From the NCBI RefSeq assembly GCF_000515275.1, contig NZ_KI911560.1, forward strand, positions 2,046,001 through 2,110,000: a stretch of 64,000 nt of DNA. Reading direction: 5' to 3'. The notes under the pieces are model-generated. The model searched no databases and was not told the origin of the DNA. It saw nothing but the letters and a program-made list of their open reading frames with translations. Both the position numbers and the translations under genes were made by a program. Below are positions 1 to 64,000 of the stretch, piece after piece. Position 1 is the stretch's first letter, and the number at the start of each line of letters is the position of its first letter. The DNA is from Methylophilus sp. 5 (GTDB lineage Bacteria > Pseudomonadota > Gammaproteobacteria > Burkholderiales > Methylophilaceae).

Positions 1-14
1 ACCGGGATATAGTT

Positions 15-575
15 ATGTTAGCTGAATCATTTGCAACATTAGTTTCATTAATTGGCCAATACTTCTCGGAGAAAGAGTCCCGTGACCAAGTGGAATTTAA
101 TGACTTCATGGCGTGGCTAATTAAGAAAAACCACCACCAAGTTAAAACTCTTATTGACCAAAATATTGGTGCTACTAATGAACTAAGATCTTTGTTAAAA
201 GAAGATCATAAAATGATCTCTGAAAAGTTGGAAAAAATCGAACGAGCAATTACATCCTATGCTAGTACTATCCAAGGTTTTGATTCTCTTGCTAAGGCAA
301 TAAATCCAACTGCTTCTTTATCTAAGCAGGCTGTAAGTATTTTGGAGCAGTTCCGGGATGCCAGAGCTACCAGGGCGTTGGAAATGAAATTACACGGATT
401 TTCAATTTTCCAATTTACTGATGCGAGTGGAAAATTAGACTTATCAGAACCACAATTTGCGGCCGATGATTTCAATCAATTGATTAAGCTTGGTCTTTTG
501 CTACATGAGTACAATGGAAAGGGTGGTAGCATTTACGTGCTCACACGCGCCGCTTCAGATTTGGTGAAAAATTAA
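15..575 (+). CDS. Unrecognised coiled-coil protein
   Basis: This 186-residue protein was not recognised. Residues about 30-85 are rich in charged heptad-like sequence and probably form a coiled coil or long helices. The last 40 residues (ending near LLLHEYNGKGGSIYVLTRAA) read like a small winged-helix or strand-rich cap. There is no signal peptide or membrane segment. The frame stays open to the window edge, so the start at 15 (weak upstream ribosome site) may not be the true one. It converges on the HNH nuclease gene, with only 5 bp between the stops, and shares the AT-rich composition of that region. A role beside the defence genes is possible but unproven. Confidence 0.6.
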   Translation: MLAESFATLVSLIGQYFSEKESRDQVEFNDFMAWLIKKNHHQVKTLIDQNIGATNELRSLLKEDHKMISEKLEKIERAITSYASTIQGFDSLAKAINPTASLSKQAVSILEQFRDARATRALEMKLHGFSIFQFTDASGKLDLSEPQFAADDFNQLIKLGLLLHEYNGKGGSIYVLTRAASDLVKN

Positions 576-580
576 TACAT

Positions 581-1411
581 TCAATGCCGTTTTTGATTGT
601 TAATATATGGCTTGGCAGCATCTAGGGCGCGCGTAAATCCCTCTGTCATGGTTTCCTCGAGAAACCAAACTGACACAAGGTGAAAGGCTTCATTATAAGG
701 AATTTTGAAAGTGTCGCTAATTGAGGCAGCACATTCAGGTATGGTTAGTGCGTGTCGGGCTCCAACAAACTTCCACAAACAATCTATCAAATTTATGGAT
801 TGCGCAGTATATGCTGTAGCCAGTTTTCTTCTTGCTAAGACTTCAGCCTCATCCAATTTGCAACAACCGATTAAGAATTTTCCTTGACTGGTAACTCCTT
901 CGTATATCCATCCTTGGAAAATATTTATATGTTGGGAATATCTATGAAAGTGAGGGTGGATTGAGTCAAAAGCATCAGCAGATATAGGATAGCTTTGGAT
1001 AGGTAAGTGTCTATTTCTTAAGGGGTCAAAAAGTCCCTTGTAAGTATTACATTGCTTACATGTTATGACTAAGTTCAGAGGTTCATATGTAAATGCACTG
1101 TATCCATTAGTATGCCTTCGGTCTTTATAAGCTGAACTGACGCGTTTATTTTGGGTACGAGTCTTGGATGGATTTTTGGGCAGTATATGATCAAGCTCGC
1201 GAATTCCATTTTCATCAGACATGATTGGAATCTGGCAATACGCACATCGCCAATTTTGTAAGTCTAATAGCTGCTTGCGATAAGCTATGATGCTCGGTAT
1301 CAAAGTAGTCCAATCCTGCCCCTGTGATGATCTGACCGACATTAACAAACCAGGATCTATGGTTGAGATATCCACTTGTTCACAAAGTGCAACCTTATCA
1401 TTTATTATCAT
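581..1411 (-). CDS. HNH endonuclease, Septu PtuB-like
   Basis: A 276-residue predicted HNH nuclease. The zinc and catalytic signature is clear: CAYC (C56, C59), ELDH with D74 and H75, N113, then CKQCN with C118, C121 and N122. The N-terminal 50 and C-terminal 150 residues are not catalytic and probably bind the partner ATPase. The start overlaps the end of the upstream ATPase gene by 14 bp, which points to translational coupling. An ATPase followed by an HNH protein of this size is the arrangement of the Septu anti-phage system (PtuA-PtuB). The same pair is the effector of some retrons, but no reverse transcriptase is visible here. The domain call is firm; the Septu assignment is inference from arrangement and size. 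Confidence 0.8.
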   Translation of the reverse strand: MIINDKVALCEQVDISTIDPGLLMSVRSSQGQDWTTLIPSIIAYRKQLLDLQNWRCAYCQIPIMSDENGIRELDHILPKNPSKTRTQNKRVSSAYKDRRHTNGYSAFTYEPLNLVITCKQCNTYKGLFDPLRNRHLPIQSYPISADAFDSIHPHFHRYSQHINIFQGWIYEGVTSQGKFLIGCCKLDEAEVLARRKLATAYTAQSINLIDCLWKFVGARHALTIPECAASISDTFKIPYNEAFHLVSVWFLEETMTEGFTRALDAAKPYINNQKRH

Positions 1412-2873
1412 TTTTATTTACATCTTTAACCGCTGTGAGAATCGACTCTAATACATTTCTCATTGAGTCATGGACAGGTAAATTTTGAGCTTCGTTAAAT
1501 AACTCCACAGCTAATGGCATTAACTCCTTTGAGTTGCTACTTATTCCCTCTCGAATTAGACCTAATGCATAATTGGCTTTTTGGATTAAATCTGGAGCTC
1601 TAGTAGAGTCCATTCCAAAAATATCCTGATACACATCATTTGAGTTCCATCCATATCCAATTTCAATAGGCTTTGGATTGACTACGTTTCCAGTTTTTGA
1701 AAGCTCTAAAGGGTCTGCGGTCAATGAGATGATGTTACCTATAGAGTCAGATATTCCAGATGCTATAAATGCGGAGTGGGTCGCGATTATTGCATGGCAT
1801 TTGTTTTGAGATTCAAGAGCCGTGACTAACATTGAAATATAGTCTCTCTGCCAATTAGGATGCAGACTATTTTCTGGTTCATCTATTAGTACAAGAGAGT
1901 TATCCTCAAGCTCTAATGTCAGTCCAACAAGGCTTGATAACCAATTCCATTGACCTGAACTTAAATCACTTTCAGTGTAAATCTCACCAACCACTTGGCT
2001 ATTATTTTGATTCGTATTAGGTCGTTTATAAAATGTCAAACCATCAATTTCTACAATTCCAGTCCATAAGGCGTATCTCCAAATTGAAGTTTCAAATTTG
2101 TATTTACCTGGATAAAGTTGAAAATTATCTGCGGATAGCGTTAGTTCAACTGTATTCGCATCCAGTGACTTTAGAGTCTCAATAAATTCTTTTCGAAATT
2201 CAGAGTCAGTATTTAAAAAATCTAAGAGCGTTGAAATTTCTGCCTGTGACTGAGAAGTGGGCCTCTCCAAGTTAGTTAGTGTTTTAGTAATCTCTTCTAA
2301 TCTCTTCCGGAAGGCATCTATCGAAAATACTCTTTTACCATCTTTGATTATTTCGATTTTCCTATTCCGCCTGAATTTAAAGCCTAATGTAGAAGACAGC
2401 CCTAAATGAGCAAATATCGCGTTGAGTGGCTTAGATTTATGAATAAGTTGACTGGAATATTTCAAATACACCCTGCCTAAATTTCTTAGGCTCTGATTTG
2501 TTCCGACCATACCATTTGAAGCTCTTTGTCCAAAGTAAAAATACGGTAGCTCATCGTATATACTTTTATAGTTTGTAAGCTCATCAGCACCTCCCCTGGG
2601 AAATCTATCTAATGGAGTCCCAGATAAAGCAATGACTTTTCTTGGCGATCCATTAGAGCTTTCTAAGCCGATTTTCAGTGTTGTGTGGCCATGGGAGTAA
2701 TAAGACTTTCTTTTTAAGGCTGCGTCGCAAATCAGCCGTAACAACAAACTCTTACGGCTTCCATTTTGTCCAATTAGTACTGTGATCCAATTTGACTGAT
2801 TGTCTAGTTTTTCCTGAAGTACAAAGGAATCAGGAAATGGCCCCTTTTCAGTGTATATGGCACGGACTCTCAT
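1398..2873 (-). CDS. ABC/AAA-type ATPase, Septu PtuA-like
   Basis: A 491-residue cytoplasmic ATPase of the SMC/OLD-like class used in defence systems. Visible motifs: a P-loop at residues 35-42 reading GQNGSRKS, an ABC-signature-like LSSGQ near 304, a Walker B LVLIDEPENS near 325-335, and a switch histidine in IIATHSAF near 360. The P-loop is odd: the residue before the lysine is arginine (codon CGT) where glycine is normal. It overlaps the downstream HNH nuclease gene, and the two should be made together. In Septu systems the ATPase forms an oligomer that holds and controls the nuclease. The AT-rich 424 bp upstream should contain the promoter. The ATPase class is certain; Septu membership is likely. 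Confidence 0.8.
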   Translation of the reverse strand: MRVRAIYTEKGPFPDSFVLQEKLDNQSNWITVLIGQNGSRKSLLLRLICDAALKRKSYYSHGHTTLKIGLESSNGSPRKVIALSGTPLDRFPRGGADELTNYKSIYDELPYFYFGQRASNGMVGTNQSLRNLGRVYLKYSSQLIHKSKPLNAIFAHLGLSSTLGFKFRRNRKIEIIKDGKRVFSIDAFRKRLEEITKTLTNLERPTSQSQAEISTLLDFLNTDSEFRKEFIETLKSLDANTVELTLSADNFQLYPGKYKFETSIWRYALWTGIVEIDGLTFYKRPNTNQNNSQVVGEIYTESDLSSGQWNWLSSLVGLTLELEDNSLVLIDEPENSLHPNWQRDYISMLVTALESQNKCHAIIATHSAFIASGISDSIGNIISLTADPLELSKTGNVVNPKPIEIGYGWNSNDVYQDIFGMDSTRAPDLIQKANYALGLIREGISSNSKELMPLAVELFNEAQNLPVHDSMRNVLESILTAVKDVNKNDNK

Positions 2874-3297
2874 ATATTTTATTATTTAGTATGAATATCA
2901 ATTAATACTAAATTACTTTTAAGTTGCTGGGAATATATCTCGCAAGGATTTTTAAAGATTAAACTTTAAATATTTGTGACTGATAAATGGACATCCCCCG
3001 CTTTACTGGGCGATTATTTTGTTTCAAATACTGTTTACAGATGTCTAGTTAATTAGTTGCGATTCACTCTGTCATCACTAACTCTTATATTTTGTGATTA
3101 GTCATAATTGTATTTTCTACAAGAGCATATTACTCTCCACAATTCAAAATTGACAGGCTCATATTGAGTCACTGGTTAGATAGAAGCGCACCTTTGGAAA
3201 GACTCTTGATTTTCCAATTGATAATTCTTGAAACTAGTTTTTAAATTTAAAAATCTCTAGGAAAGTCGAGGTTAGCTACACGTTGATTTTCACATCT
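2874..3297. other. AT-rich gene-free stretch
   Basis: These 424 bp separate the start of the minus-strand ATPase gene from the 3' end of the minus-strand 220-residue gene. No ORF of note, reverse transcriptase, structured retron RNA or tRNA was seen. The sequence is strongly AT-rich and should hold the ATPase promoter and the end of the upstream transcript, but no convincing -35/-10 pair or terminator stood out. Confidence 0.4.
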
Positions 3298-3960
3298 TTA
3301 CATGAAACCAAGATAGTCAAATGACGGTAGATCATCAGAGTGGGAAATACTAACCCAGTTTATTTTTTTATCTTTTGGAATTTCAGATCTATTATGCAGG
3401 TTTGGGGACCAAAATTCATCAGATGGAGAAGCGACTCCTGGAGCCACAAGGATTCCAAAAGTATAGTAGAGGTATGCTCCTGGAAAACCGTAGTAAGCCT
3501 TTGTCCAATAGTGATAAAACTTGCTTGATGAGTCTGATTCTATAACAGAATTCTCTTTCAGAACCTCTAAGAAGGTTGTTTTGCCCAAGGTAAAATCTAA
3601 GGGCGAAATTTTAAATCTACCTAGTTTTGATACTCTAGACAATGCCATGGAAACAGACTGGATATATTCGTCGTTATGGACGGATACTTGTACACAAACA
3701 TCTTTGAATTTGTACAGGTATTGATCGGCATATTTTCTGTGAGGAGCACCTAATATCTCCCGCATTTTTTCTGCGGATCGGCCAGGCTTAATGTGATCAA
3801 ATAAATTTGAAGGTGCTCTTTTTAGCTCAATATTTGGTCTTTTGAATCTACCATATGCCCACGATATAAGCTTTAACAATGGAGAAATGAGCGATTTACC
3901 AAGTGAGATCAAAAGTGACTCAATCACATACCCCCCCATAAGTCGATTGTTAGAAATCAT
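3298..3960 (-). CDS. Unknown protein paired with antitoxin gene
   Basis: A 220-residue protein that I do not recognise. Residues 10-38 form an amphipathic or membrane-associated helix (VIESLLISLGKSLISPLLKL). Residues about 52-100 (LFDHIKPGRSAEKMREILG, then YLYKFKDVCVQVSV) resemble the SmpA/BamE-type or ETEC_3214-type fold, where a helix with a G-x-P turn is followed by strands. The start codon directly follows the stop of the antitoxin-like gene (TAG-ATG), so they form one unit. A second in-frame ATG at codon 8 is followed by a run of seven G, which could slip. It may be the toxin partner of the antitoxin-like protein, but nothing in its sequence proves this. Confidence 0.6.
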   Translation of the reverse strand: MISNNRLMGGYVIESLLISLGKSLISPLLKLISWAYGRFKRPNIELKRAPSNLFDHIKPGRSAEKMREILGAPHRKYADQYLYKFKDVCVQVSVHNDEYIQSVSMALSRVSKLGRFKISPLDFTLGKTTFLEVLKENSVIESDSSSKFYHYWTKAYYGFPGAYLYYTFGILVAPGVASPSDEFWSPNLHNRSEIPKDKKINWVSISHSDDLPSFDYLGFM

Positions 3961-4173
3961 CTAGGCAGTGTGGCCATAAAGAATCGCAGTTAGGATTTTT
4001 TGAACTTCTAATTTACCGTTTTCAGTTTTCATGTAATCAATTGGACTTATACCACCAAGTAGTGCATGTACTTCATTTAACCATGCATCAGCTTCAACAC
4101 TCGAACCAAATACTTCTTGGGCTAGGGTGTAAATTTCCGTATTAGATTTATTTGTTGGTAAATTGTGTTTCAT
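3961..4173 (-). CDS. MbcA/ParS/Xre antitoxin C-terminal domain protein
   Basis: A 70-residue protein consisting almost wholly of the DUF2384 (MbcA/ParS/Xre antitoxin C-terminal) domain. The family pattern is visible: AQEVFGS, then AWL, LGGISPIDY, and the closing EVQKILTAILYG. In known systems this domain neutralises RES-type toxins that consume NAD. Full antitoxins also carry an N-terminal Xre helix-turn-helix, which is absent here. The product is therefore a stand-alone C-terminal domain. No RES gene follows; the next gene, abutting without a gap, encodes an unknown 220-residue protein. It could be a remnant, a partner to a new kind of toxin, or an adaptor. Confidence 0.8.
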   Translation of the reverse strand: MKHNLPTNKSNTEIYTLAQEVFGSSVEADAWLNEVHALLGGISPIDYMKTENGKLEVQKILTAILYGHTA

Positions 4174-5023
4174 AAGCTATCAAGCGTATTGAATTCAACC
4201 GAAGATAATCTAATCATATATTTTAAAGGCATTTCAGACTAGAAAACTTTGCTGGGAATTTGATTTTTTTGGTTACCATCTTTAATGTAATTTGTTGATA
4301 ATTCTATGTGCTTGAATAAACTGAGTTTACGGTTACCAACTTTAATGTCGCAAAACATGGGATCAATTTAATCGAGTGATTAATGTTCGGCATCGATGTA
4401 TCACGTAGATTTTTCTGCAAGCGCCGCCCTGGTTCAAACGCAGTGAGTTGACCTCATGCCCCATGATGATCCTCTGATAAACAGCCTTCTACTTGATGAG
4501 CGCTGTCTCCGAAACAGTAAAGCCAGATCATGATCGTTGCTGTGAGTGATCCACTATTGTCGCTCTCACGCCTCGGCTCCAAGCGCTGAAAAGACACTTT
4601 AAATAGCCGTTTTTGATCACAACCGTTTGGCGTTGTTCTGTCAAAGCAAACCGTTTCTATCGTTGATCAATCGCCATGTGTCACGTCACCAACCAAAAGG
4701 GCTATTAAAGCACTAAGCAGGTTTGCTCTTTTTAAACCAAGGTGATTTTTCTGGTCATGCGGTTGAAGCGCATCGGCCAATATCTTTGTGCTGTGAGGTG
4801 CCCATGTATAGCGATCCCATTGCTGGTTAAGCAGCAACGCATCAGCAAATGACCCTGGAATCAACATTGATCAAATAGCCGGGATTGTTGGTAAGTCATT
4901 GAAATATTTATATAAATTAATGTGGCATATTTGCTGCTATAGCTTATGTAGTATTGCCGATTTTTAAAAATGATATTGGCGCTGGTAACAACACTTGTGA
5001 ACTAAAGCATTTAGGAACCATAG
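4174..5023. other. 850-bp gene-free stretch at island boundary
   Basis: No convincing gene lies here. The only open frame of note (minus strand, 4667-4867) has no recognisable product. The left part is AT-rich like the defence segment; from about 4380 the base composition moves towards that of the rest of the window. An 18-bp direct repeat sits at 4271 and 4331. The right end carries the promoter and leader of the monooxygenase operon, including an AT-rich tract at about 4895-4925. It may be the scar of an old insertion. Confidence 0.4.
4271..4348. repeat. 18-bp direct repeat pair, 60-bp period
   Basis: The 18-mers ggttaccatctttaatgt at 4271-4288 and ggttaccaactttaatgt at 4331-4348 differ at one base and start exactly 60 bp apart. 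Spaced short repeats of this sort occur as transposase sites at transposon ends and as regulator sites. No transposase gene is present, so a remnant end is only a suggestion. Confidence 0.6.
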
Positions 5024-6442
5024 ATGAGTCGTCCCTCAAAAGTCATCCGCTTCAACGCCTTTGAAATGAATTGCGTTGGACATCAATCGCCAGGATTGTG
5101 GCGTCATCCACGTGATCGTGCCTGGCAATATAAAGACCTTGAATACTGGACTGATCTGGCCAAGATACTGGAGCGTGGCATTTTTGATGCGATTTTTATT
5201 GCCGATGTGATTGGCTACTACGATGTCTATCAAGGCAACAACGACCATGCATTCTTGCAAGGCGTGCAGATTCCGGTGAATGACCCGCTACAGCTTGCCA
5301 ACCCGATTGCGCTGGCGACGAAACACCTGGGCATAGGCATCACGGCTTCCACCTCATTCGAGCATCCCTATACGTTTGCCCGCCGCCTGTCGACGGCTGA
5401 TCACCACACCCAAGGCCGAGTGGGCTGGAATATTGTGACCTCTTATCTGGAGAGTGGTGCGAAGAACATCGGCCAAGGTGGTCTCAAGCGGCATGACAAC
5501 CGTTATGAAGTGGCTGAAGAATACCTGGAAGTGCTTTATAAGTTATTTGAAGGTAGCTGGGAAGAGGGCGCAGTATTACGCGATCGTCAACAAGGCATCT
5601 TTGCCGACCCCAGCAAAATTCACGAGATCGGCCACAAAGGCAAATATTTCGAGGTGCCCGGCTACCACTTATGCGAACCTTCCCCGCAGCGTACCCCGGT
5701 GTTGTTCCAAGCGGGGGCCTCCAATGCCGGTAAGGATTTTGCCGCCCAACATGCGGAGTTGGTGTTTATTTCTACCCCGACACAGGACACAACCCGTGCC
5801 TATGTGAAAGACATCCGTTCACGCGCTGCGGCGGCGGGTCGCGACCCTAGCAAGATACTGATATATGCGCTGGTGACCATCATTGTCGATGAGACCGACG
5901 CCAAGGCACACGCCAAGTTACAAGAGTATCAAAGCTATGGTTCATATGATGGTGCTCTGGTGTTGACCTCTGGCTGGACAGGGATTGATTTTGGCCGTTA
6001 TGCGCCTAGTGACAATGTGCGCAAGGTAGAGACTAATGCCATCATTTCCGCGGTGGAGCATCTGGCTGAAGGGGGCAAGACCTGGACCATAGAAGAACTG
6101 GCGAAATGGGCCAGTGTGGGTGGATTGGGACCCTTGTTTGTCGGTTCTGCCGCCACAGTGGCTGACCAGTTACAGGAATGGGTAGAAGCCACTGACCTGG
6201 ATGGATTCAATCTGGCCTATGCCGTTGCGCATGAAACCTTTGAGGATGTGGTTGAGCACCTGGTGCCAGAACTGCAGCGCCGTGGCGTGTATGCGACCGA
6301 ATACCGCGAAGGCACCTTGCGGGAAAAACTGTTTGGTGACGGGCCTTATTTGCCAGAGTCACATCCTGCAGCGCAATACCGTGATATCGAGCGCATCAAG
6401 CAGCAGGCACAAGAGTCAGTGCTGCGGGAGAAGTCTGCATGA
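5024..6442 (+). CDS. NtaA/DmoA-family FMN-dependent monooxygenase
   Basis: A 472-residue flavin-dependent monooxygenase of the bacterial luciferase-like (LLM) superfamily. Typical features are IFIADVIGYYDVY near residues 60-72, the substrate/flavin region GRVGWNIVTSYL near 131-142, and KYFEVPGYHLCEPSPQRTPV near 210-229 leading into QAGAS. Family members (nitrilotriacetate, dimethylsulfide, sulfonate and dibenzothiophene-sulfone monooxygenases) use reduced FMN from a separate reductase, which is not encoded nearby. The start is preceded by taggaacc. It overlaps the first ABC transporter gene by 4 bp and heads that operon, so it probably oxidises what the transporter imports. Substrate unknown; an N-methyl or S-methyl compound would suit a methylotroph, but that is inference. 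Confidence 0.85.
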   Translation: MSRPSKVIRFNAFEMNCVGHQSPGLWRHPRDRAWQYKDLEYWTDLAKILERGIFDAIFIADVIGYYDVYQGNNDHAFLQGVQIPVNDPLQLANPIALATKHLGIGITASTSFEHPYTFARRLSTADHHTQGRVGWNIVTSYLESGAKNIGQGGLKRHDNRYEVAEEYLEVLYKLFEGSWEEGAVLRDRQQGIFADPSKIHEIGHKGKYFEVPGYHLCEPSPQRTPVLFQAGASNAGKDFAAQHAELVFISTPTQDTTRAYVKDIRSRAAAAGRDPSKILIYALVTIIVDETDAKAHAKLQEYQSYGSYDGALVLTSGWTGIDFGRYAPSDNVRKVETNAIISAVEHLAEGGKTWTIEELAKWASVGGLGPLFVGSAATVADQLQEWVEATDLDGFNLAYAVAHETFEDVVEHLVPELQRRGVYATEYREGTLREKLFGDGPYLPESHPAAQYRDIERIKQQAQESVLREKSA

Positions 6443-7239
6443 CCAGTGCCGACCACCATGACCACATTCTTGAAGTGAAAGATATTTCGTTGTCTTTTCA
6501 GGGCGTTAAGGCGATTCACCAGCTCTCATTTGCAGTTAGCCGGGGTGAGATTTGCGCCCTGATTGGCCCGAATGGTGCCGGTAAAAGCTCCTTGCTCAAT
6601 ATTCTCAATGGCGTGTACCAGCCCGACAGTGGCGAAGTGCATTATGAGCATGCGCACTTTAGCAGCCTGACACCGTTTGAAGCGGCACGGCGTGGCATCG
6701 GGCGCACCTTTCAGAACAATGCGCTGTTCGGGAAGTTAGCGGTGATCGACAACGTCCTGACCGGTTTGTCACGGCATTCACGTGTCAGCGTGCTGGAGCA
6801 GGCGTTTGGATTGCCCAGAGCACGACGCGAAACGGCTGATTTTCTGCAGCGCAGTGAAGCGGTGCTGGCATTTCTTGAATTGCAGCAATACCGCCAGACG
6901 CTGGTCGGCAACCTCGCCTATGGCTTGCAGAAACGGGTGGAGCTCGGTCGTGCGCTGGTCTCCTCTCCCAAGCTGTTACTGCTGGATGAGCCGATGGCCG
7001 GGATGAACGCGGAAGAGAAACAGGAAATGAGCCATTTTATTCGCAGTATTAACCGCGATCTCGGCATCACGGTGGTACTCATTGAGCATGATATCGGCGT
7101 CATCATGGATCTGTCTGACCATGTGGTGGTGCTGGATTATGGCCGCAAGGTTGGCGATGGGTCGCCCGCCGAGGTGCAGGCGAATCCGGAGGTGATTGCC
7201 GCCTACCTGGGGGCTGAACATTTGGATACCGTGCATTAG
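6439..7239 (+). CDS. HAAT-family ABC transporter ATPase (LivG-like)
   Basis: A 266-residue ATPase of a branched-chain-amino-acid-type (HAAT) importer. Walker A GPNGAGKSS lies at residues 43-51, a signature variant YGLQKRVELGRAL near 160, Walker B LLLLDEPMAGM near 180 and the switch histidine in LIEHDIG near 217. It overlaps the monooxygenase stop as ATGA and lies 5 bp before the first permease gene. Together with the other ATPase at 10870 it would power the permease pair. Family is certain; the substrate cannot be read from this subunit. Confidence 0.92.
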   Translation: MTSADHHDHILEVKDISLSFQGVKAIHQLSFAVSRGEICALIGPNGAGKSSLLNILNGVYQPDSGEVHYEHAHFSSLTPFEAARRGIGRTFQNNALFGKLAVIDNVLTGLSRHSRVSVLEQAFGLPRARRETADFLQRSEAVLAFLELQQYRQTLVGNLAYGLQKRVELGRALVSSPKLLLLDEPMAGMNAEEKQEMSHFIRSINRDLGITVVLIEHDIGVIMDLSDHVVVLDYGRKVGDGSPAEVQANPEVIAAYLGAEHLDTVH

Positions 7240-7244
7240 GAGCC

Positions 7245-8129
7245 ATGGCGATGTTATTTCTGGAAACACTCATAGGTGGATTATTGGCGGGCACTATGTA
7301 TTCACTGGTGGCCATCGGCTTTGTGCTGATTTACAAGGCCAGTGGCGTATTTAATTTTGCCCAGGGCGCCATCTTGCTGTTCTCGGCCTTGTTGCTGGTC
7401 ACCTTGCATGAGCATGGCGTGCCCTTTGCGCTGGCGGTGCTGATCACGCTGGTGGCGCTGATACTGCTATCCATGCTGATTGAGCGGCTGGTGTTGCGTC
7501 CGCTTACCAATCGCAGCCCCATGACCTTGTTTATGGCGACGCTAGGCGTTTCGTATGTGATCGAAGGCGTCGCGCAAGGGGTGATGGGGGCCAACGTGCA
7601 CGCGCTGGATTTAGGCATTGACGATGTGCCTGTCTTTATCGGTGAACTCATGATCAGCCAGTTTGATTTAATCGCCGCCATCACGGCGGGCTTGCTGGTG
7701 GGTGTGCTCGCCTTGCTGTTTAACAAAACGCGCATAGGCATTTCCTTGCGCGCGGTGGCTGACGACACGCGTGCCGCCCTGTCTATCGGCATTCACCTCA
7801 ACCGCATTTGGCAGATCGTCTGGGCAGTGGCGGGGGTGACCGGCCTGGTGGCGGGCATGTTATGGGGCGCACGTCAGGGCGTGCAGTTTTCACTGTCGCT
7901 GGTAGTGCTCAAAGCCTTGCCAGTCTTGATCATAGGCGGATTCACCTCTATTGGCGGTGCCATTGTCGGTGGCCTGATTGTCGGCGCCGGTGAAAGCCTG
8001 GGTGAAGCCTACATCGGCCCCTTGATTGGCGGCGGTATCACCCCCTGGTTCGCGTACTTTCTGGCGCTGGCTTTCCTGTTTTATCGACCTGCCGGGATTT
8101 TCGGCGAACGTGCTATTGAGAGGGTATAG
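7245..8129 (+). CDS. HAAT-family ABC transporter permease (LivH-like)
   Basis: A 294-residue inner-membrane permease with about eight hydrophobic segments. It opens with the family's typical GGLLAGTMYSLVAIGFVLIY followed by VFNFAQGAI, and ends in a glycine-rich loop (IGGFTSIGGAIVGGLI near 228) that contacts the ATPase. It is the second component of the importer operon, 5 bp after the ATPase gene and 2 bp before the partner permease. The role is substrate translocation; specificity is unknown, and it is distinct from the urea/amide permease at 18026. Confidence 0.9.
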   Translation: MAMLFLETLIGGLLAGTMYSLVAIGFVLIYKASGVFNFAQGAILLFSALLLVTLHEHGVPFALAVLITLVALILLSMLIERLVLRPLTNRSPMTLFMATLGVSYVIEGVAQGVMGANVHALDLGIDDVPVFIGELMISQFDLIAAITAGLLVGVLALLFNKTRIGISLRAVADDTRAALSIGIHLNRIWQIVWAVAGVTGLVAGMLWGARQGVQFSLSLVVLKALPVLIIGGFTSIGGAIVGGLIVGAGESLGEAYIGPLIGGGITPWFAYFLALAFLFYRPAGIFGERAIERV

Positions 8130-8131
8130 GC

Positions 8132-9220
8132 ATGTCTGTGAGCGCGCAACGCATATCCACCACTGTATCCCTCAATGATGGGCGAGTCCGTGTAGGGCTA
8201 CAAGTTGGTCGTTGGTTAACCCATGGCAGTTTCCCCTATGCCTGGCTTGTATTGATTCTCGCGGCTGTGGGCATCCCGCTAGTCAGCGGTGACTACTGGT
8301 TAAATGCCATCCTCATTCCTTTCCTGATTTTGTCACTGGCCGGTTTGGGCTTGAATTTACTCACGGGCTATGCAGGGCAGACATCGCTGGGGTCAGGCGG
8401 TTTTATGGCGGTGGGCGCATTTGCCACGTATGCCTTCCTGATCCATTTCCAGCTGTCGTTCCTGCTGGCGATTTTTTTAGGGGGCGCGGTGGCGGCACTG
8501 GTCGGCCTGTTTTTTGGCTTACCCAGTGCCAAAATCAAAGGCTTTTACCTGATGGTGACCAGCCTGGCGGCGCAGTTTTTTCTGGAGTGGGTATTCGTCA
8601 AATTCCCGTGGTTTTACAACTACAGCTCATCGGCGACACTCTCATCTCCGCCCATGACTGTCCTTGGTTGGGACATCGCCAGTCCTGTCAGCAAGTATTA
8701 CCTGGTGTTGTTGTTAGTGGCTTTTCTGACCTGGATTGCGGTCAACCTGACCCGCAGTCAGGCGGGCCGCAACTGGATGGCGATTCGTGATATGGATACC
8801 GCCGCGGCCGTGATTGGCATCCGTGTGCATCGCAGCAAGATTCTGGCCTTTGCCATCAGCTCTTTTTACCTGGGCATTGCCGGGGCGCTGTGGGTGTTTG
8901 CCTATCTTGGCTCGGCAGGCGTACAAAGCTTTGGCCTGCAACGCTCGTTCCAGATCCTGTTCATCATCATTATTGGCGGGCTGGGCAGTATCAGCGGCAA
9001 TTTTATCGGTGCAGCATTCATCAGCCTGCTGCCATTGCTGCTGGATTATATCGCGCACACCTTTTTTGCCGGGATGGTCGATGCCGGATTACTGCAGAAC
9101 CTGCAGAAAGTCATCTTTGGGTCGCTCATCGTCTGGTTCCTGATCAAAGAGCCTGAGGGCATTGCACGCTTCATCAGTCATTTGCGTGGTCGCCTGTCGG
9201 TCTGGCCACTGCGTTTTTAG
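8132..9220 (+). CDS. HAAT-family ABC transporter permease (LivM-like)
   Basis: A 362-residue inner-membrane permease. About 35 cytoplasmic residues precede the first segment. The LivM hallmark LNLLTGYAGQTSLGSGGFMA is near residues 72-91, and the ATPase-coupling loop FIIIIGGLGSISGNFIGAAF is near 277-296. It lies 2 bp after its partner permease gene and 50 bp before the binding-protein gene. It forms the heterodimeric channel with the LivH-like subunit. The family call is firm. Confidence 0.9.
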   Translation: MSVSAQRISTTVSLNDGRVRVGLQVGRWLTHGSFPYAWLVLILAAVGIPLVSGDYWLNAILIPFLILSLAGLGLNLLTGYAGQTSLGSGGFMAVGAFATYAFLIHFQLSFLLAIFLGGAVAALVGLFFGLPSAKIKGFYLMVTSLAAQFFLEWVFVKFPWFYNYSSSATLSSPPMTVLGWDIASPVSKYYLVLLLVAFLTWIAVNLTRSQAGRNWMAIRDMDTAAAVIGIRVHRSKILAFAISSFYLGIAGALWVFAYLGSAGVQSFGLQRSFQILFIIIIGGLGSISGNFIGAAFISLLPLLLDYIAHTFFAGMVDAGLLQNLQKVIFGSLIVWFLIKEPEGIARFISHLRGRLSVWPLRF

Positions 9221-9270
9221 TTATTCAACAACAATCATAGTCAACCATCATCACCAGGAGTTTAGTCAAC

Positions 9271-10608
9271 ATGAAACACCCATTCTTTATGCAATCTTTA
9301 CTAGCTGTGGCGCTGAGTGCCAGCCTTGGTTTAGGCGCCGTGGCAACGGCATTTGCCGCAGAGCAATATGTGCCATTGCCAACCTACCGCGTCGGCCCCT
9401 ATGCCTCCAGTGGCACCTTGTGGTGGGCAGGCACCCTGGATTATTTCCGCTATATCAATGAAGTGGAAGGCGGTATTAATGGCGTCAAAATCAATTACGA
9501 AGAATTTGAGACCGAGTGGAGCCCGGATCGTACGGTGGAAGTGTATGAGCGGGTGAAAAAAGGCAAGAATGGTTCGCCACTGGCTTTTTTCTTTACGCAT
9601 AGCACGCCAGCGTCTTATGCCCTGATTGAAAAAGCGGCCGCGGACAAAATCCCACTGATTGATCCGGCAGGCGGCCGCACTGAGTCCACAGACGGCACGG
9701 TTTTCCCATATGCCTTCCCTTTGCTGTTTAATTACTACAGCCAGGCGTCTACCGGCATTAATTTCATCGCCCAGAAAGAAGGCGGTTTCGACAAGCTGAA
9801 AGGCAAGAAAATCGTCACCGTCTACCACGATTCTGCCTATGGCCGCGAAACCCAGGCCGCCATCAAATTGCTGGCAGAAAAATATGGTTTCGAGAATATC
9901 CAGATTCCGGTGGCTGATCCGGGCAATGAGCAATCTCCGCAGTGGCGTCGTGTACGCGAAATCAAACCGGACTGGGTCTTCCTGCGCACCTGGGGCGTCT
10001 CTACGCCTGTCGCCATCAAGACCGCGGCCCGTTTTGGGATCCCGGTAGACCACATTATTGGCGATGTATGGGCAGGCTCAGAAGCGGATGTGATTCCGGC
10101 AGGCGCCGCCGCCAAAGGCTATCAGGCATTGGCGCCTTATCCAGGTGGTGCCACCTTTGATGTGCATCAGCGATTGAAAAAGCATATTCTGGATGCTGGC
10201 AAAAGCGATTTAAAAGACAAGAAATTCTTTGGCTCGGTGTATTACAACATCGGTCTGGTCAATGCCGCGTTGGCGGTAGAAGCCTTGCGTACCGGTTACC
10301 AAAAGTTTGGCAACCGTCCACTCAATGGCGAAGAGGGCCGTTGGGCGTTTGAACATCTGGTGATCGATAACGCCCGCCTGAAAGCGATTGGCTTTACGGG
10401 GCTGCTGCAACCGATCCAGATTACGGCCAAGGATCACGAGGGCGGTGGGGCTGCGCGCATCCAGCAATGGGACGGCAAACAGTGGCAACTGAAAACCGAC
10501 TGGATTCAGGCAGACCGTGACACTTTACGCCCACTGATTGAAGCCAAGGCCAATGCTTATGCCAAGGAAAAAGGCATTACCCGCCGTGACTTGAGCAAGG
10601 AACAGTAA
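9271..10608 (+). CDS. HAAT-family periplasmic substrate-binding protein
   Basis: A 445-residue periplasmic binding protein of the LivK/AmiC type. A signal peptide is clear: positive start, hydrophobic core near residues 8-24, and cleavage after ATAFA. The mature protein has the type-I fold pattern, with GKKIVTVYHDSAYGRET near 170-186 and WVFLRTWGVSTPVAIKTAAR near 236-255. A ribosome site (caccaggag) precedes the start. It captures the ligand for the importer of this operon and lies between permease and second ATPase genes. The ligand is unknown; co-location with an FMN monooxygenase suggests an organic N or S source rather than an ordinary amino acid. Confidence 0.9.
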   Translation: MKHPFFMQSLLAVALSASLGLGAVATAFAAEQYVPLPTYRVGPYASSGTLWWAGTLDYFRYINEVEGGINGVKINYEEFETEWSPDRTVEVYERVKKGKNGSPLAFFFTHSTPASYALIEKAAADKIPLIDPAGGRTESTDGTVFPYAFPLLFNYYSQASTGINFIAQKEGGFDKLKGKKIVTVYHDSAYGRETQAAIKLLAEKYGFENIQIPVADPGNEQSPQWRRVREIKPDWVFLRTWGVSTPVAIKTAARFGIPVDHIIGDVWAGSEADVIPAGAAAKGYQALAPYPGGATFDVHQRLKKHILDAGKSDLKDKKFFGSVYYNIGLVNAALAVEALRTGYQKFGNRPLNGEEGRWAFEHLVIDNARLKAIGFTGLLQPIQITAKDHEGGGAARIQQWDGKQWQLKTDWIQADRDTLRPLIEAKANAYAKEKGITRRDLSKEQ

Positions 10609-10868
10609 TGCCAGGTCATCCATCTTTCACTTTGCCAAGATGGTCAACAAGATGGTCAATAGGTCTGCGCGACTCTGCGAGCAGATGCGAGGCTGCAGGC
10701 TTGCTGCTGGGGACTGTCACTGCCGCCATGGCGGTGATCACCTCAGCTCGCCCTGATGCAGCCAAACAGCTGCAAACCATCGCCAGTGACGCGGTGGTGC
10801 AGTCAGCGTGCAGCAATGGGACGGCAAACAATGGCATCACGTTGCGTGATTGCGCCAAGGAGAAATAG
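10608..10868 (+). CDS. Doubtful small ORF between transporter genes
   Basis: A possible 86-residue product. Its ATG overlaps the binding-protein stop (TAATG) and it ends 1 bp before the next gene, as a real operon member would. However, the protein matches nothing I know. Near its end a 26-bp stretch (10811-10836) copies 10462-10487 of the binding-protein gene with one mismatch, and the bases that follow resemble the end of that gene. It may be a decayed partial duplication of the upstream 3' end. Confidence 0.3.
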   Translation: MPGHPSFTLPRWSTRWSIGLRDSASRCEAAGLLLGTVTAAMAVITSARPDAAKQLQTIASDAVVQSACSNGTANNGITLRDCAKEK

Positions 10869-10869
10869 C

Positions 10870-11667
10870 ATGAGTCAGGCTAGCAGTGCAGTGCAACTGC
10901 AACAGGCACCGCCATTACTCAGTGTGGATAATATTGAGGTCATTTACAACGGCGCGATATTGGCGGTGAGTGGTGTGTCTTTGCAGGTGCCCCAGGGCAG
11001 CATCATTGCACTGCTAGGTGCCAATAGCGCTGGCAAAAGCACCACACTCAAAGCGATTTCCGGGTTGGTACAAGCGGATCGCGCAGAGGTGAGCCGCGGC
11101 ACGATTGCCTTTAATGGACAGTCCAGTCTGCATGTCCCCGCCAATCAGCGCGTGCAGCAAGGTATCGTGCATGTGCTGGAAGGGCGGCATGTGTTTGCGC
11201 ACCTGAGTGTAGAAGAGAACTTGATCAGCGGCGGTTTCGTGCATAAACCTAGTCGCCAGGTGCTTAAGGATGGATTGGAACGTATTTATACCTGGTTCCC
11301 GCGCCTGAAGGAAAAGTGCAGATTGCAGGCTGGTTACACCTCCGGTGGTGAGCAGCAGATGGTGGCCATTGGCCGTGCCTTGATGACCAACCCTACCCTG
11401 GTGTTGCTCGACGAGCCATCCATGGGGCTGGCACCGCTGATTGTGCAGGAAATCTTTGAAATCGTCAGTGAGTTGAATGCCAAAGAGCAGGTCAGCTTCC
11501 TGGTGGCAGAACAGAATATTCCGGTCTCACTCAAGCATGCCCACTATGGCTATGTGATGGAAACCGGACGTGTCGTGCTATCGGGGACCGCTGAATCACT
11601 GCTTAAAAATACTGCGCTGAAAGACGCCTATCTAGGCAAGAAAAAAGCAAACACCCCCCGCTTTTGA
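10870..11667 (+). CDS. HAAT-family ABC transporter ATPase (LivF-like)
   Basis: A 265-residue ATPase, the second nucleotide-binding subunit of the operon's importer. The start at 10870 is chosen because aaggag lies 7 bases upstream. Frames reaching further upstream would run through the doubtful small ORF. Walker A reads GANSAGKST near residues 50-58 (serine where glycine is common, still within the P-loop pattern). The signature TSGGEQQMVAIGRAL near 157 and Walker B LVLLDEPSMGLAP near 176 are intact. Family certain, substrate unknown. Confidence 0.9.
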   Translation: MSQASSAVQLQQAPPLLSVDNIEVIYNGAILAVSGVSLQVPQGSIIALLGANSAGKSTTLKAISGLVQADRAEVSRGTIAFNGQSSLHVPANQRVQQGIVHVLEGRHVFAHLSVEENLISGGFVHKPSRQVLKDGLERIYTWFPRLKEKCRLQAGYTSGGEQQMVAIGRALMTNPTLVLLDEPSMGLAPLIVQEIFEIVSELNAKEQVSFLVAEQNIPVSLKHAHYGYVMETGRVVLSGTAESLLKNTALKDAYLGKKKANTPRF

Positions 11668-12066
11668 GCGCTTAAACAGTCATGCTAACGTCGACATTAT
11701 TTTGACGGCGGCATGGGAAACGGATTCGGGAGGATAGGTGGGTATTCATAGGGCGGGCATGCAATATCGCTGACCGAATACGTCAATGATGAGGGTAGTA
11801 AAATACGCTGCAAGGTCCTTGTTCCTTATCAAACAACGTGCTGAACAAGATGCATTCATGCAAATATGCCTCGTTTAGGCATAGGTGTCGCAATCAATTG
11901 CTTTTCAATCTGTTGAGACTCTAACTTGCCGGAGTTTAATCTTCTCCAGCGTGGCTGGTCACAATACCAACAATAGCTGACTGGCCCCTTACAACGCTTT
12001 TTTCAAGTGACTTGATTGTGTTGTTAATCGCCCAAGTGTGCATGCTCGCTTGGGCGATACGTTGTA
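11668..12066. other. Gene-free stretch with hairpin
   Basis: About 400 bp between two converging genes. The only clear structure is a 10-bp stem at 12027-12036 and 12049-12058 (atcgcccaag / cttgggcgat) just beyond the 3' end of the minus-strand gene. It may end transcription from either side, although no long T run follows. The rest shows no ORF, RNA gene or repeat that I could identify. Confidence 0.45.
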
Positions 12067-12519
12067 TTAGTCGTGGCCGTGGCCGTGACCATGTCCTCGG
12101 CCATGCCCGTTACCGCGGCCACGATCATCATGATGGTGGTCATGGTCATCATATCTACCGCCTGGCCCTGGTCTGCCGGCATAGCTGTTATAGCGCGGTG
12201 CATAGACATTTTGATACCAGGTGTCTTGCACGAAATATACCTGGCGGCCGCAGGCACCATAGTTGCCACAGTAGCGGCCCCATTTTTTCATCTGGCCTGG
12301 TGGCACGCGCAAATACATGGGCGCCTGTACAACAGCCACCGGTGGCGGCTGAATAATCACCGGCTGTGGATAGATGACTTGTGGTGCCGGATAGGGGTTG
12401 CCCAGCACAATTTGTCCGTAAAACCCTGGCTGGCCCACACTCACTGCGACGCCAACCTCTGCGAAGGCCGTGACTGCGCCAGCCATTAATAATGCACCCA
12501 TCGCTAATTTTTTAATCAT
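12067..12519 (-). CDS. Secreted Pro/Tyr-rich protein with His/Gly tail
   Basis: A 150-residue exported protein. The signal peptide MIKKLAMGALLMAGAVTAFA is followed by a proline- and tyrosine-rich central part (residues about 30-75). The last 30 residues are dominated by histidine, glycine, aspartate and arginine (DDHDHHHDD, then GHGRGHGHGHGHD). Two cysteines (in YCGNYGACG) could form a disulfide. A ribosome site (ggagatg) precedes the ATG. Such tails commonly bind nickel, zinc or copper, so a periplasmic metal-binding or envelope role is plausible. The nearby nickel enzyme urease makes nickel worth testing, but no link is shown. Confidence 0.75.
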   Translation of the reverse strand: MIKKLAMGALLMAGAVTAFAEVGVAVSVGQPGFYGQIVLGNPYPAPQVIYPQPVIIQPPPVAVVQAPMYLRVPPGQMKKWGRYCGNYGACGRQVYFVQDTWYQNVYAPRYNSYAGRPGPGGRYDDHDHHHDDRGRGNGHGRGHGHGHGHD

Positions 12520-12711
12520 TTTTCATCTCCAAATAAGGCATGCTTTGCCTACTGTGTACGCATGTCGACTCCATACGTGAGCACATTCTAGAAAATCGGA
12601 GAATCGGATGACAGTCTCATTATTCTGATAGCCATGTCAGAATCTGCTGACGATGGCGCGGGAGTATTGCCCTTGTTTTTTAGCGGTGTTTTGGTTGCGC
12701 GCTTAAGCCCT

Positions 12712-13329
12712 TTATTTAAGGTTTCTGATCGCCATCCAGCCCAAGTCATGCATGCATGAGACAAAGGCGCGCTTATAGATTTGTGTCTTGTAATCCGGCA
12801 AGTAGTCTGGCCCCAGTTTTTTCTCGCAGTTGCCTTGATCCTGTTTGAGTTGCTGAGGGAACGCGCCCATTTTCCACCATGAGTTAATTGAGTATTCAAC
12901 CTCCGGGCCATCATTGGCCGTTGAGTGGTTAACCGCTGCTTTAGGTGTTTGCTGCACTGCCGTCGTAGTGGTCGCTACCGCTGGCTGGTTGCTTTCAACG
13001 GCGTTTTGGCTAGCTTGTGGCGTTTTCGCAACAGCAGGAGCAGTTTTTTTCTGTGTCTGGTCTTCGGCTATGTCTATAAACGGGCTGGGTTTGGCCTGGC
13101 TGGCCTGTTTGTTATCAGTCACTTCTATGGTCGCGAATAATGGGTCAAAGGCATCGACGGTGGGTTTCTGCCAGCCGTGCTCGGCCAGGCACTTGGCCAA
13201 CTGGTCACCGCTGCCGCGGCAAGCCTGGTGCGCGCGGTCTATGTCTTGCTGCGAGCCACCGCGTTTATAAGAAACCTCACCGCAACCGCCTAATAAAGCG
13301 GCTAATACTACGTAAGTTAAAAGACGCAT
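12712..13329 (-). CDS. Outer-membrane or periplasmic lipoprotein
   Basis: A 205-residue predicted lipoprotein. The ATG at 13329 is chosen because it begins a compact lipoprotein signal (MRLLTYVVLAALLGGC, lipobox LGGC, Cys16); a further TTG at 13347 would only lengthen the signal. After the cysteine comes CRGSGDQLAKCLAEHGW with two cysteines, a low-complexity linker rich in Thr, Ala, Gln and Pro (about residues 75-135), and a C-terminal domain with CEKKLG and CMHDLGW. Both ends carry a C-x(n)-C-x-x-x-GW pattern, suggesting a duplicated small motif with disulfides. Function unknown. Confidence 0.75.
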   Translation of the reverse strand: MRLLTYVVLAALLGGCGEVSYKRGGSQQDIDRAHQACRGSGDQLAKCLAEHGWQKPTVDAFDPLFATIEVTDNKQASQAKPSPFIDIAEDQTQKKTAPAVAKTPQASQNAVESNQPAVATTTTAVQQTPKAAVNHSTANDGPEVEYSINSWWKMGAFPQQLKQDQGNCEKKLGPDYLPDYKTQIYKRAFVSCMHDLGWMAIRNLK

Positions 13330-13422
13330 TGCGAGTCCTGTTGTCAATTTGTTATGTGCAGTCTAGCGGTGTTTGACTGGCATCGCCACTACGCAAATTG
13401 ACGTATTTGTCCTACACCCCCC

Positions 13423-13478
13423 TCTCGTTAAGCTGAGCGCAAGTTTTGATCAACTGTGATTGTTTGAATTTAACGAGA
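13423..13478 (+). promoter_or_regulatory. Inverted repeat in fmdC leader
   Basis: A perfect 9-bp inverted repeat, tctcgttaa at 13423-13431 and ttaacgaga at 13470-13478, ends 2 bases before the gggag ribosome site of fmdC. It could be an operator or a leader stem affecting translation of the porin, which is amide- and urea-inducible in Methylophilus. The intervening 38 bases are not strongly paired, so an operator is as likely as an RNA stem. Confidence 0.4.
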
Positions 13479-13491
13479 AAGGGAGTTTTTA

Positions 13492-14667
13492 ATGATGAAT
13501 TTGAAAAAATGTGCCTTGCATACAGCAGTAGCAATGGCTTGCGGCTTGGGTGCGCAAATGGCAAATGCCGGCGCCACCATTACTTTTGGTGAAGACAAGT
13601 ATATCAGTGCTGGCTTTGGTTTTATCGCAGGCTACTCTTCAGTTGAAGATGGTGCAGCCAACGGTAGCGACCGCTCTAACGACTTTTCTTTAGACAGTGC
13701 GCGTATTTACTTATCTGGTTCGTTCAACAAATACATCAAAGGCATGTTGAACACAGAGAAAAACATTGCGGCGCCTGGTGGCGGTAGTAGTGACACCATT
13801 CAAGTCATTGATGCCAACGTGCAGTTTCAGGTCACGCCAGAAGTGGCCATCTGGGCAGGTCGTTTCTTATCTCCTAGTGATCGCGCCAACATGGCAGGTC
13901 CTTACTACTCAATGGGTGGTGGTTACTGGAGCGGCATCGCTTCTCGTTATGGCTTTAACGGTGGTGTGATTGGCCGTGATGAAGGTGTGGCAGTGGTTTC
14001 CAGCTTCCTGGAAGATCATCTGGCAGTGTCTTTCGGTGCATTTGAAGGTGACAACATCTTCCGCTTGAGCGGTGTGGGTGCGCAATCAGAAACTGCAGGC
14101 AGCAAAGACAAATTGATGTATGCAGGCCGCGTGCAATATAACTTCTGGGATGCCGAGCCTGGCTATTACGGCACAGGTAGCTACTTTGGTGCAAAAGATA
14201 TTCTGGCGATTGGTGTGGCTGGCCGTGTGAAAAAAGATGGTGTTGTAAGTGGCCTTGGCGCAATTGGTGATTACAGCTCCTACAGCGTTGACTTCTTGTT
14301 AGAGAAGAAAGATGTTGGTCCTGGCACCTTCTCAGCTGAAGCTGCCTACTACTACTACGACACCGACAATGCCATTTTGGGTGAGCAAGGTAAAGCGTAT
14401 TCAGCCGCTGTTGGCTATTTGTTCCAAGAGCAAGTTGGCTGGGGCAAATTCAAACCTTTTGTCCGTTATCAAAAGTTTGACGCGGATGGTGTAACAACCG
14501 CTACTTCAAACATCCGCACAGGCGCTGATACCAAACGCGTTGAGATTGGCACCAGCTATGTCATCGCACCTTATAACGCAATGATTACAGCAAGTTACGG
14601 TAAAACAGACACGTCAAGCACCTCTGATACCAACGACTTCAAAGTCGCATTGCAGATGCAATTCTAA
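13492..14667 (+). CDS. fmdC: Outer-membrane porin for short-chain amides and urea
   Basis: A 391-residue outer-membrane porin. The signal peptide ends after AQMANA. The mature part has alternating beta-strand sequence with many Gly, Tyr and Phe residues (FSLDSARIYLSGSFNKYIKG near 63-82) and ends in aromatic LQMQF, the usual signal for barrel assembly. The start at 13492 is preceded by gggag. It lies directly upstream of formamidase, as in the fmd cluster of Methylophilus methylotrophus, where the porin is induced by short-chain amides and urea under nitrogen limitation. It should let small amides and urea reach the periplasm. Identity rests on sequence type plus position. Confidence 0.88.
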   Translation: MMNLKKCALHTAVAMACGLGAQMANAGATITFGEDKYISAGFGFIAGYSSVEDGAANGSDRSNDFSLDSARIYLSGSFNKYIKGMLNTEKNIAAPGGGSSDTIQVIDANVQFQVTPEVAIWAGRFLSPSDRANMAGPYYSMGGGYWSGIASRYGFNGGVIGRDEGVAVVSSFLEDHLAVSFGAFEGDNIFRLSGVGAQSETAGSKDKLMYAGRVQYNFWDAEPGYYGTGSYFGAKDILAIGVAGRVKKDGVVSGLGAIGDYSSYSVDFLLEKKDVGPGTFSAEAAYYYYDTDNAILGEQGKAYSAAVGYLFQEQVGWGKFKPFVRYQKFDADGVTTATSNIRTGADTKRVEIGTSYVIAPYNAMITASYGKTDTSSTSDTNDFKVALQMQF

Positions 14668-14708
14668 TCAACACCTTTTAGCCCTTTCTCACAAAGGAGA
14701 CGCGTGTA

Positions 14709-15932
14709 ATGAAAACAATAGTGAAATTGGATTTGGATAAAAAGCCGTGGGAACAGGACGGCCAGATTCATAACCGCTGGCATCCTGACCTGCCTATGAT
14801 TGCCATGGTCAAGCCGGGCGATGAGTTCCGTGTCGAGTGTATGGACTGGACCGGTGGCCAGATTGGTAACAACGACAGTGCGGACGATATTCGTGATGTG
14901 GATCTGACTCAGGTGCATTACCTGAGCGGCCCGATCGGTGTCGAAGGCGCTGAGCCGGGTGACCTGATGGTGGTGGAAATTTTGGATGTGGGCACGTTCG
15001 ATGACCAGCAATGGGGCTTTAATGGGCTGTTTGCTAAAGAGAATGGCGGTGGTTTCTTAACTGATCATTTCCCTAAAGCAAGCAAATCTATCTGGGATTT
15101 TCATGGGGTGTACACCACCTCCCGTCATGTGCCTAAGGTGCGTTATGCCGGCATCATGCACCCGGGCTTGATTGGTTGCCTGCCATCACGCGAATTACTG
15201 GATACCTGGAATGAGCGCGAAGCTGCGCTGATTGCAACGGATCCGGACCGCGTGCCAGCATTGGCGCTGCCACCTGAGCCTAAGTCTGCGGTGATGGGCC
15301 GTCTGTCTGGTGACGCTGCCAAACAGGCTGCTTCTGAAGGTGCACGTACTGTGCCACCACGTGACCACGGCGGTAACTGCGACATCAAAAACCTGACCAA
15401 AGGCTCGAAGATTTTCTTCCCGGTCTATGTGAAGGATGGCGGTCTGTCCATGGGTGATTTGCACTTCTCCCAGGGGGATGGCGAAATCACATTCTGTGGT
15501 GCGATTGAAATGGCCGGTTACCTGGACATTAAAGTCAGCCTGATTAAAGACGGCGTGAAGAAATACGCTATCAAGAACCCGATTTTCCAACCTAGCCCAA
15601 TCACGCCGACCTATCGTGATTATGTGATTTTTGAAGGTATTTCGGTTGATGAGGCTGGCAAGCAACATTATCTGGATGTGCATGTCGCTTATCGCCAGGC
15701 TTGTCTGAATGCCATTGAGTACCTGAAGAAATTTGGTTACAGCGGCGAGCAGGCAGTAGCGATTCTTGGGACTGCGCCGGTAGAAGGGCATATCAGTGGC
15801 ATTGTGGATATTCCTAACGCATGTGCAACCTTGTGGATTCCAACTGAAATCTTTGAGTTTGACATTCGTCCAAATGCTGACGGGCCGAAGATCGAAGTGC
15901 CACCAGGCATTAACGTGGCGCCAAGTACTTAG
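14709..15932 (+). CDS. fmdA: Formamidase
   Basis: A 407-residue formamidase of the FmdA/AmdA acetamidase family, cytoplasmic. It hydrolyses formamide, and more slowly other short amides, to formate and ammonia. Visible family features: HNRWHPDLPMIAMVKPGDEF near residues 21-40, the conserved IGVEGAEPGDLMVVEILDVG near 76-95, and RDHGGNCDIKNLTKGSKIFF near 218-237. The length agrees with the Methylophilus enzyme (about 44 kDa). A strong aaggag site lies 8 bases before the ATG. It follows the porin gene closely and precedes fmdB after a hairpin. Formate can feed formate dehydrogenase in a methylotroph, so formamide gives both nitrogen and reducing power. Confidence 0.95.
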   Translation: MKTIVKLDLDKKPWEQDGQIHNRWHPDLPMIAMVKPGDEFRVECMDWTGGQIGNNDSADDIRDVDLTQVHYLSGPIGVEGAEPGDLMVVEILDVGTFDDQQWGFNGLFAKENGGGFLTDHFPKASKSIWDFHGVYTTSRHVPKVRYAGIMHPGLIGCLPSRELLDTWNEREAALIATDPDRVPALALPPEPKSAVMGRLSGDAAKQAASEGARTVPPRDHGGNCDIKNLTKGSKIFFPVYVKDGGLSMGDLHFSQGDGEITFCGAIEMAGYLDIKVSLIKDGVKKYAIKNPIFQPSPITPTYRDYVIFEGISVDEAGKQHYLDVHVAYRQACLNAIEYLKKFGYSGEQAVAILGTAPVEGHISGIVDIPNACATLWIPTEIFEFDIRPNADGPKIEVPPGINVAPST

Positions 15933-15962
15933 ATCGATGTTTAAAAAGTTTGCATAAGGAAC

Positions 15963-15986
15963 CAGGTTTGCGATCAGGCAAACCTG
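15963..15986 (+). promoter_or_regulatory. Intercistronic hairpin fmdA-fmdB
   Basis: A perfect 9-bp stem (caggtttgc / gcaaacctg) with a 6-base loop, directly before the fmdB ribosome site. No T run follows, so it is more likely an mRNA-stabilising or processing hairpin than a terminator. It may help keep fmdA message above that of later genes. Confidence 0.55.
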
Positions 15987-16002
15987 CAAAGAAAGGGTAC
16001 AG

Positions 16003-16341
16003 ATGCCTCTTTACGAATATGAATGTGACAGTTGTGGCGTGTTTACCGCGCTACGCAAAATGAGTGAATCCAGTTTGCCAGCAGATTGCGATTGCTGTGG
16101 GTCGATCAGCCCACGCATCCTGTCAGTGCCAAAGCTGGCCATCATGAACAAGCAGCAACGGTCCGCACATGAACGTAACGAGAAGTCTGCGCACGAACCA
16201 CGCAGTGGACGCCGGTCTAGTTGTGGTTGCACAGGGTCACATACCTGTAAAACCACAACCAAGGTCAATCCGGATAACGGCAAACCTGCGATGCAGATGC
16301 AAACCAAGAAAACGGCCAGACCCTGGATGATCGGACATTAG
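16003..16341 (+). CDS. fmdB: FmdB zinc-ribbon regulatory protein
   Basis: A 112-residue protein with the FmdB/CxxC zinc-ribbon. The N-terminal MPLYEYECDSCG is diagnostic, with the second knuckle CDCCG near residues 30-34. The C-terminal 60 residues are basic and low in complexity and carry two further cysteines (CGCTGSHTC). FmdB was proposed as a regulator of formamidase expression in Methylophilus. The family is widespread and its molecular role is not settled. It lies between fmdA and fmdD, as in the known cluster. Confidence 0.92.
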   Translation: MPLYEYECDSCGVFTALRKMSESSLPADCDCCGSISPRILSVPKLAIMNKQQRSAHERNEKSAHEPRSGRRSSCGCTGSHTCKTTTKVNPDNGKPAMQMQTKKTARPWMIGH

Positions 16342-16456
16342 TTTGATCGACCATCAAAGGTTGATTGGACACTAAGCAATCATCGGTAATACACGCAGTA
16401 CTTATCACGATTTAATTTTTGAAGTTAATTGATTTATCCATAAAGGAGAAGATGTA

Positions 16457-17695
16457 ATGAGTACCTTAAACAGACGAGGTTTTATCAAAGGCGCAATGTT
16501 AGGTGCCATGATGGCGGCAGGTCTCGTTACTGGCCACGCCTTTGCTGCAGACTTTCCAACAGCAAAAGTAAACACTACCGGCTTGGCTGTGACAGACACA
16601 ACGGTGAAAGTAGGTATTCTGCATTCTGCCACCGGTACGATGGCGATTAGTGAAACTGGCTCTATCCAGGCTGAAAAACTGGCGATTGAGCAAATTAACG
16701 CCATGGGCGGTATTTTGGGTCGCAAGATCGAAGTTGTGCAGGAAGATGGCGCTTCTGACTGGCCTACTTTTGCTGAAAAAGCGAAAAAATTACTGGAAAA
16801 AGACAAAGTAGCTTCTGTGATGGGTTGCTGGACATCTGCTTCACGTAAGGCCGCGTTGCCAGTGTTTGAAAAAGACAATGGTTTGCTGTTCTACCCAACC
16901 TTCTATGAAGGCCTTGAGCAATCCAAAAACGTGTTCTACACCGGTCAAGAAGCAACACAGCAAATTTTGGCAGGCTTAGACTGGATTGCTAAAGAGAAAA
17001 AAGCCAAAACGTTTTACCTGATTGGTTCTGACTACATCTGGCCACGTACTTCGATGAAAATTGCGCGTAAACATATCGAGCAACATCTGGGCGGTAAAGT
17101 GGTGGGTGAAGAGTACATCGCTTTGGGTGACACGCAATTTGGTTCTGTGATCAACAAAATCAAACTGAAAAAACCTGACGTGATTTACGCAGCGGTGGTT
17201 GGCGGTAGTAACGTGGCATGGTTCAAACAATTGAACGCAGCTGGTTTGAACTCAAGCAAGCAAACCATGTTGACCATCTCCGTGACTGAAGATGAAGTAT
17301 TGGGTATCGGCGGTGAAAACCTGGCTGGTTTCTACTCAGCAATGAAATACTTCCAGTCGCAAGACAATGATTCAAACAAGAAATTTGTTGAAGCATTCAA
17401 AAAACGCTGGGGTAAAGATGCTGTGATCGGCGACGTGACGCAAGCCGCTTACCTGGGCCCATGGTTGTATAAAGCGGCTGTTGAGCGCGCAGGTAGTTTC
17501 GACGTAGATAAAGTGCAAGCTGCATTGCCTGGCTACGAGTTTAAAGATGCACCTGAAGGCCCTGTGACTGTAGAAGCTAACCATCACCTGACAACCAAAC
17601 TGCGTATTGGTCAGTGGGGCAAAGATGGCCAGGCGAAAGTGGTTTACACCTCTGACTATATCAAACCGGATCCATTTCCAAAAGGCTACCAATAA
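16457..17695 (+). CDS. fmdD: Short-chain amide/urea-binding periplasmic protein (FmdD/UrtA)
   Basis: A 412-residue binding protein of the AmiC/UrtA group. The export signal has a twin-arginine look (NRRGFIKGA) and ends after GHAFA. The mature protein carries VKVGILHSATGTMAISETG near 53-71, GGILGRKIEVVQEDGASDWP near 91-110, and the UrtA-typical GCWTSASRKAALPVFE near 130-145. It delivers short-chain amides and urea to the FmdE-FmdF permease. A ribosome site (aaaggag) precedes the ATG. A strong hairpin follows the stop, suiting the higher molar need for binding protein over permease. Confidence 0.93.
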   Translation: MSTLNRRGFIKGAMLGAMMAAGLVTGHAFAADFPTAKVNTTGLAVTDTTVKVGILHSATGTMAISETGSIQAEKLAIEQINAMGGILGRKIEVVQEDGASDWPTFAEKAKKLLEKDKVASVMGCWTSASRKAALPVFEKDNGLLFYPTFYEGLEQSKNVFYTGQEATQQILAGLDWIAKEKKAKTFYLIGSDYIWPRTSMKIARKHIEQHLGGKVVGEEYIALGDTQFGSVINKIKLKKPDVIYAAVVGGSNVAWFKQLNAAGLNSSKQTMLTISVTEDEVLGIGGENLAGFYSAMKYFQSQDNDSNKKFVEAFKKRWGKDAVIGDVTQAAYLGPWLYKAAVERAGSFDVDKVQAALPGYEFKDAPEGPVTVEANHHLTTKLRIGQWGKDGQAKVVYTSDYIKPDPFPKGYQ

Positions 17696-17731
17696 TAGTC
17701 GGCTAGTCGTTACGTAGTGTTTTAAATGCAT

Positions 17732-17762
17732 AAACGGTAGCCGGAAAACCCGGCTACCGTTT
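17732..17762 (+). terminator. Hairpin after fmdD (attenuator-like)
   Basis: A perfect 13-bp stem (aaacggtagccgg / ccggctaccgttt) with a 5-base loop, 37 bases after the fmdD stop. The T run after it is short, so it probably terminates only partly or protects the fmdCABD message. Downstream fmdE would then be read at a lower level. Confidence 0.7.
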
Positions 17763-17776
17763 AGCGCAAGTAGTCA

Positions 17777-17986
17777 TGAAAGTATGCAAGGAGTCGTTGA
17801 GCGGAATGAAGTGCAAGGCGCACGGCGCACAGAAACCGGACAACTAACGTAGTGTTGCGGCGTAGGCTAACTCGCGTAGCGATGTTAAACGAAGTGGCCG
17901 AAGCCAATGTACATCTAGTACACGAGGATTTCGAGCACCGCGCAACGTAGCAATTCGTCGGCGCAGACACTCATTGCATAGTTTCA
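17777..17986 (-). repeat. Intergenic palindromic repeat, copy C
   Basis: A 210-bp element between fmdD and fmdE, in opposite orientation to copies A (23146) and B (25356). Read on the minus strand it shares the modules gttgcgcgg, tcgaaatcctcgtgtacta, gttagcctac, ccggtttctg and gtgcgccttgcacttcat with them, but in a different order. Its outer arms, 17777-17794 and 17969-17986, pair at 16 of 18 positions and are unlike the arms of the other copies. Confidence 0.8.
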
Positions 17987-18025
17987 AAAATTTATCAGAG
18001 AAGTTGGATTTTTAAGGAGACCGAT

Positions 18026-18943
18026 ATGTTTGGTTATTCGATGGCAGATATAGGCAATATTGTGGTGATGCAGGGCTTTTCAGGCCTGAGCATGTTTACA
18101 GTGTTGCTGCTGATGGCACTTGGTCTCGCGATTATTTTCGGCCAGATGGGCGTGATTAATATGGCACATGGTGAGTTTATGACCATCGGTGCGTATACCA
18201 CGGTCCTGCTTTCCAAAGTAGCCGCGACTTACGGCTTCACAAACTACTACTTTGTGTTTGCCATTGCGATTGCCTTTGTACTGGCGTTCGCGGTTGGCTA
18301 CTTTATTGAATTTATTATGATCCGGCACCTCTACAAGCGGCCGCTGGATACCTTGCTGGCCACCTGGGGCTTAAGCCTGGTCATGCAGCAGATTTTCCGT
18401 TCGACCTTTGGCGCGAAAGAAGTCAGTGCCGAGTTACCTGAGTGGATGCTGGGTTCTTTTAAGCCCACGCCTGATATTGATATCCCGATTAACGGTGTGT
18501 TCGTAATGGTGCTGGCAGCGCTGGTGACTTTCGGTGTGTATATGTTTATGTACAAGTCACGCTGGGGCCTGCGTGTGCGTGCCACGGTGCAAAACCGTAC
18601 CATGGCCGGCGCAGTCGGTATCAATACCGCCAAAGTTGACCGGGTCACCTTTGCGCTGGGTTGTGGCATTGCCGGTATCGCAGGCGCAGCCTTTACCACC
18701 ATTGCCTCTACCGGCCCGACCACAGGGACTTTGTACATCGTGGACAGCTTTATGGTGGTGGTGTTTGGTGGTGCAGCCAGCATTGTCGGTACGATTGCCT
18801 CGGCCTTCGGTATCGCCCAAGCGCAATCTATCTTGCAATTCTTTATGACCAGCTCCATGGGTAAGGTGTCTACCTTGCTCGTCATTGTCACTATTCTGAT
18901 GATGAAGCCGGAAGGTTTGTTTGCCTCCAAACTGCGTAAATAA
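18026..18943 (+). CDS. fmdE: Amide/urea ABC transporter permease (FmdE/UrtB)
   Basis: A 305-residue LivH-type inner-membrane permease. Typical features: LGLAIIFGQMGVINMAHGEF near 32-51 and the UrtB-like MFMYKSRWGLRVRATVQNRT near 173-192, with the coupling loop VVFGGAASIVGTIASAF near 247-263. It would form the amide/urea channel with FmdF. An aaggag site precedes the ATG. It is separated from fmdD by a hairpin and a palindromic repeat and from fmdF by a smaller hairpin. Role firmly supported by the cluster. Confidence 0.93.
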   Translation: MFGYSMADIGNIVVMQGFSGLSMFTVLLLMALGLAIIFGQMGVINMAHGEFMTIGAYTTVLLSKVAATYGFTNYYFVFAIAIAFVLAFAVGYFIEFIMIRHLYKRPLDTLLATWGLSLVMQQIFRSTFGAKEVSAELPEWMLGSFKPTPDIDIPINGVFVMVLAALVTFGVYMFMYKSRWGLRVRATVQNRTMAGAVGINTAKVDRVTFALGCGIAGIAGAAFTTIASTGPTTGTLYIVDSFMVVVFGGAASIVGTIASAFGIAQAQSILQFFMTSSMGKVSTLLVIVTILMMKPEGLFASKLRK

Positions 18944-18950
18944 CCATGAG

Positions 18951-18987
18951 TATGGCACCCCGAACAAAGTGGCGTTAGGGTGCCATA
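18951..18987 (+). promoter_or_regulatory. Intercistronic hairpin fmdE-fmdF
   Basis: A 10-bp stem, tatggcaccc at 18951-18960 and gggtgccata at 18978-18987, with a 17-base loop, 8 bases after the fmdE stop. No T run follows, so message processing or stability is a more likely role than termination. Confidence 0.5.
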
Positions 18988-19057
18988 AGTTAGAAGACGT
19001 ATTAAGTCTTTTAACTTGCCGCAATAGAATCAACGCATCAACAGAGGAGAAATCTTG

Positions 19058-20353
19058 ATGACCGTATGGGAAAAAATGAAAGCCAGTAACTTACTGGGGG
19101 GAAAAGAAGGCGTGATCGGCCTGGCTGTATTGGCCGCTGTCATCTTCGTCGTCCTGCCATTAGGCGTGGATATTTTCCGCCTGAACCTGATTGGTAAATA
19201 CCTGACTTACGCGTTTGTGGCGGTAGGTCTGGTGATGTTGTGGGGACATGGTGGTATTTTGAGCTTGGGCCAGGGTATTTTCTTTGGCCTGGGTGGGTAT
19301 GCAATGGCGATGTTCCTCAAGCTCGAAGCCTCTGATCCGCTGAGTACCAAGATTCAGTCTACACCGGGGATTCCTGACTTTATGGACTGGAACCAGCTCA
19401 CTGCCTTACCCTGGTTTTGGGAGCCGTTCAAAAGCTTGCCGTTCACCATCTTTGCGGTGCTGACTATCCCGGCGTTGTTCGCTTACATCATCGGTTACGC
19501 CATGTTTAAACGCCGTGTCGGCGGCGTCTACTTCTCTATCATTACCCAGGCGGTTGCCTTGATTCTGAGCATCCTGATTGTCGGCCAGCAAGGCTACACC
19601 GGCGGTGTGAACGGCATGACCGATTTACGTACCATGCTGGGCTGGGATATTCGTACAGACTCGGCCAAATATATTCTCTACTTTGTAAATGGCCTGTTGT
19701 TGTTCGGTGCGATTTTCCTCTCGAAATACATCATGAGCAGCAAGTTTGGCATGTTGTTGCTGGCCATGCGCGATAAAGAAGAGCGCGTACGTTTCTCTGG
19801 CTATGACGTCTCTAATTTTAAAATCTTTATCTTCTGCTTTGCCGCCATGTTGTCCGCCGTTGGTGGCGCGATGTTTACCTTGCAAGTCGGCTTTATGTCA
19901 CCGTCTTTTGTCGGCATTGTGCCTTCGATTGAGATGGTGATTTTCTGTGCCGTGGGCGGTCGTGCTTCGCTGATTGGTGCGGTGTACGGCACCTTGCTGG
20001 TCAATTACGGTAAAACAGTCTTCTCCGAAAACTATCCTGAAATGTGGTTATACCTGATGGGTGGGTTGTTTATTGCTGTGGTGATGTTTTTCCCTAGCGG
20101 CCTGGCTGGTATCTGGGATAAATATGCGACCAAATATGGCTGGTTCAAAGACAAGGCTAAAGTAAAAAAGCCTGAGGTAAGTACTTCTGAGGGTGAAGCA
20201 CCAGCAGTACTTACCGACACATCCCCTGAAACAACCCACGAATCAACCACGGCCACTGAATCTACCGATGAGGCCAGCAAAAAAGTCACGCGCAAGAAAG
20301 CGGATAAAGTATCTGCGATCGACAGCCACAAATTGAAAGGAGCAGAAGCATGA
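19058..20353 (+). CDS. fmdF: Amide/urea ABC transporter permease (FmdF/UrtC)
   Basis: A 431-residue LivM-type permease. The ATG at 19058 is chosen because the aggaga ribosome site is suitably spaced; a TTG one codon earlier is less likely. The hallmark LWGHGGILSLGQGIFFGLGG is near residues 61-80 and the coupling loop CAVGGRASLIGAVYGTLLVN near 297-316. The last 65 residues form a hydrophilic tail rich in Thr, Glu, Ser and Lys, longer than in most LivM proteins and probably disordered in the cytoplasm. It pairs with FmdE. The end overlaps urtD by 4 bp. Confidence 0.92.
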   Translation: MTVWEKMKASNLLGGKEGVIGLAVLAAVIFVVLPLGVDIFRLNLIGKYLTYAFVAVGLVMLWGHGGILSLGQGIFFGLGGYAMAMFLKLEASDPLSTKIQSTPGIPDFMDWNQLTALPWFWEPFKSLPFTIFAVLTIPALFAYIIGYAMFKRRVGGVYFSIITQAVALILSILIVGQQGYTGGVNGMTDLRTMLGWDIRTDSAKYILYFVNGLLLFGAIFLSKYIMSSKFGMLLLAMRDKEERVRFSGYDVSNFKIFIFCFAAMLSAVGGAMFTLQVGFMSPSFVGIVPSIEMVIFCAVGGRASLIGAVYGTLLVNYGKTVFSENYPEMWLYLMGGLFIAVVMFFPSGLAGIWDKYATKYGWFKDKAKVKKPEVSTSEGEAPAVLTDTSPETTHESTTATESTDEASKKVTRKKADKVSAIDSHKLKGAEA

Positions 20354-21093
20354 GTAATACCGACTTCGTCTTGGCAGTAGAAGATTTAACCGTCTCCTTC
20401 GATGGCTTTAAAGCGGTGGATAGCCTCACCATGTATATCGACAAAAACGAATTGCGTGTGCTGGTGGGCCCCAACGGCGCCGGTAAAACCACGGTGCTGG
20501 ATCTTATCTGCGGTAAAACCAAATCCACCGCTGGCTCGATCAAGTTTAACAATACCGAGCTGACCAAACTGTCTGAGCACGAAATTGTGCGCTCTGGGGT
20601 TGGCCGCAAGTTTCAGAACCCGTCAATTTACGAAAACCTGTCTGTTTACCAAAACCTGGAGGTTTCTTACCCGAAAGGGCGTGGCGTGTTTGGCAGCCTG
20701 ACGTTCAAGCGTACCCAAGAGGTAGAAGACCGGGTGCGCAAGGTCGCCGAGGACATCATGCTCACCGAGTTTTTAGACATGGAATCTGCCTTGCTCAGCC
20801 ACGGCCAGAAACAATGGCTGGAAATCGGCATGTTGCTGATGCAAGAGCCTGAGCTGTTGATGCTGGATGAGCCAGTGGCCGGCATGAGTGCCAAAGAGCG
20901 CGACCAGACGGCTGACTTGCTTAACCGTATCTGCCAGAACCGCTCGGTGATTGTGATTGAGCACGATATGGAGTTCGTTAAAAAGATTGCCCACAAAGTG
21001 ACAGTATTGCACCAAGGAAAAATCCTGGCTGAAGGGCCCATGGAAAAAGTGCAAGCTGACGAAAAAGTGATCGAAGTCTATCTGGGTCATTAA
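20350..21093 (+). CDS. urtD: Urea/amide ABC transporter ATPase UrtD
   Basis: A 247-residue ATPase. Walker A GPNGAGKTT at residues 39-47, signature variant LSHGQKQWLEIGMLL near 149-163 (the LSHGQ form is typical of UrtD), Walker B LLMLDEPVAGM near 169-179, switch histidine in VIEHDMEF. The start overlaps the fmdF stop (ATGA), so the two are translationally coupled. With UrtE it drives import of amides and urea bound by FmdD. The fmd work covered the genes up to fmdF; the ATPases follow directly here. Confidence 0.95.
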   Translation: MSNTDFVLAVEDLTVSFDGFKAVDSLTMYIDKNELRVLVGPNGAGKTTVLDLICGKTKSTAGSIKFNNTELTKLSEHEIVRSGVGRKFQNPSIYENLSVYQNLEVSYPKGRGVFGSLTFKRTQEVEDRVRKVAEDIMLTEFLDMESALLSHGQKQWLEIGMLLMQEPELLMLDEPVAGMSAKERDQTADLLNRICQNRSVIVIEHDMEFVKKIAHKVTVLHQGKILAEGPMEKVQADEKVIEVYLGH

Positions 21094-21121
21094 TTGAATT
21101 GGGCCAATAAAGGAGCACAGC

Positions 21122-21811
21122 ATGTTTGAAATTGAAAATTTGCAGGTGAGTTATGGCCAAAGCCAGGTCATTCATGGCCTGAACTTCAAAGCCAACAAAA
21201 ACGAAACCCTGGCGATTATGGGCCGCAACGGCATGGGTAAAACCACCTTGTTTAAATCACTGATGGGCATTTTGCCAAGTAAAGCGACTAAAGCAACCGT
21301 CGACGGTGTTGATCTGCAGGGGGCTGCCACGCATGATAGGGTCATGAAAGGCCTGGCCTATGTGCCACAAGGGCGCTGGATTTTCCCGAATATGACAGTG
21401 CAGGAAAACATCGAAACCGGGTTGGAGAAATCCGGTTCTGGTGAAATTCCTGATGATATTTTTGCCTTGTTCCCAGTCTTGCATGAAATGCGCAAACGTA
21501 AAGGCGGCAACTTGTCCGGCGGTCAGCAACAGCAACTGGCCATTGCCCGTGCGCTGGTGACCAACCCCAAAGTATTGTTGCTAGATGAGCCGACCGAAGG
21601 CATTCAACCATCAATCATCAAAGATATTGCCAAGGTACTCAACGAAATCCGCAAAATGCGTGAAATCACCATCATTGTTTCTGAACAGGTGTTGAGCTTT
21701 ACCATGGAGGTTGCCGACCGTATTATCGTCATCGACAAGGGCCGTTTTATTCATGAAGATACCCGTGATAATGTCGATGCCGCCAAGGTGAAAAGTTACC
21801 TCTCTGTTTAA
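21122..21811 (+). CDS. urtE: Urea/amide ABC transporter ATPase UrtE
   Basis: A 229-residue ATPase, second nucleotide-binding subunit of the amide/urea importer. Walker A GRNGMGKTT near residues 35-43 (the GRNGMGKT form is typical of UrtE), signature LSGGQQQQLAIARAL near 132-146, Walker B VLLLDEPTEGIQPS near 153-166. A ribosome site aaaggag precedes the ATG. It is the last transporter gene; a palindromic repeat separates it from ureD. Confidence 0.95.
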   Translation: MFEIENLQVSYGQSQVIHGLNFKANKNETLAIMGRNGMGKTTLFKSLMGILPSKATKATVDGVDLQGAATHDRVMKGLAYVPQGRWIFPNMTVQENIETGLEKSGSGEIPDDIFALFPVLHEMRKRKGGNLSGGQQQQLAIARALVTNPKVLLLDEPTEGIQPSIIKDIAKVLNEIRKMREITIIVSEQVLSFTMEVADRIIVIDKGRFIHEDTRDNVDAAKVKSYLSV

Positions 21812-21821
21812 GTATTTTTTA

Positions 21822-21898
21822 GCCACAGAGGGCACAGAGCTCACAGAGAAAATCTAATGCAGATTTGAACTCTCTGTGTCCTCTGTGCCCTCTGTGGC
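21822..21898. repeat. Palindromic CACAGAG repeat
   Basis: A 77-bp near-perfect palindrome between urtE and ureD. The first 18 bases (gccacagagggcacagag) pair exactly with the last 18, the next 9 pair at 7 positions, and a small hairpin (aaatct / agattt) sits in the loop. Palindromes of this CACAGAG type are scattered in intergenic regions of many proteobacteria; their role is unknown. Here it could act as a bidirectional terminator or message-protecting stem. Confidence 0.8.
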
Positions 21899-21946
21899 AA
21901 GAATTAAAAAATAATATTCTTGATTTGTCTGTGGCATGATGCGGTG

Positions 21947-22813
21947 ATGGATGATTTGAAGCATACGGCAACTTCGCCAGCGCAAACGAAAGCAACAAAA
22001 AACTGGCAAGCGAGGTTGGAACTCGGCTTTTCCAAGCGTGACGCGCGCTCTTACCTGGCACATCGCCTGCATAAAGGGCCACTGGTGGTGCAAAAGTCAT
22101 TGCATCCCGAAGGTGAGGCTATTTGCCATGCCGTGATCGTGCATCCGCCAGGCGGTGTGGCGGGCGGCGACGCCTTGCAATTGCAGGTGACGGTAGGCGC
22201 TGGCGCACAGGCCTTGTTGACAACCCCCGGCGCAGGCAAATGGTATAAGGCCAATGGCACACTGGCTTCGCAGGCGCTAACATTTACCTTAGAGGCGGGT
22301 AGTGGCCTCGAGTGGTTGCCGCAAGAAAATATATTGTTTGATGCCGCCGAAGTGCAGTTTGCGGCCGAGATTAACCTCGCCGCTGATGCAACATTGGCCG
22401 CTTGGGATATCGTCTGCCTCGGGCGCCAGGCGCAGCAAGAAACCTGGCAGACCGGCGTCTATCAGTTAAAGCAACAGATCAGGCGCGATGGTCGCCTGAT
22501 CTGGAACGAGCGTGCACATATGCGCGCAGAAGATATACTCACTGCAAGTGGCGTTGGCTTGGGTGGCGCAGTGGTCTTTGGCACATTTTTAGTCTGTGCG
22601 GGCGCTGTGCCTGCAGATGTAGTACAGGCGTGCAGGGCAATCATGCCCGCTGGCGCCAAAGTTGGCATCACGGCATTGCCCGAGGTGCTTGCTATCCGCT
22701 ATGTTGGGCAGGCCTCGCAGCAGGCCAGGCAATATTTTGAGCAGTGCTGGCACATTTTGCGCCCCTGGTACTCTCGTCGTGCAGCGGTCAGACCGCGCAT
22801 TTGGAACACTTAA
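21947..22813 (+). CDS. ureD: Urease accessory protein UreD
   Basis: A 288-residue UreD (UreH) chaperone, which with UreF and UreG loads nickel into urease. The family core is visible: LHPEGEAICHAVIVHPPGGV, then GGDALQLQV near residues 63-90, the TTPGAGKWYK element near 103-112, and WLPQENILFDAAEVQF near 134-149. The ATG at 21947 is chosen because upstream frames begin only at weak TTG/GTG codons inside the repeat-flanking region; no strong ribosome site marks it. It is first in the urease operon, 27 bp before ureA. Confidence 0.92.
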   Translation: MDDLKHTATSPAQTKATKNWQARLELGFSKRDARSYLAHRLHKGPLVVQKSLHPEGEAICHAVIVHPPGGVAGGDALQLQVTVGAGAQALLTTPGAGKWYKANGTLASQALTFTLEAGSGLEWLPQENILFDAAEVQFAAEINLAADATLAAWDIVCLGRQAQQETWQTGVYQLKQQIRRDGRLIWNERAHMRAEDILTASGVGLGGAVVFGTFLVCAGAVPADVVQACRAIMPAGAKVGITALPEVLAIRYVGQASQQARQYFEQCWHILRPWYSRRAAVRPRIWNT

Positions 22814-22840
22814 CACAATCATTCTTAAAAAGACTCGGCG

Positions 22841-23143
22841 ATGGAACTCACCCCTAGAGAAAAAGACAAGTTACTGATATTCACAGCCGCGCTGTTAGCT
22901 GAGCGGCGTAAAGCGCGTGGACTCAAACTCAATTACCCGGAAGCGATTGCTTTTATCACCGCTGCTATTATGGAAGGCGCGCGCGATGGTAATACAGTGG
23001 CAGAGCTGATGAGCTTCGGCACCACGTTATTGTCACGCGATGACGTGATGGAAGGCGTGCCGGAAATGATTCCGGATATACAGGTGGAAGCGACCTTCCC
23101 GGATGGCACTAAGCTGGTCACGGTGCACCACCCCATTCCATAG
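22841..23143 (+). CDS. ureA: Urease gamma subunit
   Basis: The 100-residue structural gamma subunit of urease, full length for the family. It starts [20 protein letters not shown] and carries [18 protein letters not shown] near residues 29-46 and the closing [14 protein letters not shown]. It packs with UreB and UreC into the trimeric enzyme. A palindromic repeat, not the usual short spacer, separates it from ureB. Confidence 0.97.
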
Positions 23144-23145
23144 GT

Positions 23146-23313
23146 GTGAATGATGAAAATGGCGAATTGCGGCGTTGCGCGGTTTTTTAGTTACGGCATA
23201 ACCTTAAGGTTAGCCTACACTGAAACTACGTTTTCGAAATCCTCATGTACTACATGTACATTCCGGTTTCTGCGTTCCGTGCGCCTTGCACTTCATCCAT
23301 TTTGATCATTCAC
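23146..23313 (+). repeat. Intergenic palindromic repeat, copy A
   Basis: A 168-bp element between ureA and ureB. Its arms, gtgaatgatgaaaatgg at 23146-23162 and ccattttgatcattcac at 23297-23313, pair at 16 of 17 positions. The 117-bp core (23172-23288) matches copy B (25382-25498) at 111 positions without gaps and contains the near-palindrome gtactacatgtac. The arms differ from those of copy B. Confidence 0.85.
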
Positions 23314-23347
23314 TGATGCATCGATAAAAGTTCAATAGGCAAAAAAC

Positions 23348-23656
23348 ATGATTCCCGGCGAAATGCAGGTCGCAGCAGGCGACATCGAGTTAAACATAGG
23401 GCGTGAAACAGTGACGCTGGACGTGGCTAACAAAGGTGACCGGCCGATTCAGGTCGGGTCGCATTACCATTTTTATGAAACCAACGATGCCTTGGCGTTT
23501 GACCGCGCGCTGGCCTATGGCTGCCGCTTGAATATTGCGGCTGGCACCGCGGTGCGTTTTGAGCCAGGGCAGACGCGCACCGTGCAACTGGTGAAACTGG
23601 CCGGGGATAAAAGAGTGTATGGCTTTGCCGGACGCGTGATGGGAGCCTTGAAATGA
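23348..23656 (+). CDS. ureB: Urease beta subunit
   Basis: The 102-residue beta subunit of urease, full length. It starts MIPGEMQ and contains [20 protein letters not shown] near residues 28-47, the family core, and ends in [18 protein letters not shown] sequence. The start is 34 bp after the palindromic repeat; the usual aaggag is not clear. Its end overlaps ureC by 4 bp. Confidence 0.97.
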
Positions 23657-25356
23657 GCATCAAGATGGATAAACGCGCTTATGCCGAAATGTTCGGGCCA
23701 ACGGTAGGCGATAAAGTACGGCTGGCGGATACCGAGTTATGGGTAGAGGTGGAACAAGACTTCACGATTTATGGTGAAGAGGTCAAATTTGGCGGTGGCA
23801 AAGTGATTCGTGACGGCATGGGGCAAGGGCAGGGCTTAGCCGCTGAAGTGGCTGATACCGTCATTACCAATGCACTGATTATTGACCACTGGGGCATTGT
23901 TAAAGCCGATATTGGCATCAAGGGTGGTTATATTTCCGCCATTGGTAAAGCAGGGAATCCTGATATTCAACCCGGCGTGACCATTGCGATTGGTGCTGGC
24001 ACCGAAGTGATTGCTGGTGAAGGCATGATCATCACCGCCGGTGGCATTGATACGCATATCCACTTTATTTGCCCGCAGCAAATTGAAGAGGCTTTGATGT
24101 CTGGCGTGACCACCATGATCGGTGGCGGCACCGGGCCGGCCACGGGCACCTTTGCTACCACCTGTACACCGGGGCCCTGGCATATTCACCGCATGTTGCA
24201 GTCTGCTGATGCGTTCCCCATGAATCTGGGTTTTTTGGGTAAGGGTAATGCCAGCCTGCCAGAGCCTTTGCGTGAGCAAGTCCGCGCGGGCGTCATCGGC
24301 CTCAAGCTGCACGAAGACTGGGGCACCACGCCCGCAGCGATTGATAACTGCCTGAGCGTAGCCGACGAGATGGATGTGCAGGTGGCGATTCACTCAGATA
24401 CGCTGAATGAATCCGGCTTTGTGGAAACGACCATAGGCGCGTTTAAAGGCCGCACGATACACACCTTTCATACCGAAGGCGCAGGCGGCGGTCATGCGCC
24501 GGATATTATCAAGGCGGCCAGCCAGCCCAATGTGTTGCCGTCGTCAACCAACCCGACACGGCCGTTTACCGTTAACACCATCGATGAACATCTGGATATG
24601 CTGATGGTGTGCCATCACCTAGATCCAGCCATTGCTGAAGACATTGCGTTTGCCGAAAGCCGCATTCGCCGTGAAACGATTGCCGCTGAGGATATTTTTC
24701 ATGACCTCGGTGCGTTCTCGATGATGTCGTCAGATTCACAAGCCATGGGGCGTGTGGGTGAGGTAATTATTCGTACCTGGCAGACGGCGCATAAGATGAA
24801 AATCCAGCGCGGGCCGTTGGCGGAAGATGTGCCGGGCAATGACAACTTTCGCATCAAGCGCTATATCGCCAAATACACGATTAATCCGGCCATTACGCAC
24901 GGCGTTTCGCATGTGGTGGGCTCAGTCGAAGTCGGTAAGCTGGCTGATCTGGTGGTGTGGAAGCCCGCCTTTTTTGGCGTAAAACCATTTACCATTATCA
25001 AAGGTGGCATGATTGCCGCCGCGGCCATGGGCGACCCAAATGCGTCTATCCCGACGCCGCAGCCTGTGCATTACCGCCCGATGTTTGGCGCTTATGGCGG
25101 TGGCTTGAAAACCGCGGTGACCTTTATTTCGCAGGCTGGGCTGGATAACCCTGAAGTACACGCATTAGGCTTGCAAAAGCCACTGGTGGCGGTGAAAGGT
25201 ACACGTGACGTGAAAAAAACAGACATGGTGCACAATACCTGGATGCCCAACATTGAGGTTGACCCGGAAACCTATGAAGTGTTGGCCGATGGCATGCCGC
25301 TGGTGTGCGAGCCAGCCGAAGTACTGCCGATGGCGCAACGTTATTTTCTATTTTGA
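23653..25356 (+). CDS. ureC: Urease alpha (catalytic) subunit
   Basis: The 567-residue catalytic subunit, full length. It hydrolyses urea to ammonia and carbamate using two nickel ions. Visible active-site elements: [11 protein letters not shown] near residues 133-143 (nickel histidines), the carbamylated lysine in GLKLHEDWG near 216-224, [10 protein letters not shown] near 244-253, [13 protein letters not shown] near 270-282, and the flap cysteine in MVCHHLDP near 318-325. All key residues are present, so the enzyme should be active. Coupled to ureB by ATGA overlap. A palindromic repeat follows before ureE. Confidence 0.98.
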
Positions 25357-25523
25357 TCAATGGCTATATGGGCAAATTTCTGCGTTGCGCGGTTTTTTAG
25401 TTGCGGCATAACCTTAAGGTTAGCCTACACTGAAACTGCGTTTTCGAAATCCTCATGTACTATCTGTACATTGCGGTTTCTGTGTTCCGTGCGCCTTGAA
25501 CTTTATCCCGTTCGCACATTGAT
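25356..25523 (+). repeat. Intergenic palindromic repeat, copy B
   Basis: A 168-bp element between ureC and ureE, the same length and orientation as copy A, with the core at 25382-25498 differing from it at six positions. Its outer arms (atcaatg at 25356-25362, cattgat at 25517-25523) pair with each other and then decay inward. They share no sequence with the arms of copy A. Confidence 0.8.
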
Positions 25524-25542
25524 AGGCGATTGAAACTTTAGA

Positions 25543-26043
25543 ATGATTCACTTAACCGAACGTATTACCGTGAGCGGCCATATTAACGACAGCCTGGAGC
25601 TGCCGTTTGATCAGCGCCAAAAAAGCCGCCTGCGCGTCATATTGGCCTCAGGCAAAGAGGCTGCGCTATTTTTAACGCGCGGCATCATTTTGCGTGGGGG
25701 CGATTTACTTAAATCAGAAGAGGGCATGGTGGTGCAGATTGTTGCCGCACAAGAGCCGGTTTACAACGTGATTGCACCAACGCCACGTGCGTTGATGTGC
25801 GCGGCTTATCACTTAGGCAACCGTCATGTGCCGTTGCAGATTGGTGATGGCTGGTTGCGCCTCGAGCAAGATTATGTGCTCAGGGATATGCTGCTGGGAT
25901 TAGGCATGCAAGTGAGCGAAGTGCATGCCCCGTTTGAGCCAGAAGCAGGTGCTTACGGTGGTGGTCACAGGCATGGCCACGATGAGGATGGTTTGCAGGC
26001 GTTACGGCCACGTATCAAAGCGCGGGGCAGCGAGCATGGCTGA
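25543..26043 (+). CDS. ureE: Urease accessory protein UreE
   Basis: A 166-residue nickel metallochaperone that hands nickel to the UreG-UreF-UreD complex. The N-terminal peptide-binding domain and the C-terminal domain (RALMCAAYHLGNRHVPLQIG near 86-105, with the conserved metal histidine in NRH) are intact. A short His-rich segment near 141-148 (GGGHRHGHDED) probably buffers nickel. It overlaps ureF by 8 bp. Confidence 0.95.
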   Translation: MIHLTERITVSGHINDSLELPFDQRQKSRLRVILASGKEAALFLTRGIILRGGDLLKSEEGMVVQIVAAQEPVYNVIAPTPRALMCAAYHLGNRHVPLQIGDGWLRLEQDYVLRDMLLGLGMQVSEVHAPFEPEAGAYGGGHRHGHDEDGLQALRPRIKARGSEHG

Positions 26044-26719
26044 TGCCTTGGCACTGAGCCGTTTGCTGCAACTCGCCAGCCCTATGCTGCCGGTGGGCGC
26101 CTATTGCTATTCGCAGGGGCTGGAGTGGGCGATTGACTCTGGCGAAGTGAACAATGTAGCGACTGCCCAAGCCTGGATCGGTGACAGTTTGCAGATTTAT
26201 CATGCGCGTTTTGAGTTGCCTGTGCTTTATCAGCTATATCAGGCCTGGCAAATGGGCGACCTGCTGCAAGTGCAGCACTGGGATGCTTTTTATCAGGCCG
26301 GGCGTGATACGGCAGAAGGCTGGGCCGAGACGCGGCAGATGGGCTATTCGTTGCGCCGTTTGTTAAATGAATTAAAAGAGATGCCGGCGGCACTGGTGGC
26401 ACAACTCAACACCTTGGATGCACCGGCTTTTCCAACCATGTATGCCGCTGTCGCCCAGCATTGGCAGATTGCTCATGAGCAAATGTTGCATGGCTACGCC
26501 TGGGGCTGGTTAGAAAACCAGGCCAGTGCTGCCATGAAAGCCGTACCGCTCGGGCAAGTGGCCGGGCAAACCATTTTGCTCGCCTTGGGCGAACAATTAC
26601 CGCCGGTCATACAAGCCGCCATGCAGTTGCCGGAGGATGAAATGAGCAACTTTAATCCCTTGCTCAGCATTGCCGGATGTCAACACGAAACACAATACAG
26701 CAGGTTATTTAGATCATGA
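26036..26719 (+). CDS. ureF: Urease accessory protein UreF
   Basis: A 227-residue UreF, an all-helical scaffold for the UreD-UreF-UreG activation complex. The ATG at 26036 is chosen because it gives the canonical start leading to [20 protein letters not shown] near residues 10-29; the frame is open further upstream but only inside ureE. It ends near the conserved [12 protein letters not shown]. The stop overlaps ureG (ATGA). Confidence 0.95.
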
Positions 26720-27369
26720 AAATACATACCCAGTTTGAGTCCCCCACGCCCGCCGTCACTGACTACAAAGAGCCATTGCGGGTGGGCATTGGTGGCCCGG
26801 TTGGCTCAGGCAAAACCGCACTGACCCTCGCGCTTTGCCAGCGCCTGCGAGAGACCTACAATATCGCGGTGGTGACCAATGATATTTACACCAAGGAAGA
26901 TGCCGAGTTTTTAACGCGCAATGAAGCGCTGACGCCAGAGCGTATTATCGGTGTTGAAACCGGCGGCTGTCCGCATACCGCGATTCGTGAAGATGCGTCT
27001 ATGAATCTCGAAGCGGTGGACCAGTTGAGCAAGCGCTTTAAAACGCTGGATATTGTGTTTGTTGAAAGTGGCGGTGATAACCTGGCGGCGACCTTCAGCC
27101 CGGAGTTGTCTGATTTAACGATTTATGTGATTGATGTGGCTGCCGGGGAGAAAATCCCGCGTAAAGGCGGCCCCGGCATCACCAAGTCTGATTTGCTCGT
27201 GATCAACAAGATAGACTTGGCACCCATGGTAGGCGCTTCGCTGGAGGTCATGGATCAGGATGCCAAACGCATGCGTGGCGAAAAGCCATTTGTGTTCAGC
27301 AACCTTAAAAGCGGGCAAGGGCTGGAAGACATCGTAAAGTTTATTGAGCAGCAAGGCCTGATGCTTTGA
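26716..27369 (+). CDS. ureG: Urease accessory GTPase UreG
   Basis: A 217-residue SIMIBI-class GTPase that delivers nickel in a GTP-dependent step. Walker [12 protein letters not shown] near residues 26-36, [15 protein letters not shown] near 54-68, the nickel-binding Cys-Pro-His in [17 protein letters not shown] near 80-96, [17 protein letters not shown] near 114-130, and the base-specificity NKID near 159-162 are all present. The stop codon ends on the first base of a large palindromic hairpin. Confidence 0.97.
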
Positions 27370-27471
27370 ACATTGGCACTGCGCGTCCGTGGCGGCGTTG
27401 TATCGGCTTGCCGTACTAGTATGTATTGTCTGCGCCGATACGCCTCGCCACAAACGCGCATTACCAATGTT
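27369..27471. repeat. Palindromic hairpin after ureG, copy D
   Basis: A 103-bp stem-loop starting at the last base of the ureG stop codon. Arms 27369-27406 and 27435-27471 pair along almost their whole length (aacattgg / ccaatgtt at the tips, gtggcg / cgccac inside). The loop holds gtactagtatgta, similar to the core of copies A-C. It may be a shorter relative of that family and a message-end stabiliser. Confidence 0.75.
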
Positions 27472-27550
27472 GGCCCTTAAATCAATATAGAAAATTTGGT
27501 GGGTGAACGACTTTACTCATCGTGAATGCAGTTCGTTTGGAGAAGATTGA

Positions 27551-28114
27551 ATGAAAAAAAATATTCTGTTAGCTATTGCCACGCTGGTCGCATCCACCAG
27601 CGCGTTTGCCCATCCAGGTCACGGCCTGGAGTCTGGCTTTGCGGCAGGCTTTCTGCACCCACTCACAGGCTGGGATCACTTGCTGGTGATGTTGTCACTC
27701 GGTGTCTGGGCCGCGCGGCGTCCGCAGGGGCAGGGTTGGCAGTTGCCTGTGATGTTTGTGGTGGCGATGGCTATTGCCGCTTTCACCGCGATGAGCTGGT
27801 TATCTGCTTCACTGGCTGAGTTACTGGTCGCCGCCAGCGTATTGGTGATGGGCGGTTTGTTGTTGGCAGAGGTGGCTTTATCACGCGGTATTCAGCTCGC
27901 AGGTGTCGCGGTGATCGCCGCCGCCCATGGCTATTTGCATGGCGTTGAGTTAGGTAGTCATTGGACCGCGCTGGCTGGTATGGTACTGGCCACTGCGCTT
28001 TTGCATGGTTTGGGTTGGTGGTTGGGCCGTCAGACACAGCCTTGGGTACAGTCTGCGTCTAAGCTGTTGGGCGGCTTGATGCTGGTGTTTGGCGCCAGCT
28101 TGCTCTGGGCCTAA
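27551..28114 (+). CDS. HupE/UreJ-family nickel permease
   Basis: A 187-residue inner-membrane protein of the HupE/UreJ family, thought to import nickel. A cleavable signal ends after TSAFA, so the mature protein begins HPGHGLESGFAAGFLHPLTG. This N-terminal histidine cluster followed by GWDHLL is the family's metal motif. Six hydrophobic segments follow. It has a ribosome site (ggagaag) and lies behind the urease genes, where it would supply nickel. A terminator follows. Confidence 0.9.
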   Translation: MKKNILLAIATLVASTSAFAHPGHGLESGFAAGFLHPLTGWDHLLVMLSLGVWAARRPQGQGWQLPVMFVVAMAIAAFTAMSWLSASLAELLVAASVLVMGGLLLAEVALSRGIQLAGVAVIAAAHGYLHGVELGSHWTALAGMVLATALLHGLGWWLGRQTQPWVQSASKLLGGLMLVFGASLLWA

Positions 28115-28150
28115 GCGACGCCCGCAGCCACTCACGGCCGAGGTAAACGT

Positions 28151-28186
28151 AAAATGCGGATAAGTTTGTTATCCGCATTTTTTATT
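28151..28186 (+). terminator. Rho-independent terminator of the urease cluster
   Basis: Stem aaaatgcggata / tatccgcatttt with a short loop and a run of T after it, 37 bases after the permease stop. It separates the urease genes from the sensor kinase genes. Confidence 0.85.
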
Positions 28187-28306
28187 TGTGGCATGCTTTC
28201 ACATGCATTACGTCAATTAACGTAGTGATTGATTTTGTCACCTGCTCTAGCATAGCTTGGGGCGCTTATTTTCCTCTTACGGTCCCGTCTTTTTAAGGAT
28301 TGTTGA

Positions 28307-31300
28307 TTGTCACACCCGTCTGAAGTCTCACCCGTACCGCATGCCGAGCCGATACAGCGTATCGTCAAAATTCGGCGCGACTATAACAATTGGGTGGCGA
28401 ATGAAACCATAGAAGATTATGCGCTGCGTTACACGCCGCGTGCGTTTCGCAAGTGGTCTATTCTGCGGGTCTCGAATACGGCCCTGGGCGCGATTTCGTT
28501 TTTGGTGCTGGAGGCGATTGGCGGCACGATTACCATTAATTATGGCTTCCCTAATGCCTTGTGGGCGATTCTGGCCGTTGGCCTGATTATCTTTTTAACC
28601 GGCTTGCCAATTAGCTACTATGCCGCCAAATATGGCCTGGACATGGATTTGCTTACCCGCGGCGCGGGCTTTGGCTATATCGGTTCGACCATTTCTTCGT
28701 TTATTTATGCCTCGTTCACGTTTATTCTGTTTTCGCTCGAAGCGGCGATTATGGGCTATGCGCTCGAGCTGTATTTTCATCTACCGTTATATCTGGGCTA
28801 TCTGGTCAGTGCGTTGATTGTGATTCCGCTGGTGACGCATGGCGTGACCTTGATCAGCCGTATTCAGATGATCACGCAACCGATCTGGATTGCGCTGATG
28901 TTTTTGCCGTTTTTTGCCATTATCCAGATGGACCCGGATGTACTGCATCGCTTGAGTACGTTTGCGGGGGTCTCTACCGATGGCGGCCACTTTAACTGGG
29001 TGATGTTTGGCACGGCGACTGCTGTGGGGGTGGCGCTGATCCCGCAGATTGGCGAGCAGGTTGACTTTTTGCGCTTTATGCCCGAGCGTAACAAAGAAAA
29101 TTACTGGCGCTGGAACTTAGGCGTACTGATGGCGGGCCCGGGCTGGGTGATTCTTGGCATGCTCAAAATGTTGGCGGGGGCTTTGCTGGCTTACCTGGTG
29201 TATAACCGCGATATGCCGCTTAGCTCGGCGGTGAATCCTACCCATATGTACTGGGTCGGTTTTGAGCATGTGTTTAGTAATCACCAGGTGGCGTTAGCGG
29301 TGACGGCGCTGTTTGTCTGTGTGTCGCAAATCAAGGTCAATATGACCAATGCCTATGCGGGCTCGCTGGCGTGGTCCAACTTTTTTGCCCGCCTCACGCA
29401 TAGTCACCCCGGCCGCATTGTGTGGGTAGCTTTCAACGTCATGATCGCCATTGTGCTGATGGAGCTCAATGTATTTCAGGCGCTGGAAGAAATATTAGGC
29501 CTGTATGCCAATATTGCCATCGCCTGGATTGCCGCCGTGGTGGCTGACCTGGTGATTAATAAGCCGCTGGGATTAAGCCCCAAAGGCATTGAGTTCAGGC
29601 GCGCTTATTTATACGATATTAACCCGGTGGGTGTCGGCGCCATGTTTATTGCGTCGGCGATTTCGATTGCCGCTTATACCGGCATCATGGGCGTATTGGC
29701 GCAGTCGTTTTCTACTTTTATTTCGCTGTTTACCGCGTTGCTCATGTCGCCGCTGATTGCCTGGTACACCAAAGGTAAATATTACCTGGCCAGACAGCGC
29801 CCCACTTATTTGCAACCCTCGACCACCAAGCAATGTGTGATCTGTGAGCGCGAGTATGAGGTGAGTGACATGGCGCATTGTCCGGCCTATGGCGGTGCGA
29901 TTTGCTCACTATGCTGCTGCCTGGATGCGCGTTGCCATGATGCCTGCAAACCCCAGGCCAGACTGAGTGCGCAATGGGAGGCACTGAATAAAAAGTTTTT
30001 GCCGCCACGGTTATGGCCGCATTTAAATGGCGGCGTGGCGCACTTTTTGTTGCTGATGGTGATCGCCATGATTTTGTTTGGCGCCACCATCGGCTTGATT
30101 TACCTGCATGATGCGCTGACGGTCGGCCGTGAATACCCCGGGCTGATGCAGCACTTTCGCTCCGGGTATTTAAAAGTGTTTGTCGCTTTGCTGTTTTTGG
30201 GCGGCATCGTCGCCTGGTGGCTGGTGCTCACCTCTGCCAGTCGCCGTGTGGCGCAAGAAGAATCTAACCGGCAAACCGGGTTGTTGCTGGAAGAAATTGA
30301 GTCACATAAAAAAACCGATACGCAGTTGCAAAAAGCGCGCAGGCTGGCAGAAGAAGCCAACCAGGCCAAGAGCCGTTATATTACCGGCATTAGCCACGAG
30401 CTACGCACGCCGCTTAATAGCATTTTGGGCTATGCGCAGTTGCTCACCAATGACGACAGTATCCCTGAGCACCGCAAGCAGGCAATTAAAACCATTAGCC
30501 GCGGCGGCGAGCATTTGTTATCGCTGATTGAAAGCACATTGGATATTGCGCGCATTGAAAGCGGCAAGATGACGTTTGATGTTAAACCGCTGCATTTTCC
30601 AGAGTTTATTAGCCAGATGGTCAGCATGTTTGAGCTGCAGGCACAAAACAAAGGCCTGGCCTTTTATTTTGAGCAGCCAGGCAATTTGCCGGAGTACGTG
30701 CGTGCCGACCATAAGCGGCTGATGCAGATTCTGGTGAATATTTTAGGCAATGCCGTCAAATTTACCACCAAGGGCAGTGTGACTTTCAAGGTGAGTTATG
30801 CGCGTGAAATTGCGCAAATTGATATTGCAGATACCGGCCCCGGCATCGCACCTAATGAAGTCGAAAAAATCTTTGAGCCGTTTGAGCGCGGCAGTGCGGC
30901 AGATGTGGTTGGCATTGGCGGCACCGGTTTAGGCTTAACCATCAGTAAATTGCTCACGCAACTGATGGGGGGCGAAATGCAGTTTGATAGCGTGCTGGGG
31001 CAAGGCACGCGGTTTGAAATTCGCCTGTTTTTACCGCAGATTCGCGAAACCGCGCATTTGTCGAAAAAAGCCGTGCGCCAGCGCATTGGTTACGAAGGTC
31101 CTGTACGCACCATATTGGTGGTTGATAATGAGGAAGTTGATCGCGAGCTGTTGCGCGATGCCTTGCAGCCACTGGGCTTTATTGTGCATGAAGCAGGCAA
31201 CGGCCAGGCCTGTGTGAATCAATACCAGATGGTACATGCAGACTTGATTTTGATGGATTTAGCCATGCCGGTGATGGATGGCTGGGAGGCGGCTTATATT

Positions 31301-31735
31301 ATTCGCCAGGTGCATCAATCCAAATTGCCAATTGCCATTATCTCGGCCAACGCCTATGACCGTAGCCTGGATAACCAGGCCAAGATTCCGGCGCAGGACT
31401 TCTTTGTCAAGCCGGTGAATCTCGACGAAGTATTGGACTGGATAGGCAATCAGCTCGGTCTGACCTGGCGCTATGCCGATAGCGCTACCGCCAAGCTTGC
31501 ACCACCGCCATTGTCTGTGAGCGATGCTGATGCTATGCAACCTATTCCGGCGGCATTGCTCGAGAGCATGGGCCAGTTCGCGCGCATGGGCTACGTGAAA
31601 GGCGTGCGCGAGGTGCTGGCGACGCTGAACAGCGACTATGCGCAACATCAACCGTTCATTCACGCGTCACAACAGGCCATGGAACGCTTTGATTTTGCTA
31701 AACTGCAACGTTTGATTGAGGAGTACACCCAATGA
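28307..31735 (+). CDS. NCS1 permease-histidine kinase-receiver fusion sensor
   Basis: An 1142-residue hybrid sensor. Residues about 20-495 form a complete NCS1-type (nucleobase/urea/hydantoin) permease with about twelve membrane segments, starting RDYNNWVANETIEDYALRYT. Residues about 510-545 are cysteine-rich (CVICEREY, then CSLCCCLDARCHDACKP) and may bind zinc. Two more membrane segments lie near 575-645, then a short coiled coil, HisKA with SHELRTPLNSILGYAQLL (His697), HATPase_c with NILGNAVKFT near 810 and DTGPGIAP near 842, and a receiver whose acceptor is in ILMDLAMPVMDG near 981. Translation probably starts at TTG 28307, 7 bases after aagga. The last 4 bp overlap the response regulator gene. 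It probably senses a nitrogen compound through the permease part, most likely urea or an amide given the neighbours; this is inference. Confidence 0.9.
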   Translation: MSHPSEVSPVPHAEPIQRIVKIRRDYNNWVANETIEDYALRYTPRAFRKWSILRVSNTALGAISFLVLEAIGGTITINYGFPNALWAILAVGLIIFLTGLPISYYAAKYGLDMDLLTRGAGFGYIGSTISSFIYASFTFILFSLEAAIMGYALELYFHLPLYLGYLVSALIVIPLVTHGVTLISRIQMITQPIWIALMFLPFFAIIQMDPDVLHRLSTFAGVSTDGGHFNWVMFGTATAVGVALIPQIGEQVDFLRFMPERNKENYWRWNLGVLMAGPGWVILGMLKMLAGALLAYLVYNRDMPLSSAVNPTHMYWVGFEHVFSNHQVALAVTALFVCVSQIKVNMTNAYAGSLAWSNFFARLTHSHPGRIVWVAFNVMIAIVLMELNVFQALEEILGLYANIAIAWIAAVVADLVINKPLGLSPKGIEFRRAYLYDINPVGVGAMFIASAISIAAYTGIMGVLAQSFSTFISLFTALLMSPLIAWYTKGKYYLARQRPTYLQPSTTKQCVICEREYEVSDMAHCPAYGGAICSLCCCLDARCHDACKPQARLSAQWEALNKKFLPPRLWPHLNGGVAHFLLLMVIAMILFGATIGLIYLHDALTVGREYPGLMQHFRSGYLKVFVALLFLGGIVAWWLVLTSASRRVAQEESNRQTGLLLEEIESHKKTDTQLQKARRLAEEANQAKSRYITGISHELRTPLNSILGYAQLLTNDDSIPEHRKQAIKTISRGGEHLLSLIESTLDIARIESGKMTFDVKPLHFPEFISQMVSMFELQAQNKGLAFYFEQPGNLPEYVRADHKRLMQILVNILGNAVKFTTKGSVTFKVSYAREIAQIDIADTGPGIAPNEVEKIFEPFERGSAADVVGIGGTGLGLTISKLLTQLMGGEMQFDSVLGQGTRFEIRLFLPQIRETAHLSKKAVRQRIGYEGPVRTILVVDNEEVDRELLRDALQPLGFIVHEAGNGQACVNQYQMVHADLILMDLAMPVMDGWEAAYIIRQVHQSKLPIAIISANAYDRSLDNQAKIPAQDFFVKPVNLDEVLDWIGNQLGLTWRYADSATAKLAPPPLSVSDADAMQPIPAALLESMGQFARMGYVKGVREVLATLNSDYAQHQPFIHASQQAMERFDFAKLQRLIEEYTQ

Positions 31736-32664
31736 CCAGCCACAGCCATACCGTGTTAATTGTGGATGATGTGCCAGAAAATCTGGCCTATCTGCATGAC
31801 GCACTGGATGAGTCCGGCTACCAGGTCTATGTCGCTAACTCGGGCGAAATGGCATTGCAAGTGGCGCACCTGATGCAGCCGCATGTGATTTTAATGGACG
31901 CCATGATGCCCGGCCTCGATGGCTTTGCCACCTGCAGGCGCATCAAAGCAGCTGCAGAAACCCAGCATATCCCGGTGATTTTTATGACAGGCCTGACCGA
32001 AATCGAGCACGTCACCATGGCGTTTGATGCCGGTGGTGTCGATTATGTGACCAAGCCGGTGCGCCCGGCAGAAGTGTTGGCACGACTAAAAGCCCATGTG
32101 CAGAATGCGACCAAAATGCATCAGGCCACCTCTGCACTGGATGCCTTTGGCCAGGCGACCATTGCCATTTTGCCCACCGATAAACGCCTGGTGTGGCAAA
32201 CGCCACTGGCCAAGCAATACCTGGAACAGTATTTTGCCGAATGGGCAGCCAAAGAAGCCTATAGCGCGGTACAAACATTGCCGCCTATGATTTACCAATG
32301 GTTAGAAAGCTCTATCCAGCAGTTTTCCAGCGGGCAGTCCATGCAAACACTCAGTGTGAATCAGGGCAATGCGCGCTTGAGCCTGACGGTGGCCAATACC
32401 AGCGAAGAGCAATGGGTGGTGGTGCTACGCGAGCATTCAGACGAACTGCAAATTGAATCGCTAGGTAAAGTATTTCAATTGACCAAGCGCGAATCAGAGG
32501 TGCTGTACTGGACGGTCAAGGGCAAAACCAATAAGGATGTCGGTGAGATTTTAGGCACCAGCCCGCGTACCATTAATAAACACCTGGAGCATGTGTTCCA
32601 AAAACTGGGGGTCGAGACCAGAACGGCGGCGGCTTCACTGGTGGCGTCAAAAATCAAGTTCTAG
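31732..32664 (+). CDS. LuxR-type response regulator
   Basis: A 310-residue two-component regulator. The N-terminal receiver has the acid pair in VLIVDDVPEN, the acceptor aspartate in VILMDAMMPGLDGF near residue 57, and the lysine in YVTKPVRP near 107. A linker of about 110 residues follows. The C-terminal LuxR/NarL helix-turn-helix LTKRESEVLYWTVKGKTNKD is near 248-267, then TINKHLEHVFQKLGV. The start overlaps the hybrid kinase stop, so they form a phosphorelay pair. Plausible targets are the fmd/urt/ure genes next door; no binding sites were identified. Confidence 0.92.
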   Translation: MTSHSHTVLIVDDVPENLAYLHDALDESGYQVYVANSGEMALQVAHLMQPHVILMDAMMPGLDGFATCRRIKAAAETQHIPVIFMTGLTEIEHVTMAFDAGGVDYVTKPVRPAEVLARLKAHVQNATKMHQATSALDAFGQATIAILPTDKRLVWQTPLAKQYLEQYFAEWAAKEAYSAVQTLPPMIYQWLESSIQQFSSGQSMQTLSVNQGNARLSLTVANTSEEQWVVVLREHSDELQIESLGKVFQLTKRESEVLYWTVKGKTNKDVGEILGTSPRTINKHLEHVFQKLGVETRTAAASLVASKIKF

Positions 32665-32697
32665 GCAAATCCAACTTCATCTACTCAAGGAGTATCC

Positions 32698-33489
32698 ATG
32701 GATCTACAACTGGCAGGTAAAAAAGCACTCGTCTCAGGTTCAACTGCTGGCATCGGCCTGGCCATCGCCAGCCAGCTGGCACAAGAAGGGGCACAGGTCA
32801 TTATCAATGGCCGCTCGCAGGCTTCGGTGTCAGAGGTGGTGACAACATTAACCAAGCAAACGGGCGGTCATGTGCAAGGGTTTGCCGGAGACCTGAGTCA
32901 GGCAGACGTGGCGCAAGCTTTGGTTAAGTCGCATCCTGAGGTTGATATCCTGGTCAATAACCTGGGGATTTTTGAACCTAAAGCGTTTGAAGACATTCCG
33001 GATGCTGACTGGCTGCGTTTTTTTGATGTCAATGTACTGAGTGGTGTGCGACTGTCCAGATTGTATCTGCCCTATATGAAGCAGCAGGACTGGGGGCGTA
33101 TTGTATTTATTTCCAGTGAGAGCGGCATACAGATTCCGCCGGAAATGATTCACTATGGCATGACCAAGTCGGCGCAAATTGCCGTGGCGCGTGGTCTGGC
33201 AGAGTCGCTGGCGGGGACGCAAATTACGGTCAATAGCATTTTGCCCGGCCCGACTCGTTCGAGAGGCGTGGGTGACTTTGTAGAAGCCATGGCGCAAGCC
33301 GAGCAAAAGTCAGCAGAAAGTTTTGAAAAAGAATTCTTTGAGCATGTACGGCCAACCTCGCTGATTAAACGCTTTGCAACAACTGAAGAGGTGGCTAATC
33401 TGGTGACTTATATCGCCAGCCCCTTGTCTTCAGCCACCAATGGCGCGGCATTACGGGTGGATGGTGGCGTGATAAAAAGTGCGTTTTAA
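32698..33489 (+). CDS. SDR-family oxidoreductase
   Basis: A 263-residue short-chain dehydrogenase/reductase. The nucleotide motif is GSTAGIGLAIA near residues 14-24, then NNLGIF, the catalytic serine in ISSESG near 142 and the YGMTK tyrosine-lysine pair near 153-157. The C-terminus DGGVIKSAF closes the fold as usual. It has its own aaggag site 34 bp after the regulator and may be co-transcribed with it. Substrate unknown. Confidence 0.88.
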   Translation: MDLQLAGKKALVSGSTAGIGLAIASQLAQEGAQVIINGRSQASVSEVVTTLTKQTGGHVQGFAGDLSQADVAQALVKSHPEVDILVNNLGIFEPKAFEDIPDADWLRFFDVNVLSGVRLSRLYLPYMKQQDWGRIVFISSESGIQIPPEMIHYGMTKSAQIAVARGLAESLAGTQITVNSILPGPTRSRGVGDFVEAMAQAEQKSAESFEKEFFEHVRPTSLIKRFATTEEVANLVTYIASPLSSATNGAALRVDGGVIKSAF

Positions 33490-33529
33490 AGAGAAACGGC
33501 CTACCAGGGCGATCAATTCCCGGCAGGCC

Positions 33530-33565
33530 GGTATCTGGTGTTGAGAGAGGAAAACACCAGATACC
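33530..33565. terminator. Bidirectional hairpin between converging genes
   Basis: Stem ggtatctggtgtt / aacaccagatacc with a 10-base loop between the SDR gene (+) and the outer-membrane protein gene (-). Its last base touches the stop codon of the latter. It should serve both converging transcripts. Confidence 0.7.
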
Positions 33566-34134
33566 TAAAAGTGGTAAACAACGCCTACCGTAGTCACATT
33601 AGAGTCAAAAGATTTGCTGCCACCGCTGTTGACATCGACTTCGGCCCGATAGTGGTCCCAGCCCACGCGCATAGAGACTGCTTTGTCAAAATGGTACTCC
33701 GCACCCAAGCCATAGGTGGCACCCATGTGTGTCGCATCGTCATAAGCACTTAAGCCTGACACTTTGCTGCTGGTGGCGGCAACGCCTAATTTTCCATACA
33801 CATCAAAGGCATCGTTGAGTGGCAAAATACCGACGGCAGTCAGGCTGAGTGCATCTGCCTTGACGCTGCCATGCACATTGTCGGTGACTTTGCCTATGCC
33901 GGTATATTGGCCTTCGACGGCAAAATACGGGTTAAATTTATAACCGGCGAGCACACCGGCCACGGCTTGGCTGTCTTTGTCGACCCCGTTGGGTGTTTTG
34001 AGGTTAGGCATGCCCATGCCCAGGTTAGCACCGGCATAAAAGCCTTCAGTACTCGTCCCTTCAGCCGCGGCCCAGAGTGGTGTGGCGAAGGTCACACTGC
34101 TGATTAACAATAAGAGGATCTGTTTACGTATCAT
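33565..34134 (-). CDS. OmpA-like outer-membrane beta-barrel protein
   Basis: A 189-residue small barrel of the OmpA/OprF-type membrane-domain class. The signal peptide ends after TPLWA. The strands are typical (GFYAGANLGMGMPNL near 31-45, AVAGVLAGYKFNPYFAVEGQ near 57-76), and the protein ends TTVGVVYHF with the terminal aromatic needed for assembly. A ggag site precedes the ATG. It lies 27 bp after the TPR protein gene on the same strand. Function unknown; perhaps structural. Confidence 0.82.
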   Translation of the reverse strand: MIRKQILLLLISSVTFATPLWAAAEGTSTEGFYAGANLGMGMPNLKTPNGVDKDSQAVAGVLAGYKFNPYFAVEGQYTGIGKVTDNVHGSVKADALSLTAVGILPLNDAFDVYGKLGVAATSSKVSGLSAYDDATHMGATYGLGAEYHFDKAVSMRVGWDHYRAEVDVNSGGSKSFDSNVTTVGVVYHF

Positions 34135-34161
34135 GCTTACTCCAATAGCTATTGATGAATC

Positions 34162-34812
34162 TTATTTAAGTTTGCTCTGCGCCAGTTTCAGGCCGTCTTC
34201 GATATCCTGCTTGCGGCCAGCATCTGCATCTTCACGGCCAGGGCGCGCAGGTGCTTGTAAGGCCTTCTGGTAGTAAGTCACCGCTTGGGCGTTGTCACCT
34301 TGCGCCCGTAAATAATCCGCATAAAAGTAATTGCTATCTATGCCGGTCGGGTTGAGTTGCAAGGCTTTTTCCAGGTATTCGCGGCCTTTTTTCTTGTCGC
34401 CAAAACCAATCGGCCAGCCTGGTACGCGAAAGTACAGTGAACCTAGCGTGGTGTAGGCCGAGCCATTGAGCGCTTGTGGATTGGTTTTGATGCTGGCTTG
34501 TAACAAGTCGCGCGCCTGTTCGGCAGCTTTCAAGGCATTGACCGGGTGTAATGGCCCCATGCTTTTGGCGTAGCCACCCAGTACGATGGCTTCCCATATC
34601 TGCGCCTCATTCGCCTCCGGGTTTTTCGCTGTTAGCTGGTGCGCTTGTTCGCTCAGGGTTTTAAAAGAGGCTTCTTGCTGGTCTTTACTTGTTTGGTAGG
34701 TGGCTTTTGCCCAGGCATGTTGCAGGCTGGCCAATTCATTATCCAGTGCTTCATCTGCAAGGGCGGCGCTGGTTAGCAAGGCCAGGCAGGTATACATGAT
34801 CAAACGTTTCAC
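34162..34812 (-). CDS. Periplasmic TPR-like protein
   Basis: A 216-residue exported protein. The GTG at 34812 is chosen because gggag lies 8 bases upstream and it gives a proper signal peptide (MKRLIMYTCLALLTSAALA); the frame is open further upstream but without a ribosome site. Helical repeats typical of TPR folds follow, including TLGSLYFRVPGWPIGFGDKK and an AQAVTYYQKALQAP repeat near the C-terminus. TPR proteins scaffold envelope complexes. It is upstream of, and probably co-transcribed with, the barrel protein gene. Confidence 0.75.
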   Translation of the reverse strand: MKRLIMYTCLALLTSAALADEALDNELASLQHAWAKATYQTSKDQQEASFKTLSEQAHQLTAKNPEANEAQIWEAIVLGGYAKSMGPLHPVNALKAAEQARDLLQASIKTNPQALNGSAYTTLGSLYFRVPGWPIGFGDKKKGREYLEKALQLNPTGIDSNYFYADYLRAQGDNAQAVTYYQKALQAPARPGREDADAGRKQDIEDGLKLAQSKLK

Positions 34813-34961
34813 AATGGCTCCCAGTTTAAATAAGGACATTTTTGCAATAAGAGTGCCAGTCTTAAGGGTTGGCAAAAAAACAAATGTTCTTTAAATAAAT
34901 CATATAGTTACTCTTTTATTTTTGCAGCGGGCGCAGGTGTTTAGGCTTGCTGTAGAAGAGA

Positions 34962-34999
34962 ACCCTGCTTTTTTTGCAGGGTCACAGGAGGTGACTGTG
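34962..34999 (+). promoter_or_regulatory. Leader hairpins before efflux gene
   Basis: Two adjacent stems: accctgc / gcagggt at 34962-34982 with an all-T loop, and gtcac / gtgac at 34981-34995 with aggag in the loop. The second presents or hides the ribosome site of the short leader ORF. The arrangement resembles leaders of drug-inducible genes, but regulation is inferred. Confidence 0.4.
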
Positions 35000-35053
35000 C
35001 AAAAAATGCATGCTATGGTCAGCGGGATGCCAGAAAAAATAATCAATGAATAG
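34997..35053 (+). CDS. Putative 18-residue leader peptide
   Basis: A short ORF beginning GTG, 4 bases after a near-perfect aggaggt ribosome site, and ending TAG 13 bp before the ATG of the efflux pump gene. The product would read MQKMHAMVSGMPEKIINE. The pump gene itself lacks a good ribosome site, so its translation may depend on ribosomes finishing this ORF. This fits translational coupling or attenuation. Not proven to be expressed. Confidence 0.4.
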   Translation: MQKMHAMVSGMPEKIINE

Positions 35054-35066
35054 ATTGTGAATCGTG

Positions 35067-36488
35067 ATGCAGATAAACACACAAGTGCTTTCTTTTGAGG
35101 CGCTGTCGCAGCGCTATGGTGAGCGGTATAAATGGATGGTGCTGCTGATTATCGGCGTTGGCACTATTGCTGGCGTCTTGTGTACGTCCAGCTTTAATGT
35201 GGCGGTGCCCGCGCTAACGCATACTTTTCACCTGGGGCAGGATCACGTGCAGTGGGCGATGACGGCGTTTTTGGCGGCCATGACCATAGGCATGTTGCCC
35301 GCGGCCTGGTGGCTGGAGCGTTTTGGCCTGCGGCGGGTATTTATGACAACGCTGTGCTTGCTGATTGCCGCCAGTGTGGCGGGTTTTTATGCGCACACCT
35401 TTGTGCAGGTGGTGATTGCGCGCCTACTGCAAGGTTTGGCTGCTGGCGTGTTGCAACCACTGGGCGTGATGGCGCTGATGCGTTTGTTTCCACCCAATAT
35501 TCAGGGGCGCGCTTCGGGCATTTTAATTGTGGGTATTGCATTCACGCCTGCGATTGCCCCGTCTATTAGTGGGTGGTTGCTGGATCAGTTTGGCTGGCAT
35601 GCTATTTTTCTGCTGGGCGTGCCATTTGCGCTCATCGCGCTATTCTCGGCCTGGCGCTGGCTGCCTGCACCGCGTAAAAACCCCATCAAACCGTTTGATT
35701 GGCCGGGTTTAGGCTGGCTGTCAGCCGCCACTATTGGCTTGGTGGAGTTTGTCTCCAGTTTGCATCATAGCGGGCTGGTTTCAATGTGGACCTGGGGGCA
35801 AGCGACGCTGACTGTCGTCTCTATGCTTTGTTATCTGCGCCATGCGCATCAATTGCCGCATGCCATTATCCAGTTGCATTTGTTTAACCGGCCGACGTTT
35901 AGCCGCGGCACCTTGGTGGCATTTGCTTATGGCTTTGGCTTATATGCGTCGACCTACCTGATTCCGGTATTTTTGCAAAATGCCATGGCTTATTCAGCGA
36001 CCGATGCCGGTTTGTTGTTGCTGCCTTCGGGGTTGGCGCTGGTGCTGACCATTCCATTTGCCGGACGCATGGCTGATCGCTTTTCGCCCAAGCGCATCAC
36101 GCTGGCCGGTCTGGTGGTGTTTGGTCTGTCATTTTTGGTGTTTACCGTGGCGGCTGACCAAGTGCAATACTGGGATATTGTGGCTGCCACCGTGGTGGGC
36201 AGGGTTGGCTTAGGCTTGATTCTGCCAGCACTCAATCTAGCCACGTTGCATGAAATGGAGCCGCACCAGTTAGGGCAGTCTTCAGTCGTGGTCAGTTATG
36301 CCAGACAATTAGGGGGCGTGGTCGGCGTGACCATGATGGCGGTGTTTATGGAGTGGCGCGAACGCGTGTTGGGCATGGTCGCCCCCGGTATTTTTGAGGC
36401 TTATGCGCAAGGCTTTTTGCTATTATCGGCGGTGTTTGCGCTGGCGATTGTCGCTGCACTAGGGATGAAAGACGCGAGGCGAGAATAG
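35067..36488 (+). CDS. DHA2-type MFS multidrug efflux transporter
   Basis: A 473-residue inner-membrane drug/proton antiporter of the EmrB/QacA (DHA2) group. Visible: first segment ending CTSSFNVAVPALTHTFHLG near 36-54, a motif-A-like stretch WWLERFGLRRVFM near 79-91, and the DHA2 motif C region GIAFTPAIAPSISGWLLDQF near 151-170. About fourteen hydrophobic segments are present. The ATG at 35067 is preferred to the GTG one codon earlier. No strong ribosome site lies before it; a short leader ORF does. Substrates unknown. Confidence 0.88.
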   Translation: MQINTQVLSFEALSQRYGERYKWMVLLIIGVGTIAGVLCTSSFNVAVPALTHTFHLGQDHVQWAMTAFLAAMTIGMLPAAWWLERFGLRRVFMTTLCLLIAASVAGFYAHTFVQVVIARLLQGLAAGVLQPLGVMALMRLFPPNIQGRASGILIVGIAFTPAIAPSISGWLLDQFGWHAIFLLGVPFALIALFSAWRWLPAPRKNPIKPFDWPGLGWLSAATIGLVEFVSSLHHSGLVSMWTWGQATLTVVSMLCYLRHAHQLPHAIIQLHLFNRPTFSRGTLVAFAYGFGLYASTYLIPVFLQNAMAYSATDAGLLLLPSGLALVLTIPFAGRMADRFSPKRITLAGLVVFGLSFLVFTVAADQVQYWDIVAATVVGRVGLGLILPALNLATLHEMEPHQLGQSSVVVSYARQLGGVVGVTMMAVFMEWRERVLGMVAPGIFEAYAQGFLLLSAVFALAIVAALGMKDARRE

Positions 36489-36509
36489 GGGGGGCAGAAG
36501 GGAGTGAAA

Positions 36510-36538
36510 CTGGCTGTTATCCAGGAGATAACAGCCAG
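36510..36538. terminator. Bidirectional hairpin between converging genes
   Basis: A 12-bp stem (ctggctgttatc / gataacagccag) with a short loop, between the efflux gene (+) and the ferredoxin reductase gene (-). Confidence 0.75.
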
Positions 36539-36548
36539 ACAAGTGCAG

Positions 36549-37331
36549 TTATTTTTCTACAAACGCTTTTTCAATCACGTAGTCGCCAAGCTCACCAATC
36601 CGTGGTGAGACTTTGAAACCACGTTTGTCCAGCATGGCAGCGGTGTCGACCAGCATGGCCGGGCTACCGCAAATCATGGCGCGGTCTGTTTCCGGGTTCA
36701 ATGGCGGCAGGCCAATGTCGGTAAACAGTTTGCCATTTTCTACCAGGTCAGTCAGACGACCCATATTTTTAAACGGCTCGCGCGTGACAGTCGGGTAGTA
36801 AATCAGCTTGTTTTTAATTTCTTCGCCAAAAAACTCATTATTCGGTAATTCTTTAGTGATGAACTCTTCGTAGGCCAACTCGTTGACGTAGCGTACACCG
36901 TGAATCAGGATGACTTTTTCAAAGCGGTCGTAGACTTCAATGTCCTGAATCAGGCTCATAAACGGTGCCAAACCAGTGCCGGTTGAGAAGAAGTACAGGT
37001 TTTTGCCTGGTTTCAGGTCAGAGGTAATCAGCGTGCCGGTTGGCTTGCGGCTCACCAGCAATGGGTCACCTACTTTTAAGTGTTGCAAGCGTGAAGTCAG
37101 CGGGCCGTTAGGCACTTTAATACTGAAAAACTCCAGATGCTCTTCATAGTTAGGGCTGGCGATACTGTAAGCACGGGTCAGTGGCAGACCGTCAACTTCC
37201 ATGCCTATCATCACAAACTGGCCATTTTCAAAACGCAGACCTGGGTCGCGAGTGGCCTTAAAGCTGAATAAGGTGTCGTTCCAGTGATGAACGCTCAGAA
37301 TCGTTTCGGTGGAATATTTTTTATTACTCAT
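36549..37331 (-). CDS. fpr: Ferredoxin-NADP reductase
   Basis: A 260-residue flavoprotein that passes electrons between NADPH and ferredoxin or flavodoxin. The FAD motif RAYSIASPNYEEHLEFFSI is near residues 53-71, the NADP site FFSTGTGLAPFMSLI near 114-128, and the C-terminal AMICGSPAMLVDTAAML near 218-234, ending in EKAFVEK as in subfamily II enzymes. In this group it often serves oxidative-stress defence and iron-sulfur supply. Single-gene unit with its own terminator. Confidence 0.93.
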   Translation of the reverse strand: MSNKKYSTETILSVHHWNDTLFSFKATRDPGLRFENGQFVMIGMEVDGLPLTRAYSIASPNYEEHLEFFSIKVPNGPLTSRLQHLKVGDPLLVSRKPTGTLITSDLKPGKNLYFFSTGTGLAPFMSLIQDIEVYDRFEKVILIHGVRYVNELAYEEFITKELPNNEFFGEEIKNKLIYYPTVTREPFKNMGRLTDLVENGKLFTDIGLPPLNPETDRAMICGSPAMLVDTAAMLDKRGFKVSPRIGELGDYVIEKAFVEK

Positions 37332-37395
37332 GTCTTATCTTTTACTCGCGACTAGGCAAAGGGGTTGAATTTAAAGGGTTTATTCTAACAGGCTA

Positions 37396-38325
37396 TTATA
37401 GCGCAGCGGTCAGTTGCGGTACGACTTCAAACAAATCAGCCACTAATCCGTAATCTGCAATCTTGAAAATCTGCGCTTCCGGGTCCTGGTTAATCGCCAC
37501 AACGACCTTACTGTCTTTCATGCCATAAGCGTGCTGAATCGCGCCGGAAATACCGACAGCGATATACAGCTCAGGCGCAACCACCACGCCAGTCTGGCCG
37601 ACTTGCAGGTCGTTAGGCGCATAGCCTGCATCCACAGCGGCACGGCTGGCGCCAATCGCGGCATGCAGTTTGTCTGCCAATGGCGCGATAACTTGAGCAA
37701 ATGCATCAGCACTACCCAGTGCACGGCCACCAGAAACCACCACTTTAGCGGCAGTCAGCGCTGGGCGCTCGGATTTGTTAAACGCCTCTGATATCCAGCG
37801 GCTGCCAGCCGGGGCGGCAGGCGTTGTAATTGCTTTCACTTCGGCAGCAGCGCCTGTTGCTGCGGCTGCAAATTTGCTACCGCGCACGGTCAGTACTTGA
37901 ATCGCGTCCCTGTTTTGCACGGTTGCCAGTACATTGCCAGCATAAATGCCGCGTACATAAGTGTTGGTGTTGACGATTTCGAGCACGTCGGACAGCATGT
38001 TGACGTCAAGCAGCGCGGCTACACGCGGCAATACATTTTTGCTGAATGCACTATGCGCAGCCAGCACCACAGTGTAGTTGGCGGCCAGTGGCACAATAAT
38101 GTCAGCCAGGTGTTCGGCGGTGGGGTGTTGCAAAGCGGCGTCGCTAGCGACCAATACGCTGCTCACGCCTTGCAGGGTGGCGGCTTGTGCAGCCAACGCG
38201 TCCGGCTGTGCGGCTGCAATCAGCACGTCCACCGGTTGTTGCCATTGTTGGGCAGCCGTCACGGCGCGCGCGACTTGTTCATTTAAATGTTGGCCGTTGT
38301 GTTCGGCAATAATCAGTGTTCTCAT
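37396..38325 (-). CDS. etfA: Electron transfer flavoprotein alpha subunit
   Basis: A 309-residue ETF alpha subunit. The FAD-binding C-terminal domain is clear: SRAAVDAGYAPNDLQVGQTG near 233-252, YIAVGISGAIQHAYGMKDSK near 259-278, and the closing VADLFEVVPQL. With EtfB it carries electrons from flavin dehydrogenases to ETF-quinone oxidoreductase. It resembles the general (fatty-acid/amino-acid) ETF rather than the trimethylamine-dehydrogenase ETF of Methylophilus W3A1. It overlaps etfB by 4 bp. Confidence 0.95.
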   Translation of the reverse strand: MRTLIIAEHNGQHLNEQVARAVTAAQQWQQPVDVLIAAAQPDALAAQAATLQGVSSVLVASDAALQHPTAEHLADIIVPLAANYTVVLAAHSAFSKNVLPRVAALLDVNMLSDVLEIVNTNTYVRGIYAGNVLATVQNRDAIQVLTVRGSKFAAAATGAAAEVKAITTPAAPAGSRWISEAFNKSERPALTAAKVVVSGGRALGSADAFAQVIAPLADKLHAAIGASRAAVDAGYAPNDLQVGQTGVVVAPELYIAVGISGAIQHAYGMKDSKVVVAINQDPEAQIFKIADYGLVADLFEVVPQLTAAL

Positions 38326-39074
38326 CCGATGATCCCCTCGTGCGTGCGCAATTTGCTCAATAACTCATTCACATCTTTCACCATAATGCCGGCAGGGCGC
38401 TCAGGCGGGGTGGCGACTTTGAGCTGTTGCACGTTGTGCGTCAGAGAAACACTCAATGAATCCAATGGCACATTTTCCAGTGGTTTCTTTCTGGCCATCA
38501 TCAGGTTAGGCAGCTTGACGTAGCGCGGCTCGTTTAAGCGCAGGTCAGCGGTAATCACGGCTGGCAGGCTGACTGCCAGGGTTTGTGTGCCGCCATCAAT
38601 TTCGCGGACGACAGTCGCCTGGTTGCCTTCGATGGTGATTTGCGAAGCGTAGGTCGCTTGTGGCAATTTGAGCAATGCTGCCAGCATCTGGCCGGTTTGG
38701 CCTGCATCATCGTCAATTGCCTGTTTGCCCAGCAAAATCAATTGCGGTTGCTCACGCTCGACCAGCGCTTTCAATACTTTGGCTACGCCAAGGGAGTGTA
38801 AGGTCTCTTGTGTTTCAACCAGCATGGCGCGGTCTGCGCCCATGGCCAGTGCGTGACGCAGGATGTCCTGGTTGGCAGCGCCGCCTATGGTTACGGCAAC
38901 GATTTCAGTCACAATGCCTTTTTCTTTAAGGCGAATGGCTTCTTCAATCGCGTTTTCATCAAACGGATTGATGCCCATTTTGACGCCATCAATGTCTACA
39001 TTAGAACCGTCCGCTTTGACGCGGACTTGAATGTTATAATCAACGACCCGTTTGATCGCTACCAGTGCTTTCAT
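38322..39074 (-). CDS. etfB: Electron transfer flavoprotein beta subunit
   Basis: A 250-residue ETF beta subunit with AMP-binding fold. It begins MKALVAIKRVVDYNIQVRVK and carries MGINPFDENAIEEAIRLKEK near residues 33-52 and the signature LRLNEPRYVKLPNLMMARKK near 182-201. First gene of the etfBA operon, reading away from the LysR regulator gene across a 152-bp divergent promoter region. Confidence 0.95.
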   Translation of the reverse strand: MKALVAIKRVVDYNIQVRVKADGSNVDIDGVKMGINPFDENAIEEAIRLKEKGIVTEIVAVTIGGAANQDILRHALAMGADRAMLVETQETLHSLGVAKVLKALVEREQPQLILLGKQAIDDDAGQTGQMLAALLKLPQATYASQITIEGNQATVVREIDGGTQTLAVSLPAVITADLRLNEPRYVKLPNLMMARKKPLENVPLDSLSVSLTHNVQQLKVATPPERPAGIMVKDVNELLSKLRTHEGIIG

Positions 39075-39226
39075 AAAACGTTTGCCTTCATTAGATGTTC
39101 TAGCTCGTAAGCTAGCATTTTAAGCTAGCTTGTAATATTTATTAAATTGATTATTATAATAATATATATCTATTTTGTAGATTAATTTTGACGCGGCGCA
39201 ATTAGCGCGCAATCCTTTATCCCTCA
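39075..39226. promoter_or_regulatory. Divergent etfB/lysR promoter region
   Basis: These 152 bp between divergent starts include a perfect 8-bp inverted repeat, aagctagc at 39109-39116 and gctagctt at 39124-39131. Next to it is a very AT-rich tract (about 39132-39178) suited to promoters on both strands. LysR regulators usually bind such sites and regulate the divergent gene, so etfBA is a probable target. Confidence 0.5.
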
Positions 39227-40165
39227 ATGAAATACACGCTCAGACAGCTGGAGATTTTTGTGGCTATCAGCCGCGCTGGTAGTGTGTCCCGCGCTTGCAA
39301 TCAACTCGCTTTGTCGCAATCTGCCGCCAGCACCGCGTTGATTGAGCTGGAAAAGCAATTTGATATTCAGTTGTTTGACCGGGTGGGCAAGTCTTTGCGC
39401 ATCAATGAGGCTGGTCAGCAATTGTTGCCAAAGGCGGTTGAGCTACTGGACAGGGCGCGCGAAATCGAGCGCATGTTACAGGGCCAGCAAGGCTATGGGC
39501 ATCTCAAAATTGGCGCAACCCTCACCGTGGGCAACTACCTAGTCACCTTGCTGGTGGCCAAATTTTTGCAGCAATATCCGCAAAGCCACATCCAGTTGCA
39601 GGTACAAAACACGCGTACTATCGTCGAGCAAATTGCGAATCATACACTGGATTTGGGTATGATAGAGGGCGAATGTAATCACCCGGATATTGCCGTTGCG
39701 CCTTGGATTGCTGACGAATTAGTGATTTTTGCGGCGCCCACGCATCCGCTGGCACAGATTGCACAAACTGGTAAAACCATCCACAAGTCAGATTTACTGC
39801 TGCAACCGTGGATAGTGCGTGAAAAAGGCTCGGGTACGCGTGAGACCTTTGACCGCGCTTTCAAGCAGGATTATTCACGGCTCAATATCACACTGGAGCT
39901 TGAGCACACCGAAGCGATCAAGCGCGCGGTGGAGTCTGGTTTAGGCATAGGCTGCATTTCAAGGCTGGCACTCAAGGATGCATTCAGGCGCGGTAGCCTG
40001 GTGCCGATTGAGAACCATAGCTTGCAGTTTCACCGTAATTTTTATTTTTTATGGCACAGGCAAAAATATCAAACCGGTGGCATTCGTCAATTTTTGGCGT
40101 TTTGCCAGGCGTTTACCCAAGGGGCGACGCGTAGCGATCTGATTGATATTCCGGCCATTGCCTGA
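39227..40165 (+). CDS. LysR-family transcriptional regulator
   Basis: A 312-residue LysR regulator. The N-terminal winged helix-turn-helix is at residues 1-60 (RQLEIFVAISRAGSVSRACN, then LALSQSAASTALIELEKQFD). The effector domain follows, including IGATLTVGNYLVTLLVAKFL near 90-109. The position between etfBA (divergent) and the ETF-quinone oxidoreductase gene (same strand, 13 bp downstream) suggests it controls both arms of this electron-transfer module. The inducer is unknown. Confidence 0.9.
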   Translation: MKYTLRQLEIFVAISRAGSVSRACNQLALSQSAASTALIELEKQFDIQLFDRVGKSLRINEAGQQLLPKAVELLDRAREIERMLQGQQGYGHLKIGATLTVGNYLVTLLVAKFLQQYPQSHIQLQVQNTRTIVEQIANHTLDLGMIEGECNHPDIAVAPWIADELVIFAAPTHPLAQIAQTGKTIHKSDLLLQPWIVREKGSGTRETFDRAFKQDYSRLNITLELEHTEAIKRAVESGLGIGCISRLALKDAFRRGSLVPIENHSLQFHRNFYFLWHRQKYQTGGIRQFLAFCQAFTQGATRSDLIDIPAIA

Positions 40166-40178
40166 CGAAGGAGCAAAG

Positions 40179-41825
40179 ATGGAAAGAGATGTCATGGAAT
40201 ACGATGTGCTGATTGTCGGGGCAGGCCCGGCCGGCTTGTCCGCAGCCATCAGACTTAAACAATTAGCACAGGCGCAAGGTCAGGCGCTGGGCGTCTGCGT
40301 GTTGGAAAAAGGCGCTGAAGTTGGCAGCCATATTTTTTCGGGCGCTGTGCTGGACCCGAAAGCCTTGCAGGAGTTATTGCCTGACTGGCAGGCATCAGGT
40401 GCACCTTTGAATACGCCAGTGAACAAAGATACTTTTGTCGTGCTGGGCGAGGAGAAGTCATGGCCTATGCCTGACTGGACCTTGCCGCCATTGATGCGCA
40501 ATCATGGCAATTATATTATCAGCCTGGGCGAAGTCTGCCGCTGGCTGGCCGGGCAGGCTGAGGCGCTGGGTGTGGAGATTTACACCGGTTTTTCTGCACA
40601 AACGCCAAGTTACGACGAACATGGCCGTATGCTAGGCGTGATTACTGGCGATATGGGCCTGGACAAACAAGGCGAGCCAACGGCCAACTACACGCCTGGC
40701 ATCGAAATTCGCGCCAAATACACGCTGGTGGCCGAGGGCACGCGTGGCTCACTCACTAAACAACTCGAAGCGCGTTATGGTTTACGCGCAGCATCTAGCC
40801 CGGCCAAATATGGCATCGGCTTTAAAGAAGTCTGGCGTGTGAAGCCTGAGCTGCACCAAAAAGGCTTGATTGAGCATACACTGGGTTGGCCGTTAGATGC
40901 CAACACCGGTGGCGGCGGTTTTATTTATCACCATGGTGAAAACCTGGTCTCGGTCGGTTATGTCGTGCATCTGGATTACAGCAACCCTTACTTGTCGCCG
41001 TTTGATGTGTTCCAAACCTATAAAACGCATCCTAAACTCAAGGCCTTGCTGCAAGACGGTAAACGCCTGAGCTATGGCGCGCGCGCAATCTCTGAAGGCG
41101 GCGTGCAATCGTTGCCTGAGATGGCTTTTCCGGGCGGAGCCTTACTTGGTTGCAGCGCGGGACTGGTCAATGTGCCTAAAATCAAGGGCACGCATTACGC
41201 AATGAAGTCTGGCATGCTGGCGGCAGAGTCGGTATTTGAAGCTATTGAGCAAGGCAGCCCCGAGGTGTTGACCAGTTATGCACAAAAACTGCGTGCCTCT
41301 TGGGTGTGGCAAGAGTTGAGCGCTGTGCGTAACGTTAAACCTTATTTGTCACGCTGGGGCACTTGGGCGGGTACCGTACTCGGTGGTGCAGAAATGTGGC
41401 TGTCCAGTTGGGGCTTTACGTTGCCCTGGACCCTAAAACACACTTCGGCTGATCACGCTACGCTTGCCGATGCCGCAAACAGCCGTCAACCAGTGTATGC
41501 CAAGCCCGATGGCGTGCTCACGTTTGATAAACTCAGCTCTGTGAGTTTGTGCAATATTGCGCATGATGACCAGCAGCCCTGCCATTTGAAATTAGGGGTG
41601 GCCGACATGCCGGTGCGGGTAAACCTGCCGCGTTATGCCGGGCCAGAGCAACGCTATTGCCCGGCAGGCGTGTATGAGTTTGTTGAGCAGGCGGGCGAGA
41701 AAACCTTGCAGATCAATGCGCAAAACTGCATCCATTGCAAAACCTGCGATATTAAAGACCCGACGCAAAATATTAATTGGGTACCACCAGAAGGCGGTAG
41801 TGGGCCGAATTATGTTTCGCAGTGA
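40179..41825 (+). CDS. Electron transfer flavoprotein-ubiquinone oxidoreductase
   Basis: A 548-residue membrane-bound flavoprotein that takes electrons from ETF and reduces ubiquinone. The ATG at 40179 is chosen because aaggag lies 6 bases upstream; the open frame begins earlier only at a TTG inside the regulator gene. The FAD motif VLIVGAGPAGLSAAI is near residues 10-24. A C-terminal 4Fe-4S site has CIHCKTCDIKDP near 518-529, with the fourth cysteine in RYCPAGVYEF. The module could serve amine, sarcosine, fatty-acid or amino-acid dehydrogenases; none is encoded in this window. Confidence 0.95.
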   Translation: MERDVMEYDVLIVGAGPAGLSAAIRLKQLAQAQGQALGVCVLEKGAEVGSHIFSGAVLDPKALQELLPDWQASGAPLNTPVNKDTFVVLGEEKSWPMPDWTLPPLMRNHGNYIISLGEVCRWLAGQAEALGVEIYTGFSAQTPSYDEHGRMLGVITGDMGLDKQGEPTANYTPGIEIRAKYTLVAEGTRGSLTKQLEARYGLRAASSPAKYGIGFKEVWRVKPELHQKGLIEHTLGWPLDANTGGGGFIYHHGENLVSVGYVVHLDYSNPYLSPFDVFQTYKTHPKLKALLQDGKRLSYGARAISEGGVQSLPEMAFPGGALLGCSAGLVNVPKIKGTHYAMKSGMLAAESVFEAIEQGSPEVLTSYAQKLRASWVWQELSAVRNVKPYLSRWGTWAGTVLGGAEMWLSSWGFTLPWTLKHTSADHATLADAANSRQPVYAKPDGVLTFDKLSSVSLCNIAHDDQQPCHLKLGVADMPVRVNLPRYAGPEQRYCPAGVYEFVEQAGEKTLQINAQNCIHCKTCDIKDPTQNINWVPPEGGSGPNYVSQ

Positions 41826-41929
41826 TTGGTAAAGTCACGTAGTCGTTTCCACTATGCTTCGGATCTAACTGAGGTGTTGCAGTGGGGATGCGAATTGTAT
41901 TTGTCTAGGTTTAGATATGTGGCGTTTCT

Positions 41930-42538
41930 TTTCGCCTTTTGGCGAGTTACTTTTCTTTGCTTGCCCAAAGAATAAGTAACCAAAAGAAATGCACCCTAGC
42001 TTCCGCTTGATTCCTGCGTTGCTCGCCAAAACAAGCGGTCACGAAACTCGACCTGGCAGCTCACAAAAAGCGTGAGCTGCTGCGGGACTCGGACAGTCGC
42101 TCCCTTCTCCCTTGTTTTGGCTGCGCTACTCGGCGCGTCAGATAGGGGCCCATAAAACCACACGCTTTAACCTAACGTGAAGCTTTTTACATCGCATCCC
42201 GCTTGATCACCGCTACAGAACAATAGAGAGTCGTTTGTTAAGTCTAGCAAGAGTATTGAGCGCGTTACATGTTATATGCTCAACGAGCGTCTAATCGTGG
42301 TGGGTTTCAACGGGCCCCTATCTGACGCGCCGAGTAGCGCAGTCAGCGTGGGAGTTTTCGGCCATTGCCTGTTTGAGCTCCGCAACAAGCCACGTCTTGT
42401 GTGGCTTGTTAGGGCGAGTTTCAATGGACGCCCACGTTGATGAGCAACGCAGGAAATAAGCGGAAGCTAGGGTGTCTTGTTCTTTGCCTTCTTTCTTATG
42501 GACAAGCATAAGAAAGAATGGTCGCCGAAAAGGCGAAA
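41930..42538. repeat. 609-bp nested fold-back element
   Basis: It fills the convergent gap between the ETF-quinone oxidoreductase gene and ftsX. Nested inverted repeats are visible. The ends are 41930-41945 against 42522-42538 (one gap). Next come 41992-42024 against 42442-42474 (31 of 33) and a perfect 31-bp pair at 42121-42151 against 42312-42342. Both arms also carry a local hairpin at matching positions (42057-42081 and 42389-42411) with different sequences. No transposase or credible ORF is present. It looks like a non-autonomous mobile or dispersed repeat; the tttcttttggttactt-type motifs in its arms are common in betaproteobacterial intergenic DNA. Confidence 0.8.
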
Positions 42539-42564
42539 TAGATTGTTCATAAAACAGCCTTCGC

Positions 42565-43455
42565 TCAGCGCTTCTGTGTCAGCGCAATAAACGCTGCAAT
42601 CCAGCCAATAGCAATGGTGCTCAGCAACATTAGCCCGCCCACATTAAACAGGTGAAACACCAACTGAAAGTTGCTTTGGTAATTGTTTGCCAACAGTTGC
42701 ACCGGTTGCTTCAGGTTCCACACAATCATGAATAATAAAGCGACGGCGATGAGGCCGCCACCCAAGCCATAAGCGCTGCCCATATATAAAAACGGGCGGC
42801 GGATAAAACTATGCGTGGCGCCAATCAGGCGGCTGACTTCAATTTCTGCTTCGTGCGTGAGTACTTGCATACGCACGGTGTTGCTAATCACGGTAATCAT
42901 GGCAATGCCTAACAGGCTGGCGAAAATAATCGCGATGCGTTTACCCAGTAACAGCATGGCGTGCAAGCGCTCAATCCACACGCTGTCAATCACCAGCTCT
43001 TCGACCTCACCGCGTTTTTGCAATAGTGCTTGTACAGGTTTGACCGAGGTCGGTTGCGTGTCTGTCAGCGTGATAAACAGCGCATCTGGCAACGGGTTTT
43101 GTGGCAAATCGACCAGCAGGTCTTTTTGCAAAAACTGCGCCCCTAGTTGCTTGATGGCATCTTCTTTCGGCACGTAGCGGACTTCTTTCACCTGCGGTAA
43201 GGCCTCTACGTCATTAATCAGGCGTTGAATCAGGTTGGCATTTACTGATGACTTCAAGAATGCGCTGATTTGTGCATCTTGCTTGATCGTACGCGACATG
43301 TCTTGCAGGTTATCCAGGCCAACAAACAGCAAGCCGGGCAGGGTGGCGGTGATGCCGATGACCATGCAGATGGTGAGTGTATTCAGCCAGTGGTTTTTTA
43401 AGCGCTGCAACACCAGGTCTATGGTCAGCGCGTGTTGGTTGAGCCAGTTTTTCAT
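42565..43455 (-). CDS. ftsX: Cell-division protein FtsX
   Basis: A 296-residue membrane protein that works with FtsE to control septal peptidoglycan hydrolases. The ATG at 43455 is chosen because it gives the normal start MKNWLNQHALTIDLVLQRLK and falls 25 bp after the ftsE stop; the open frame runs further into ftsE. Four membrane segments: one near 26-46, then a periplasmic domain (AQISAFLKSSVNANLIQRLI), then three between about 170 and 290. The FtsX motif EAEIEVSRLIGATHSFIRRP is near 203-222. Confidence 0.94.
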   Translation of the reverse strand: MKNWLNQHALTIDLVLQRLKNHWLNTLTICMVIGITATLPGLLFVGLDNLQDMSRTIKQDAQISAFLKSSVNANLIQRLINDVEALPQVKEVRYVPKEDAIKQLGAQFLQKDLLVDLPQNPLPDALFITLTDTQPTSVKPVQALLQKRGEVEELVIDSVWIERLHAMLLLGKRIAIIFASLLGIAMITVISNTVRMQVLTHEAEIEVSRLIGATHSFIRRPFLYMGSAYGLGGGLIAVALLFMIVWNLKQPVQLLANNYQSNFQLVFHLFNVGGLMLLSTIAIGWIAAFIALTQKR

Positions 43456-43480
43456 GCACTTACTCTCATTAATAGGGCAC

Positions 43481-44158
43481 TCATAGCATGGCCGTTTGTG
43501 TGGGCATGGCACTGATGGTTTGCTGGTCAATATGCAAGGTTCTGTAGGCAATGGTGCTGACCTGGGACACGTCATGCATAGCAATGACCACTGTCACGCC
43601 GACATCGTTAAATGCTTTGAGCAACTGCATGATCTCCAGCGACGCGGCTTGGTCCAGCCCGCCGGTGGGTTCGTCTGCAATGACAATAGACGGCCGGCTG
43701 ACCACGGCACGCGCAATCGCCAGCCGTTGTTGTTCGCCGCCAGACAAAGTGATCGGCATAGCTTTTTCTTTGTTGAGCAGGCCGACTTTATCCAGTGCGG
43801 CACGCACGCGGCGGGCAGCCTCTTCACCGGTGATACCCTGTATGCTTAATGGCAAAGCCACATTGTCGAAGCTGTTGCGGTCATACAGCAACTTGTGGTC
43901 TTGAAACACCAGGCCAAAACGGCGGCGCAGATAAGGCACCGCGTTGGGGTGCAACTGGCTGATATCCTGCTGGTTGATCAAAATACGCCCGCTAGAGGGT
44001 AGCTCTATGCCCGCCATGAGTTTGAGCAGGGTGCTTTTACCCACGCCCGAGTGGCCGGTAACCAGCACAAAATCGCCCTTGTCTATGCTAAAGCTGACCT
44101 GACGGAATAAATGTGCGCTATTGGGATAGCGCATGCTGACATTATTAAAAACAATCAT
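43481..44158 (-). CDS. ftsE: Cell-division ATPase FtsE
   Basis: A 225-residue ABC ATPase, partner of FtsX. Walker A GHSGVGKSTLL near residues 35-45, signature LSGGEQQRLAIARAV near 138-152, Walker B IVIADEPTGGLD near 158-169, switch histidine in VIAMHDV near 191-197. Order ftsY-ftsE-ftsX on the minus strand matches many proteobacteria, with 33 bp between ftsY and ftsE. Confidence 0.96.
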   Translation of the reverse strand: MIVFNNVSMRYPNSAHLFRQVSFSIDKGDFVLVTGHSGVGKSTLLKLMAGIELPSSGRILINQQDISQLHPNAVPYLRRRFGLVFQDHKLLYDRNSFDNVALPLSIQGITGEEAARRVRAALDKVGLLNKEKAMPITLSGGEQQRLAIARAVVSRPSIVIADEPTGGLDQAASLEIMQLLKAFNDVGVTVVIAMHDVSQVSTIAYRTLHIDQQTISAMPTQTAML

Positions 44159-44191
44159 AATTTTAAGCGGGCAGGGCTGGTCATGAATGAG

Positions 44192-45178
44192 TTAGTCATC
44201 AATTAAAGCATCAATAAAGTCATTGGCATTAAACGGGCGTAAATCATCAATGCTTTCACCGACGCCAATAAAGCGGACCGGCGTCTTGCTGGCAGATTGC
44301 TGACTGAGGTGGGCAATCGCAGCAATGACGCCGCCTTTGGCCGTGCCATCCAGCTTGGTGAGTGCCAGCCCGGTGACGCCCAGTGCTTCATGAAAGGCTT
44401 TGAGCTGATTAACGGCGTTTTGGCCAGTGTTGGCGTCGAGCACCAGTAAAATTTCGTGCGGTGCGCCCGGCAAAGCTTTATCAATCACGCGTTGTACTTT
44501 TTTAATTTCGTCCATCAGGTGCAACTGCGTTGGCAGGCGGCCTGCGGTGTCGGCGATGACGACGTCAATTTTTTTGGCGATGGCAGAATTCACCGCATCG
44601 TAAATCACGGCAGCCGGGTCACCACTTTCTGAGGCGACTACATGCACATCGTTACGCTCGCCCCACACCTGCAATTGCTCGCGGGCGGCGGCGCGAAAAG
44701 TATCGCCGGCGGCAATGAGGACGCTGTGGCCTTGGGCTTGCAGGTATTTAGCCAGCTTGCCGATGGTGGTGGTTTTACCGGCGCCATTGACGCCCACCAT
44801 CATCATCACATAAGGCTGGTGGCCGCTGACATTCAGCGGTGACTCTAACGGTGAGAGCAGTTCTAGTAAGGTATCTTTTAAGGCTTGCTTGAGCGCAATG
44901 GTATCTTGCAGGTCTTGTTTTTTGACCCGGCTACGCAGTTGATCGAGCAGGTATTGCGTGGCGTTCACGCCAACGTCAGAGGTGAGCAGGATGGTTTCCA
45001 GCTCTTCGTAAATGTCTTCATCAATTTTGCCGCCGCCAAACAAGGCGCTGAGTTGGCCGCCAAGTTGCTGGCGTGTTTTGGCCAGGCCATTTTTTAAGCG
45101 CTGCGTCCAGCTTAAGCCTGGGGCTTCGGTTTCAATGGGGGTGACGGGTTCGGATTTTTTCGCAAAAGGATTAAACAT
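44192..45178 (-). CDS. ftsY: Signal recognition particle receptor FtsY
   Basis: A 328-residue SRP receptor GTPase that docks ribosomes at the membrane. The NG domain is complete: G1 GVNGAGKTTTIGKLAKYL near 126-143, DTFRAAAREQLQVW, DTAGRLPTQLHLMDE near 207-221, the TKLDGTAKGG box near 270-279, and the final GVGESIDDLRPFNANDFIDA. The acidic N-terminal A region is short, as in many betaproteobacteria. First gene of the ftsY-ftsE-ftsX set. Confidence 0.97.
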   Translation of the reverse strand: MFNPFAKKSEPVTPIETEAPGLSWTQRLKNGLAKTRQQLGGQLSALFGGGKIDEDIYEELETILLTSDVGVNATQYLLDQLRSRVKKQDLQDTIALKQALKDTLLELLSPLESPLNVSGHQPYVMMMVGVNGAGKTTTIGKLAKYLQAQGHSVLIAAGDTFRAAAREQLQVWGERNDVHVVASESGDPAAVIYDAVNSAIAKKIDVVIADTAGRLPTQLHLMDEIKKVQRVIDKALPGAPHEILLVLDANTGQNAVNQLKAFHEALGVTGLALTKLDGTAKGGVIAAIAHLSQQSASKTPVRFIGVGESIDDLRPFNANDFIDALIDD

Positions 45179-45370
45179 GGTGGCTTAAAACTCGGTAATA
45201 TCGTCATTTTAAGCTGAATCGACGTTTCCTGCCATGTTTAGGCGCAGACAAGCTTGCTTGAGGCGACTGTTTCTGAGGCGTTCGAACTAACGCAGGCGTG
45301 GGCAGGTCACAAACAAGGCTGTTCAATTTCTTTTACGCTTCCCATGTTGAATCCGACAACTATTTAAATC

Positions 45371-45410
45371 TAATCCTATTTGAATTTAATCCTATTTGAA
45401 TTTAATCCTA
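45371..45410 (+). repeat. 16-bp tandem repeat running into a start codon
   Basis: The unit taatcctatttgaatt occurs at 45371-45386 and 45387-45402, then a half copy (taatccta) at 45403-45410 whose last base is the A of the M16 peptidase start codon. It takes the place where a ribosome site would be expected. Confidence 0.8.
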
Positions 45411-46798
45411 TGAAAATATCAATGAATTTAGCACGCCCATGGTGGTTGGCTGTGCTGATCAGTAGTTATGCCGTGCAGGGGCATGCCGAGATTGTGCAAA
45501 CCACCCTCAAAAACGGCTTGAAAGTGATTGTGCAAGAAGACCATAGAGCGCCGGTGGTGGTGTCTCAGGTTTGGTATCGTGCAGGTTCGCTAGATGAAGT
45601 GAATGGCAAAACCGGAGTGGCGCACGTGCTGGAACATATGATGTTCAAGGGTACTAAAAAAGTCCCTGCGGGCCAATTTTCGCGCCAGGTGGCGGCGGCC
45701 GGGGGTAAAGAAAATGCTTTTACCAGCAAAGACTACACCTGTTATTTCCAGCAACTGGAAAAATCCAGATTGCCGCTGTCGTTTAAACTCGAAGCCGACC
45801 GCATGGCCAACTTGCAAATCACCGATGCCGAGTTTGCTAAAGAGATTGAAGTGGTGAAAGAAGAGCGCCGCTGGCGTACCGAAGACAAACCGCAATCACG
45901 CGTCAATGAGCAGTTTGAAGCTTCAGTGTATCGGGCACACCCTTATGGGCGCCCGGTGGTGGGGTTTATGAACGACCTGGAAAACATGACCGCCGCTGAT
46001 GCGCGTGAGTGGTATCGCACCTGGTATGCGCCCAACAATGCGACCGTGGTGGTGGTTGGCGATGTCAAGGCGCAAGAGGTGTTTGCGCTGGCCGAAAAAA
46101 ACTTTGGCAAACTGGTGGCTAAGCCTTTGCCTGCGCGTAAGCCACAAGTCGAACCGTTGCAGATTGGTGAGCGTCGCGCCATCGTCAAAGCGCCGGCCAA
46201 ACTGCCTTATTTTGTGATGGGCTTTCATACGCCTGCGCTTAAAAATAGCGAGGCTTATAGCGAGCAAGACTGGGAGCCATACGCGCTGGAGGTGTTGTCG
46301 AGTATTTTGAGTGGCAATGCTGCTGCGCGCCTCAACCAGAAACTGGTGCGTGAACAGGCCATTGCACTGGAGATTGATACTGGCTATGACAGTACCAACC
46401 GTGGCCAGACGTCGACTTTTGAAGTGGCGGCTTCGCCGAGTGACGGTGTGACGCAAGAAGCCTTGCAACAAGCCATTTGGGCACAAATTGATGCGCTCAA
46501 GCAGAACGGCGTGACCGCAGCTGAGTTGCATCGAGTTAAAGCAGCAGTGATTGCGGCAGATGTGTATAAACGGGACTCTGTGTTTTACCAGGCGATGCAA
46601 ATTGGCCAGTTGGAAACCATGCGCTACCCATTGACATTGCTGCAAAATAACGCAGCCAGGGTGCAGGCGGTGACGTCCGAGCAAGTGCAAGCGGTGGCTA
46701 AAAAGTATTTGTTAGCAGATCAGATGACACTGGTCAGCCTGGATCCGCAACCAATTGACGCGCAGCAGAAGCCCGTTGGTCGCCCACATCAGCACTAA
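45410..46798 (+). CDS. M16-family zinc peptidase (catalytic)
   Basis: A 462-residue periplasmic M16 metallopeptidase. A signal peptide ends near VQGHA. The inverted zinc motif HVLEH is near residues 72-76, and a downstream glutamate in EIEVVKEERRWR near 148-159 completes the site. The ATG at 45410 gives MKISMNLARPWW; the open frame starts further up at a TTG inside a tandem repeat. No clear ribosome site is present. It is followed, 54 bp on, by an M16 protein lacking the zinc motif; such pairs form heterodimers with one active subunit. Confidence 0.92.
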   Translation: MKISMNLARPWWLAVLISSYAVQGHAEIVQTTLKNGLKVIVQEDHRAPVVVSQVWYRAGSLDEVNGKTGVAHVLEHMMFKGTKKVPAGQFSRQVAAAGGKENAFTSKDYTCYFQQLEKSRLPLSFKLEADRMANLQITDAEFAKEIEVVKEERRWRTEDKPQSRVNEQFEASVYRAHPYGRPVVGFMNDLENMTAADAREWYRTWYAPNNATVVVVGDVKAQEVFALAEKNFGKLVAKPLPARKPQVEPLQIGERRAIVKAPAKLPYFVMGFHTPALKNSEAYSEQDWEPYALEVLSSILSGNAAARLNQKLVREQAIALEIDTGYDSTNRGQTSTFEVAASPSDGVTQEALQQAIWAQIDALKQNGVTAAELHRVKAAVIAADVYKRDSVFYQAMQIGQLETMRYPLTLLQNNAARVQAVTSEQVQAVAKKYLLADQMTLVSLDPQPIDAQQKPVGRPHQH

Positions 46799-46852
46799 CT
46801 TATTCTGGTTTTATTTCAAGCACCTTAAATGATCGGTGAATCAAGGAACAAC

Positions 46853-48163
46853 ATGAACGTAATTGGTTTTTTAAAAGTAGCGTTGCTGGCATTGCTGTTG
46901 CAAAGTTATGCCGCCAACGTGTTGGCTGCGTTGAACATTCAGCACTGGACGACAGCAGACGGCAGTGAGGTTTATTTTGTCGAAAATCACTCGTTGCCTA
47001 TAATGGATGTCAGCGTTAATTTTCGTGCTGGCAGTGCGTATGACGACCCTGCAACCGGCGGTACCGCGGCGGTGACGCATCACTTGATGGCACTGGTGGC
47101 CGGTGGACTGGAAGAAGAAACCCTGACTAATCGCTTTGCGGATATTGGTGCCATATTAGGGGGCAGCTTTGATGCAGACCGCGCCAGTTTTAAGTTGCGT
47201 ACACTCACCAGTGAACAGCAGGCAGCGCTGGATGCGTTTGCGTTGGTATTACATAAACCTGATTTTCCGCAAAGCGTGCTCGCGCGTGAACAGGCGCGCA
47301 TAGTGGCCGCGTTGCAAGAAGCAGAAACCGAGCCTGACAGCATCGCGCAAAAAGCATTTATGCAGTCGGTATACGGCATGCATCCTTACAGCTTAGACCA
47401 AAACGGCGAGATTTCGACCGTGCAATCGTTGACGGTGGCGCAGTTACGCCAGTTTTACCAGTCCTACTACACGGCTAAATCTGCCGTGATTGCCATGATG
47501 GGGGATTTGACCACCGAGCAAGCCAAGCAGATTGCCGAGCATTTGAGTGCCGGTTTGCCGCAAGGGCCTGCGGTCGCGCCTGTGCCGCCAGTGACCGCCA
47601 CGACGACGGCCAGTGTTAAAAAAATACCGCACCCGGCCATGCAGGCGCACATACTGCTAGGCCAGCCCGGCAATATGCGTGGCGACCCGGACTTTTTTCC
47701 GCTGTATGTCGGTAACTATATTTTGGGTGGTGGCGGTTTTGTGTCACGGCTGACGGAAGAAGTACGTGAAAAGCGCGGCCTTGCCTACAGTGTGTACAGT
47801 TATTTTATGCCCATGAGCCAGTTAGGGCCGTTTCAGATTGGCCTGCAAACCAAAAAAGAGCAGGCCGATGCAGCGCTCAAACTGGTGAAAGACACGGTGC
47901 AACAGTTTGTTGATAAAGGCGCGACCGAGCAGGAGCTGATGGCGGCTAAGGATAACCTGATTGGCGGCTTTCCGTTGCGCATAGACAGCAATAGTAAAAT
48001 TCTGGAATACCTGAATATGATTGGTTTTTATAAGTTGCCGCTAGACTACCTGGATAGCTTTAACCAGCATGTGTCGCAGGTGACAGTGCAGCAGGTGAAT
48101 GATGCGTTTAAGCGGCGCGTTCATCCTGAGCGTTTTGTAACGGTGATTGTGGGCGCAGAGTAA
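46853..48163 (+). CDS. M16-family peptidase-like protein (non-catalytic partner)
   Basis: A 436-residue exported M16-fold protein. The ATG at 46853 has aagga 5 bases upstream. The signal peptide ends near AANVLAA. The HxxEH zinc motif is missing; the matching region reads HHLMALVAGGLEEET. The substrate-binding RLTEEVREKRGLAYSVYSYF near 297-316 is kept, as usual for inactive partners. It should pair with the upstream catalytic protein. A terminator follows. Confidence 0.92.
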   Translation: MNVIGFLKVALLALLLQSYAANVLAALNIQHWTTADGSEVYFVENHSLPIMDVSVNFRAGSAYDDPATGGTAAVTHHLMALVAGGLEEETLTNRFADIGAILGGSFDADRASFKLRTLTSEQQAALDAFALVLHKPDFPQSVLAREQARIVAALQEAETEPDSIAQKAFMQSVYGMHPYSLDQNGEISTVQSLTVAQLRQFYQSYYTAKSAVIAMMGDLTTEQAKQIAEHLSAGLPQGPAVAPVPPVTATTTASVKKIPHPAMQAHILLGQPGNMRGDPDFFPLYVGNYILGGGGFVSRLTEEVREKRGLAYSVYSYFMPMSQLGPFQIGLQTKKEQADAALKLVKDTVQQFVDKGATEQELMAAKDNLIGGFPLRIDSNSKILEYLNMIGFYKLPLDYLDSFNQHVSQVTVQQVNDAFKRRVHPERFVTVIVGAE

Positions 48164-48178
48164 GCAGTGCGCTGTAAT

Positions 48179-48208
48179 AAAAAAGCCGACCTGTAGGTCG
48201 GCTTTTTT
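48179..48208. terminator. Rho-independent terminator
   Basis: Stem aaaaagccgacc / ggtcggcttttt with a 4-base loop. It serves the M16 gene pair and, because of the A run on the other side, probably also the small minus-strand gene at 48227. Confidence 0.9.
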
Positions 48209-48226
48209 GTAGCGTGGAGGATAATT

Positions 48227-48433
48227 TTAAACGGAGGGCGCGATGCGTTTTTTACGTGCCAGCAGGTAGTATAAAAAAGCACCCGGCAGGTTAAGGAAAA
48301 AAATCACCAGAAACCAGACCAATTTGTCCTCGCTTTGGTTGGCCAGGCAGTCCACCAGCATCCATACCCAAAACAAACCCAGTGCCAGTGCAATCAGACT
48401 ACCCAGTAATCCAAACCCAAGTAAAAATTCCAT
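48227..48433 (-). CDS. Small membrane protein, PLDc_N type
   Basis: A 68-residue protein with two membrane segments (residues about 5-28 and 40-60). The motif between them, FWVWMLVDCLANQSEDKLVW, then FFLNLPGAFLYYLLARKKR, matches the PLDc_N (phospholipase D N-terminal-like) small-protein family. A ribosome site (aggaaaac) precedes the ATG. Function unknown. Confidence 0.82.
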   Translation of the reverse strand: MEFLLGFGLLGSLIALALGLFWVWMLVDCLANQSEDKLVWFLVIFFLNLPGAFLYYLLARKKRIAPSV

Positions 48434-48469
48434 GCTGTTTTCCTTTGTTAATTGCCGTGAATCATAGCA

Positions 48470-48489
48470 CGATCCATTTGCATGGATCG
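48470..48489. promoter_or_regulatory. Palindrome in divergent promoter region
   Basis: cgatccat-ttgc-atggatcg, an 8-bp perfect inverted repeat between the small membrane protein gene (-) and rsmD (+). It could be an operator or a short hairpin; no regulator is assigned. Confidence 0.3.
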
Positions 48490-48563
48490 TTATGTAAATG
48501 TGGCTGACGCGACGAACGCCTTTATAATCATGCTTTGTCGTTACTAACCATAGAGCTGTATTT

Positions 48564-49103
48564 ATGAATCAAGTTCGCCTTAATGCTGGGGTCTGGCGCA
48601 GCCGGGTGCTTAAGTTTCCAGACGCAGAAGGCTTGCGCCCGACCTCTGACCGCGTACGCCAGACGCTGTTTAACTGGTTGGGGCAAGAACTCACCGGCAA
48701 AATCTGCCTGGATCTGTTTGCAGGCACTGGCGCCTTGGGCTTTGAGGCTTTGTCACGCAATGCCCGTCAGGTGACCATGCTGGAGTTGGCCAAAGCGCCT
48801 GTGCAGGCCTTGCTGCAAAATCAGCACTTGCTGGGCGCGACGCAGGCGGATATCCGGCAGCTGGATGCCTTGCAGTTTTTAGCGCAAAACAAACAGCGTT
48901 ATGATGTGATTTTTTGCGACCCGCCTTACCATAAACAGTGGCTGGATAAGTTGTTGCCGCAGTTGAGTAGCCATTTGGCCGCAGATGGTTTGCTGTATGT
49001 AGAAGCAGAATATGCGTTAAAATCCGACTCGGACTGGCAAGTGATCAAGTCCGGCAAGGCGGGGCAGGTGTTTTATCATTTGTTGCAGCCAGTGCAAGCA
49101 TAG
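48564..49103 (+). CDS. rsmD: 16S rRNA guanine-N2 methyltransferase RsmD
   Basis: A 179-residue SAM-dependent methyltransferase for G966 of 16S rRNA. Typical features: RSRVLKFPDAEGLRPTSDRV near residues 13-32, the SAM loop DLFAGTGALGFEALSR near 50-65, and the catalytic DPPYHKQW near 119-126. The rsmD-coaD-ferredoxin order with short gaps is common in proteobacteria. Confidence 0.95.
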   Translation: MNQVRLNAGVWRSRVLKFPDAEGLRPTSDRVRQTLFNWLGQELTGKICLDLFAGTGALGFEALSRNARQVTMLELAKAPVQALLQNQHLLGATQADIRQLDALQFLAQNKQRYDVIFCDPPYHKQWLDKLLPQLSSHLAADGLLYVEAEYALKSDSDWQVIKSGKAGQVFYHLLQPVQA

Positions 49104-49142
49104 GTCAGGAACACCTTAAAAAAATATTCGGGGTAAAGGTGA

Positions 49143-49924
<782 letters not shown>

Positions 49925-49968
49925 CCGTAGCCATTAAAATAAGCAATACAGATCACAAGGAGTGAATG

Positions 49969-50376
49969 ATGCGAGTGTTACATACCATGTTGCGCGTAGG
50001 CGATTTACAACGTTCGATTGATTTTTATACCAGCGTGCTGGGCATGAAGCTGATCCGTACCCAGGATTACCCTGATGGCGAGTTTACCTTGGCATTTGTC
50101 GGCTACGGCAACGAGTATGACAATACCGTGCTGGAACTCACCTACAACTATGGCAAAACGGCCTACGACATGGGCACCGCCTATGGCCATATGGCGATTG
50201 AGGTAGAAGACGCATACAAGGCCTGTGAACTGGTGAAAGCCAAAGGCGGCAAGGTTGTGCGTGAGGCCGGTCCAATGAAGCACGGCACCATCGTGATTGC
50301 CTTTGTTGAGGATGCGGACGGCTATAAAATTGAGTTTATTCAGAAGGGTACCATTGAGTACCCGGCGAATGTCTAA
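49969..50376 (+). CDS. gloA: Lactoylglutathione lyase (glyoxalase I)
   Basis: A 135-residue metal-dependent glyoxalase I that detoxifies methylglyoxal with glutathione. The ATG at 49969 is preferred over the one three bases earlier, since aaggag is then 6 bases away and [20 protein letters not shown] is the canonical start. Metal ligands are recognisable: His5, Glu in [11 protein letters not shown], His in GHMAIEVED, and Glu in IEFIQKG. It overlaps the next small gene. Confidence 0.96.
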
Positions 50377-50632
50377 TCACAGCCATTTGCTAGAGGCGGT
50401 GTCGCTGGCGCAAGCAGGCGATTGGGATGCCGCCCACAATATTGCACAAGACTACAGTGACAGCACGGCCAACTGGATTCATGCCGTGCTGCATAAAGTT
50501 GAAGGCGATACTTGGAACAGCCAATATTGGTATGCCAAAACCGGTGGTCACCAGTATGAAGAGTTTGGCCCGGATGTCGCGGGTGAACTGGTGGCGATTC
50601 AACAACGGCTGACAGCCGCGGCCGCGCAATAA
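50369..50632 (+). CDS. Small conserved-looking protein downstream of gloA
   Basis: An 87-residue soluble protein starting [20 protein letters not shown]. Its ATG lies inside the last codons of gloA (8-bp overlap), so it is translationally coupled. The sequence [20 protein letters not shown] near residues 36-55 followed by [11 protein letters not shown] is distinctive and resembles uncharacterised proteins found near glyoxalase genes. No catalytic motif recognised. Confidence 0.75.
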
Positions 50633-50642
50633 ATAAAACAGT

Positions 50643-50864
50643 TTATTTGTGATCGTCGTCAGCCGTGCGGCGGCTGGACACAAAAATGCCCCATAGCGAT
50701 TGCACAAACAGCCCAATCACCGTGCCGGTGAGAAACAGCAGCAGGCAGGCAAGCAAACACACCAACAGCAAAAATGCATCTTGCTGCCACAACCCCACCA
50801 CAGAGAGTGACTGCCAGACAGTCAGTATTTGCTGTATCCAGTGATCGAGGTTGATGTGCGCCAT
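50643..50864 (-). CDS. Small membrane protein
   Basis: A 73-residue protein starting MAHINLDHW with one long hydrophobic stretch (about residues 30-58, FLLLVCLLACLLLFLTGTVI) and a charged C-terminus. The start at 50864 is uncertain; an ATG 36 bases earlier is also in frame. Converges on the gene at 50369. Function not recognised. Confidence 0.55.
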   Translation of the reverse strand: MAHINLDHWIQQILTVWQSLSVVGLWQQDAFLLLVCLLACLLLFLTGTVIGLFVQSLWGIFVSSRRTADDDHK

Positions 50865-51150
50865 CTGCTTATTATGCCTGAGCCTGCGCGGGCATGACAT
50901 AAGTCAGACCGCGCTGGGATGTGTAGTACCGAAACTTTGCATCATTTTACGGTTGCACCTCTTTTTGTCATTCTTCCACTTTTAACCTCAGGCTTTTAAT
51001 CGCAAGAGCCAAATCAGTGCACAGGCGCGCCTGATCACAGTGCGTGTGGTGTATTTAATTTTATTAACGGACTGATTTTAAAGTAAAAAAAGTCACCTTA
51101 AAGATGGCCTGCTTGTTGCTAGTCTCTGATTGAGCTAGAGGAGAGGCACC

Positions 51151-53946
51151 ATGATAAAAAAACTTGCGGCCAGCGCCACGATTTCGGCAGCGATGGTTTC
51201 GGCAGAAACGCAGTTGACCGACAATATTCAATTGCTGGGCGAGTTGCTTGATAAAGCGATTCTGGAGGCCGAAGGCGAAGAGGTGGCGCAAACCATTGCG
51301 TCGATTCGACAAGCGGCCCTGCGTTTTCACCAGACACATGACCAGCAGGCCTCGCTCGACCTCGAACAATTGCTCGCAGATTTAAGTCTGGAACATACCG
51401 TGCGTGTGGTGCGTGCGCTGGCTTATTTTAAACATCTGGTGAATCTGGCTGAAGACTTATACGGCCAACAATTGGGGCATTGTGAACAGAATACGCCCGC
51501 GCCGGGCATGCTTTCGTATACCTTGTTGCAAATAAAAGCCGCGGCTATTCCGGCCGACACCATTAAAAACTTGCTGCAGGATGCCTTAATTTCGCCGGTG
51601 CTGACCGCGCACCCGACCGAAGTGCAGCGTAAAAGCGTGCTGGATATTGAGCGCCTGATTGCCGAATTGCTGGCCGAGCGTGCGCATATGGTGTCTGAGC
51701 GCCAATTGGCACGTAACAGCCTGCTATTGCAAGGTGCGGTGGCCGCGTTATGGCAAACCCGTATGATGCGCTACTCCAAACTCAGTGTGCTCAATGAAAT
51801 TGAAAATGCACTCACTTATTACGAAAGTACGTTTTTACATGTGATCCCTGAGATTTTGCAGGACATCGAGCGTGACTTGTCTGATCTGTTACCCGATGTT
51901 GCACTGCCAGGCTTTTTGCGCATGGGCAGCTGGATAGGCGGTGATCGTGATGGCAACCCGTTTGTGAACGGGGCCACGCTGCGCGAAAGCGTGCGTTTGC
52001 AGGCGACGACTTTATTCAAGTTTTATTTGCAAGAGCTGGCAGCATTAAAACGCGAGCTGGCGGTGTCAACGCGCGTTGTCGGCGTAGACGATGCCGTGCT
52101 GCAATTAAGCAAAGCCTCGCGTGACCAATCGCAACACCGGCTCGATGAGCCTTATCGTTTGGCACTCAATGGCATGCATGACCGTTTGCTGGCCACCGCT
52201 TGTGACTTGCTGCCACAGGGCGGCTGGGCGCTGCATGAAGACGCAGATGCCGAGCCTTATGACAGCCCGGAATCGTTCCTTGAGACTTTGCAGACCATTG
52301 CTGACTCCCTGCGCGCCCACCATGGTGAAGCGTTGATTTATCCGCGTCTGGGCAAGTTGATTAAAGCCATTAGCACGTTTGGTTTTCATCTGGCTACGGT
52401 GGATATTCGCCAATCGTCAGATGTGCATGAAGCGGTGATTACCGAGTTATTGCAAAAAGCCGGGCATGACTTTGATTATGCTGCGTTTAATGAGGATGAA
52501 AAAATCGGTATTTTGCTGGAGGAGTTAAAGCAGCCACGCTTGCTGTTTTCACCGTTTCAGCAATATTCTGAGCTGGTACATAAAGAAATTGGGGTGCTGG
52601 TGGCCGTGCGCGAGATGCGTGACCGCTTTGGCGCGCATGCGGTGCGGCAATATATTATTTCGCATACCGAGACTTTGTCTGACCTGCTGGAAGTGGCATT
52701 GCTGCAACGCGAAGCAGGCTTGCTGCGTGGTGTGTGGGGATCGGCCAATATTCAGGTCGATTTGAATATCGTACCGTTGTTTGAAACCATTGCTGACCTG
52801 CGCGATGCACCCATGATCATGGGTAAATGGCTGAGCTTGCTGGGTATTCGCCACGTGATTCGCTATCAGGGTAGCGAGCAGGAAGTCATGCTGGGGTATT
52901 CTGACAGCAACAAGGATGGCGGCTTTTTAACCTCGAACTGGGAGCTCTATAAAGCAGAAATTTCGCTGGTGGAGTTGTTCAATCAGGCCAACGTCAAACT
53001 GCGTTTGTTTCATGGTCGAGGTGGTACGGTGGGGCGTGGTGGTGGCCCGACTTACCAGGCCATTATGGCGCAACCCAAAGGCACGGTGGATGGCCAGATT
53101 CGCCTGACCGAGCAAGGCGAGATTATTTCCACGCGCTATGCTGACCCCGTTGTCGGCCGACAGCATCTGGAAACCCTGATTGCCGCCACGCTGGATGCGA
53201 CATTGTTCCCGGCTGACCAGTTGGAACCAGCCAAGCGTCGCGCTTTTGAAGGCGTCATGGAAACACTGTCTGCCACCGCCATGACCAGCTATCGCAGTCT
53301 GGTCTATGAAACGCCAGGCTTTGCTGAATACTTTTTTAATACCACGCCAATTAACGAGATTGCCGAACTGAATTTGGGTAGCCGTCCAGCCGCGCGCAAG
53401 TCGACGCGTCGCATTGAGGATTTACGGGCGATTCCATGGGGGTTCTCCTGGGCACAGTGCCGTTTGTTGTTGCCCGGCTGGTATGGGCTGGGCAGTGCCA
53501 TCCAACATTTTTTGCAGCAAGACCCGGCGTTAAAAGAGGCTCGCCTGGCCATGTTGCTTGAAATGCAGGCGCATTGGCCCTTGTTTAACACCCTGATTAA
53601 TAACGTAGATATGGTGCTGGCAAAAACCGATCTGATTGTGGCGCGTCATTATGCCCATTTGCTCGAAGACCGCGACCTGCGCGAAGAAATTTTCAGCCGT
53701 ATTGCGCATGAGCACAAGCTGACCACTGATGCGGTGAACTTATTATTAGGCACTACGCAACGCCTGGCCAGTCAGCCGGTGATCGCTAAATCTATCCGCG
53801 ACCGCTTGCCTTACCTCGACCCGATGAACCATTTGCAGGTAGAAATGATACAGCGTTACCGCAACGGCGAAACAGACGAAAAACTGAAGTGGTCGATTCC
53901 ACTGACGATTAACGGTATTGCGACTAGCTTGCGCAATACCGGCTAA
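51151..53946 (+). CDS. ppc: Phosphoenolpyruvate carboxylase
   Basis: A 931-residue enzyme that adds bicarbonate to phosphoenolpyruvate to give oxaloacetate, refilling the TCA cycle. In methylotrophs without the serine cycle it also supplies C4 units. Catalytic motifs: LTAHPTEVQRKS near residues 150-161, NIVPLFETIADL near 539-550, YSDSNKDGGF near 583-592, and FHGRGGTVGRGGGP near 621-634. It ends with the family's typical RNTG. A gaggag ribosome site precedes the ATG. Monocistronic. Confidence 0.97.
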   Translation: MIKKLAASATISAAMVSAETQLTDNIQLLGELLDKAILEAEGEEVAQTIASIRQAALRFHQTHDQQASLDLEQLLADLSLEHTVRVVRALAYFKHLVNLAEDLYGQQLGHCEQNTPAPGMLSYTLLQIKAAAIPADTIKNLLQDALISPVLTAHPTEVQRKSVLDIERLIAELLAERAHMVSERQLARNSLLLQGAVAALWQTRMMRYSKLSVLNEIENALTYYESTFLHVIPEILQDIERDLSDLLPDVALPGFLRMGSWIGGDRDGNPFVNGATLRESVRLQATTLFKFYLQELAALKRELAVSTRVVGVDDAVLQLSKASRDQSQHRLDEPYRLALNGMHDRLLATACDLLPQGGWALHEDADAEPYDSPESFLETLQTIADSLRAHHGEALIYPRLGKLIKAISTFGFHLATVDIRQSSDVHEAVITELLQKAGHDFDYAAFNEDEKIGILLEELKQPRLLFSPFQQYSELVHKEIGVLVAVREMRDRFGAHAVRQYIISHTETLSDLLEVALLQREAGLLRGVWGSANIQVDLNIVPLFETIADLRDAPMIMGKWLSLLGIRHVIRYQGSEQEVMLGYSDSNKDGGFLTSNWELYKAEISLVELFNQANVKLRLFHGRGGTVGRGGGPTYQAIMAQPKGTVDGQIRLTEQGEIISTRYADPVVGRQHLETLIAATLDATLFPADQLEPAKRRAFEGVMETLSATAMTSYRSLVYETPGFAEYFFNTTPINEIAELNLGSRPAARKSTRRIEDLRAIPWGFSWAQCRLLLPGWYGLGSAIQHFLQQDPALKEARLAMLLEMQAHWPLFNTLINNVDMVLAKTDLIVARHYAHLLEDRDLREEIFSRIAHEHKLTTDAVNLLLGTTQRLASQPVIAKSIRDRLPYLDPMNHLQVEMIQRYRNGETDEKLKWSIPLTINGIATSLRNTG

Positions 53947-53961
53947 GGTCAGGCGGGCATT

Positions 53962-53992
53962 AAAAAAGGACAAGCCTTGCTTGTCCTTTTTT
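53962..53992. terminator. Rho-independent terminator after ppc
   Basis: Stem aaaaaaggacaag / cttgtccttttt with a short loop and T run. Symmetric enough to serve also the converging csbD-like gene. Confidence 0.9.
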
Positions 53993-54009
53993 ATGGGTTA
54001 GGTGCCAAA

Positions 54010-54213
54010 TTAGTGTCGACGATTATCTTCCCAGGCCTTGATTTGCTTTTCAGCTTCATCTTTGGTGATGCCGTAGCGTTCCTGGATTTTACCAGCGACC
54101 TGGTCGCGTTTACCTTCAATCACATCCAGATCATCGTTGGTTAACTTGCCCCATTGTTCTTGTACTTTACCTTTAATTTGTTTCCAGTTGCCTTCAAAAA
54201 TATCTTTATTCAT
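54010..54213 (-). CDS. CsbD-family stress protein
   Basis: A 67-residue CsbD-like protein starting MNKDIFEGNWKQIKGKVQEQ and continuing KLTNDDLDVIEGKRDQVAGK, which is the family signature. The ATG at 54213 has gaggag upstream; an upstream TTG in frame is not needed. Members are abundant, general-stress-induced small proteins with unclear function. Confidence 0.93.
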   Translation of the reverse strand: MNKDIFEGNWKQIKGKVQEQWGKLTNDDLDVIEGKRDQVAGKIQERYGITKDEAEKQIKAWEDNRRH

Positions 54214-54417
54214 GTCGAGTCTCCTCAATTTAAGAATGGTGTTCAGGTCATTAACCTGTGTTGCATGTTAAAGATAAAACTGCATGGATTCAGTCGGCGC
54301 ATGGACTAATCTGAGGTCAGATAAGGCTGACAGAGGCAGTCAGAAAACCTGTTTTTAAGCATGACTTTACGTGTGTGCGGGTTCCGCTGTGCCATTAAAA
54401 GCTGTTAAGATTCGGGC

Positions 54418-55722
54418 ATGAAGAACACACTTTCTGCGTTGGGCCAATCGCTGCTGCAACGATTGCCCTATGAATACTGGATAGGCTGGCGCTATACGCG
54501 CGCCAAGCGTAACAATCATTTCATTTCCTTTATCTCTCTGACCAGCATGGTGGGCATTGCGCTGGGCGTGATGGCGCTCATTGTCGTGCTTTCAGTCATG
54601 AACGGCTTTCAGGATGAGTTGCGTAAACGAATTCTGGGCGTGGCCTCGCATATTGAAGTGCGCGGCTTTGATGTGGGCCTGGCGGGCTGGCAAAGCCTGC
54701 AGCAGCAGATTCAATCTATTCCGCCCAAATCAGTTGCCAGCCCGATTGAAGGGGTCGCGCCGTATATTATGGCCCAAGGCATGCTCACGCATGACCAGGC
54801 GGTGCAGGGCGTGCTGATTCGCGGCGTGTTGCCTGCGCAGGAGGCAAGCGTATCTGAACTGTCTAGCCAGATGAAACTGGGGAAGTTAACCGATTTACAG
54901 GCCGGGCAATTTAATATTGTGCTGGGCTCTGATTTAGCTATGGCGCTCGGTGTGCGTGTTGGTGAAAAAGTGGTGCTGATGGCGCCGCAAGGGCAGGTGA
55001 CCCCGGCCGGGCTGGTACCACGTATCAAGCAGTTTACGGTAGCCGGTATTTTTCAGGTCGGCATGTATGAGTATGATGCGGGGCTGGCATTAATCCATCT
55101 GGACGATGCTGCCAAACTGTATCGCCTCGGCGACCAGGTGTCAGGCTTGCGCCTCAAGCTGGCCGATTTGTTTATGGCAGACCGGGTGAGCCGTGAGCTG
55201 ATTCAGGCATTGGGGCCAAACTATTACATCACCGACTGGACCCAGCAGCACGCCAATTTTTTTAAGGCGATTCAGCTTGAAAAACGCGTGATGTTTATTA
55301 TTCTGGCGCTGATTGTTGCAGTGGCGGCTTTTAATATTGTGTCTACGTTAGTGATGGCCGTGACCGATAAGCGCGCCGATATTGCCATTTTGCGTACTAT
55401 GGGCGCCACGCCGCAGGCGATCCGCAAGATGTTTGTGGTGCAAGGCGCGATGATAGGTGTGATAGGCACCGTGTCTGGTGCAGTGCTGGGTGTGATACTG
55501 GCGTTGAATATTGAAACCGTGGTGCCGTGGATAGAGCGTACCTTTAATGTACAGTTTTTGTCCAAAGATGTGTATTACATCAGTGACTTACCTTCTAAAT
55601 TGATGTGGTCGGATGTGACAGCGATTGTCGGTTTATCTATTTTACTCAGCCTGATTGCCACCCTGTACCCTAGTGCGCGTGCTGCCAGTATGAATCCGGC
55701 GGAGGCCTTGCGTTATGAATGA
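54418..55722 (+). CDS. Lipoprotein-releasing ABC permease LolC/LolE
   Basis: A 434-residue inner-membrane permease of the LolC/E family. With LolD it extracts lipoproteins from the inner membrane. An N-terminal segment near residues 40-65 ([20 protein letters not shown]), a large periplasmic domain, then three segments between about 285 and 425. The LolE-like hook region is intact ([20 protein letters not shown] near 321-340). Only one permease gene is present, so it probably acts as a homodimer, as in LolF-type systems. It overlaps lolD by 8 bp. Confidence 0.93.
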
Positions 55723-56422
55723 GTTGATATTGCAGTGCCAGGGCTTGGCAAAAACCTATCAAGGGCTGGATACCTCGGTATTAACCGGCGTTGATTTGCA
55801 GCTGGCCGCAGGCGACCATGTGGCGATTGTGGGGGCGTCAGGCAGTGGTAAAAGTACCTTGCTACACCTGCTGGGCGGGCTGGATGCGCCGACGCAAGGC
55901 GAGGTGGCTTGGTTGGCTAAGCCGCTGGCCAGTTTGTCTGAGCGTGACAAGAGTGCCATGCGCAACCAGTATTTGGGCTTTGTTTACCAGTTTCATCATT
56001 TGCTGCCTGAGTTTAGCGCCCTCGAAAACGTGGCCATGCCGTTATTGATACGACGCATGCCACGCGCAGCAGCACTCGCGCAGGCCGAGTACTATTTGTC
56101 GCTGGTGGGGTTAACACATCGCCTTGAGCACACGCCAGGTGAGTTGTCTGGTGGTGAGCGCCAACGTGCAGCGCTGGCGCGTGCGCTGGTGACGCAGCCG
56201 CGTTGCATACTGGCCGATGAGCCGACCGGTAACCTGGACCGGCAAACAGCCGAGCAGGTTTTTGAGCTGCTGCTGCAAATACAGTCACAGCAAGGCACTG
56301 CGCTGGTGGTGGTCACGCATGACTTGTCACTGGCAGCACGTATGCATCGGCAATATCGCTTGCAAGATGGCACGCTGCAAGCGATGGCATCTACGCCTCA
56401 GCAGGACGCCACCTCCGCTTAA
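55715..56422 (+). CDS. lolD: Lipoprotein-releasing ATPase LolD
   Basis: A 235-residue ABC ATPase. Walker [19 protein letters not shown] near residues 39-56, [20 protein letters not shown] near 88-107 (typical of LolD), signature [15 protein letters not shown] near 143-157 and Walker [13 protein letters not shown] near 163-174. Coupled to the permease gene by overlap and followed 9 bp later by comEC. Confidence 0.95.
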
Positions 56423-56431
56423 ATAAACGTC

Positions 56432-58879
56432 ATGCTGCCAGGCGCCACAGTCGGATTACTGTTTGGAGTTTGGCTGTTTCAGCAGCAATCTCAGCTGTGG
56501 TCTGTCACTGTCTGGGTCAGCGGGTTGGCAGTGCTGGCCGTGTTCGGTGTATTACGATACGGTCTGCTCCGCGCTTGGGTGCCAGGCGTTTCTCATTCTT
56601 TTCGCTATCAAACACTGCTGCGAAAGCTCTGGCTGGTGTTGCTAATCGCTGCATTAGGCTTTGCCTATGCGCAAGCACGTGCCTGGTGGCGTTTGCAATC
56701 AGCTTTGCCTGCTGCATGTGAGCAGCAGGTGTTGCAAGTGCAGGGTGTGATTGTCAGTGTGCCCGAGCGCGATGCCCGTGGTCAGCATGTCGATGTGGCC
56801 ATTGAGCGCAGCTTTAATCGTGCTTGCCCGCTACCCGCTAAGGTGCGCCTCAATTTGTATGAGCAGTCTTATCGCGGTGACGCAGCAAAACCGGTCATAG
56901 CCATGCCGCGATTACAAGCGGGTGAGCGCTGGCAGTTTAGCGTCAGGCTTAAGCGGCCACACGCCGCGCGTAATCCACATGGGTTTGATTATGCTGCTTG
57001 GTGCCTGGCCAACCAGATTGGTGCCAGTGGCTCTATTGTCAGCAAAGCGCCCATGCATCAATTGCAGCCCATGGTCTGGCAACCGGCGGCATTAATTGCA
57101 CGCTGGCGCGCCAATGTGGGTGCGCGTATCGAACGTGTATTAGGCACCACGCCGTCAAGTGCCGTCGTACGTGCGCTGGTGATTGGTGATGACAGCCAGA
57201 TTGCGCGCGCCGACTGGCAATTGTTTGTCGATACCGGCATCAATCACCTGGTTAGTATTTCTGGCTTGCATATTACGATGCTGGCTTCGTTGGGCTATCT
57301 GTGCACGGGCTGGTTGTGGCGTTTGCGCCCGCGCTGGGCGCTATATGTGCCTTCTAAATTAGCAGCCAGTGTTGGCGGTGCATTGGTCGCCATTGCTTAT
57401 TCTGCGCTGGCCGGCTTTTCTGTGCCCACCCAGCGCACGCTCTACATGCTGCTCACCGTGTTGGTGATGCTGAGCTTAAAGCACCGATTACCTTTTTCAT
57501 GGGTCCTTTGTGTGGCAGTGTGGGTGGTGCTATTGCTAGACCCTTGGGCGGTGATGGCGCCCGGATTCTGGTTGTCGTTTGGCGCAGTGGCTATCTTGGC
57601 GTTTGCCATGGGCGGGCGCTTGCGTCAGGTTGGCTGGTGGCAGTCTGCGCTGCAGACGCAATGGATCATCACGCTGGCATTTGTGCCGGTGCTGGCGCTG
57701 CTGTTTAACCAGTTATCACTTGTGTCTCCGCTTGCGAATGGCTTGGCGATCCCTATGGTGAGCTTGGGCGTGGTGCCGCTGGCGATTGCCGGTGCGGTGC
57801 TGCCGCTCGACTTTTTGTTACAACTGGCTGCCGGGCTATGGCAGGGTTGTGCACACGCATTGCAATGGCTGCGGCAGTTGCCTTGGGCAGTAAGCTATGT
57901 CGCGACGCCTTCCATGTGGGCGTGGCTGCTGGCGATGCTGGGCACACTGTGGTGGCTGATGCCACGCGGTTGGCCCTTACGGTGGGCTGGGTTGCTGCTA
58001 TGGTTGCCACTATGCTTGCCGGTAGCATCAACCTTGCAGCCTGGCCAAATGCGGGTGACGGTACTTGATGTCGGGCAAGGCCTGAGTGTGCTGGTGCAAA
58101 CGGCGCAGCATACGCTGCTATATGATGCCGGGCCTGTGTATAACGAGCAAAGTGACGCTGGCCAGCGCATTGTGTTGCCTTATTTACGCCATTTGGGCGT
58201 CAAACAGTTAGACCTGGCCGTAGTCTCGCATGATGACAATGATCATGTTGGCGGCATGGCGTCTGTACTCTCTGGTGTTGCCGCGAAGCAAATGCTGAGC
58301 TCGCTAACCCCTGCAGCGACTTTGTTTACACAGTTGCAGGCTATTCCGCAGGCAACGCACATGCCGCGCGTCACCTGTCATAGCGGTCAGCAATGGCAAT
58401 GGGACCAGGTGATTTTTCGGGTGATTTATCCCACACAGGCCTTGGCGGCAGATGCCAGAGATAATGACAAAAGTTGTGTGATTCAGGTGGTTTCTACGCA
58501 TGGCAGCTTGTTGCTCACGGGGGATATTGAGCAAGTGGCCGAGCATGCGCTGCTTGCATCTGCGCCTGACGGGCTGCGCGCCCATGTGATGACCATGCCG
58601 CATCATGGCAGTAAGACTTCATCTAGCCTAGCTTTTATCAGCCAAGTGCAACCCGAGATTGCAATTGCAACGGTGGGCTATCTAAACCGGTTTGGCCACC
58701 CCAAGCCAGAGGTGATGGCCAGATACCAGGCGCTAGGTAGCCACACACTGCGCTCGGATGAGGATGGGGCCATTGTGCTGGACTTTACCCAGGGCCAGCG
58801 GCCACAAGTGACTCGTTGGCGCGCTGCTGAGCCACATTATTGGGAGGTACTCGACCGTCGCCCCGCAAACGCATTGTAA
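56432..58879 (+). CDS. comEC: DNA uptake channel ComEC/Rec2
   Basis: An 815-residue inner-membrane protein for DNA uptake in natural transformation. Order: N-terminal membrane and OB-like (DUF4131) region to about residue 215, the Competence domain with many segments (GINHLVSISGLHITMLASLG near 269-288) to about 530, then a metallo-beta-lactamase-like nuclease domain with LDVGQGLSVLVQT near 546, VSHDDNDHVGGMASVL near 589-604 and MPHHGSKTSSS near 724-734. Full length with key residues intact. Placement after lolD is common in betaproteobacteria. Confidence 0.94.
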   Translation: MLPGATVGLLFGVWLFQQQSQLWSVTVWVSGLAVLAVFGVLRYGLLRAWVPGVSHSFRYQTLLRKLWLVLLIAALGFAYAQARAWWRLQSALPAACEQQVLQVQGVIVSVPERDARGQHVDVAIERSFNRACPLPAKVRLNLYEQSYRGDAAKPVIAMPRLQAGERWQFSVRLKRPHAARNPHGFDYAAWCLANQIGASGSIVSKAPMHQLQPMVWQPAALIARWRANVGARIERVLGTTPSSAVVRALVIGDDSQIARADWQLFVDTGINHLVSISGLHITMLASLGYLCTGWLWRLRPRWALYVPSKLAASVGGALVAIAYSALAGFSVPTQRTLYMLLTVLVMLSLKHRLPFSWVLCVAVWVVLLLDPWAVMAPGFWLSFGAVAILAFAMGGRLRQVGWWQSALQTQWIITLAFVPVLALLFNQLSLVSPLANGLAIPMVSLGVVPLAIAGAVLPLDFLLQLAAGLWQGCAHALQWLRQLPWAVSYVATPSMWAWLLAMLGTLWWLMPRGWPLRWAGLLLWLPLCLPVASTLQPGQMRVTVLDVGQGLSVLVQTAQHTLLYDAGPVYNEQSDAGQRIVLPYLRHLGVKQLDLAVVSHDDNDHVGGMASVLSGVAAKQMLSSLTPAATLFTQLQAIPQATHMPRVTCHSGQQWQWDQVIFRVIYPTQALAADARDNDKSCVIQVVSTHGSLLLTGDIEQVAEHALLASAPDGLRAHVMTMPHHGSKTSSSLAFISQVQPEIAIATVGYLNRFGHPKPEVMARYQALGSHTLRSDEDGAIVLDFTQGQRPQVTRWRAAEPHYWEVLDRRPANAL

Positions 58880-58963
58880 CTGGATAGATACCGCACAAAA
58901 CTTGCCCTCAGGCCTGGTTAACGCTAAAGTAGCGAAAGTTTAAAAACAACTGGAGTGTTTGCT

Positions 58964-59569
58964 GTGTGGGAAATTATTTTAGCGGCCGGCTGGCCCATCT
59001 GGCCTCTGATTATTGCCTCCGTGATTGCCTTCGCCATTATTGTCGAACGATGCTGGGCATTAAGGGCATCGGTCGTCACGCCTGAGCAATTGCTGCCAGA
59101 AGTGCAAAACTGGTTAAAACAAGGCGGGGTGACGCGTGAAACACTGAGCCGCCTGGAAGCACACTCTTTGTTAGGCAAAGTATTTGCCAGTGCCTTGGCC
59201 AATATGAATAACTCACGTGAAGTGACCAAAGAAGCGATTGAAGAAACGGGCCGCGCTGTCGCGCACAAGCTGGAGCAATATCTGCCAACGCTGGGCACGA
59301 TTGCCACTGTGGCACCTTTGCTCGGTTTGCTGGGCACGGTGATCGGGATGGTGGAGCTGTTCGGTTCGTTTACTAATAGCGGACATGACGTCGCCCAGTT
59401 TGCGCGCGGTATTTCTGTGGCACTGTATAACACGGCTGCCGGTATTGTCGTGGCGGTGCCTTCGATGATTGCTTACCGTTATTTCCGCGGCAAGATTGAT
59501 GGCTTACTGGTCGACATGGAACAGCAGGCGATCAAACTGGTGGAAATTATCCATGGTGACCGTGGCTAA
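58964..59569 (+). CDS. exbB: MotA/TolQ/ExbB proton channel protein
   Basis: A 201-residue ExbB-type protein that harnesses the proton gradient, usually for TonB. The GTG at 58964 is chosen because ggag lies 8 bases upstream; an earlier in-frame GTG overlaps that site. Three membrane segments, with the characteristic GTIATVAPLLGLLGTVIGMV near residues 111-130 and ALYNTAAGIVVAVPSMIAYR near 155-174. Paired with exbD 51 bp on; this pair often precedes msbA-lpxK. Confidence 0.92.
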   Translation: MWEIILAAGWPIWPLIIASVIAFAIIVERCWALRASVVTPEQLLPEVQNWLKQGGVTRETLSRLEAHSLLGKVFASALANMNNSREVTKEAIEETGRAVAHKLEQYLPTLGTIATVAPLLGLLGTVIGMVELFGSFTNSGHDVAQFARGISVALYNTAAGIVVAVPSMIAYRYFRGKIDGLLVDMEQQAIKLVEIIHGDRG

Positions 59570-59620
59570 GGTGGCTGTAGCTCAGGTAATCATAAGCACA
59601 TTGAACACAAAGGCAATTTC

Positions 59621-60049
59621 ATGAATTTCAAACGTGGTGTCCGTAACGAAGAGTTGGAAATCAACTTTATTCCACTGATTGACGTGCTGCTGGTGATTAT
59701 CATTTTTTTGATGGTGAGTGCCACGTTCTCACGCACCAGCGAGTTACAAATTAATTTGCCAACCGCCGATGCCAGCGCCCCACAAGAAAAGCCATTGACC
59801 ATCACCGTTGAGGTCGATGCCAATGGCCGTTATCTGGTCAATGGCAAAGAAGCCAATGGCGCGGTTGTATCTGATTTATCTGCGGCATTGACGCAGGCAG
59901 GTGCGAATGGGCCATCCGGCAAAGAGCCGACCATTATTATTAATGCCGATGCCAAAGCGACACATCAATCGGTAGTCAATATTATGGAAGCATCGCGCAT
60001 GGCTAATTACACCCACATTACGTTTGCGACGCAGGTGAATTCCCGTTAA
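59621..60049 (+). CDS. exbD: ExbD/TolR biopolymer transport protein
   Basis: A 142-residue single-pass protein. The N-terminal INFIPLIDVLLVIIIFLMVS near residues 15-34 contains the conserved membrane aspartate (D23). A periplasmic domain ending THITFATQVNSR follows. Works with the ExbB-like protein upstream. A terminator follows at 60085. Confidence 0.93.
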   Translation: MNFKRGVRNEELEINFIPLIDVLLVIIIFLMVSATFSRTSELQINLPTADASAPQEKPLTITVEVDANGRYLVNGKEANGAVVSDLSAALTQAGANGPSGKEPTIIINADAKATHQSVVNIMEASRMANYTHITFATQVNSR

Positions 60050-60084
60050 TGACTCACTGGACACACATGGTTGTGATCCTTCAA

Positions 60085-60117
60085 CAAGCCCGTCACTCTT
60101 GGCGGGCTGTTTGTTTT
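60085..60117 (+). terminator. Terminator after exbD
   Basis: Stem agcccg / cgggct with a 10-base loop followed by tgtttgttttt. Partial read-through into msbA is likely, because msbA begins 20 bases later. Confidence 0.65.
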
Positions 60118-60138
60118 TAGACTGCCCGAGACAACCGC

Positions 60139-61893
60139 ATGGCGCGAAAATCATCTTCTGAACCGGTCATCACCGCCCATCCGGTATTACTCTACAAGCG
60201 GCTGTTTGCCTATGCCTGGCATTATAAAATGCATTTTGCATTGTCTATGCTGTCGACGGCGATTCTGGCCTCCAGCAATACTTTGTTTCTGGCTTTAATT
60301 AAAAAAGTCACTGATGAAGGGTTTGCCAAGTCTATCGACCACGATGCTTATGTGCTGCCGTTGATGTTGTTTGGCCTGATGGCGATCAGGGCTGTGGCGG
60401 GCTTCTTTTCTGTGTATAGCTTACGCACTGTGGCCAGGCGCGTGGTAGAAGTGCTGCGCAAGCAGATTTTTGCCAAGTTGCTGATGTTGCCGGTGAGTTT
60501 TTTTGATGCTAACTCCAATGGTTTGCTGGTGTCTAAAATGACTTACGACATTGAGCGACTGTCGACGGTGGTGACGCGTTCTGCATTGAATGTGCTGCGT
60601 GATGTGCTGACCGTGATCGGCCTGATTGGCTATATGCTGTACCTTGATTGGCGTTTAACCCTCATTTTTGCACTGGTGGCGCCGTTGATGGGTTTCTATC
60701 TTGCGCGCACGACGCCTAAATTGCGCGCCAATGCAAAAAAAGTGCAGCAAGCGGTCGGTGAAATTACTAAAACGGCAGAAGAGGCCATTGCGGCACAACG
60801 TATTGTTAAAATTTTTGGCGCTCAGGCGTTTGAAAATGACCGCTTTGGCGAGGTGGTTAGCCGCAACCGGCAGCTGGAGTTACGCACGGCCAGAATTTCT
60901 GGCCTCAATAGCTTTGTGATTGAGATTTTGTCTGCCGTGGCTTTGGGCCTGGTTGTTTTTTACGCATTGGCGCAGTTTACGGTGGGTGAGTTTGCTGCCT
61001 TTGTTGGCGCGTTAATGATGCTGATTGCGCCGATTAAACATATCACTGCCGCTAATGAAGACTTACAGATTGGCCTGGCGGCGGCACAAAGTGTATTTGA
61101 TGTGCTGGATATTGAGAATGAAGTGGATCAAGGCAGTTATCAGGTTGCACGTGCGCAAGGCGCTTTGCGTTTTGATCAGGTGACTGTGCGTTACCCGCAG
61201 GCTAAAAAAGACGCCTTGTCTGGCTTGAGTTTTGAAATTGCAGCGGGTGAGAAAGTTGCGCTGGTGGGGCGCTCTGGCAGTGGTAAAACCACGCTGGTGA
61301 ATTTATTGCCACGTTTTTATGAGTCACAGCAAGGTCAGGTATTGCTGGATAATAAAAATGTTACAGACTATCAACTGGATAATTTGCGTGCGCAGTTTTC
61401 ACTGGTGAGCCAGGATATCGTGTTATTTAATGACACGATCTTTAATAATATTGCTTATGGTGCGCTGCGGGATGCCAGCGAGCAGCAAGTGATTGACGCC
61501 GCCAAAGCGGCCAATGCCTGGGAGTTTATCCAGCAAATGCCGCAAGGCTTGCAGAGTGAGATTGGTGACCGCGGCGTACGTTTGTCTGGTGGCCAGCGCC
61601 AGCGCTTGGCCATTGCGCGTGCCATTTTAAAAAATGCGCCAGTGTTGTTACTGGATGAAGCGACCTCTGCGCTAGATAGTGAATCTGAGTTGCATGTGCA
61701 AATGGCGCTGGACCGCCTGATGCGTGACCGTACCACCATTGTGATTGCGCATAGGCTGAGTACGGTGGAAAACGCCGACAGAATTCTTGTCATGGATCAC
61801 GGCAGCATCATAGAAACGGGTTCTCATCAGACCTTGCTGGCACAGAACGGCTATTACAGCAGGCTATATCATAAGCAGTTTCAAGACGACTAA
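60139..61893 (+). CDS. msbA: Lipid A export ABC transporter MsbA
   Basis: A 584-residue half-transporter that flips lipid A-core across the inner membrane. Six membrane segments in the first 320 residues, then the ATPase: Walker A GRSGSGKTTLVNLLPRFYES near 378-397, Q-loop SLVSQDIVLFNDTIFNNIAY, signature LSGGQRQRLAIARAI near 483-497, Walker B VLLLDEATSALDSE near 503-516, switch histidine in IVIAHRLSTVENADRILVMD. Its last base is the first base of lpxK. Confidence 0.96.
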   Translation: MARKSSSEPVITAHPVLLYKRLFAYAWHYKMHFALSMLSTAILASSNTLFLALIKKVTDEGFAKSIDHDAYVLPLMLFGLMAIRAVAGFFSVYSLRTVARRVVEVLRKQIFAKLLMLPVSFFDANSNGLLVSKMTYDIERLSTVVTRSALNVLRDVLTVIGLIGYMLYLDWRLTLIFALVAPLMGFYLARTTPKLRANAKKVQQAVGEITKTAEEAIAAQRIVKIFGAQAFENDRFGEVVSRNRQLELRTARISGLNSFVIEILSAVALGLVVFYALAQFTVGEFAAFVGALMMLIAPIKHITAANEDLQIGLAAAQSVFDVLDIENEVDQGSYQVARAQGALRFDQVTVRYPQAKKDALSGLSFEIAAGEKVALVGRSGSGKTTLVNLLPRFYESQQGQVLLDNKNVTDYQLDNLRAQFSLVSQDIVLFNDTIFNNIAYGALRDASEQQVIDAAKAANAWEFIQQMPQGLQSEIGDRGVRLSGGQRQRLAIARAILKNAPVLLLDEATSALDSESELHVQMALDRLMRDRTTIVIAHRLSTVENADRILVMDHGSIIETGSHQTLLAQNGYYSRLYHKQFQDD

Positions 61894-62924
61894 TGTTGCG
61901 CACATGGTTTGAGCGGCAGTGGCAAATAACAGGCTGGGCGCAATGCCTGCTGCTACCATTGTCTTGGCTATTTGCCTTATTGGCCGCGAGCAGACGTTGT
62001 TGCTATCAAATGGGCCTGTTTTCAAGCCAGACGTTGCCAGTGCCTGTCATCGTGGTTGGTAATGTTTCTGTTGGCGGTGTCGGCAAAACGCCGCTGGTGA
62101 TTTATCTGGCGCAGCAGTTACGTGCGGCGGGCTATATGCCTGGCATTTTAAGTCGGGGCTATGGCAGCCAATACACTGGCGAGGTCACGCCAGCCAGCCA
62201 GCCAGCTCTGGTAGGCGACGAACCGGTGTTAATTGCCAGGCGCAGTGGCTGCCCGGTGTGGGTAAACCCGCTACGCGCAGCAGGCGGTTTGGCTTTGCTC
62301 AATGCGCATCCTGCGGTCAATGTGCTGATTTGTGATGACGGCTTGCAGCATTATGCCTTGCAACGTGATATTGAGATTGCAGTGGTTCAACGGCCACTCG
62401 GCGTAGGTAATGGCCGATTGCTACCCGCGGGCCCATTGCGCGAGCCGCTAGGCCGTTTGCATGCGGTAGATATTGTGGTCGAGACCGGGCAATTGCCCGC
62501 AGTGCCATCACATGCAGCCAGTTACCAACTTGAGTTGCGCGCAGGTGGCTGGACGTCGGTCACGGATTTTGCAACTGAAACCACGCAGGCATATTTGCGT
62601 GCAAAACCGTTGGTGGCGATGGCTGGCATCGGTCATCCAAAGCGCTTTTTCGATGTGTTGACAAGCATGGGCCTAGATTGCGAACAACAGGCGCTGGCAG
62701 ACCACCATGCGTATACGCAGGCAGATTTTATGGCGTTGCGCGGAAAAACCATCCTGATGACCGAGAAAGATGCCGTAAAATGTCAGCAATTGGGCGTGGA
62801 TGATGCCTGGTATCTGCCTGTGAGCGCTGAGCTTAAACCAATTGGACACAACCAGCCACTGACACACTATGTTGTCGAGCAATTGCAACAATCTATGCAA
62901 CAACGCAAAGGAAGTATGAAATGA
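61893..62924 (+). CDS. lpxK: Tetraacyldisaccharide 4'-kinase
   Basis: A 343-residue membrane-associated kinase that makes lipid IVA in lipid A synthesis. The P-loop [20 protein letters not shown] is near residues 52-71. [14 protein letters not shown] near 88-101 and the metal-site [15 protein letters not shown] near 149-163 are family marks. TEKDAVKCQ near 290-298 closes the fold. Overlaps msbA by 1 bp and the Trm112-like gene by 4 bp. Confidence 0.96.
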
Positions 62925-63103
62925 ATCCTAAATTATTGGAAATTCTGGTCTGTCCGGTGACCAAAGGGCCGTTGGTTTACGATAAGCAAAAGCAGGAGCT
63001 GATCTCAAAAAATGCACGTTTGGCTTATCCGGTGCGTGATGGTATTCCGGTCATGCTGGAAGATGAAGCGCGCCGTCTGGACGAACAAGAATACAGCGAA
63101 TAA
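62921..63103 (+). CDS. Trm112-family protein
   Basis: A 60-residue Trm112/YcaR-type protein: [20 protein letters not shown] at the start and [16 protein letters not shown] near 35-50. Only one zinc-ribbon cysteine (C11) is kept, as in many bacterial members. The exact role is unsettled; it sits between lpxK and kdsB in many proteobacteria, as here, coupled to lpxK and 2 bp before kdsB. Confidence 0.95.
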
Positions 63104-63105
63104 GC

Positions 63106-63843
63106 ATGTTTAAGGTTGTTGTTCCCGCCCGTTTTTCCAGTAGCCGTTTGCCGGGCAAGCCATTACTGGATATTGCCGGTAAGCCTATGGTGATCCGCGT
63201 GGCCGAGCAGGCAGCAAAAAGCCTGGCTAGCGACATCGTGATTGCGACAGATCACGACGATATCATGCACGCTGCCGCATCGCACGGAGTCGCTGCGGTC
63301 ATGACGCGGGTAGACCATGTGTCTGGCACCGACCGCATCGCTGAAGTGGTCGCCAGCATGGGCTGGCCGGATGAGATGATTGTGGTGAATGTGCAGGGCG
63401 ATGAACCGCTGATTGACCCGGTATTGATTAACGAAGTGGCACAAACTTTGGCCAATGATCCGCAAGCAGTGATGTCTACAGCCTGTCATTCTATCCATGA
63501 TGCGGATAGTTTTGACAACCCAAACGTGGTGAAGGTTGTTTTAAACGCCAAGCAGCAAGCCTTGTATTTTAGTCGCGCGCCGATTCCGTTTCCGCGCGAT
63601 GCCGAGTATAGGCAGCATCTGGTCGCCCATCGCCATATTGGTATTTATGCGTATCGGGTGGGTTTTCTCAAGCAATACGCGAGTTTGCCAGTGACGGCGC
63701 TGGAGAAGATTGAGAGTCTGGAACAACTGCGCGTGTTATACCATGGCTACCAGATTGCCGTGACCGTGACAGCGCACGCGCCTGCCAGCGGAGTAGATAC
63801 AGCAGAAGATTTGGCCTTGGTGCGCAAAGTATTTGTTGCGTAG
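63106..63843 (+). CDS. kdsB: 3-deoxy-manno-octulosonate cytidylyltransferase
   Basis: A 245-residue CMP-KDO synthetase that activates KDO for lipopolysaccharide. N-terminal VVPARFSSSRLPGKPLLDIA is near residues 4-23 (nucleotide loop with R and K), NVQGDEPLIDPVLI near 94-107, and HRHIGIYAYRVGFLKQYASL near 175-194. Full length. Last gene of the exbBD-msbA-lpxK-trm112-kdsB set. Confidence 0.97.
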   Translation: MFKVVVPARFSSSRLPGKPLLDIAGKPMVIRVAEQAAKSLASDIVIATDHDDIMHAAASHGVAAVMTRVDHVSGTDRIAEVVASMGWPDEMIVVNVQGDEPLIDPVLINEVAQTLANDPQAVMSTACHSIHDADSFDNPNVVKVVLNAKQQALYFSRAPIPFPRDAEYRQHLVAHRHIGIYAYRVGFLKQYASLPVTALEKIESLEQLRVLYHGYQIAVTVTAHAPASGVDTAEDLALVRKVFVA

Positions 63844-63866
63844 TTTGATGATGCGTTACATATAAT

Positions 63867-63894
63867 AAAAAAGCCTGCATCTGCAGGCTTTTTT
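63867..63894. terminator. Rho-independent terminator after kdsB
   Basis: Stem aaaaaagcctgca / tgcaggctttttt with a minimal loop. Symmetric, so it probably also ends the converging PEP-CTERM protein transcript. Confidence 0.9.
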
Positions 63895-63921
63895 ATTGCG
63901 AGCGTTAAACGCGTCGTCGAA

Positions 63922-64000
63922 TTAGTTTTTTCTCTGACGGCGTGCAGCAATCGTGCCCATCAAGGCCAAGCCTGCAAACATCATGCCGTAAGTTTCTGGC
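63922..64000 (-). CDS. PEP-CTERM protein, C-terminal end only
   Basis: A partial gene running off the right edge on the minus strand, too short to show up as a normal ORF. The last 25 residues are PETYGMMFAGLALMG followed by TIAARRQRKN and a stop. This is the PEP-CTERM sorting signal: the Pro-Glu motif, a hydrophobic segment, then a basic tail. Such proteins are processed by an exosortase and exported to the surface or exopolysaccharide. The rest of the protein cannot be seen. Confidence 0.85.
   Translation of the reverse strand, partial: PETYGMMFAGLALMGTIAARRQRKN

Follow-up and report, generated by a model that had tools for sequence, protein, structure and literature searches.

A transporter-kinase fusion beside the fmd-urt-ure cluster of Methylophilus sp. 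5: a probable receptor for the control of urea and short-chain amide use

Behind the urease genes of Methylophilus sp. 5, a single open reading frame joins a permease-like protein to a histidine kinase, which raises the question of what such a protein senses and which genes it governs. The locus is part of a 64,000-nucleotide stretch of contig NZ_KI911560.1 that was analysed as a whole (the window); its features are compiled in Table 1. We consider it probable that the kinase is a receptor derived from a transporter and that, with its LuxR-type partner, it controls the use of urea and short-chain amides.

Table 1. Features of the fmd-urt-ure cluster and of the adjoining sensor and regulator genes (positions within the window).
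Feature	Position	Strand	Basis
Predicted operator 1 (core TACGCAAATTGACGTA, 13390-13405), upstream of porin gene	13386..13409	.	25.7 bits
Outer-membrane porin, FmdC-like by position, heads fmd-urt-ure cluster	13492..14667	+	Weak ExtI match
fmdA, formamidase	14709..15932	+	NF045496 793.5 bits, cut-off 500
fmdB, zinc-ribbon protein	16003..16344	+	PF09723 3.5e-12; tblastn match to annotated FmdB
urtA/fmdD, amide-type binding protein	16457..17695	+	TIGR03407 516.8 bits, cut-off 492.75
urtB, urtC, urtD, urtE	18026..21811	+	TIGR03409, TIGR03408 above cut-off; ABC_tran for D, E
Urease cluster ureD-A-B-C-E-F-G-J	21920..28114	+	Pfam: UreD, Urease_gamma, Urease_beta, Urease_alpha, UreE, UreF, cobW/UreG, HupE_UreJ
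Terminator-like hairpin with T run, between ureJ and kinase	28151..28181	+	13-pair stem
Predicted operator 2 (core TACGTCAATTAACGTA, 28209-28224), 78 bp before kinase start	28205..28228	.	17.0 bits
Permease-kinase fusion	28307..31735	+	ORF, Pfam, homologue search
NCS1-type permease part, residues ~17-500	28355..29806	+	hhalign to NCS1 relatives, probability 100, E 2.6e-51
Eight-cysteine segment, residues 510-547	29834..29947	+	8 Cys invariant in aligned kinases
Two extra membrane segments, residues 580-598 and 624-642	30044..30232	+	Hydropathy
HisKA (H697) and HATPase_c	30365..31033	+	Pfam; H697 conservation
Internal receiver domain (D984)	31112..31438	+	Pfam; D984 conservation
Response regulator, receiver and LuxR/GerE DNA-binding domain	31732..32664	+	PF00072 1.2e-26, PF00196 1.5e-17

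The fusion is 1142 aa long and has a TTG start. Its architecture, as described in an earlier note on this DNA (one frame that leads from an NCS1-type permease through a cysteine segment and two helices to a hybrid kinase), was confirmed. The Pfam matches (HisKA 687-753, HATPase_c 801-909, Response_reg 936-1044) are those of a hybrid sensor histidine kinase: the phospho-acceptor H697 is kept in all 74 aligned kinases and D984 in 72, with gaps at this position in the remaining two (the alignment leaves out L018 and L023, in which the kinase is cut by a contig end, and L028, which has a broken frame). Hydrophobic peaks follow the cysteine segment at about 580-598 and 624-642. At least 7999 proteins match residues 1-640 at E<=0.001, so that the permease-type N-terminus is not a product of chance. 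The overlapping regulator also stood: its frame, coding for 310 aa, shares 4 bp with that of the kinase, and it combines a receiver (REC 8-119) with a GerE helix-turn-helix domain (249-303), as is common to NarL/LuxR-family response regulators.

The assignment to NCS1 proved right but is not directly visible. Searched directly against Pfam, NCBIfam and PDB, the sequence of the permease part gave nothing; PF02133 had no match to it at E<=10, and none in any of 39 family members, and a profile of the permease family had no match among solved structures (PDB) at E<=10. The relationship emerged when the family profile was compared with that of five NCS1 relatives, over 441 columns (Table 1). One of these relatives (L163) matches PF02133 (1e-25), CodB (7qoa, 5e-36) and Mhp1 (3e-7), a second (L157) matches PF02133 (3.6e-9), and PF02133 matches none of the remaining three. 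Judged by its whole-length homology, the permease part thus belongs to NCS1, though below Pfam detection. It shares the fold family of CodB, Mhp1 and other PF02133 permeases but differs from them by this low similarity, by its eight-cysteine tail, by its link to urea and amide genes and, as the alignment suggests, by replacement of the Na2 ligands.

The order porin-fmdA-fmdB-urtABCDE in the window matches the description of fmdCABDEF from Methylophilus methylotrophus, which is induced by formamide and urea (PMC10781810). The porin reaches 98 bits with NCBIfam ExtI, under the cut-off of 150, and has no Pfam match. UrtA is 68-80% identical to the UrtA proteins encoded beside FmdA without urease (27 of 40 loci) and 39-41% identical to those beside urease without FmdA (7 of 40 loci). 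The hairpin that precedes the kinase gene is a consensus match only, with three such matches in 500 bases versus 1.0 expected. That amide and urea genes of methylotrophs are induced by their own substrates has been known since the 1990s (PMC10781810, citing 1998 work). The passages of that paper on the M. methylotrophus cluster name only a putative positive regulator, and neither "histidine kinase" nor "two-component" occurs in its text.

Genes for UrtA, FmdA, urease or AmiE were encountered in 80 of 94 kinase loci compared to 0 of 50 control hybrid-kinase loci, the controls being largely from other phyla. Such genes are also present in two of three loci which have only a free-standing permease. 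The 14 kinase loci without such a neighbour in the stretch examined include some near contig ends and others away from them (e.g., L174, L175, L177, L184). In a set of 40 loci, UrtA is encoded in 35 and some urt, ure or fmd gene in 39; the sole exception (L131) is cut short by a contig edge and still has the operator described below. The earlier note had chosen the neighbours of homologues as a test of its proposed role in urea and amide use, and these are not mostly unrelated pathways. Its mention of nucleobases and hydantoins found little support, and such ligands were set aside: genes of the hydantoinase type were seen next to two distant NCS1 relatives that have neither kinase nor cysteine tail, and in a single case (L113 from Shinella) about 2 kb past the regulator.

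A palindrome learned from other bacteria, ATACGTCA-N2-TGACGTAT, marks the promoters of these urea and amide genes. Its matrix was derived only from other loci, without the two sites of the window, and finds two sites there, one before the porin-fmdA-urt-ure cluster and one before the kinase. In the whole 3.03-Mb genome, the strict core pattern TACGYNANNTNRCGTA occurs only in these two promoters. TACG-N8-CGTA was found in 34 of 46 divergent promoter regions, with 10 as the highest count for any gapped pair in 10 shuffles (motif finding omitted one 56-bp promoter region, that of L112, and two redundant regions). A held-out test on 34 sources gave 26 matrix matches, all of them at most 500 bp upstream of a reference gene, and 880,722 control bases gave none. 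The fact that the operator is common to these promoters ties the regulator, as its candidate binder, to urea and amide genes. The predicted operator recalls the NarL site, which is likewise a 7-2-7 inverted repeat; the system differs from NarL/LuxR-family regulators in its half-site (TACGTCA) and in its partner.

A site is present in 76 of the 94 kinase loci, at most 43 of these through training, and 18 have no site above 14 bits. A regulator gene without a site above 14 bits was seen in L020, L021, L024, L112, L144, L147, L177, L184 and L185; L151, L153, L172, L174 and L175, with no regulator match beside the kinase, have no operator site either. Outside its own genome the strict pattern, which was applied to five genomes (the genome set does not include G224 and G236), holds only in part: it occurs twice in G186, neither time near the kinase, and is absent from G217 because the site there departs from the pattern. 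A pattern allowing one mismatch was rejected as unspecific (52 places in the own genome versus 100 for the reversed control; 12 matches in the window versus 12.1 expected). No consensus sigma-70 promoter was found at either operator of the window.

It might be argued that the genes simply travel together and that the pair regulates something else, since the system is present on many plasmids and could move as a block. We regard this as very improbable. All nine matrix matches that fall in training loci outside the training regions lie before FmdA, AmiE or UrtA genes, and the two operator places in the own genome both belong to the window cluster.

What the permease part recognizes is suggested by its free-standing homologues. 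These take the place of UrtABCDE beside FmdA-FmdB-AmiE genes in L170 and L114, and beside urease genes in L159 and L171, the latter with a NicO nickel transporter. The L114 homologue, from Methylovirgula, is encoded at 16673-18322 of that locus. Because of this replacement in four loci, the most likely origin of the sensor part is a urea or short-amide transporter, and the free-standing homologues themselves appear to represent an undescribed type of urea/amide transporter. The genomes G661 and G647 have no UrtA and no AmiS/UreI match; they have no UT match, a weak test, as control genomes gave none either. The Arthrobacter free-standing permease (L161) has no urea or amide neighbour, and the two urease loci with a permease (L159, L171) have no operator site above threshold. 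Free-standing permeases also occur in Acidithiobacillus, Leptospirillum, Acidiphilium and other acidophiles.

Within residues 1-500, 56 positions are invariant across kinases and free-standing permeases. Ten residues (E145, Q247, E250, Q251, D253, R256, K343, N345, N348, Y350) are invariant in all 118 kinase and free-standing sequences compared, and several of them are candidates for lining the pocket, as placed by an alignment at about 18% identity. K343 appears to align with a Na2 ligand position, comparable to the lysine at the Na2 site of CbrA (PMC13022988). At 80%, amide-linked and urease-linked kinases differ at no position. Kinases and free-standing permeases are told apart by other positions. 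F65, E69 and A351 are present in all 93 kinases checked (89, then those of L164, L170, L178 and L181), compared to Y65, Q or F69, and S351 in 29 free-standing relatives (every fifth of the 119 full-length ones listed, giving 24, plus L170 and four others). D68 is present in all 29 and in none of the 93. These changes (Y65F, S351A and an acid moved from 68 to 69) suggest a transporter turned receptor, which may have lost transport; the tree provides weak support (0.55) for a single fusion clade.

The permease part might instead both transport urea or amides and signal, so that the output follows flux, as proposed for CbrA, for which histidine uptake together with signalling is described (PMC13022988). 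That most conserved positions are common to kinases and free-standing permeases fits this reading, which we see as possible if somewhat unlikely: the kinases have exchanged the residues just named, including D68, and near the sensor, UrtABCDE or a free-standing permease is usually encoded as a transporter of its own.

The permease part is followed by nine cysteines within residues 510-547. Eight of them (510, 513, 525, 533, 536, 537, 543, 547) do not vary among the 74 aligned kinases and are kept in 4 further ones, and C538 is variable. The earlier note had suggested nickel among the possible signals of this segment. We set this aside as unlikely since the cysteines are equally constant in 38 kinases whose neighbours are amide operons, with no urease in the stretch examined, and since 119 of 120 free-standing permeases listed, which have no kinase, match the motif. 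The segment thus belongs to the permease unit, and is probably cytoplasmic. In the free-standing relatives of L158, L159 and L171, four cysteines are lost together and a CxxC plus CxxC set is retained, which fits two separate four-cysteine sites. Both this joint loss and the invariance in the kinases would agree with a metal or redox sensor (zinc, an iron-sulfur cluster or nickel) for which the permease is an anchor or carrier. We consider such a sensor quite unlikely, as the motif is part of the permease unit, is equally constant next to amide operons and next to urease, a nickel enzyme, and leaves the constancy of the permease part unexplained.

For the transporter-derived receptor we propose the following course. 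Urea or a small amide (formamide, acetamide) would bind in the central pocket of the permease part, and the change would reach H697 of the kinase by way of the eight-cysteine segment and both additional helices. The phosphoryl group may then move from H697 to D984 of the internal receiver and on to D56 of the regulator, which in its phosphorylated form would bind the inverted repeat TACGTCA-N2-TGACGTA and activate the porin-fmdA-fmdB-urtABCDE-ure cluster as well as its own operon. The signal could also be general nitrogen status (e.g., ammonium shortage) or a degradation product rather than the amide itself; ammonia does repress the fmd cluster of M. methylotrophus (PMC10781810). This is unlikely in our view, as the permease part is homologous to proteins which replace a urea/amide transporter, and general control would need no dedicated permease fold beside each operon.

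The closest design among known systems is that of CbrA, CrbS and RpuS (SLC5-STAC), in which an N-terminal LeuT-fold transporter is likewise fused to a histidine kinase for nutrient control. The kinase of the window differs in that its permease part is NCS1-type, with no SLC5/SSS domain (no Pfam match at E<=10), in its tie to urea and amide operons, and in having the eight-cysteine segment and two helices in the position of STAC. Residues 499-681 gave only chance-level Pfam matches, none to STAC, a weak test without a STAC alignment. In Ks-Amt5 of Kuenenia, too, an uptake module has been recruited as a kinase-coupled sensor; it has an Amt domain and is concerned with ammonium, and the sections consulted mention no cysteine segment, unlike in the window kinase (PMC5764959). 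A similar arrangement of urtABCDE, a histidine kinase and a LuxR regulator is annotated in Ectopseudomonas guguanensis G3, with no account, in the portion of the paper dealing with it, of a permease part, operator or function (PMC13296017). A search of the open-licence literature found, among the titles listed, none on a functional description of the permease-kinase fusion or its free-standing homologues.

Taken further, and put forward only tentatively, the NCS1 superfamily may hold an undescribed family of urea/short-amide transporters with a cytoplasmic eight-cysteine tail, maybe with two metal sites. One lineage would have been fused once to a kinase, have lost the transport-coupling acid D68, and have become a urea/amide receptor governing these operons across Pseudomonadota. 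With the window kinase, another large LeuT-fold family joins the transporter-kinase fusions. Matched transporter and receptor versions are available, with a short list of the residues that separate them, so that the change from transporter to receptor is directly testable. The free-standing homologues are proposed as a new type of urea/amide transporter for bacteria in which urease or amidase is present and none of UrtABCDE, UT or UreI is recognised. For methylotrophs, a concrete sensor, regulator and DNA site are offered which may account for the way in which urea and amides induce the genes for their own use.

The genes from the porin to ureJ form a single co-directional cluster upstream of the permease-kinase in this Methylophilus-like genome, whose best relatives are 96% identical. 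Divergent from the porin is a lipoprotein-like gene of 211 residues (12712-13347, minus strand) without a Pfam match; predicted operator 1 lies in the common gap, and relatives of this gene adjoin the porin in loci L019 and L027.

Coordinates of the features in the window
Feature	Position	Strand or arrangement	Remarks
Porin	13492 (start)	same direction as rest of upstream cluster	
fmdA	14709 (start)	same direction as cluster	
fmdB	16003 (start)	same direction as cluster	
urtABCDE	16457-21811	same direction as cluster	
ureDABCEFGJ	21920-28114	same direction as cluster	
Predicted operator 1	13386-13409	before porin heading cluster	matrix
Terminator-like hairpin	28151-28181	between ureJ and kinase	3 such matches in 500 bases scanned vs 1.0 expected
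Predicted operator 2	28205-28228	before kinase	matrix
Permease-kinase ORF	28307-31735	+	1142 residues, TTG start
Regulator ORF	31732-32664	4-bp overlap with permease-kinase ORF	Pfam receiver + GerE

The architecture described in the earlier note, a permease joined via a nine-cysteine segment and two further hydrophobic segments to a hybrid kinase with an overlapping LuxR-type regulator, is confirmed by the ORFs, the Pfam matches and the hydrophobic segments. Residues 17-500 have the appearance of a multi-helix carrier and are followed by nine cysteines (510-547), hydrophobic segments at 580-598 and 624-642, and HisKA, HATPase_c and receiver domains. H697, which had been named as the kinase histidine, is indeed kept in all 74 aligned kinases, and the internal receiver aspartate D984 in 72 of them, with gaps in the remaining two. 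The C-terminal tail after the receiver has no Pfam match; the stretch of the window kinase matched by cyanobacterial hybrid kinases (L030-L046, L048), roughly residues 639-1141, takes in this tail.

The assignment of the permease part to NCS1 stood only by profile-profile comparison: no match to PF02133 was obtained at E<=10 for the window protein or any of 39 family members, whereas the family profile matched that of five NCS1 relatives with probability 100 (E 2.6e-51, 441 columns). One of these five, L163 ("cytosine permease"), has matches to PF02133, CodB and Mhp1, and a second, L157, has one to PF02133; the remaining three do not match PF02133. Because of this profile match to relatives that include L163 and L157, we consider the permease part to be a deeply branching lineage within the NCS1 superfamily, despite the lack of a Pfam match. 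By alignment via the relatives (about 18% identity; not by structure), K343 corresponds to Mhp1 S312, which we take to be the Na2-site serine, and N348 to Mhp1 N318, presumably the substrate asparagine, so that these residues would fall on the Na2 site and the substrate asparagine, respectively. K343 would thereby resemble the Na2-site lysine reported for CbrA (PMC13022988).

At least 7999 proteins match permease-kinase residues 1-640. Among 299 genomes drawn evenly from the phylum, 42 gave matches at E<=0.001; three of these (G050, G175 and G194) matched through distant carriers only. A class-level draw gave 17 of 369 genomes. All 40 full-length kinase places of the phylum draw were taken, leaving out genomes G224 and G236 (contig-limited or fragmentary), together with 16 regions from the class-level draw, 30 relatives' loci matching the permease part and nine hand-picked kinase loci from plasmid lists. 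The total is 94 kinase loci, some sharing a genome and with Methylophilaceae over-represented, plus L159, L161 and L171, which hold a free-standing permease only. In Methylobacillus glycogenes (L028), ureC, ureF, ureG and the kinase have frame breaks, perhaps from draft sequencing error. Klebsiella accounts for 342 of the 549 plasmid records matching the permease family.

Tabulation of homologue neighbours, suggested in the earlier note, favoured the link to urea and amide use. UrtA, FmdA, urease or AmiE genes occurred within the stretch examined at 80 of 94 kinase loci and two of the three loci with only a free-standing permease, versus none of 50 control loci (hybrid kinases without the permease part, being the rest of the same relatives search, many from other phyla and not matched in gene content). 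UrtA was found in 35 of the 40 phylum-draw loci and some urt, ure or fmd gene in 39; the single exception, L131, stops at a contig edge. At E<=1e-100, UrtA was present in 126 of 299 draw genomes versus 38 of 39 queried genomes having a permease-kinase family protein. In one common order, fmdB-fmdA-urtEDCBA and kinase-regulator are transcribed divergently; it occurs in the alpha, beta and gamma classes and also on plasmids. In the one Klebsiella plasmid locus examined (L160), which has a different formamidase, formamidase-urtEDCBA is divergent from kinase-regulator. In a second order, urease or urt-ure genes lie next to or ahead of the kinase. Window UrtA shares 68-80% identity with the UrtA of loci that have FmdA but not urease (27 of the 40 loci), and 39-41% with that of loci that have urease but not FmdA (seven loci). 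Short permease-kinases (874-988 aa) without a regulator match alongside occur in L151, L153 (both near FmdA) and L172 (another receiver-type gene nearby), none with an operator.

The motif TACG-N8-CGTA was found in 34 of 46 non-redundant divergent promoter regions, all from outside the window's family; across 10 shuffle sets, the top gapped pair reached 10. The predicted operator has the consensus ATACGTCA-N2-TGACGTAT, a 7-2-7 layout which we take to recall NarL sites. A matrix fitted to these regions scores 43 of the 46 above 8 bits, which is circular, and was then used on other sequence with a cut-off of 14 bits. Among the 34 sources held out (30 relatives' loci, L159, L161, L171 and the window) it found 26 places in 24 sources, every one within 500 bp upstream of a reference gene, with starts estimated by tblastn and the window porin and its divergent neighbour included in the set. 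It found none in the 50 control loci (880,722 bases), and in the training loci nine places outside the training regions, all before FmdA (6), AmiE (2) or UrtA (1). Overall, 76 of 94 kinase loci have a site, including those with the kinase after a urt-ure operon (L155, L156; site at the operon head) and those in which at least some 2 kb separates UrtA from the kinase (L145, L148, L149). No site was found in five loci without a regulator match beside the kinase (L151, L153, L172, L174, L175), but regulator-bearing loci such as L020, L021, L024, L112, L144, L147, L177, L184 and L185 lack one as well. The strict core TACGYNANNTNRCGTA occurs in the window's own 3.03-Mb genome only at predicted operators 1 and 2 (a reversed control pattern at four places). 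Counting against the operator, the strict core occurs twice in genome G186, neither near the kinase, and not in genome G217, and a looser one-mismatch pattern was not specific. Weaker operator-like sites lie in the urtB-urtC gap (18982-19005, 10.7 bits) and in L004 at 830 (13.5 bits).

Free-standing permeases have about 550 residues and the same cysteine tail; 119 of the best 120 of 6215 hits match the motif, the remaining one being a fragment. In L170, kinase-regulator is divergent from permease-fmdA-fmdB-amiE, the permease occupying the UrtABCDE position, and a search of that genome for UrtA found nothing at E<=1e-60. Methylovirgula has the order fmdB-fmdA, kinase-regulator-permease, amidase. 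Short-tail permeases adjoin urease genes in L159 (permease-ureEFGJDABC) and L171 (ureDABCEFG-permease-NicO nickel transporter), and in L158 one is transcribed divergently from kinase and regulator genes, the operator lying between them. The L171 genome has no UrtA, UT or AmiS/UreI match, the UT absence being weak as the UT control was also without a match. Arthrobacter plasmid locus L161 (12001-13569) is a counter-example to the transporter linkage, a free-standing relative without urea or amide neighbours. Because free-standing homologues replace UrtABCDE (L170) or adjoin fmd, amidase or urease genes, the kinase's permease part most probably originated as a transporter for urea or short amides.

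Eight of the cysteines are conserved without exception across 74 of 74 kinases. L158, L159 and L171 retain CxxC and CSLC only, the other four cysteines having gone together; in L161 the cysteine tail is almost wholly lost. Disappearance of four as a block would fit two four-cysteine metal sites. Nickel sensing by this segment, as earlier proposed, is unlikely, because the cysteines are retained both in free-standing permeases and in kinases next to amide operons. Our guess is that the segment serves structure or gating between the carrier and the kinase.

The general transporter-to-kinase design is already known from CbrA and its kin and from Ks-Amt5, and urtABCDE with a histidine kinase and LuxR regulator is recorded as annotation in one genome paper (PMC13296017). 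The fmd cluster of Methylophilus methylotrophus is reported to be induced by formamide and urea (PMC10781810). Among the papers listed by the literature searches, none gives a description of the permease-kinase, the free-standing permeases or the operator. When 121 sequences were placed in a tree, the permease parts of 89 kinases grouped together (support 0.55); their sister group consists of 25 free-standing permeases with eight cysteines (0.99), and the short-tail type branches outside. Every one of the 89 kinases, compared with these 25 and four further free-standing relatives, has F65 for Y, A351 for S and E69 for Q or F; D68 is present in 29/29 free-standing permeases and in no kinase (Leu in 84/89). 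Four further kinases agree at 65, 68, 69 and 351. Within residues 1-500, 56 positions are invariant across all 118 sequences, among them E145, Q247, E250, Q251, D253, R256, K343, N345, N348 and Y350. At the 80% level, the 38 amide-linked kinases cannot be told from the 32 urease-linked ones by any position, the split being by the stretch examined and Methylophilaceae counted as urease-linked although the window has both. These patterns would fit a single class of ligand and a receptor whose coupling to transport may have been lost or altered.
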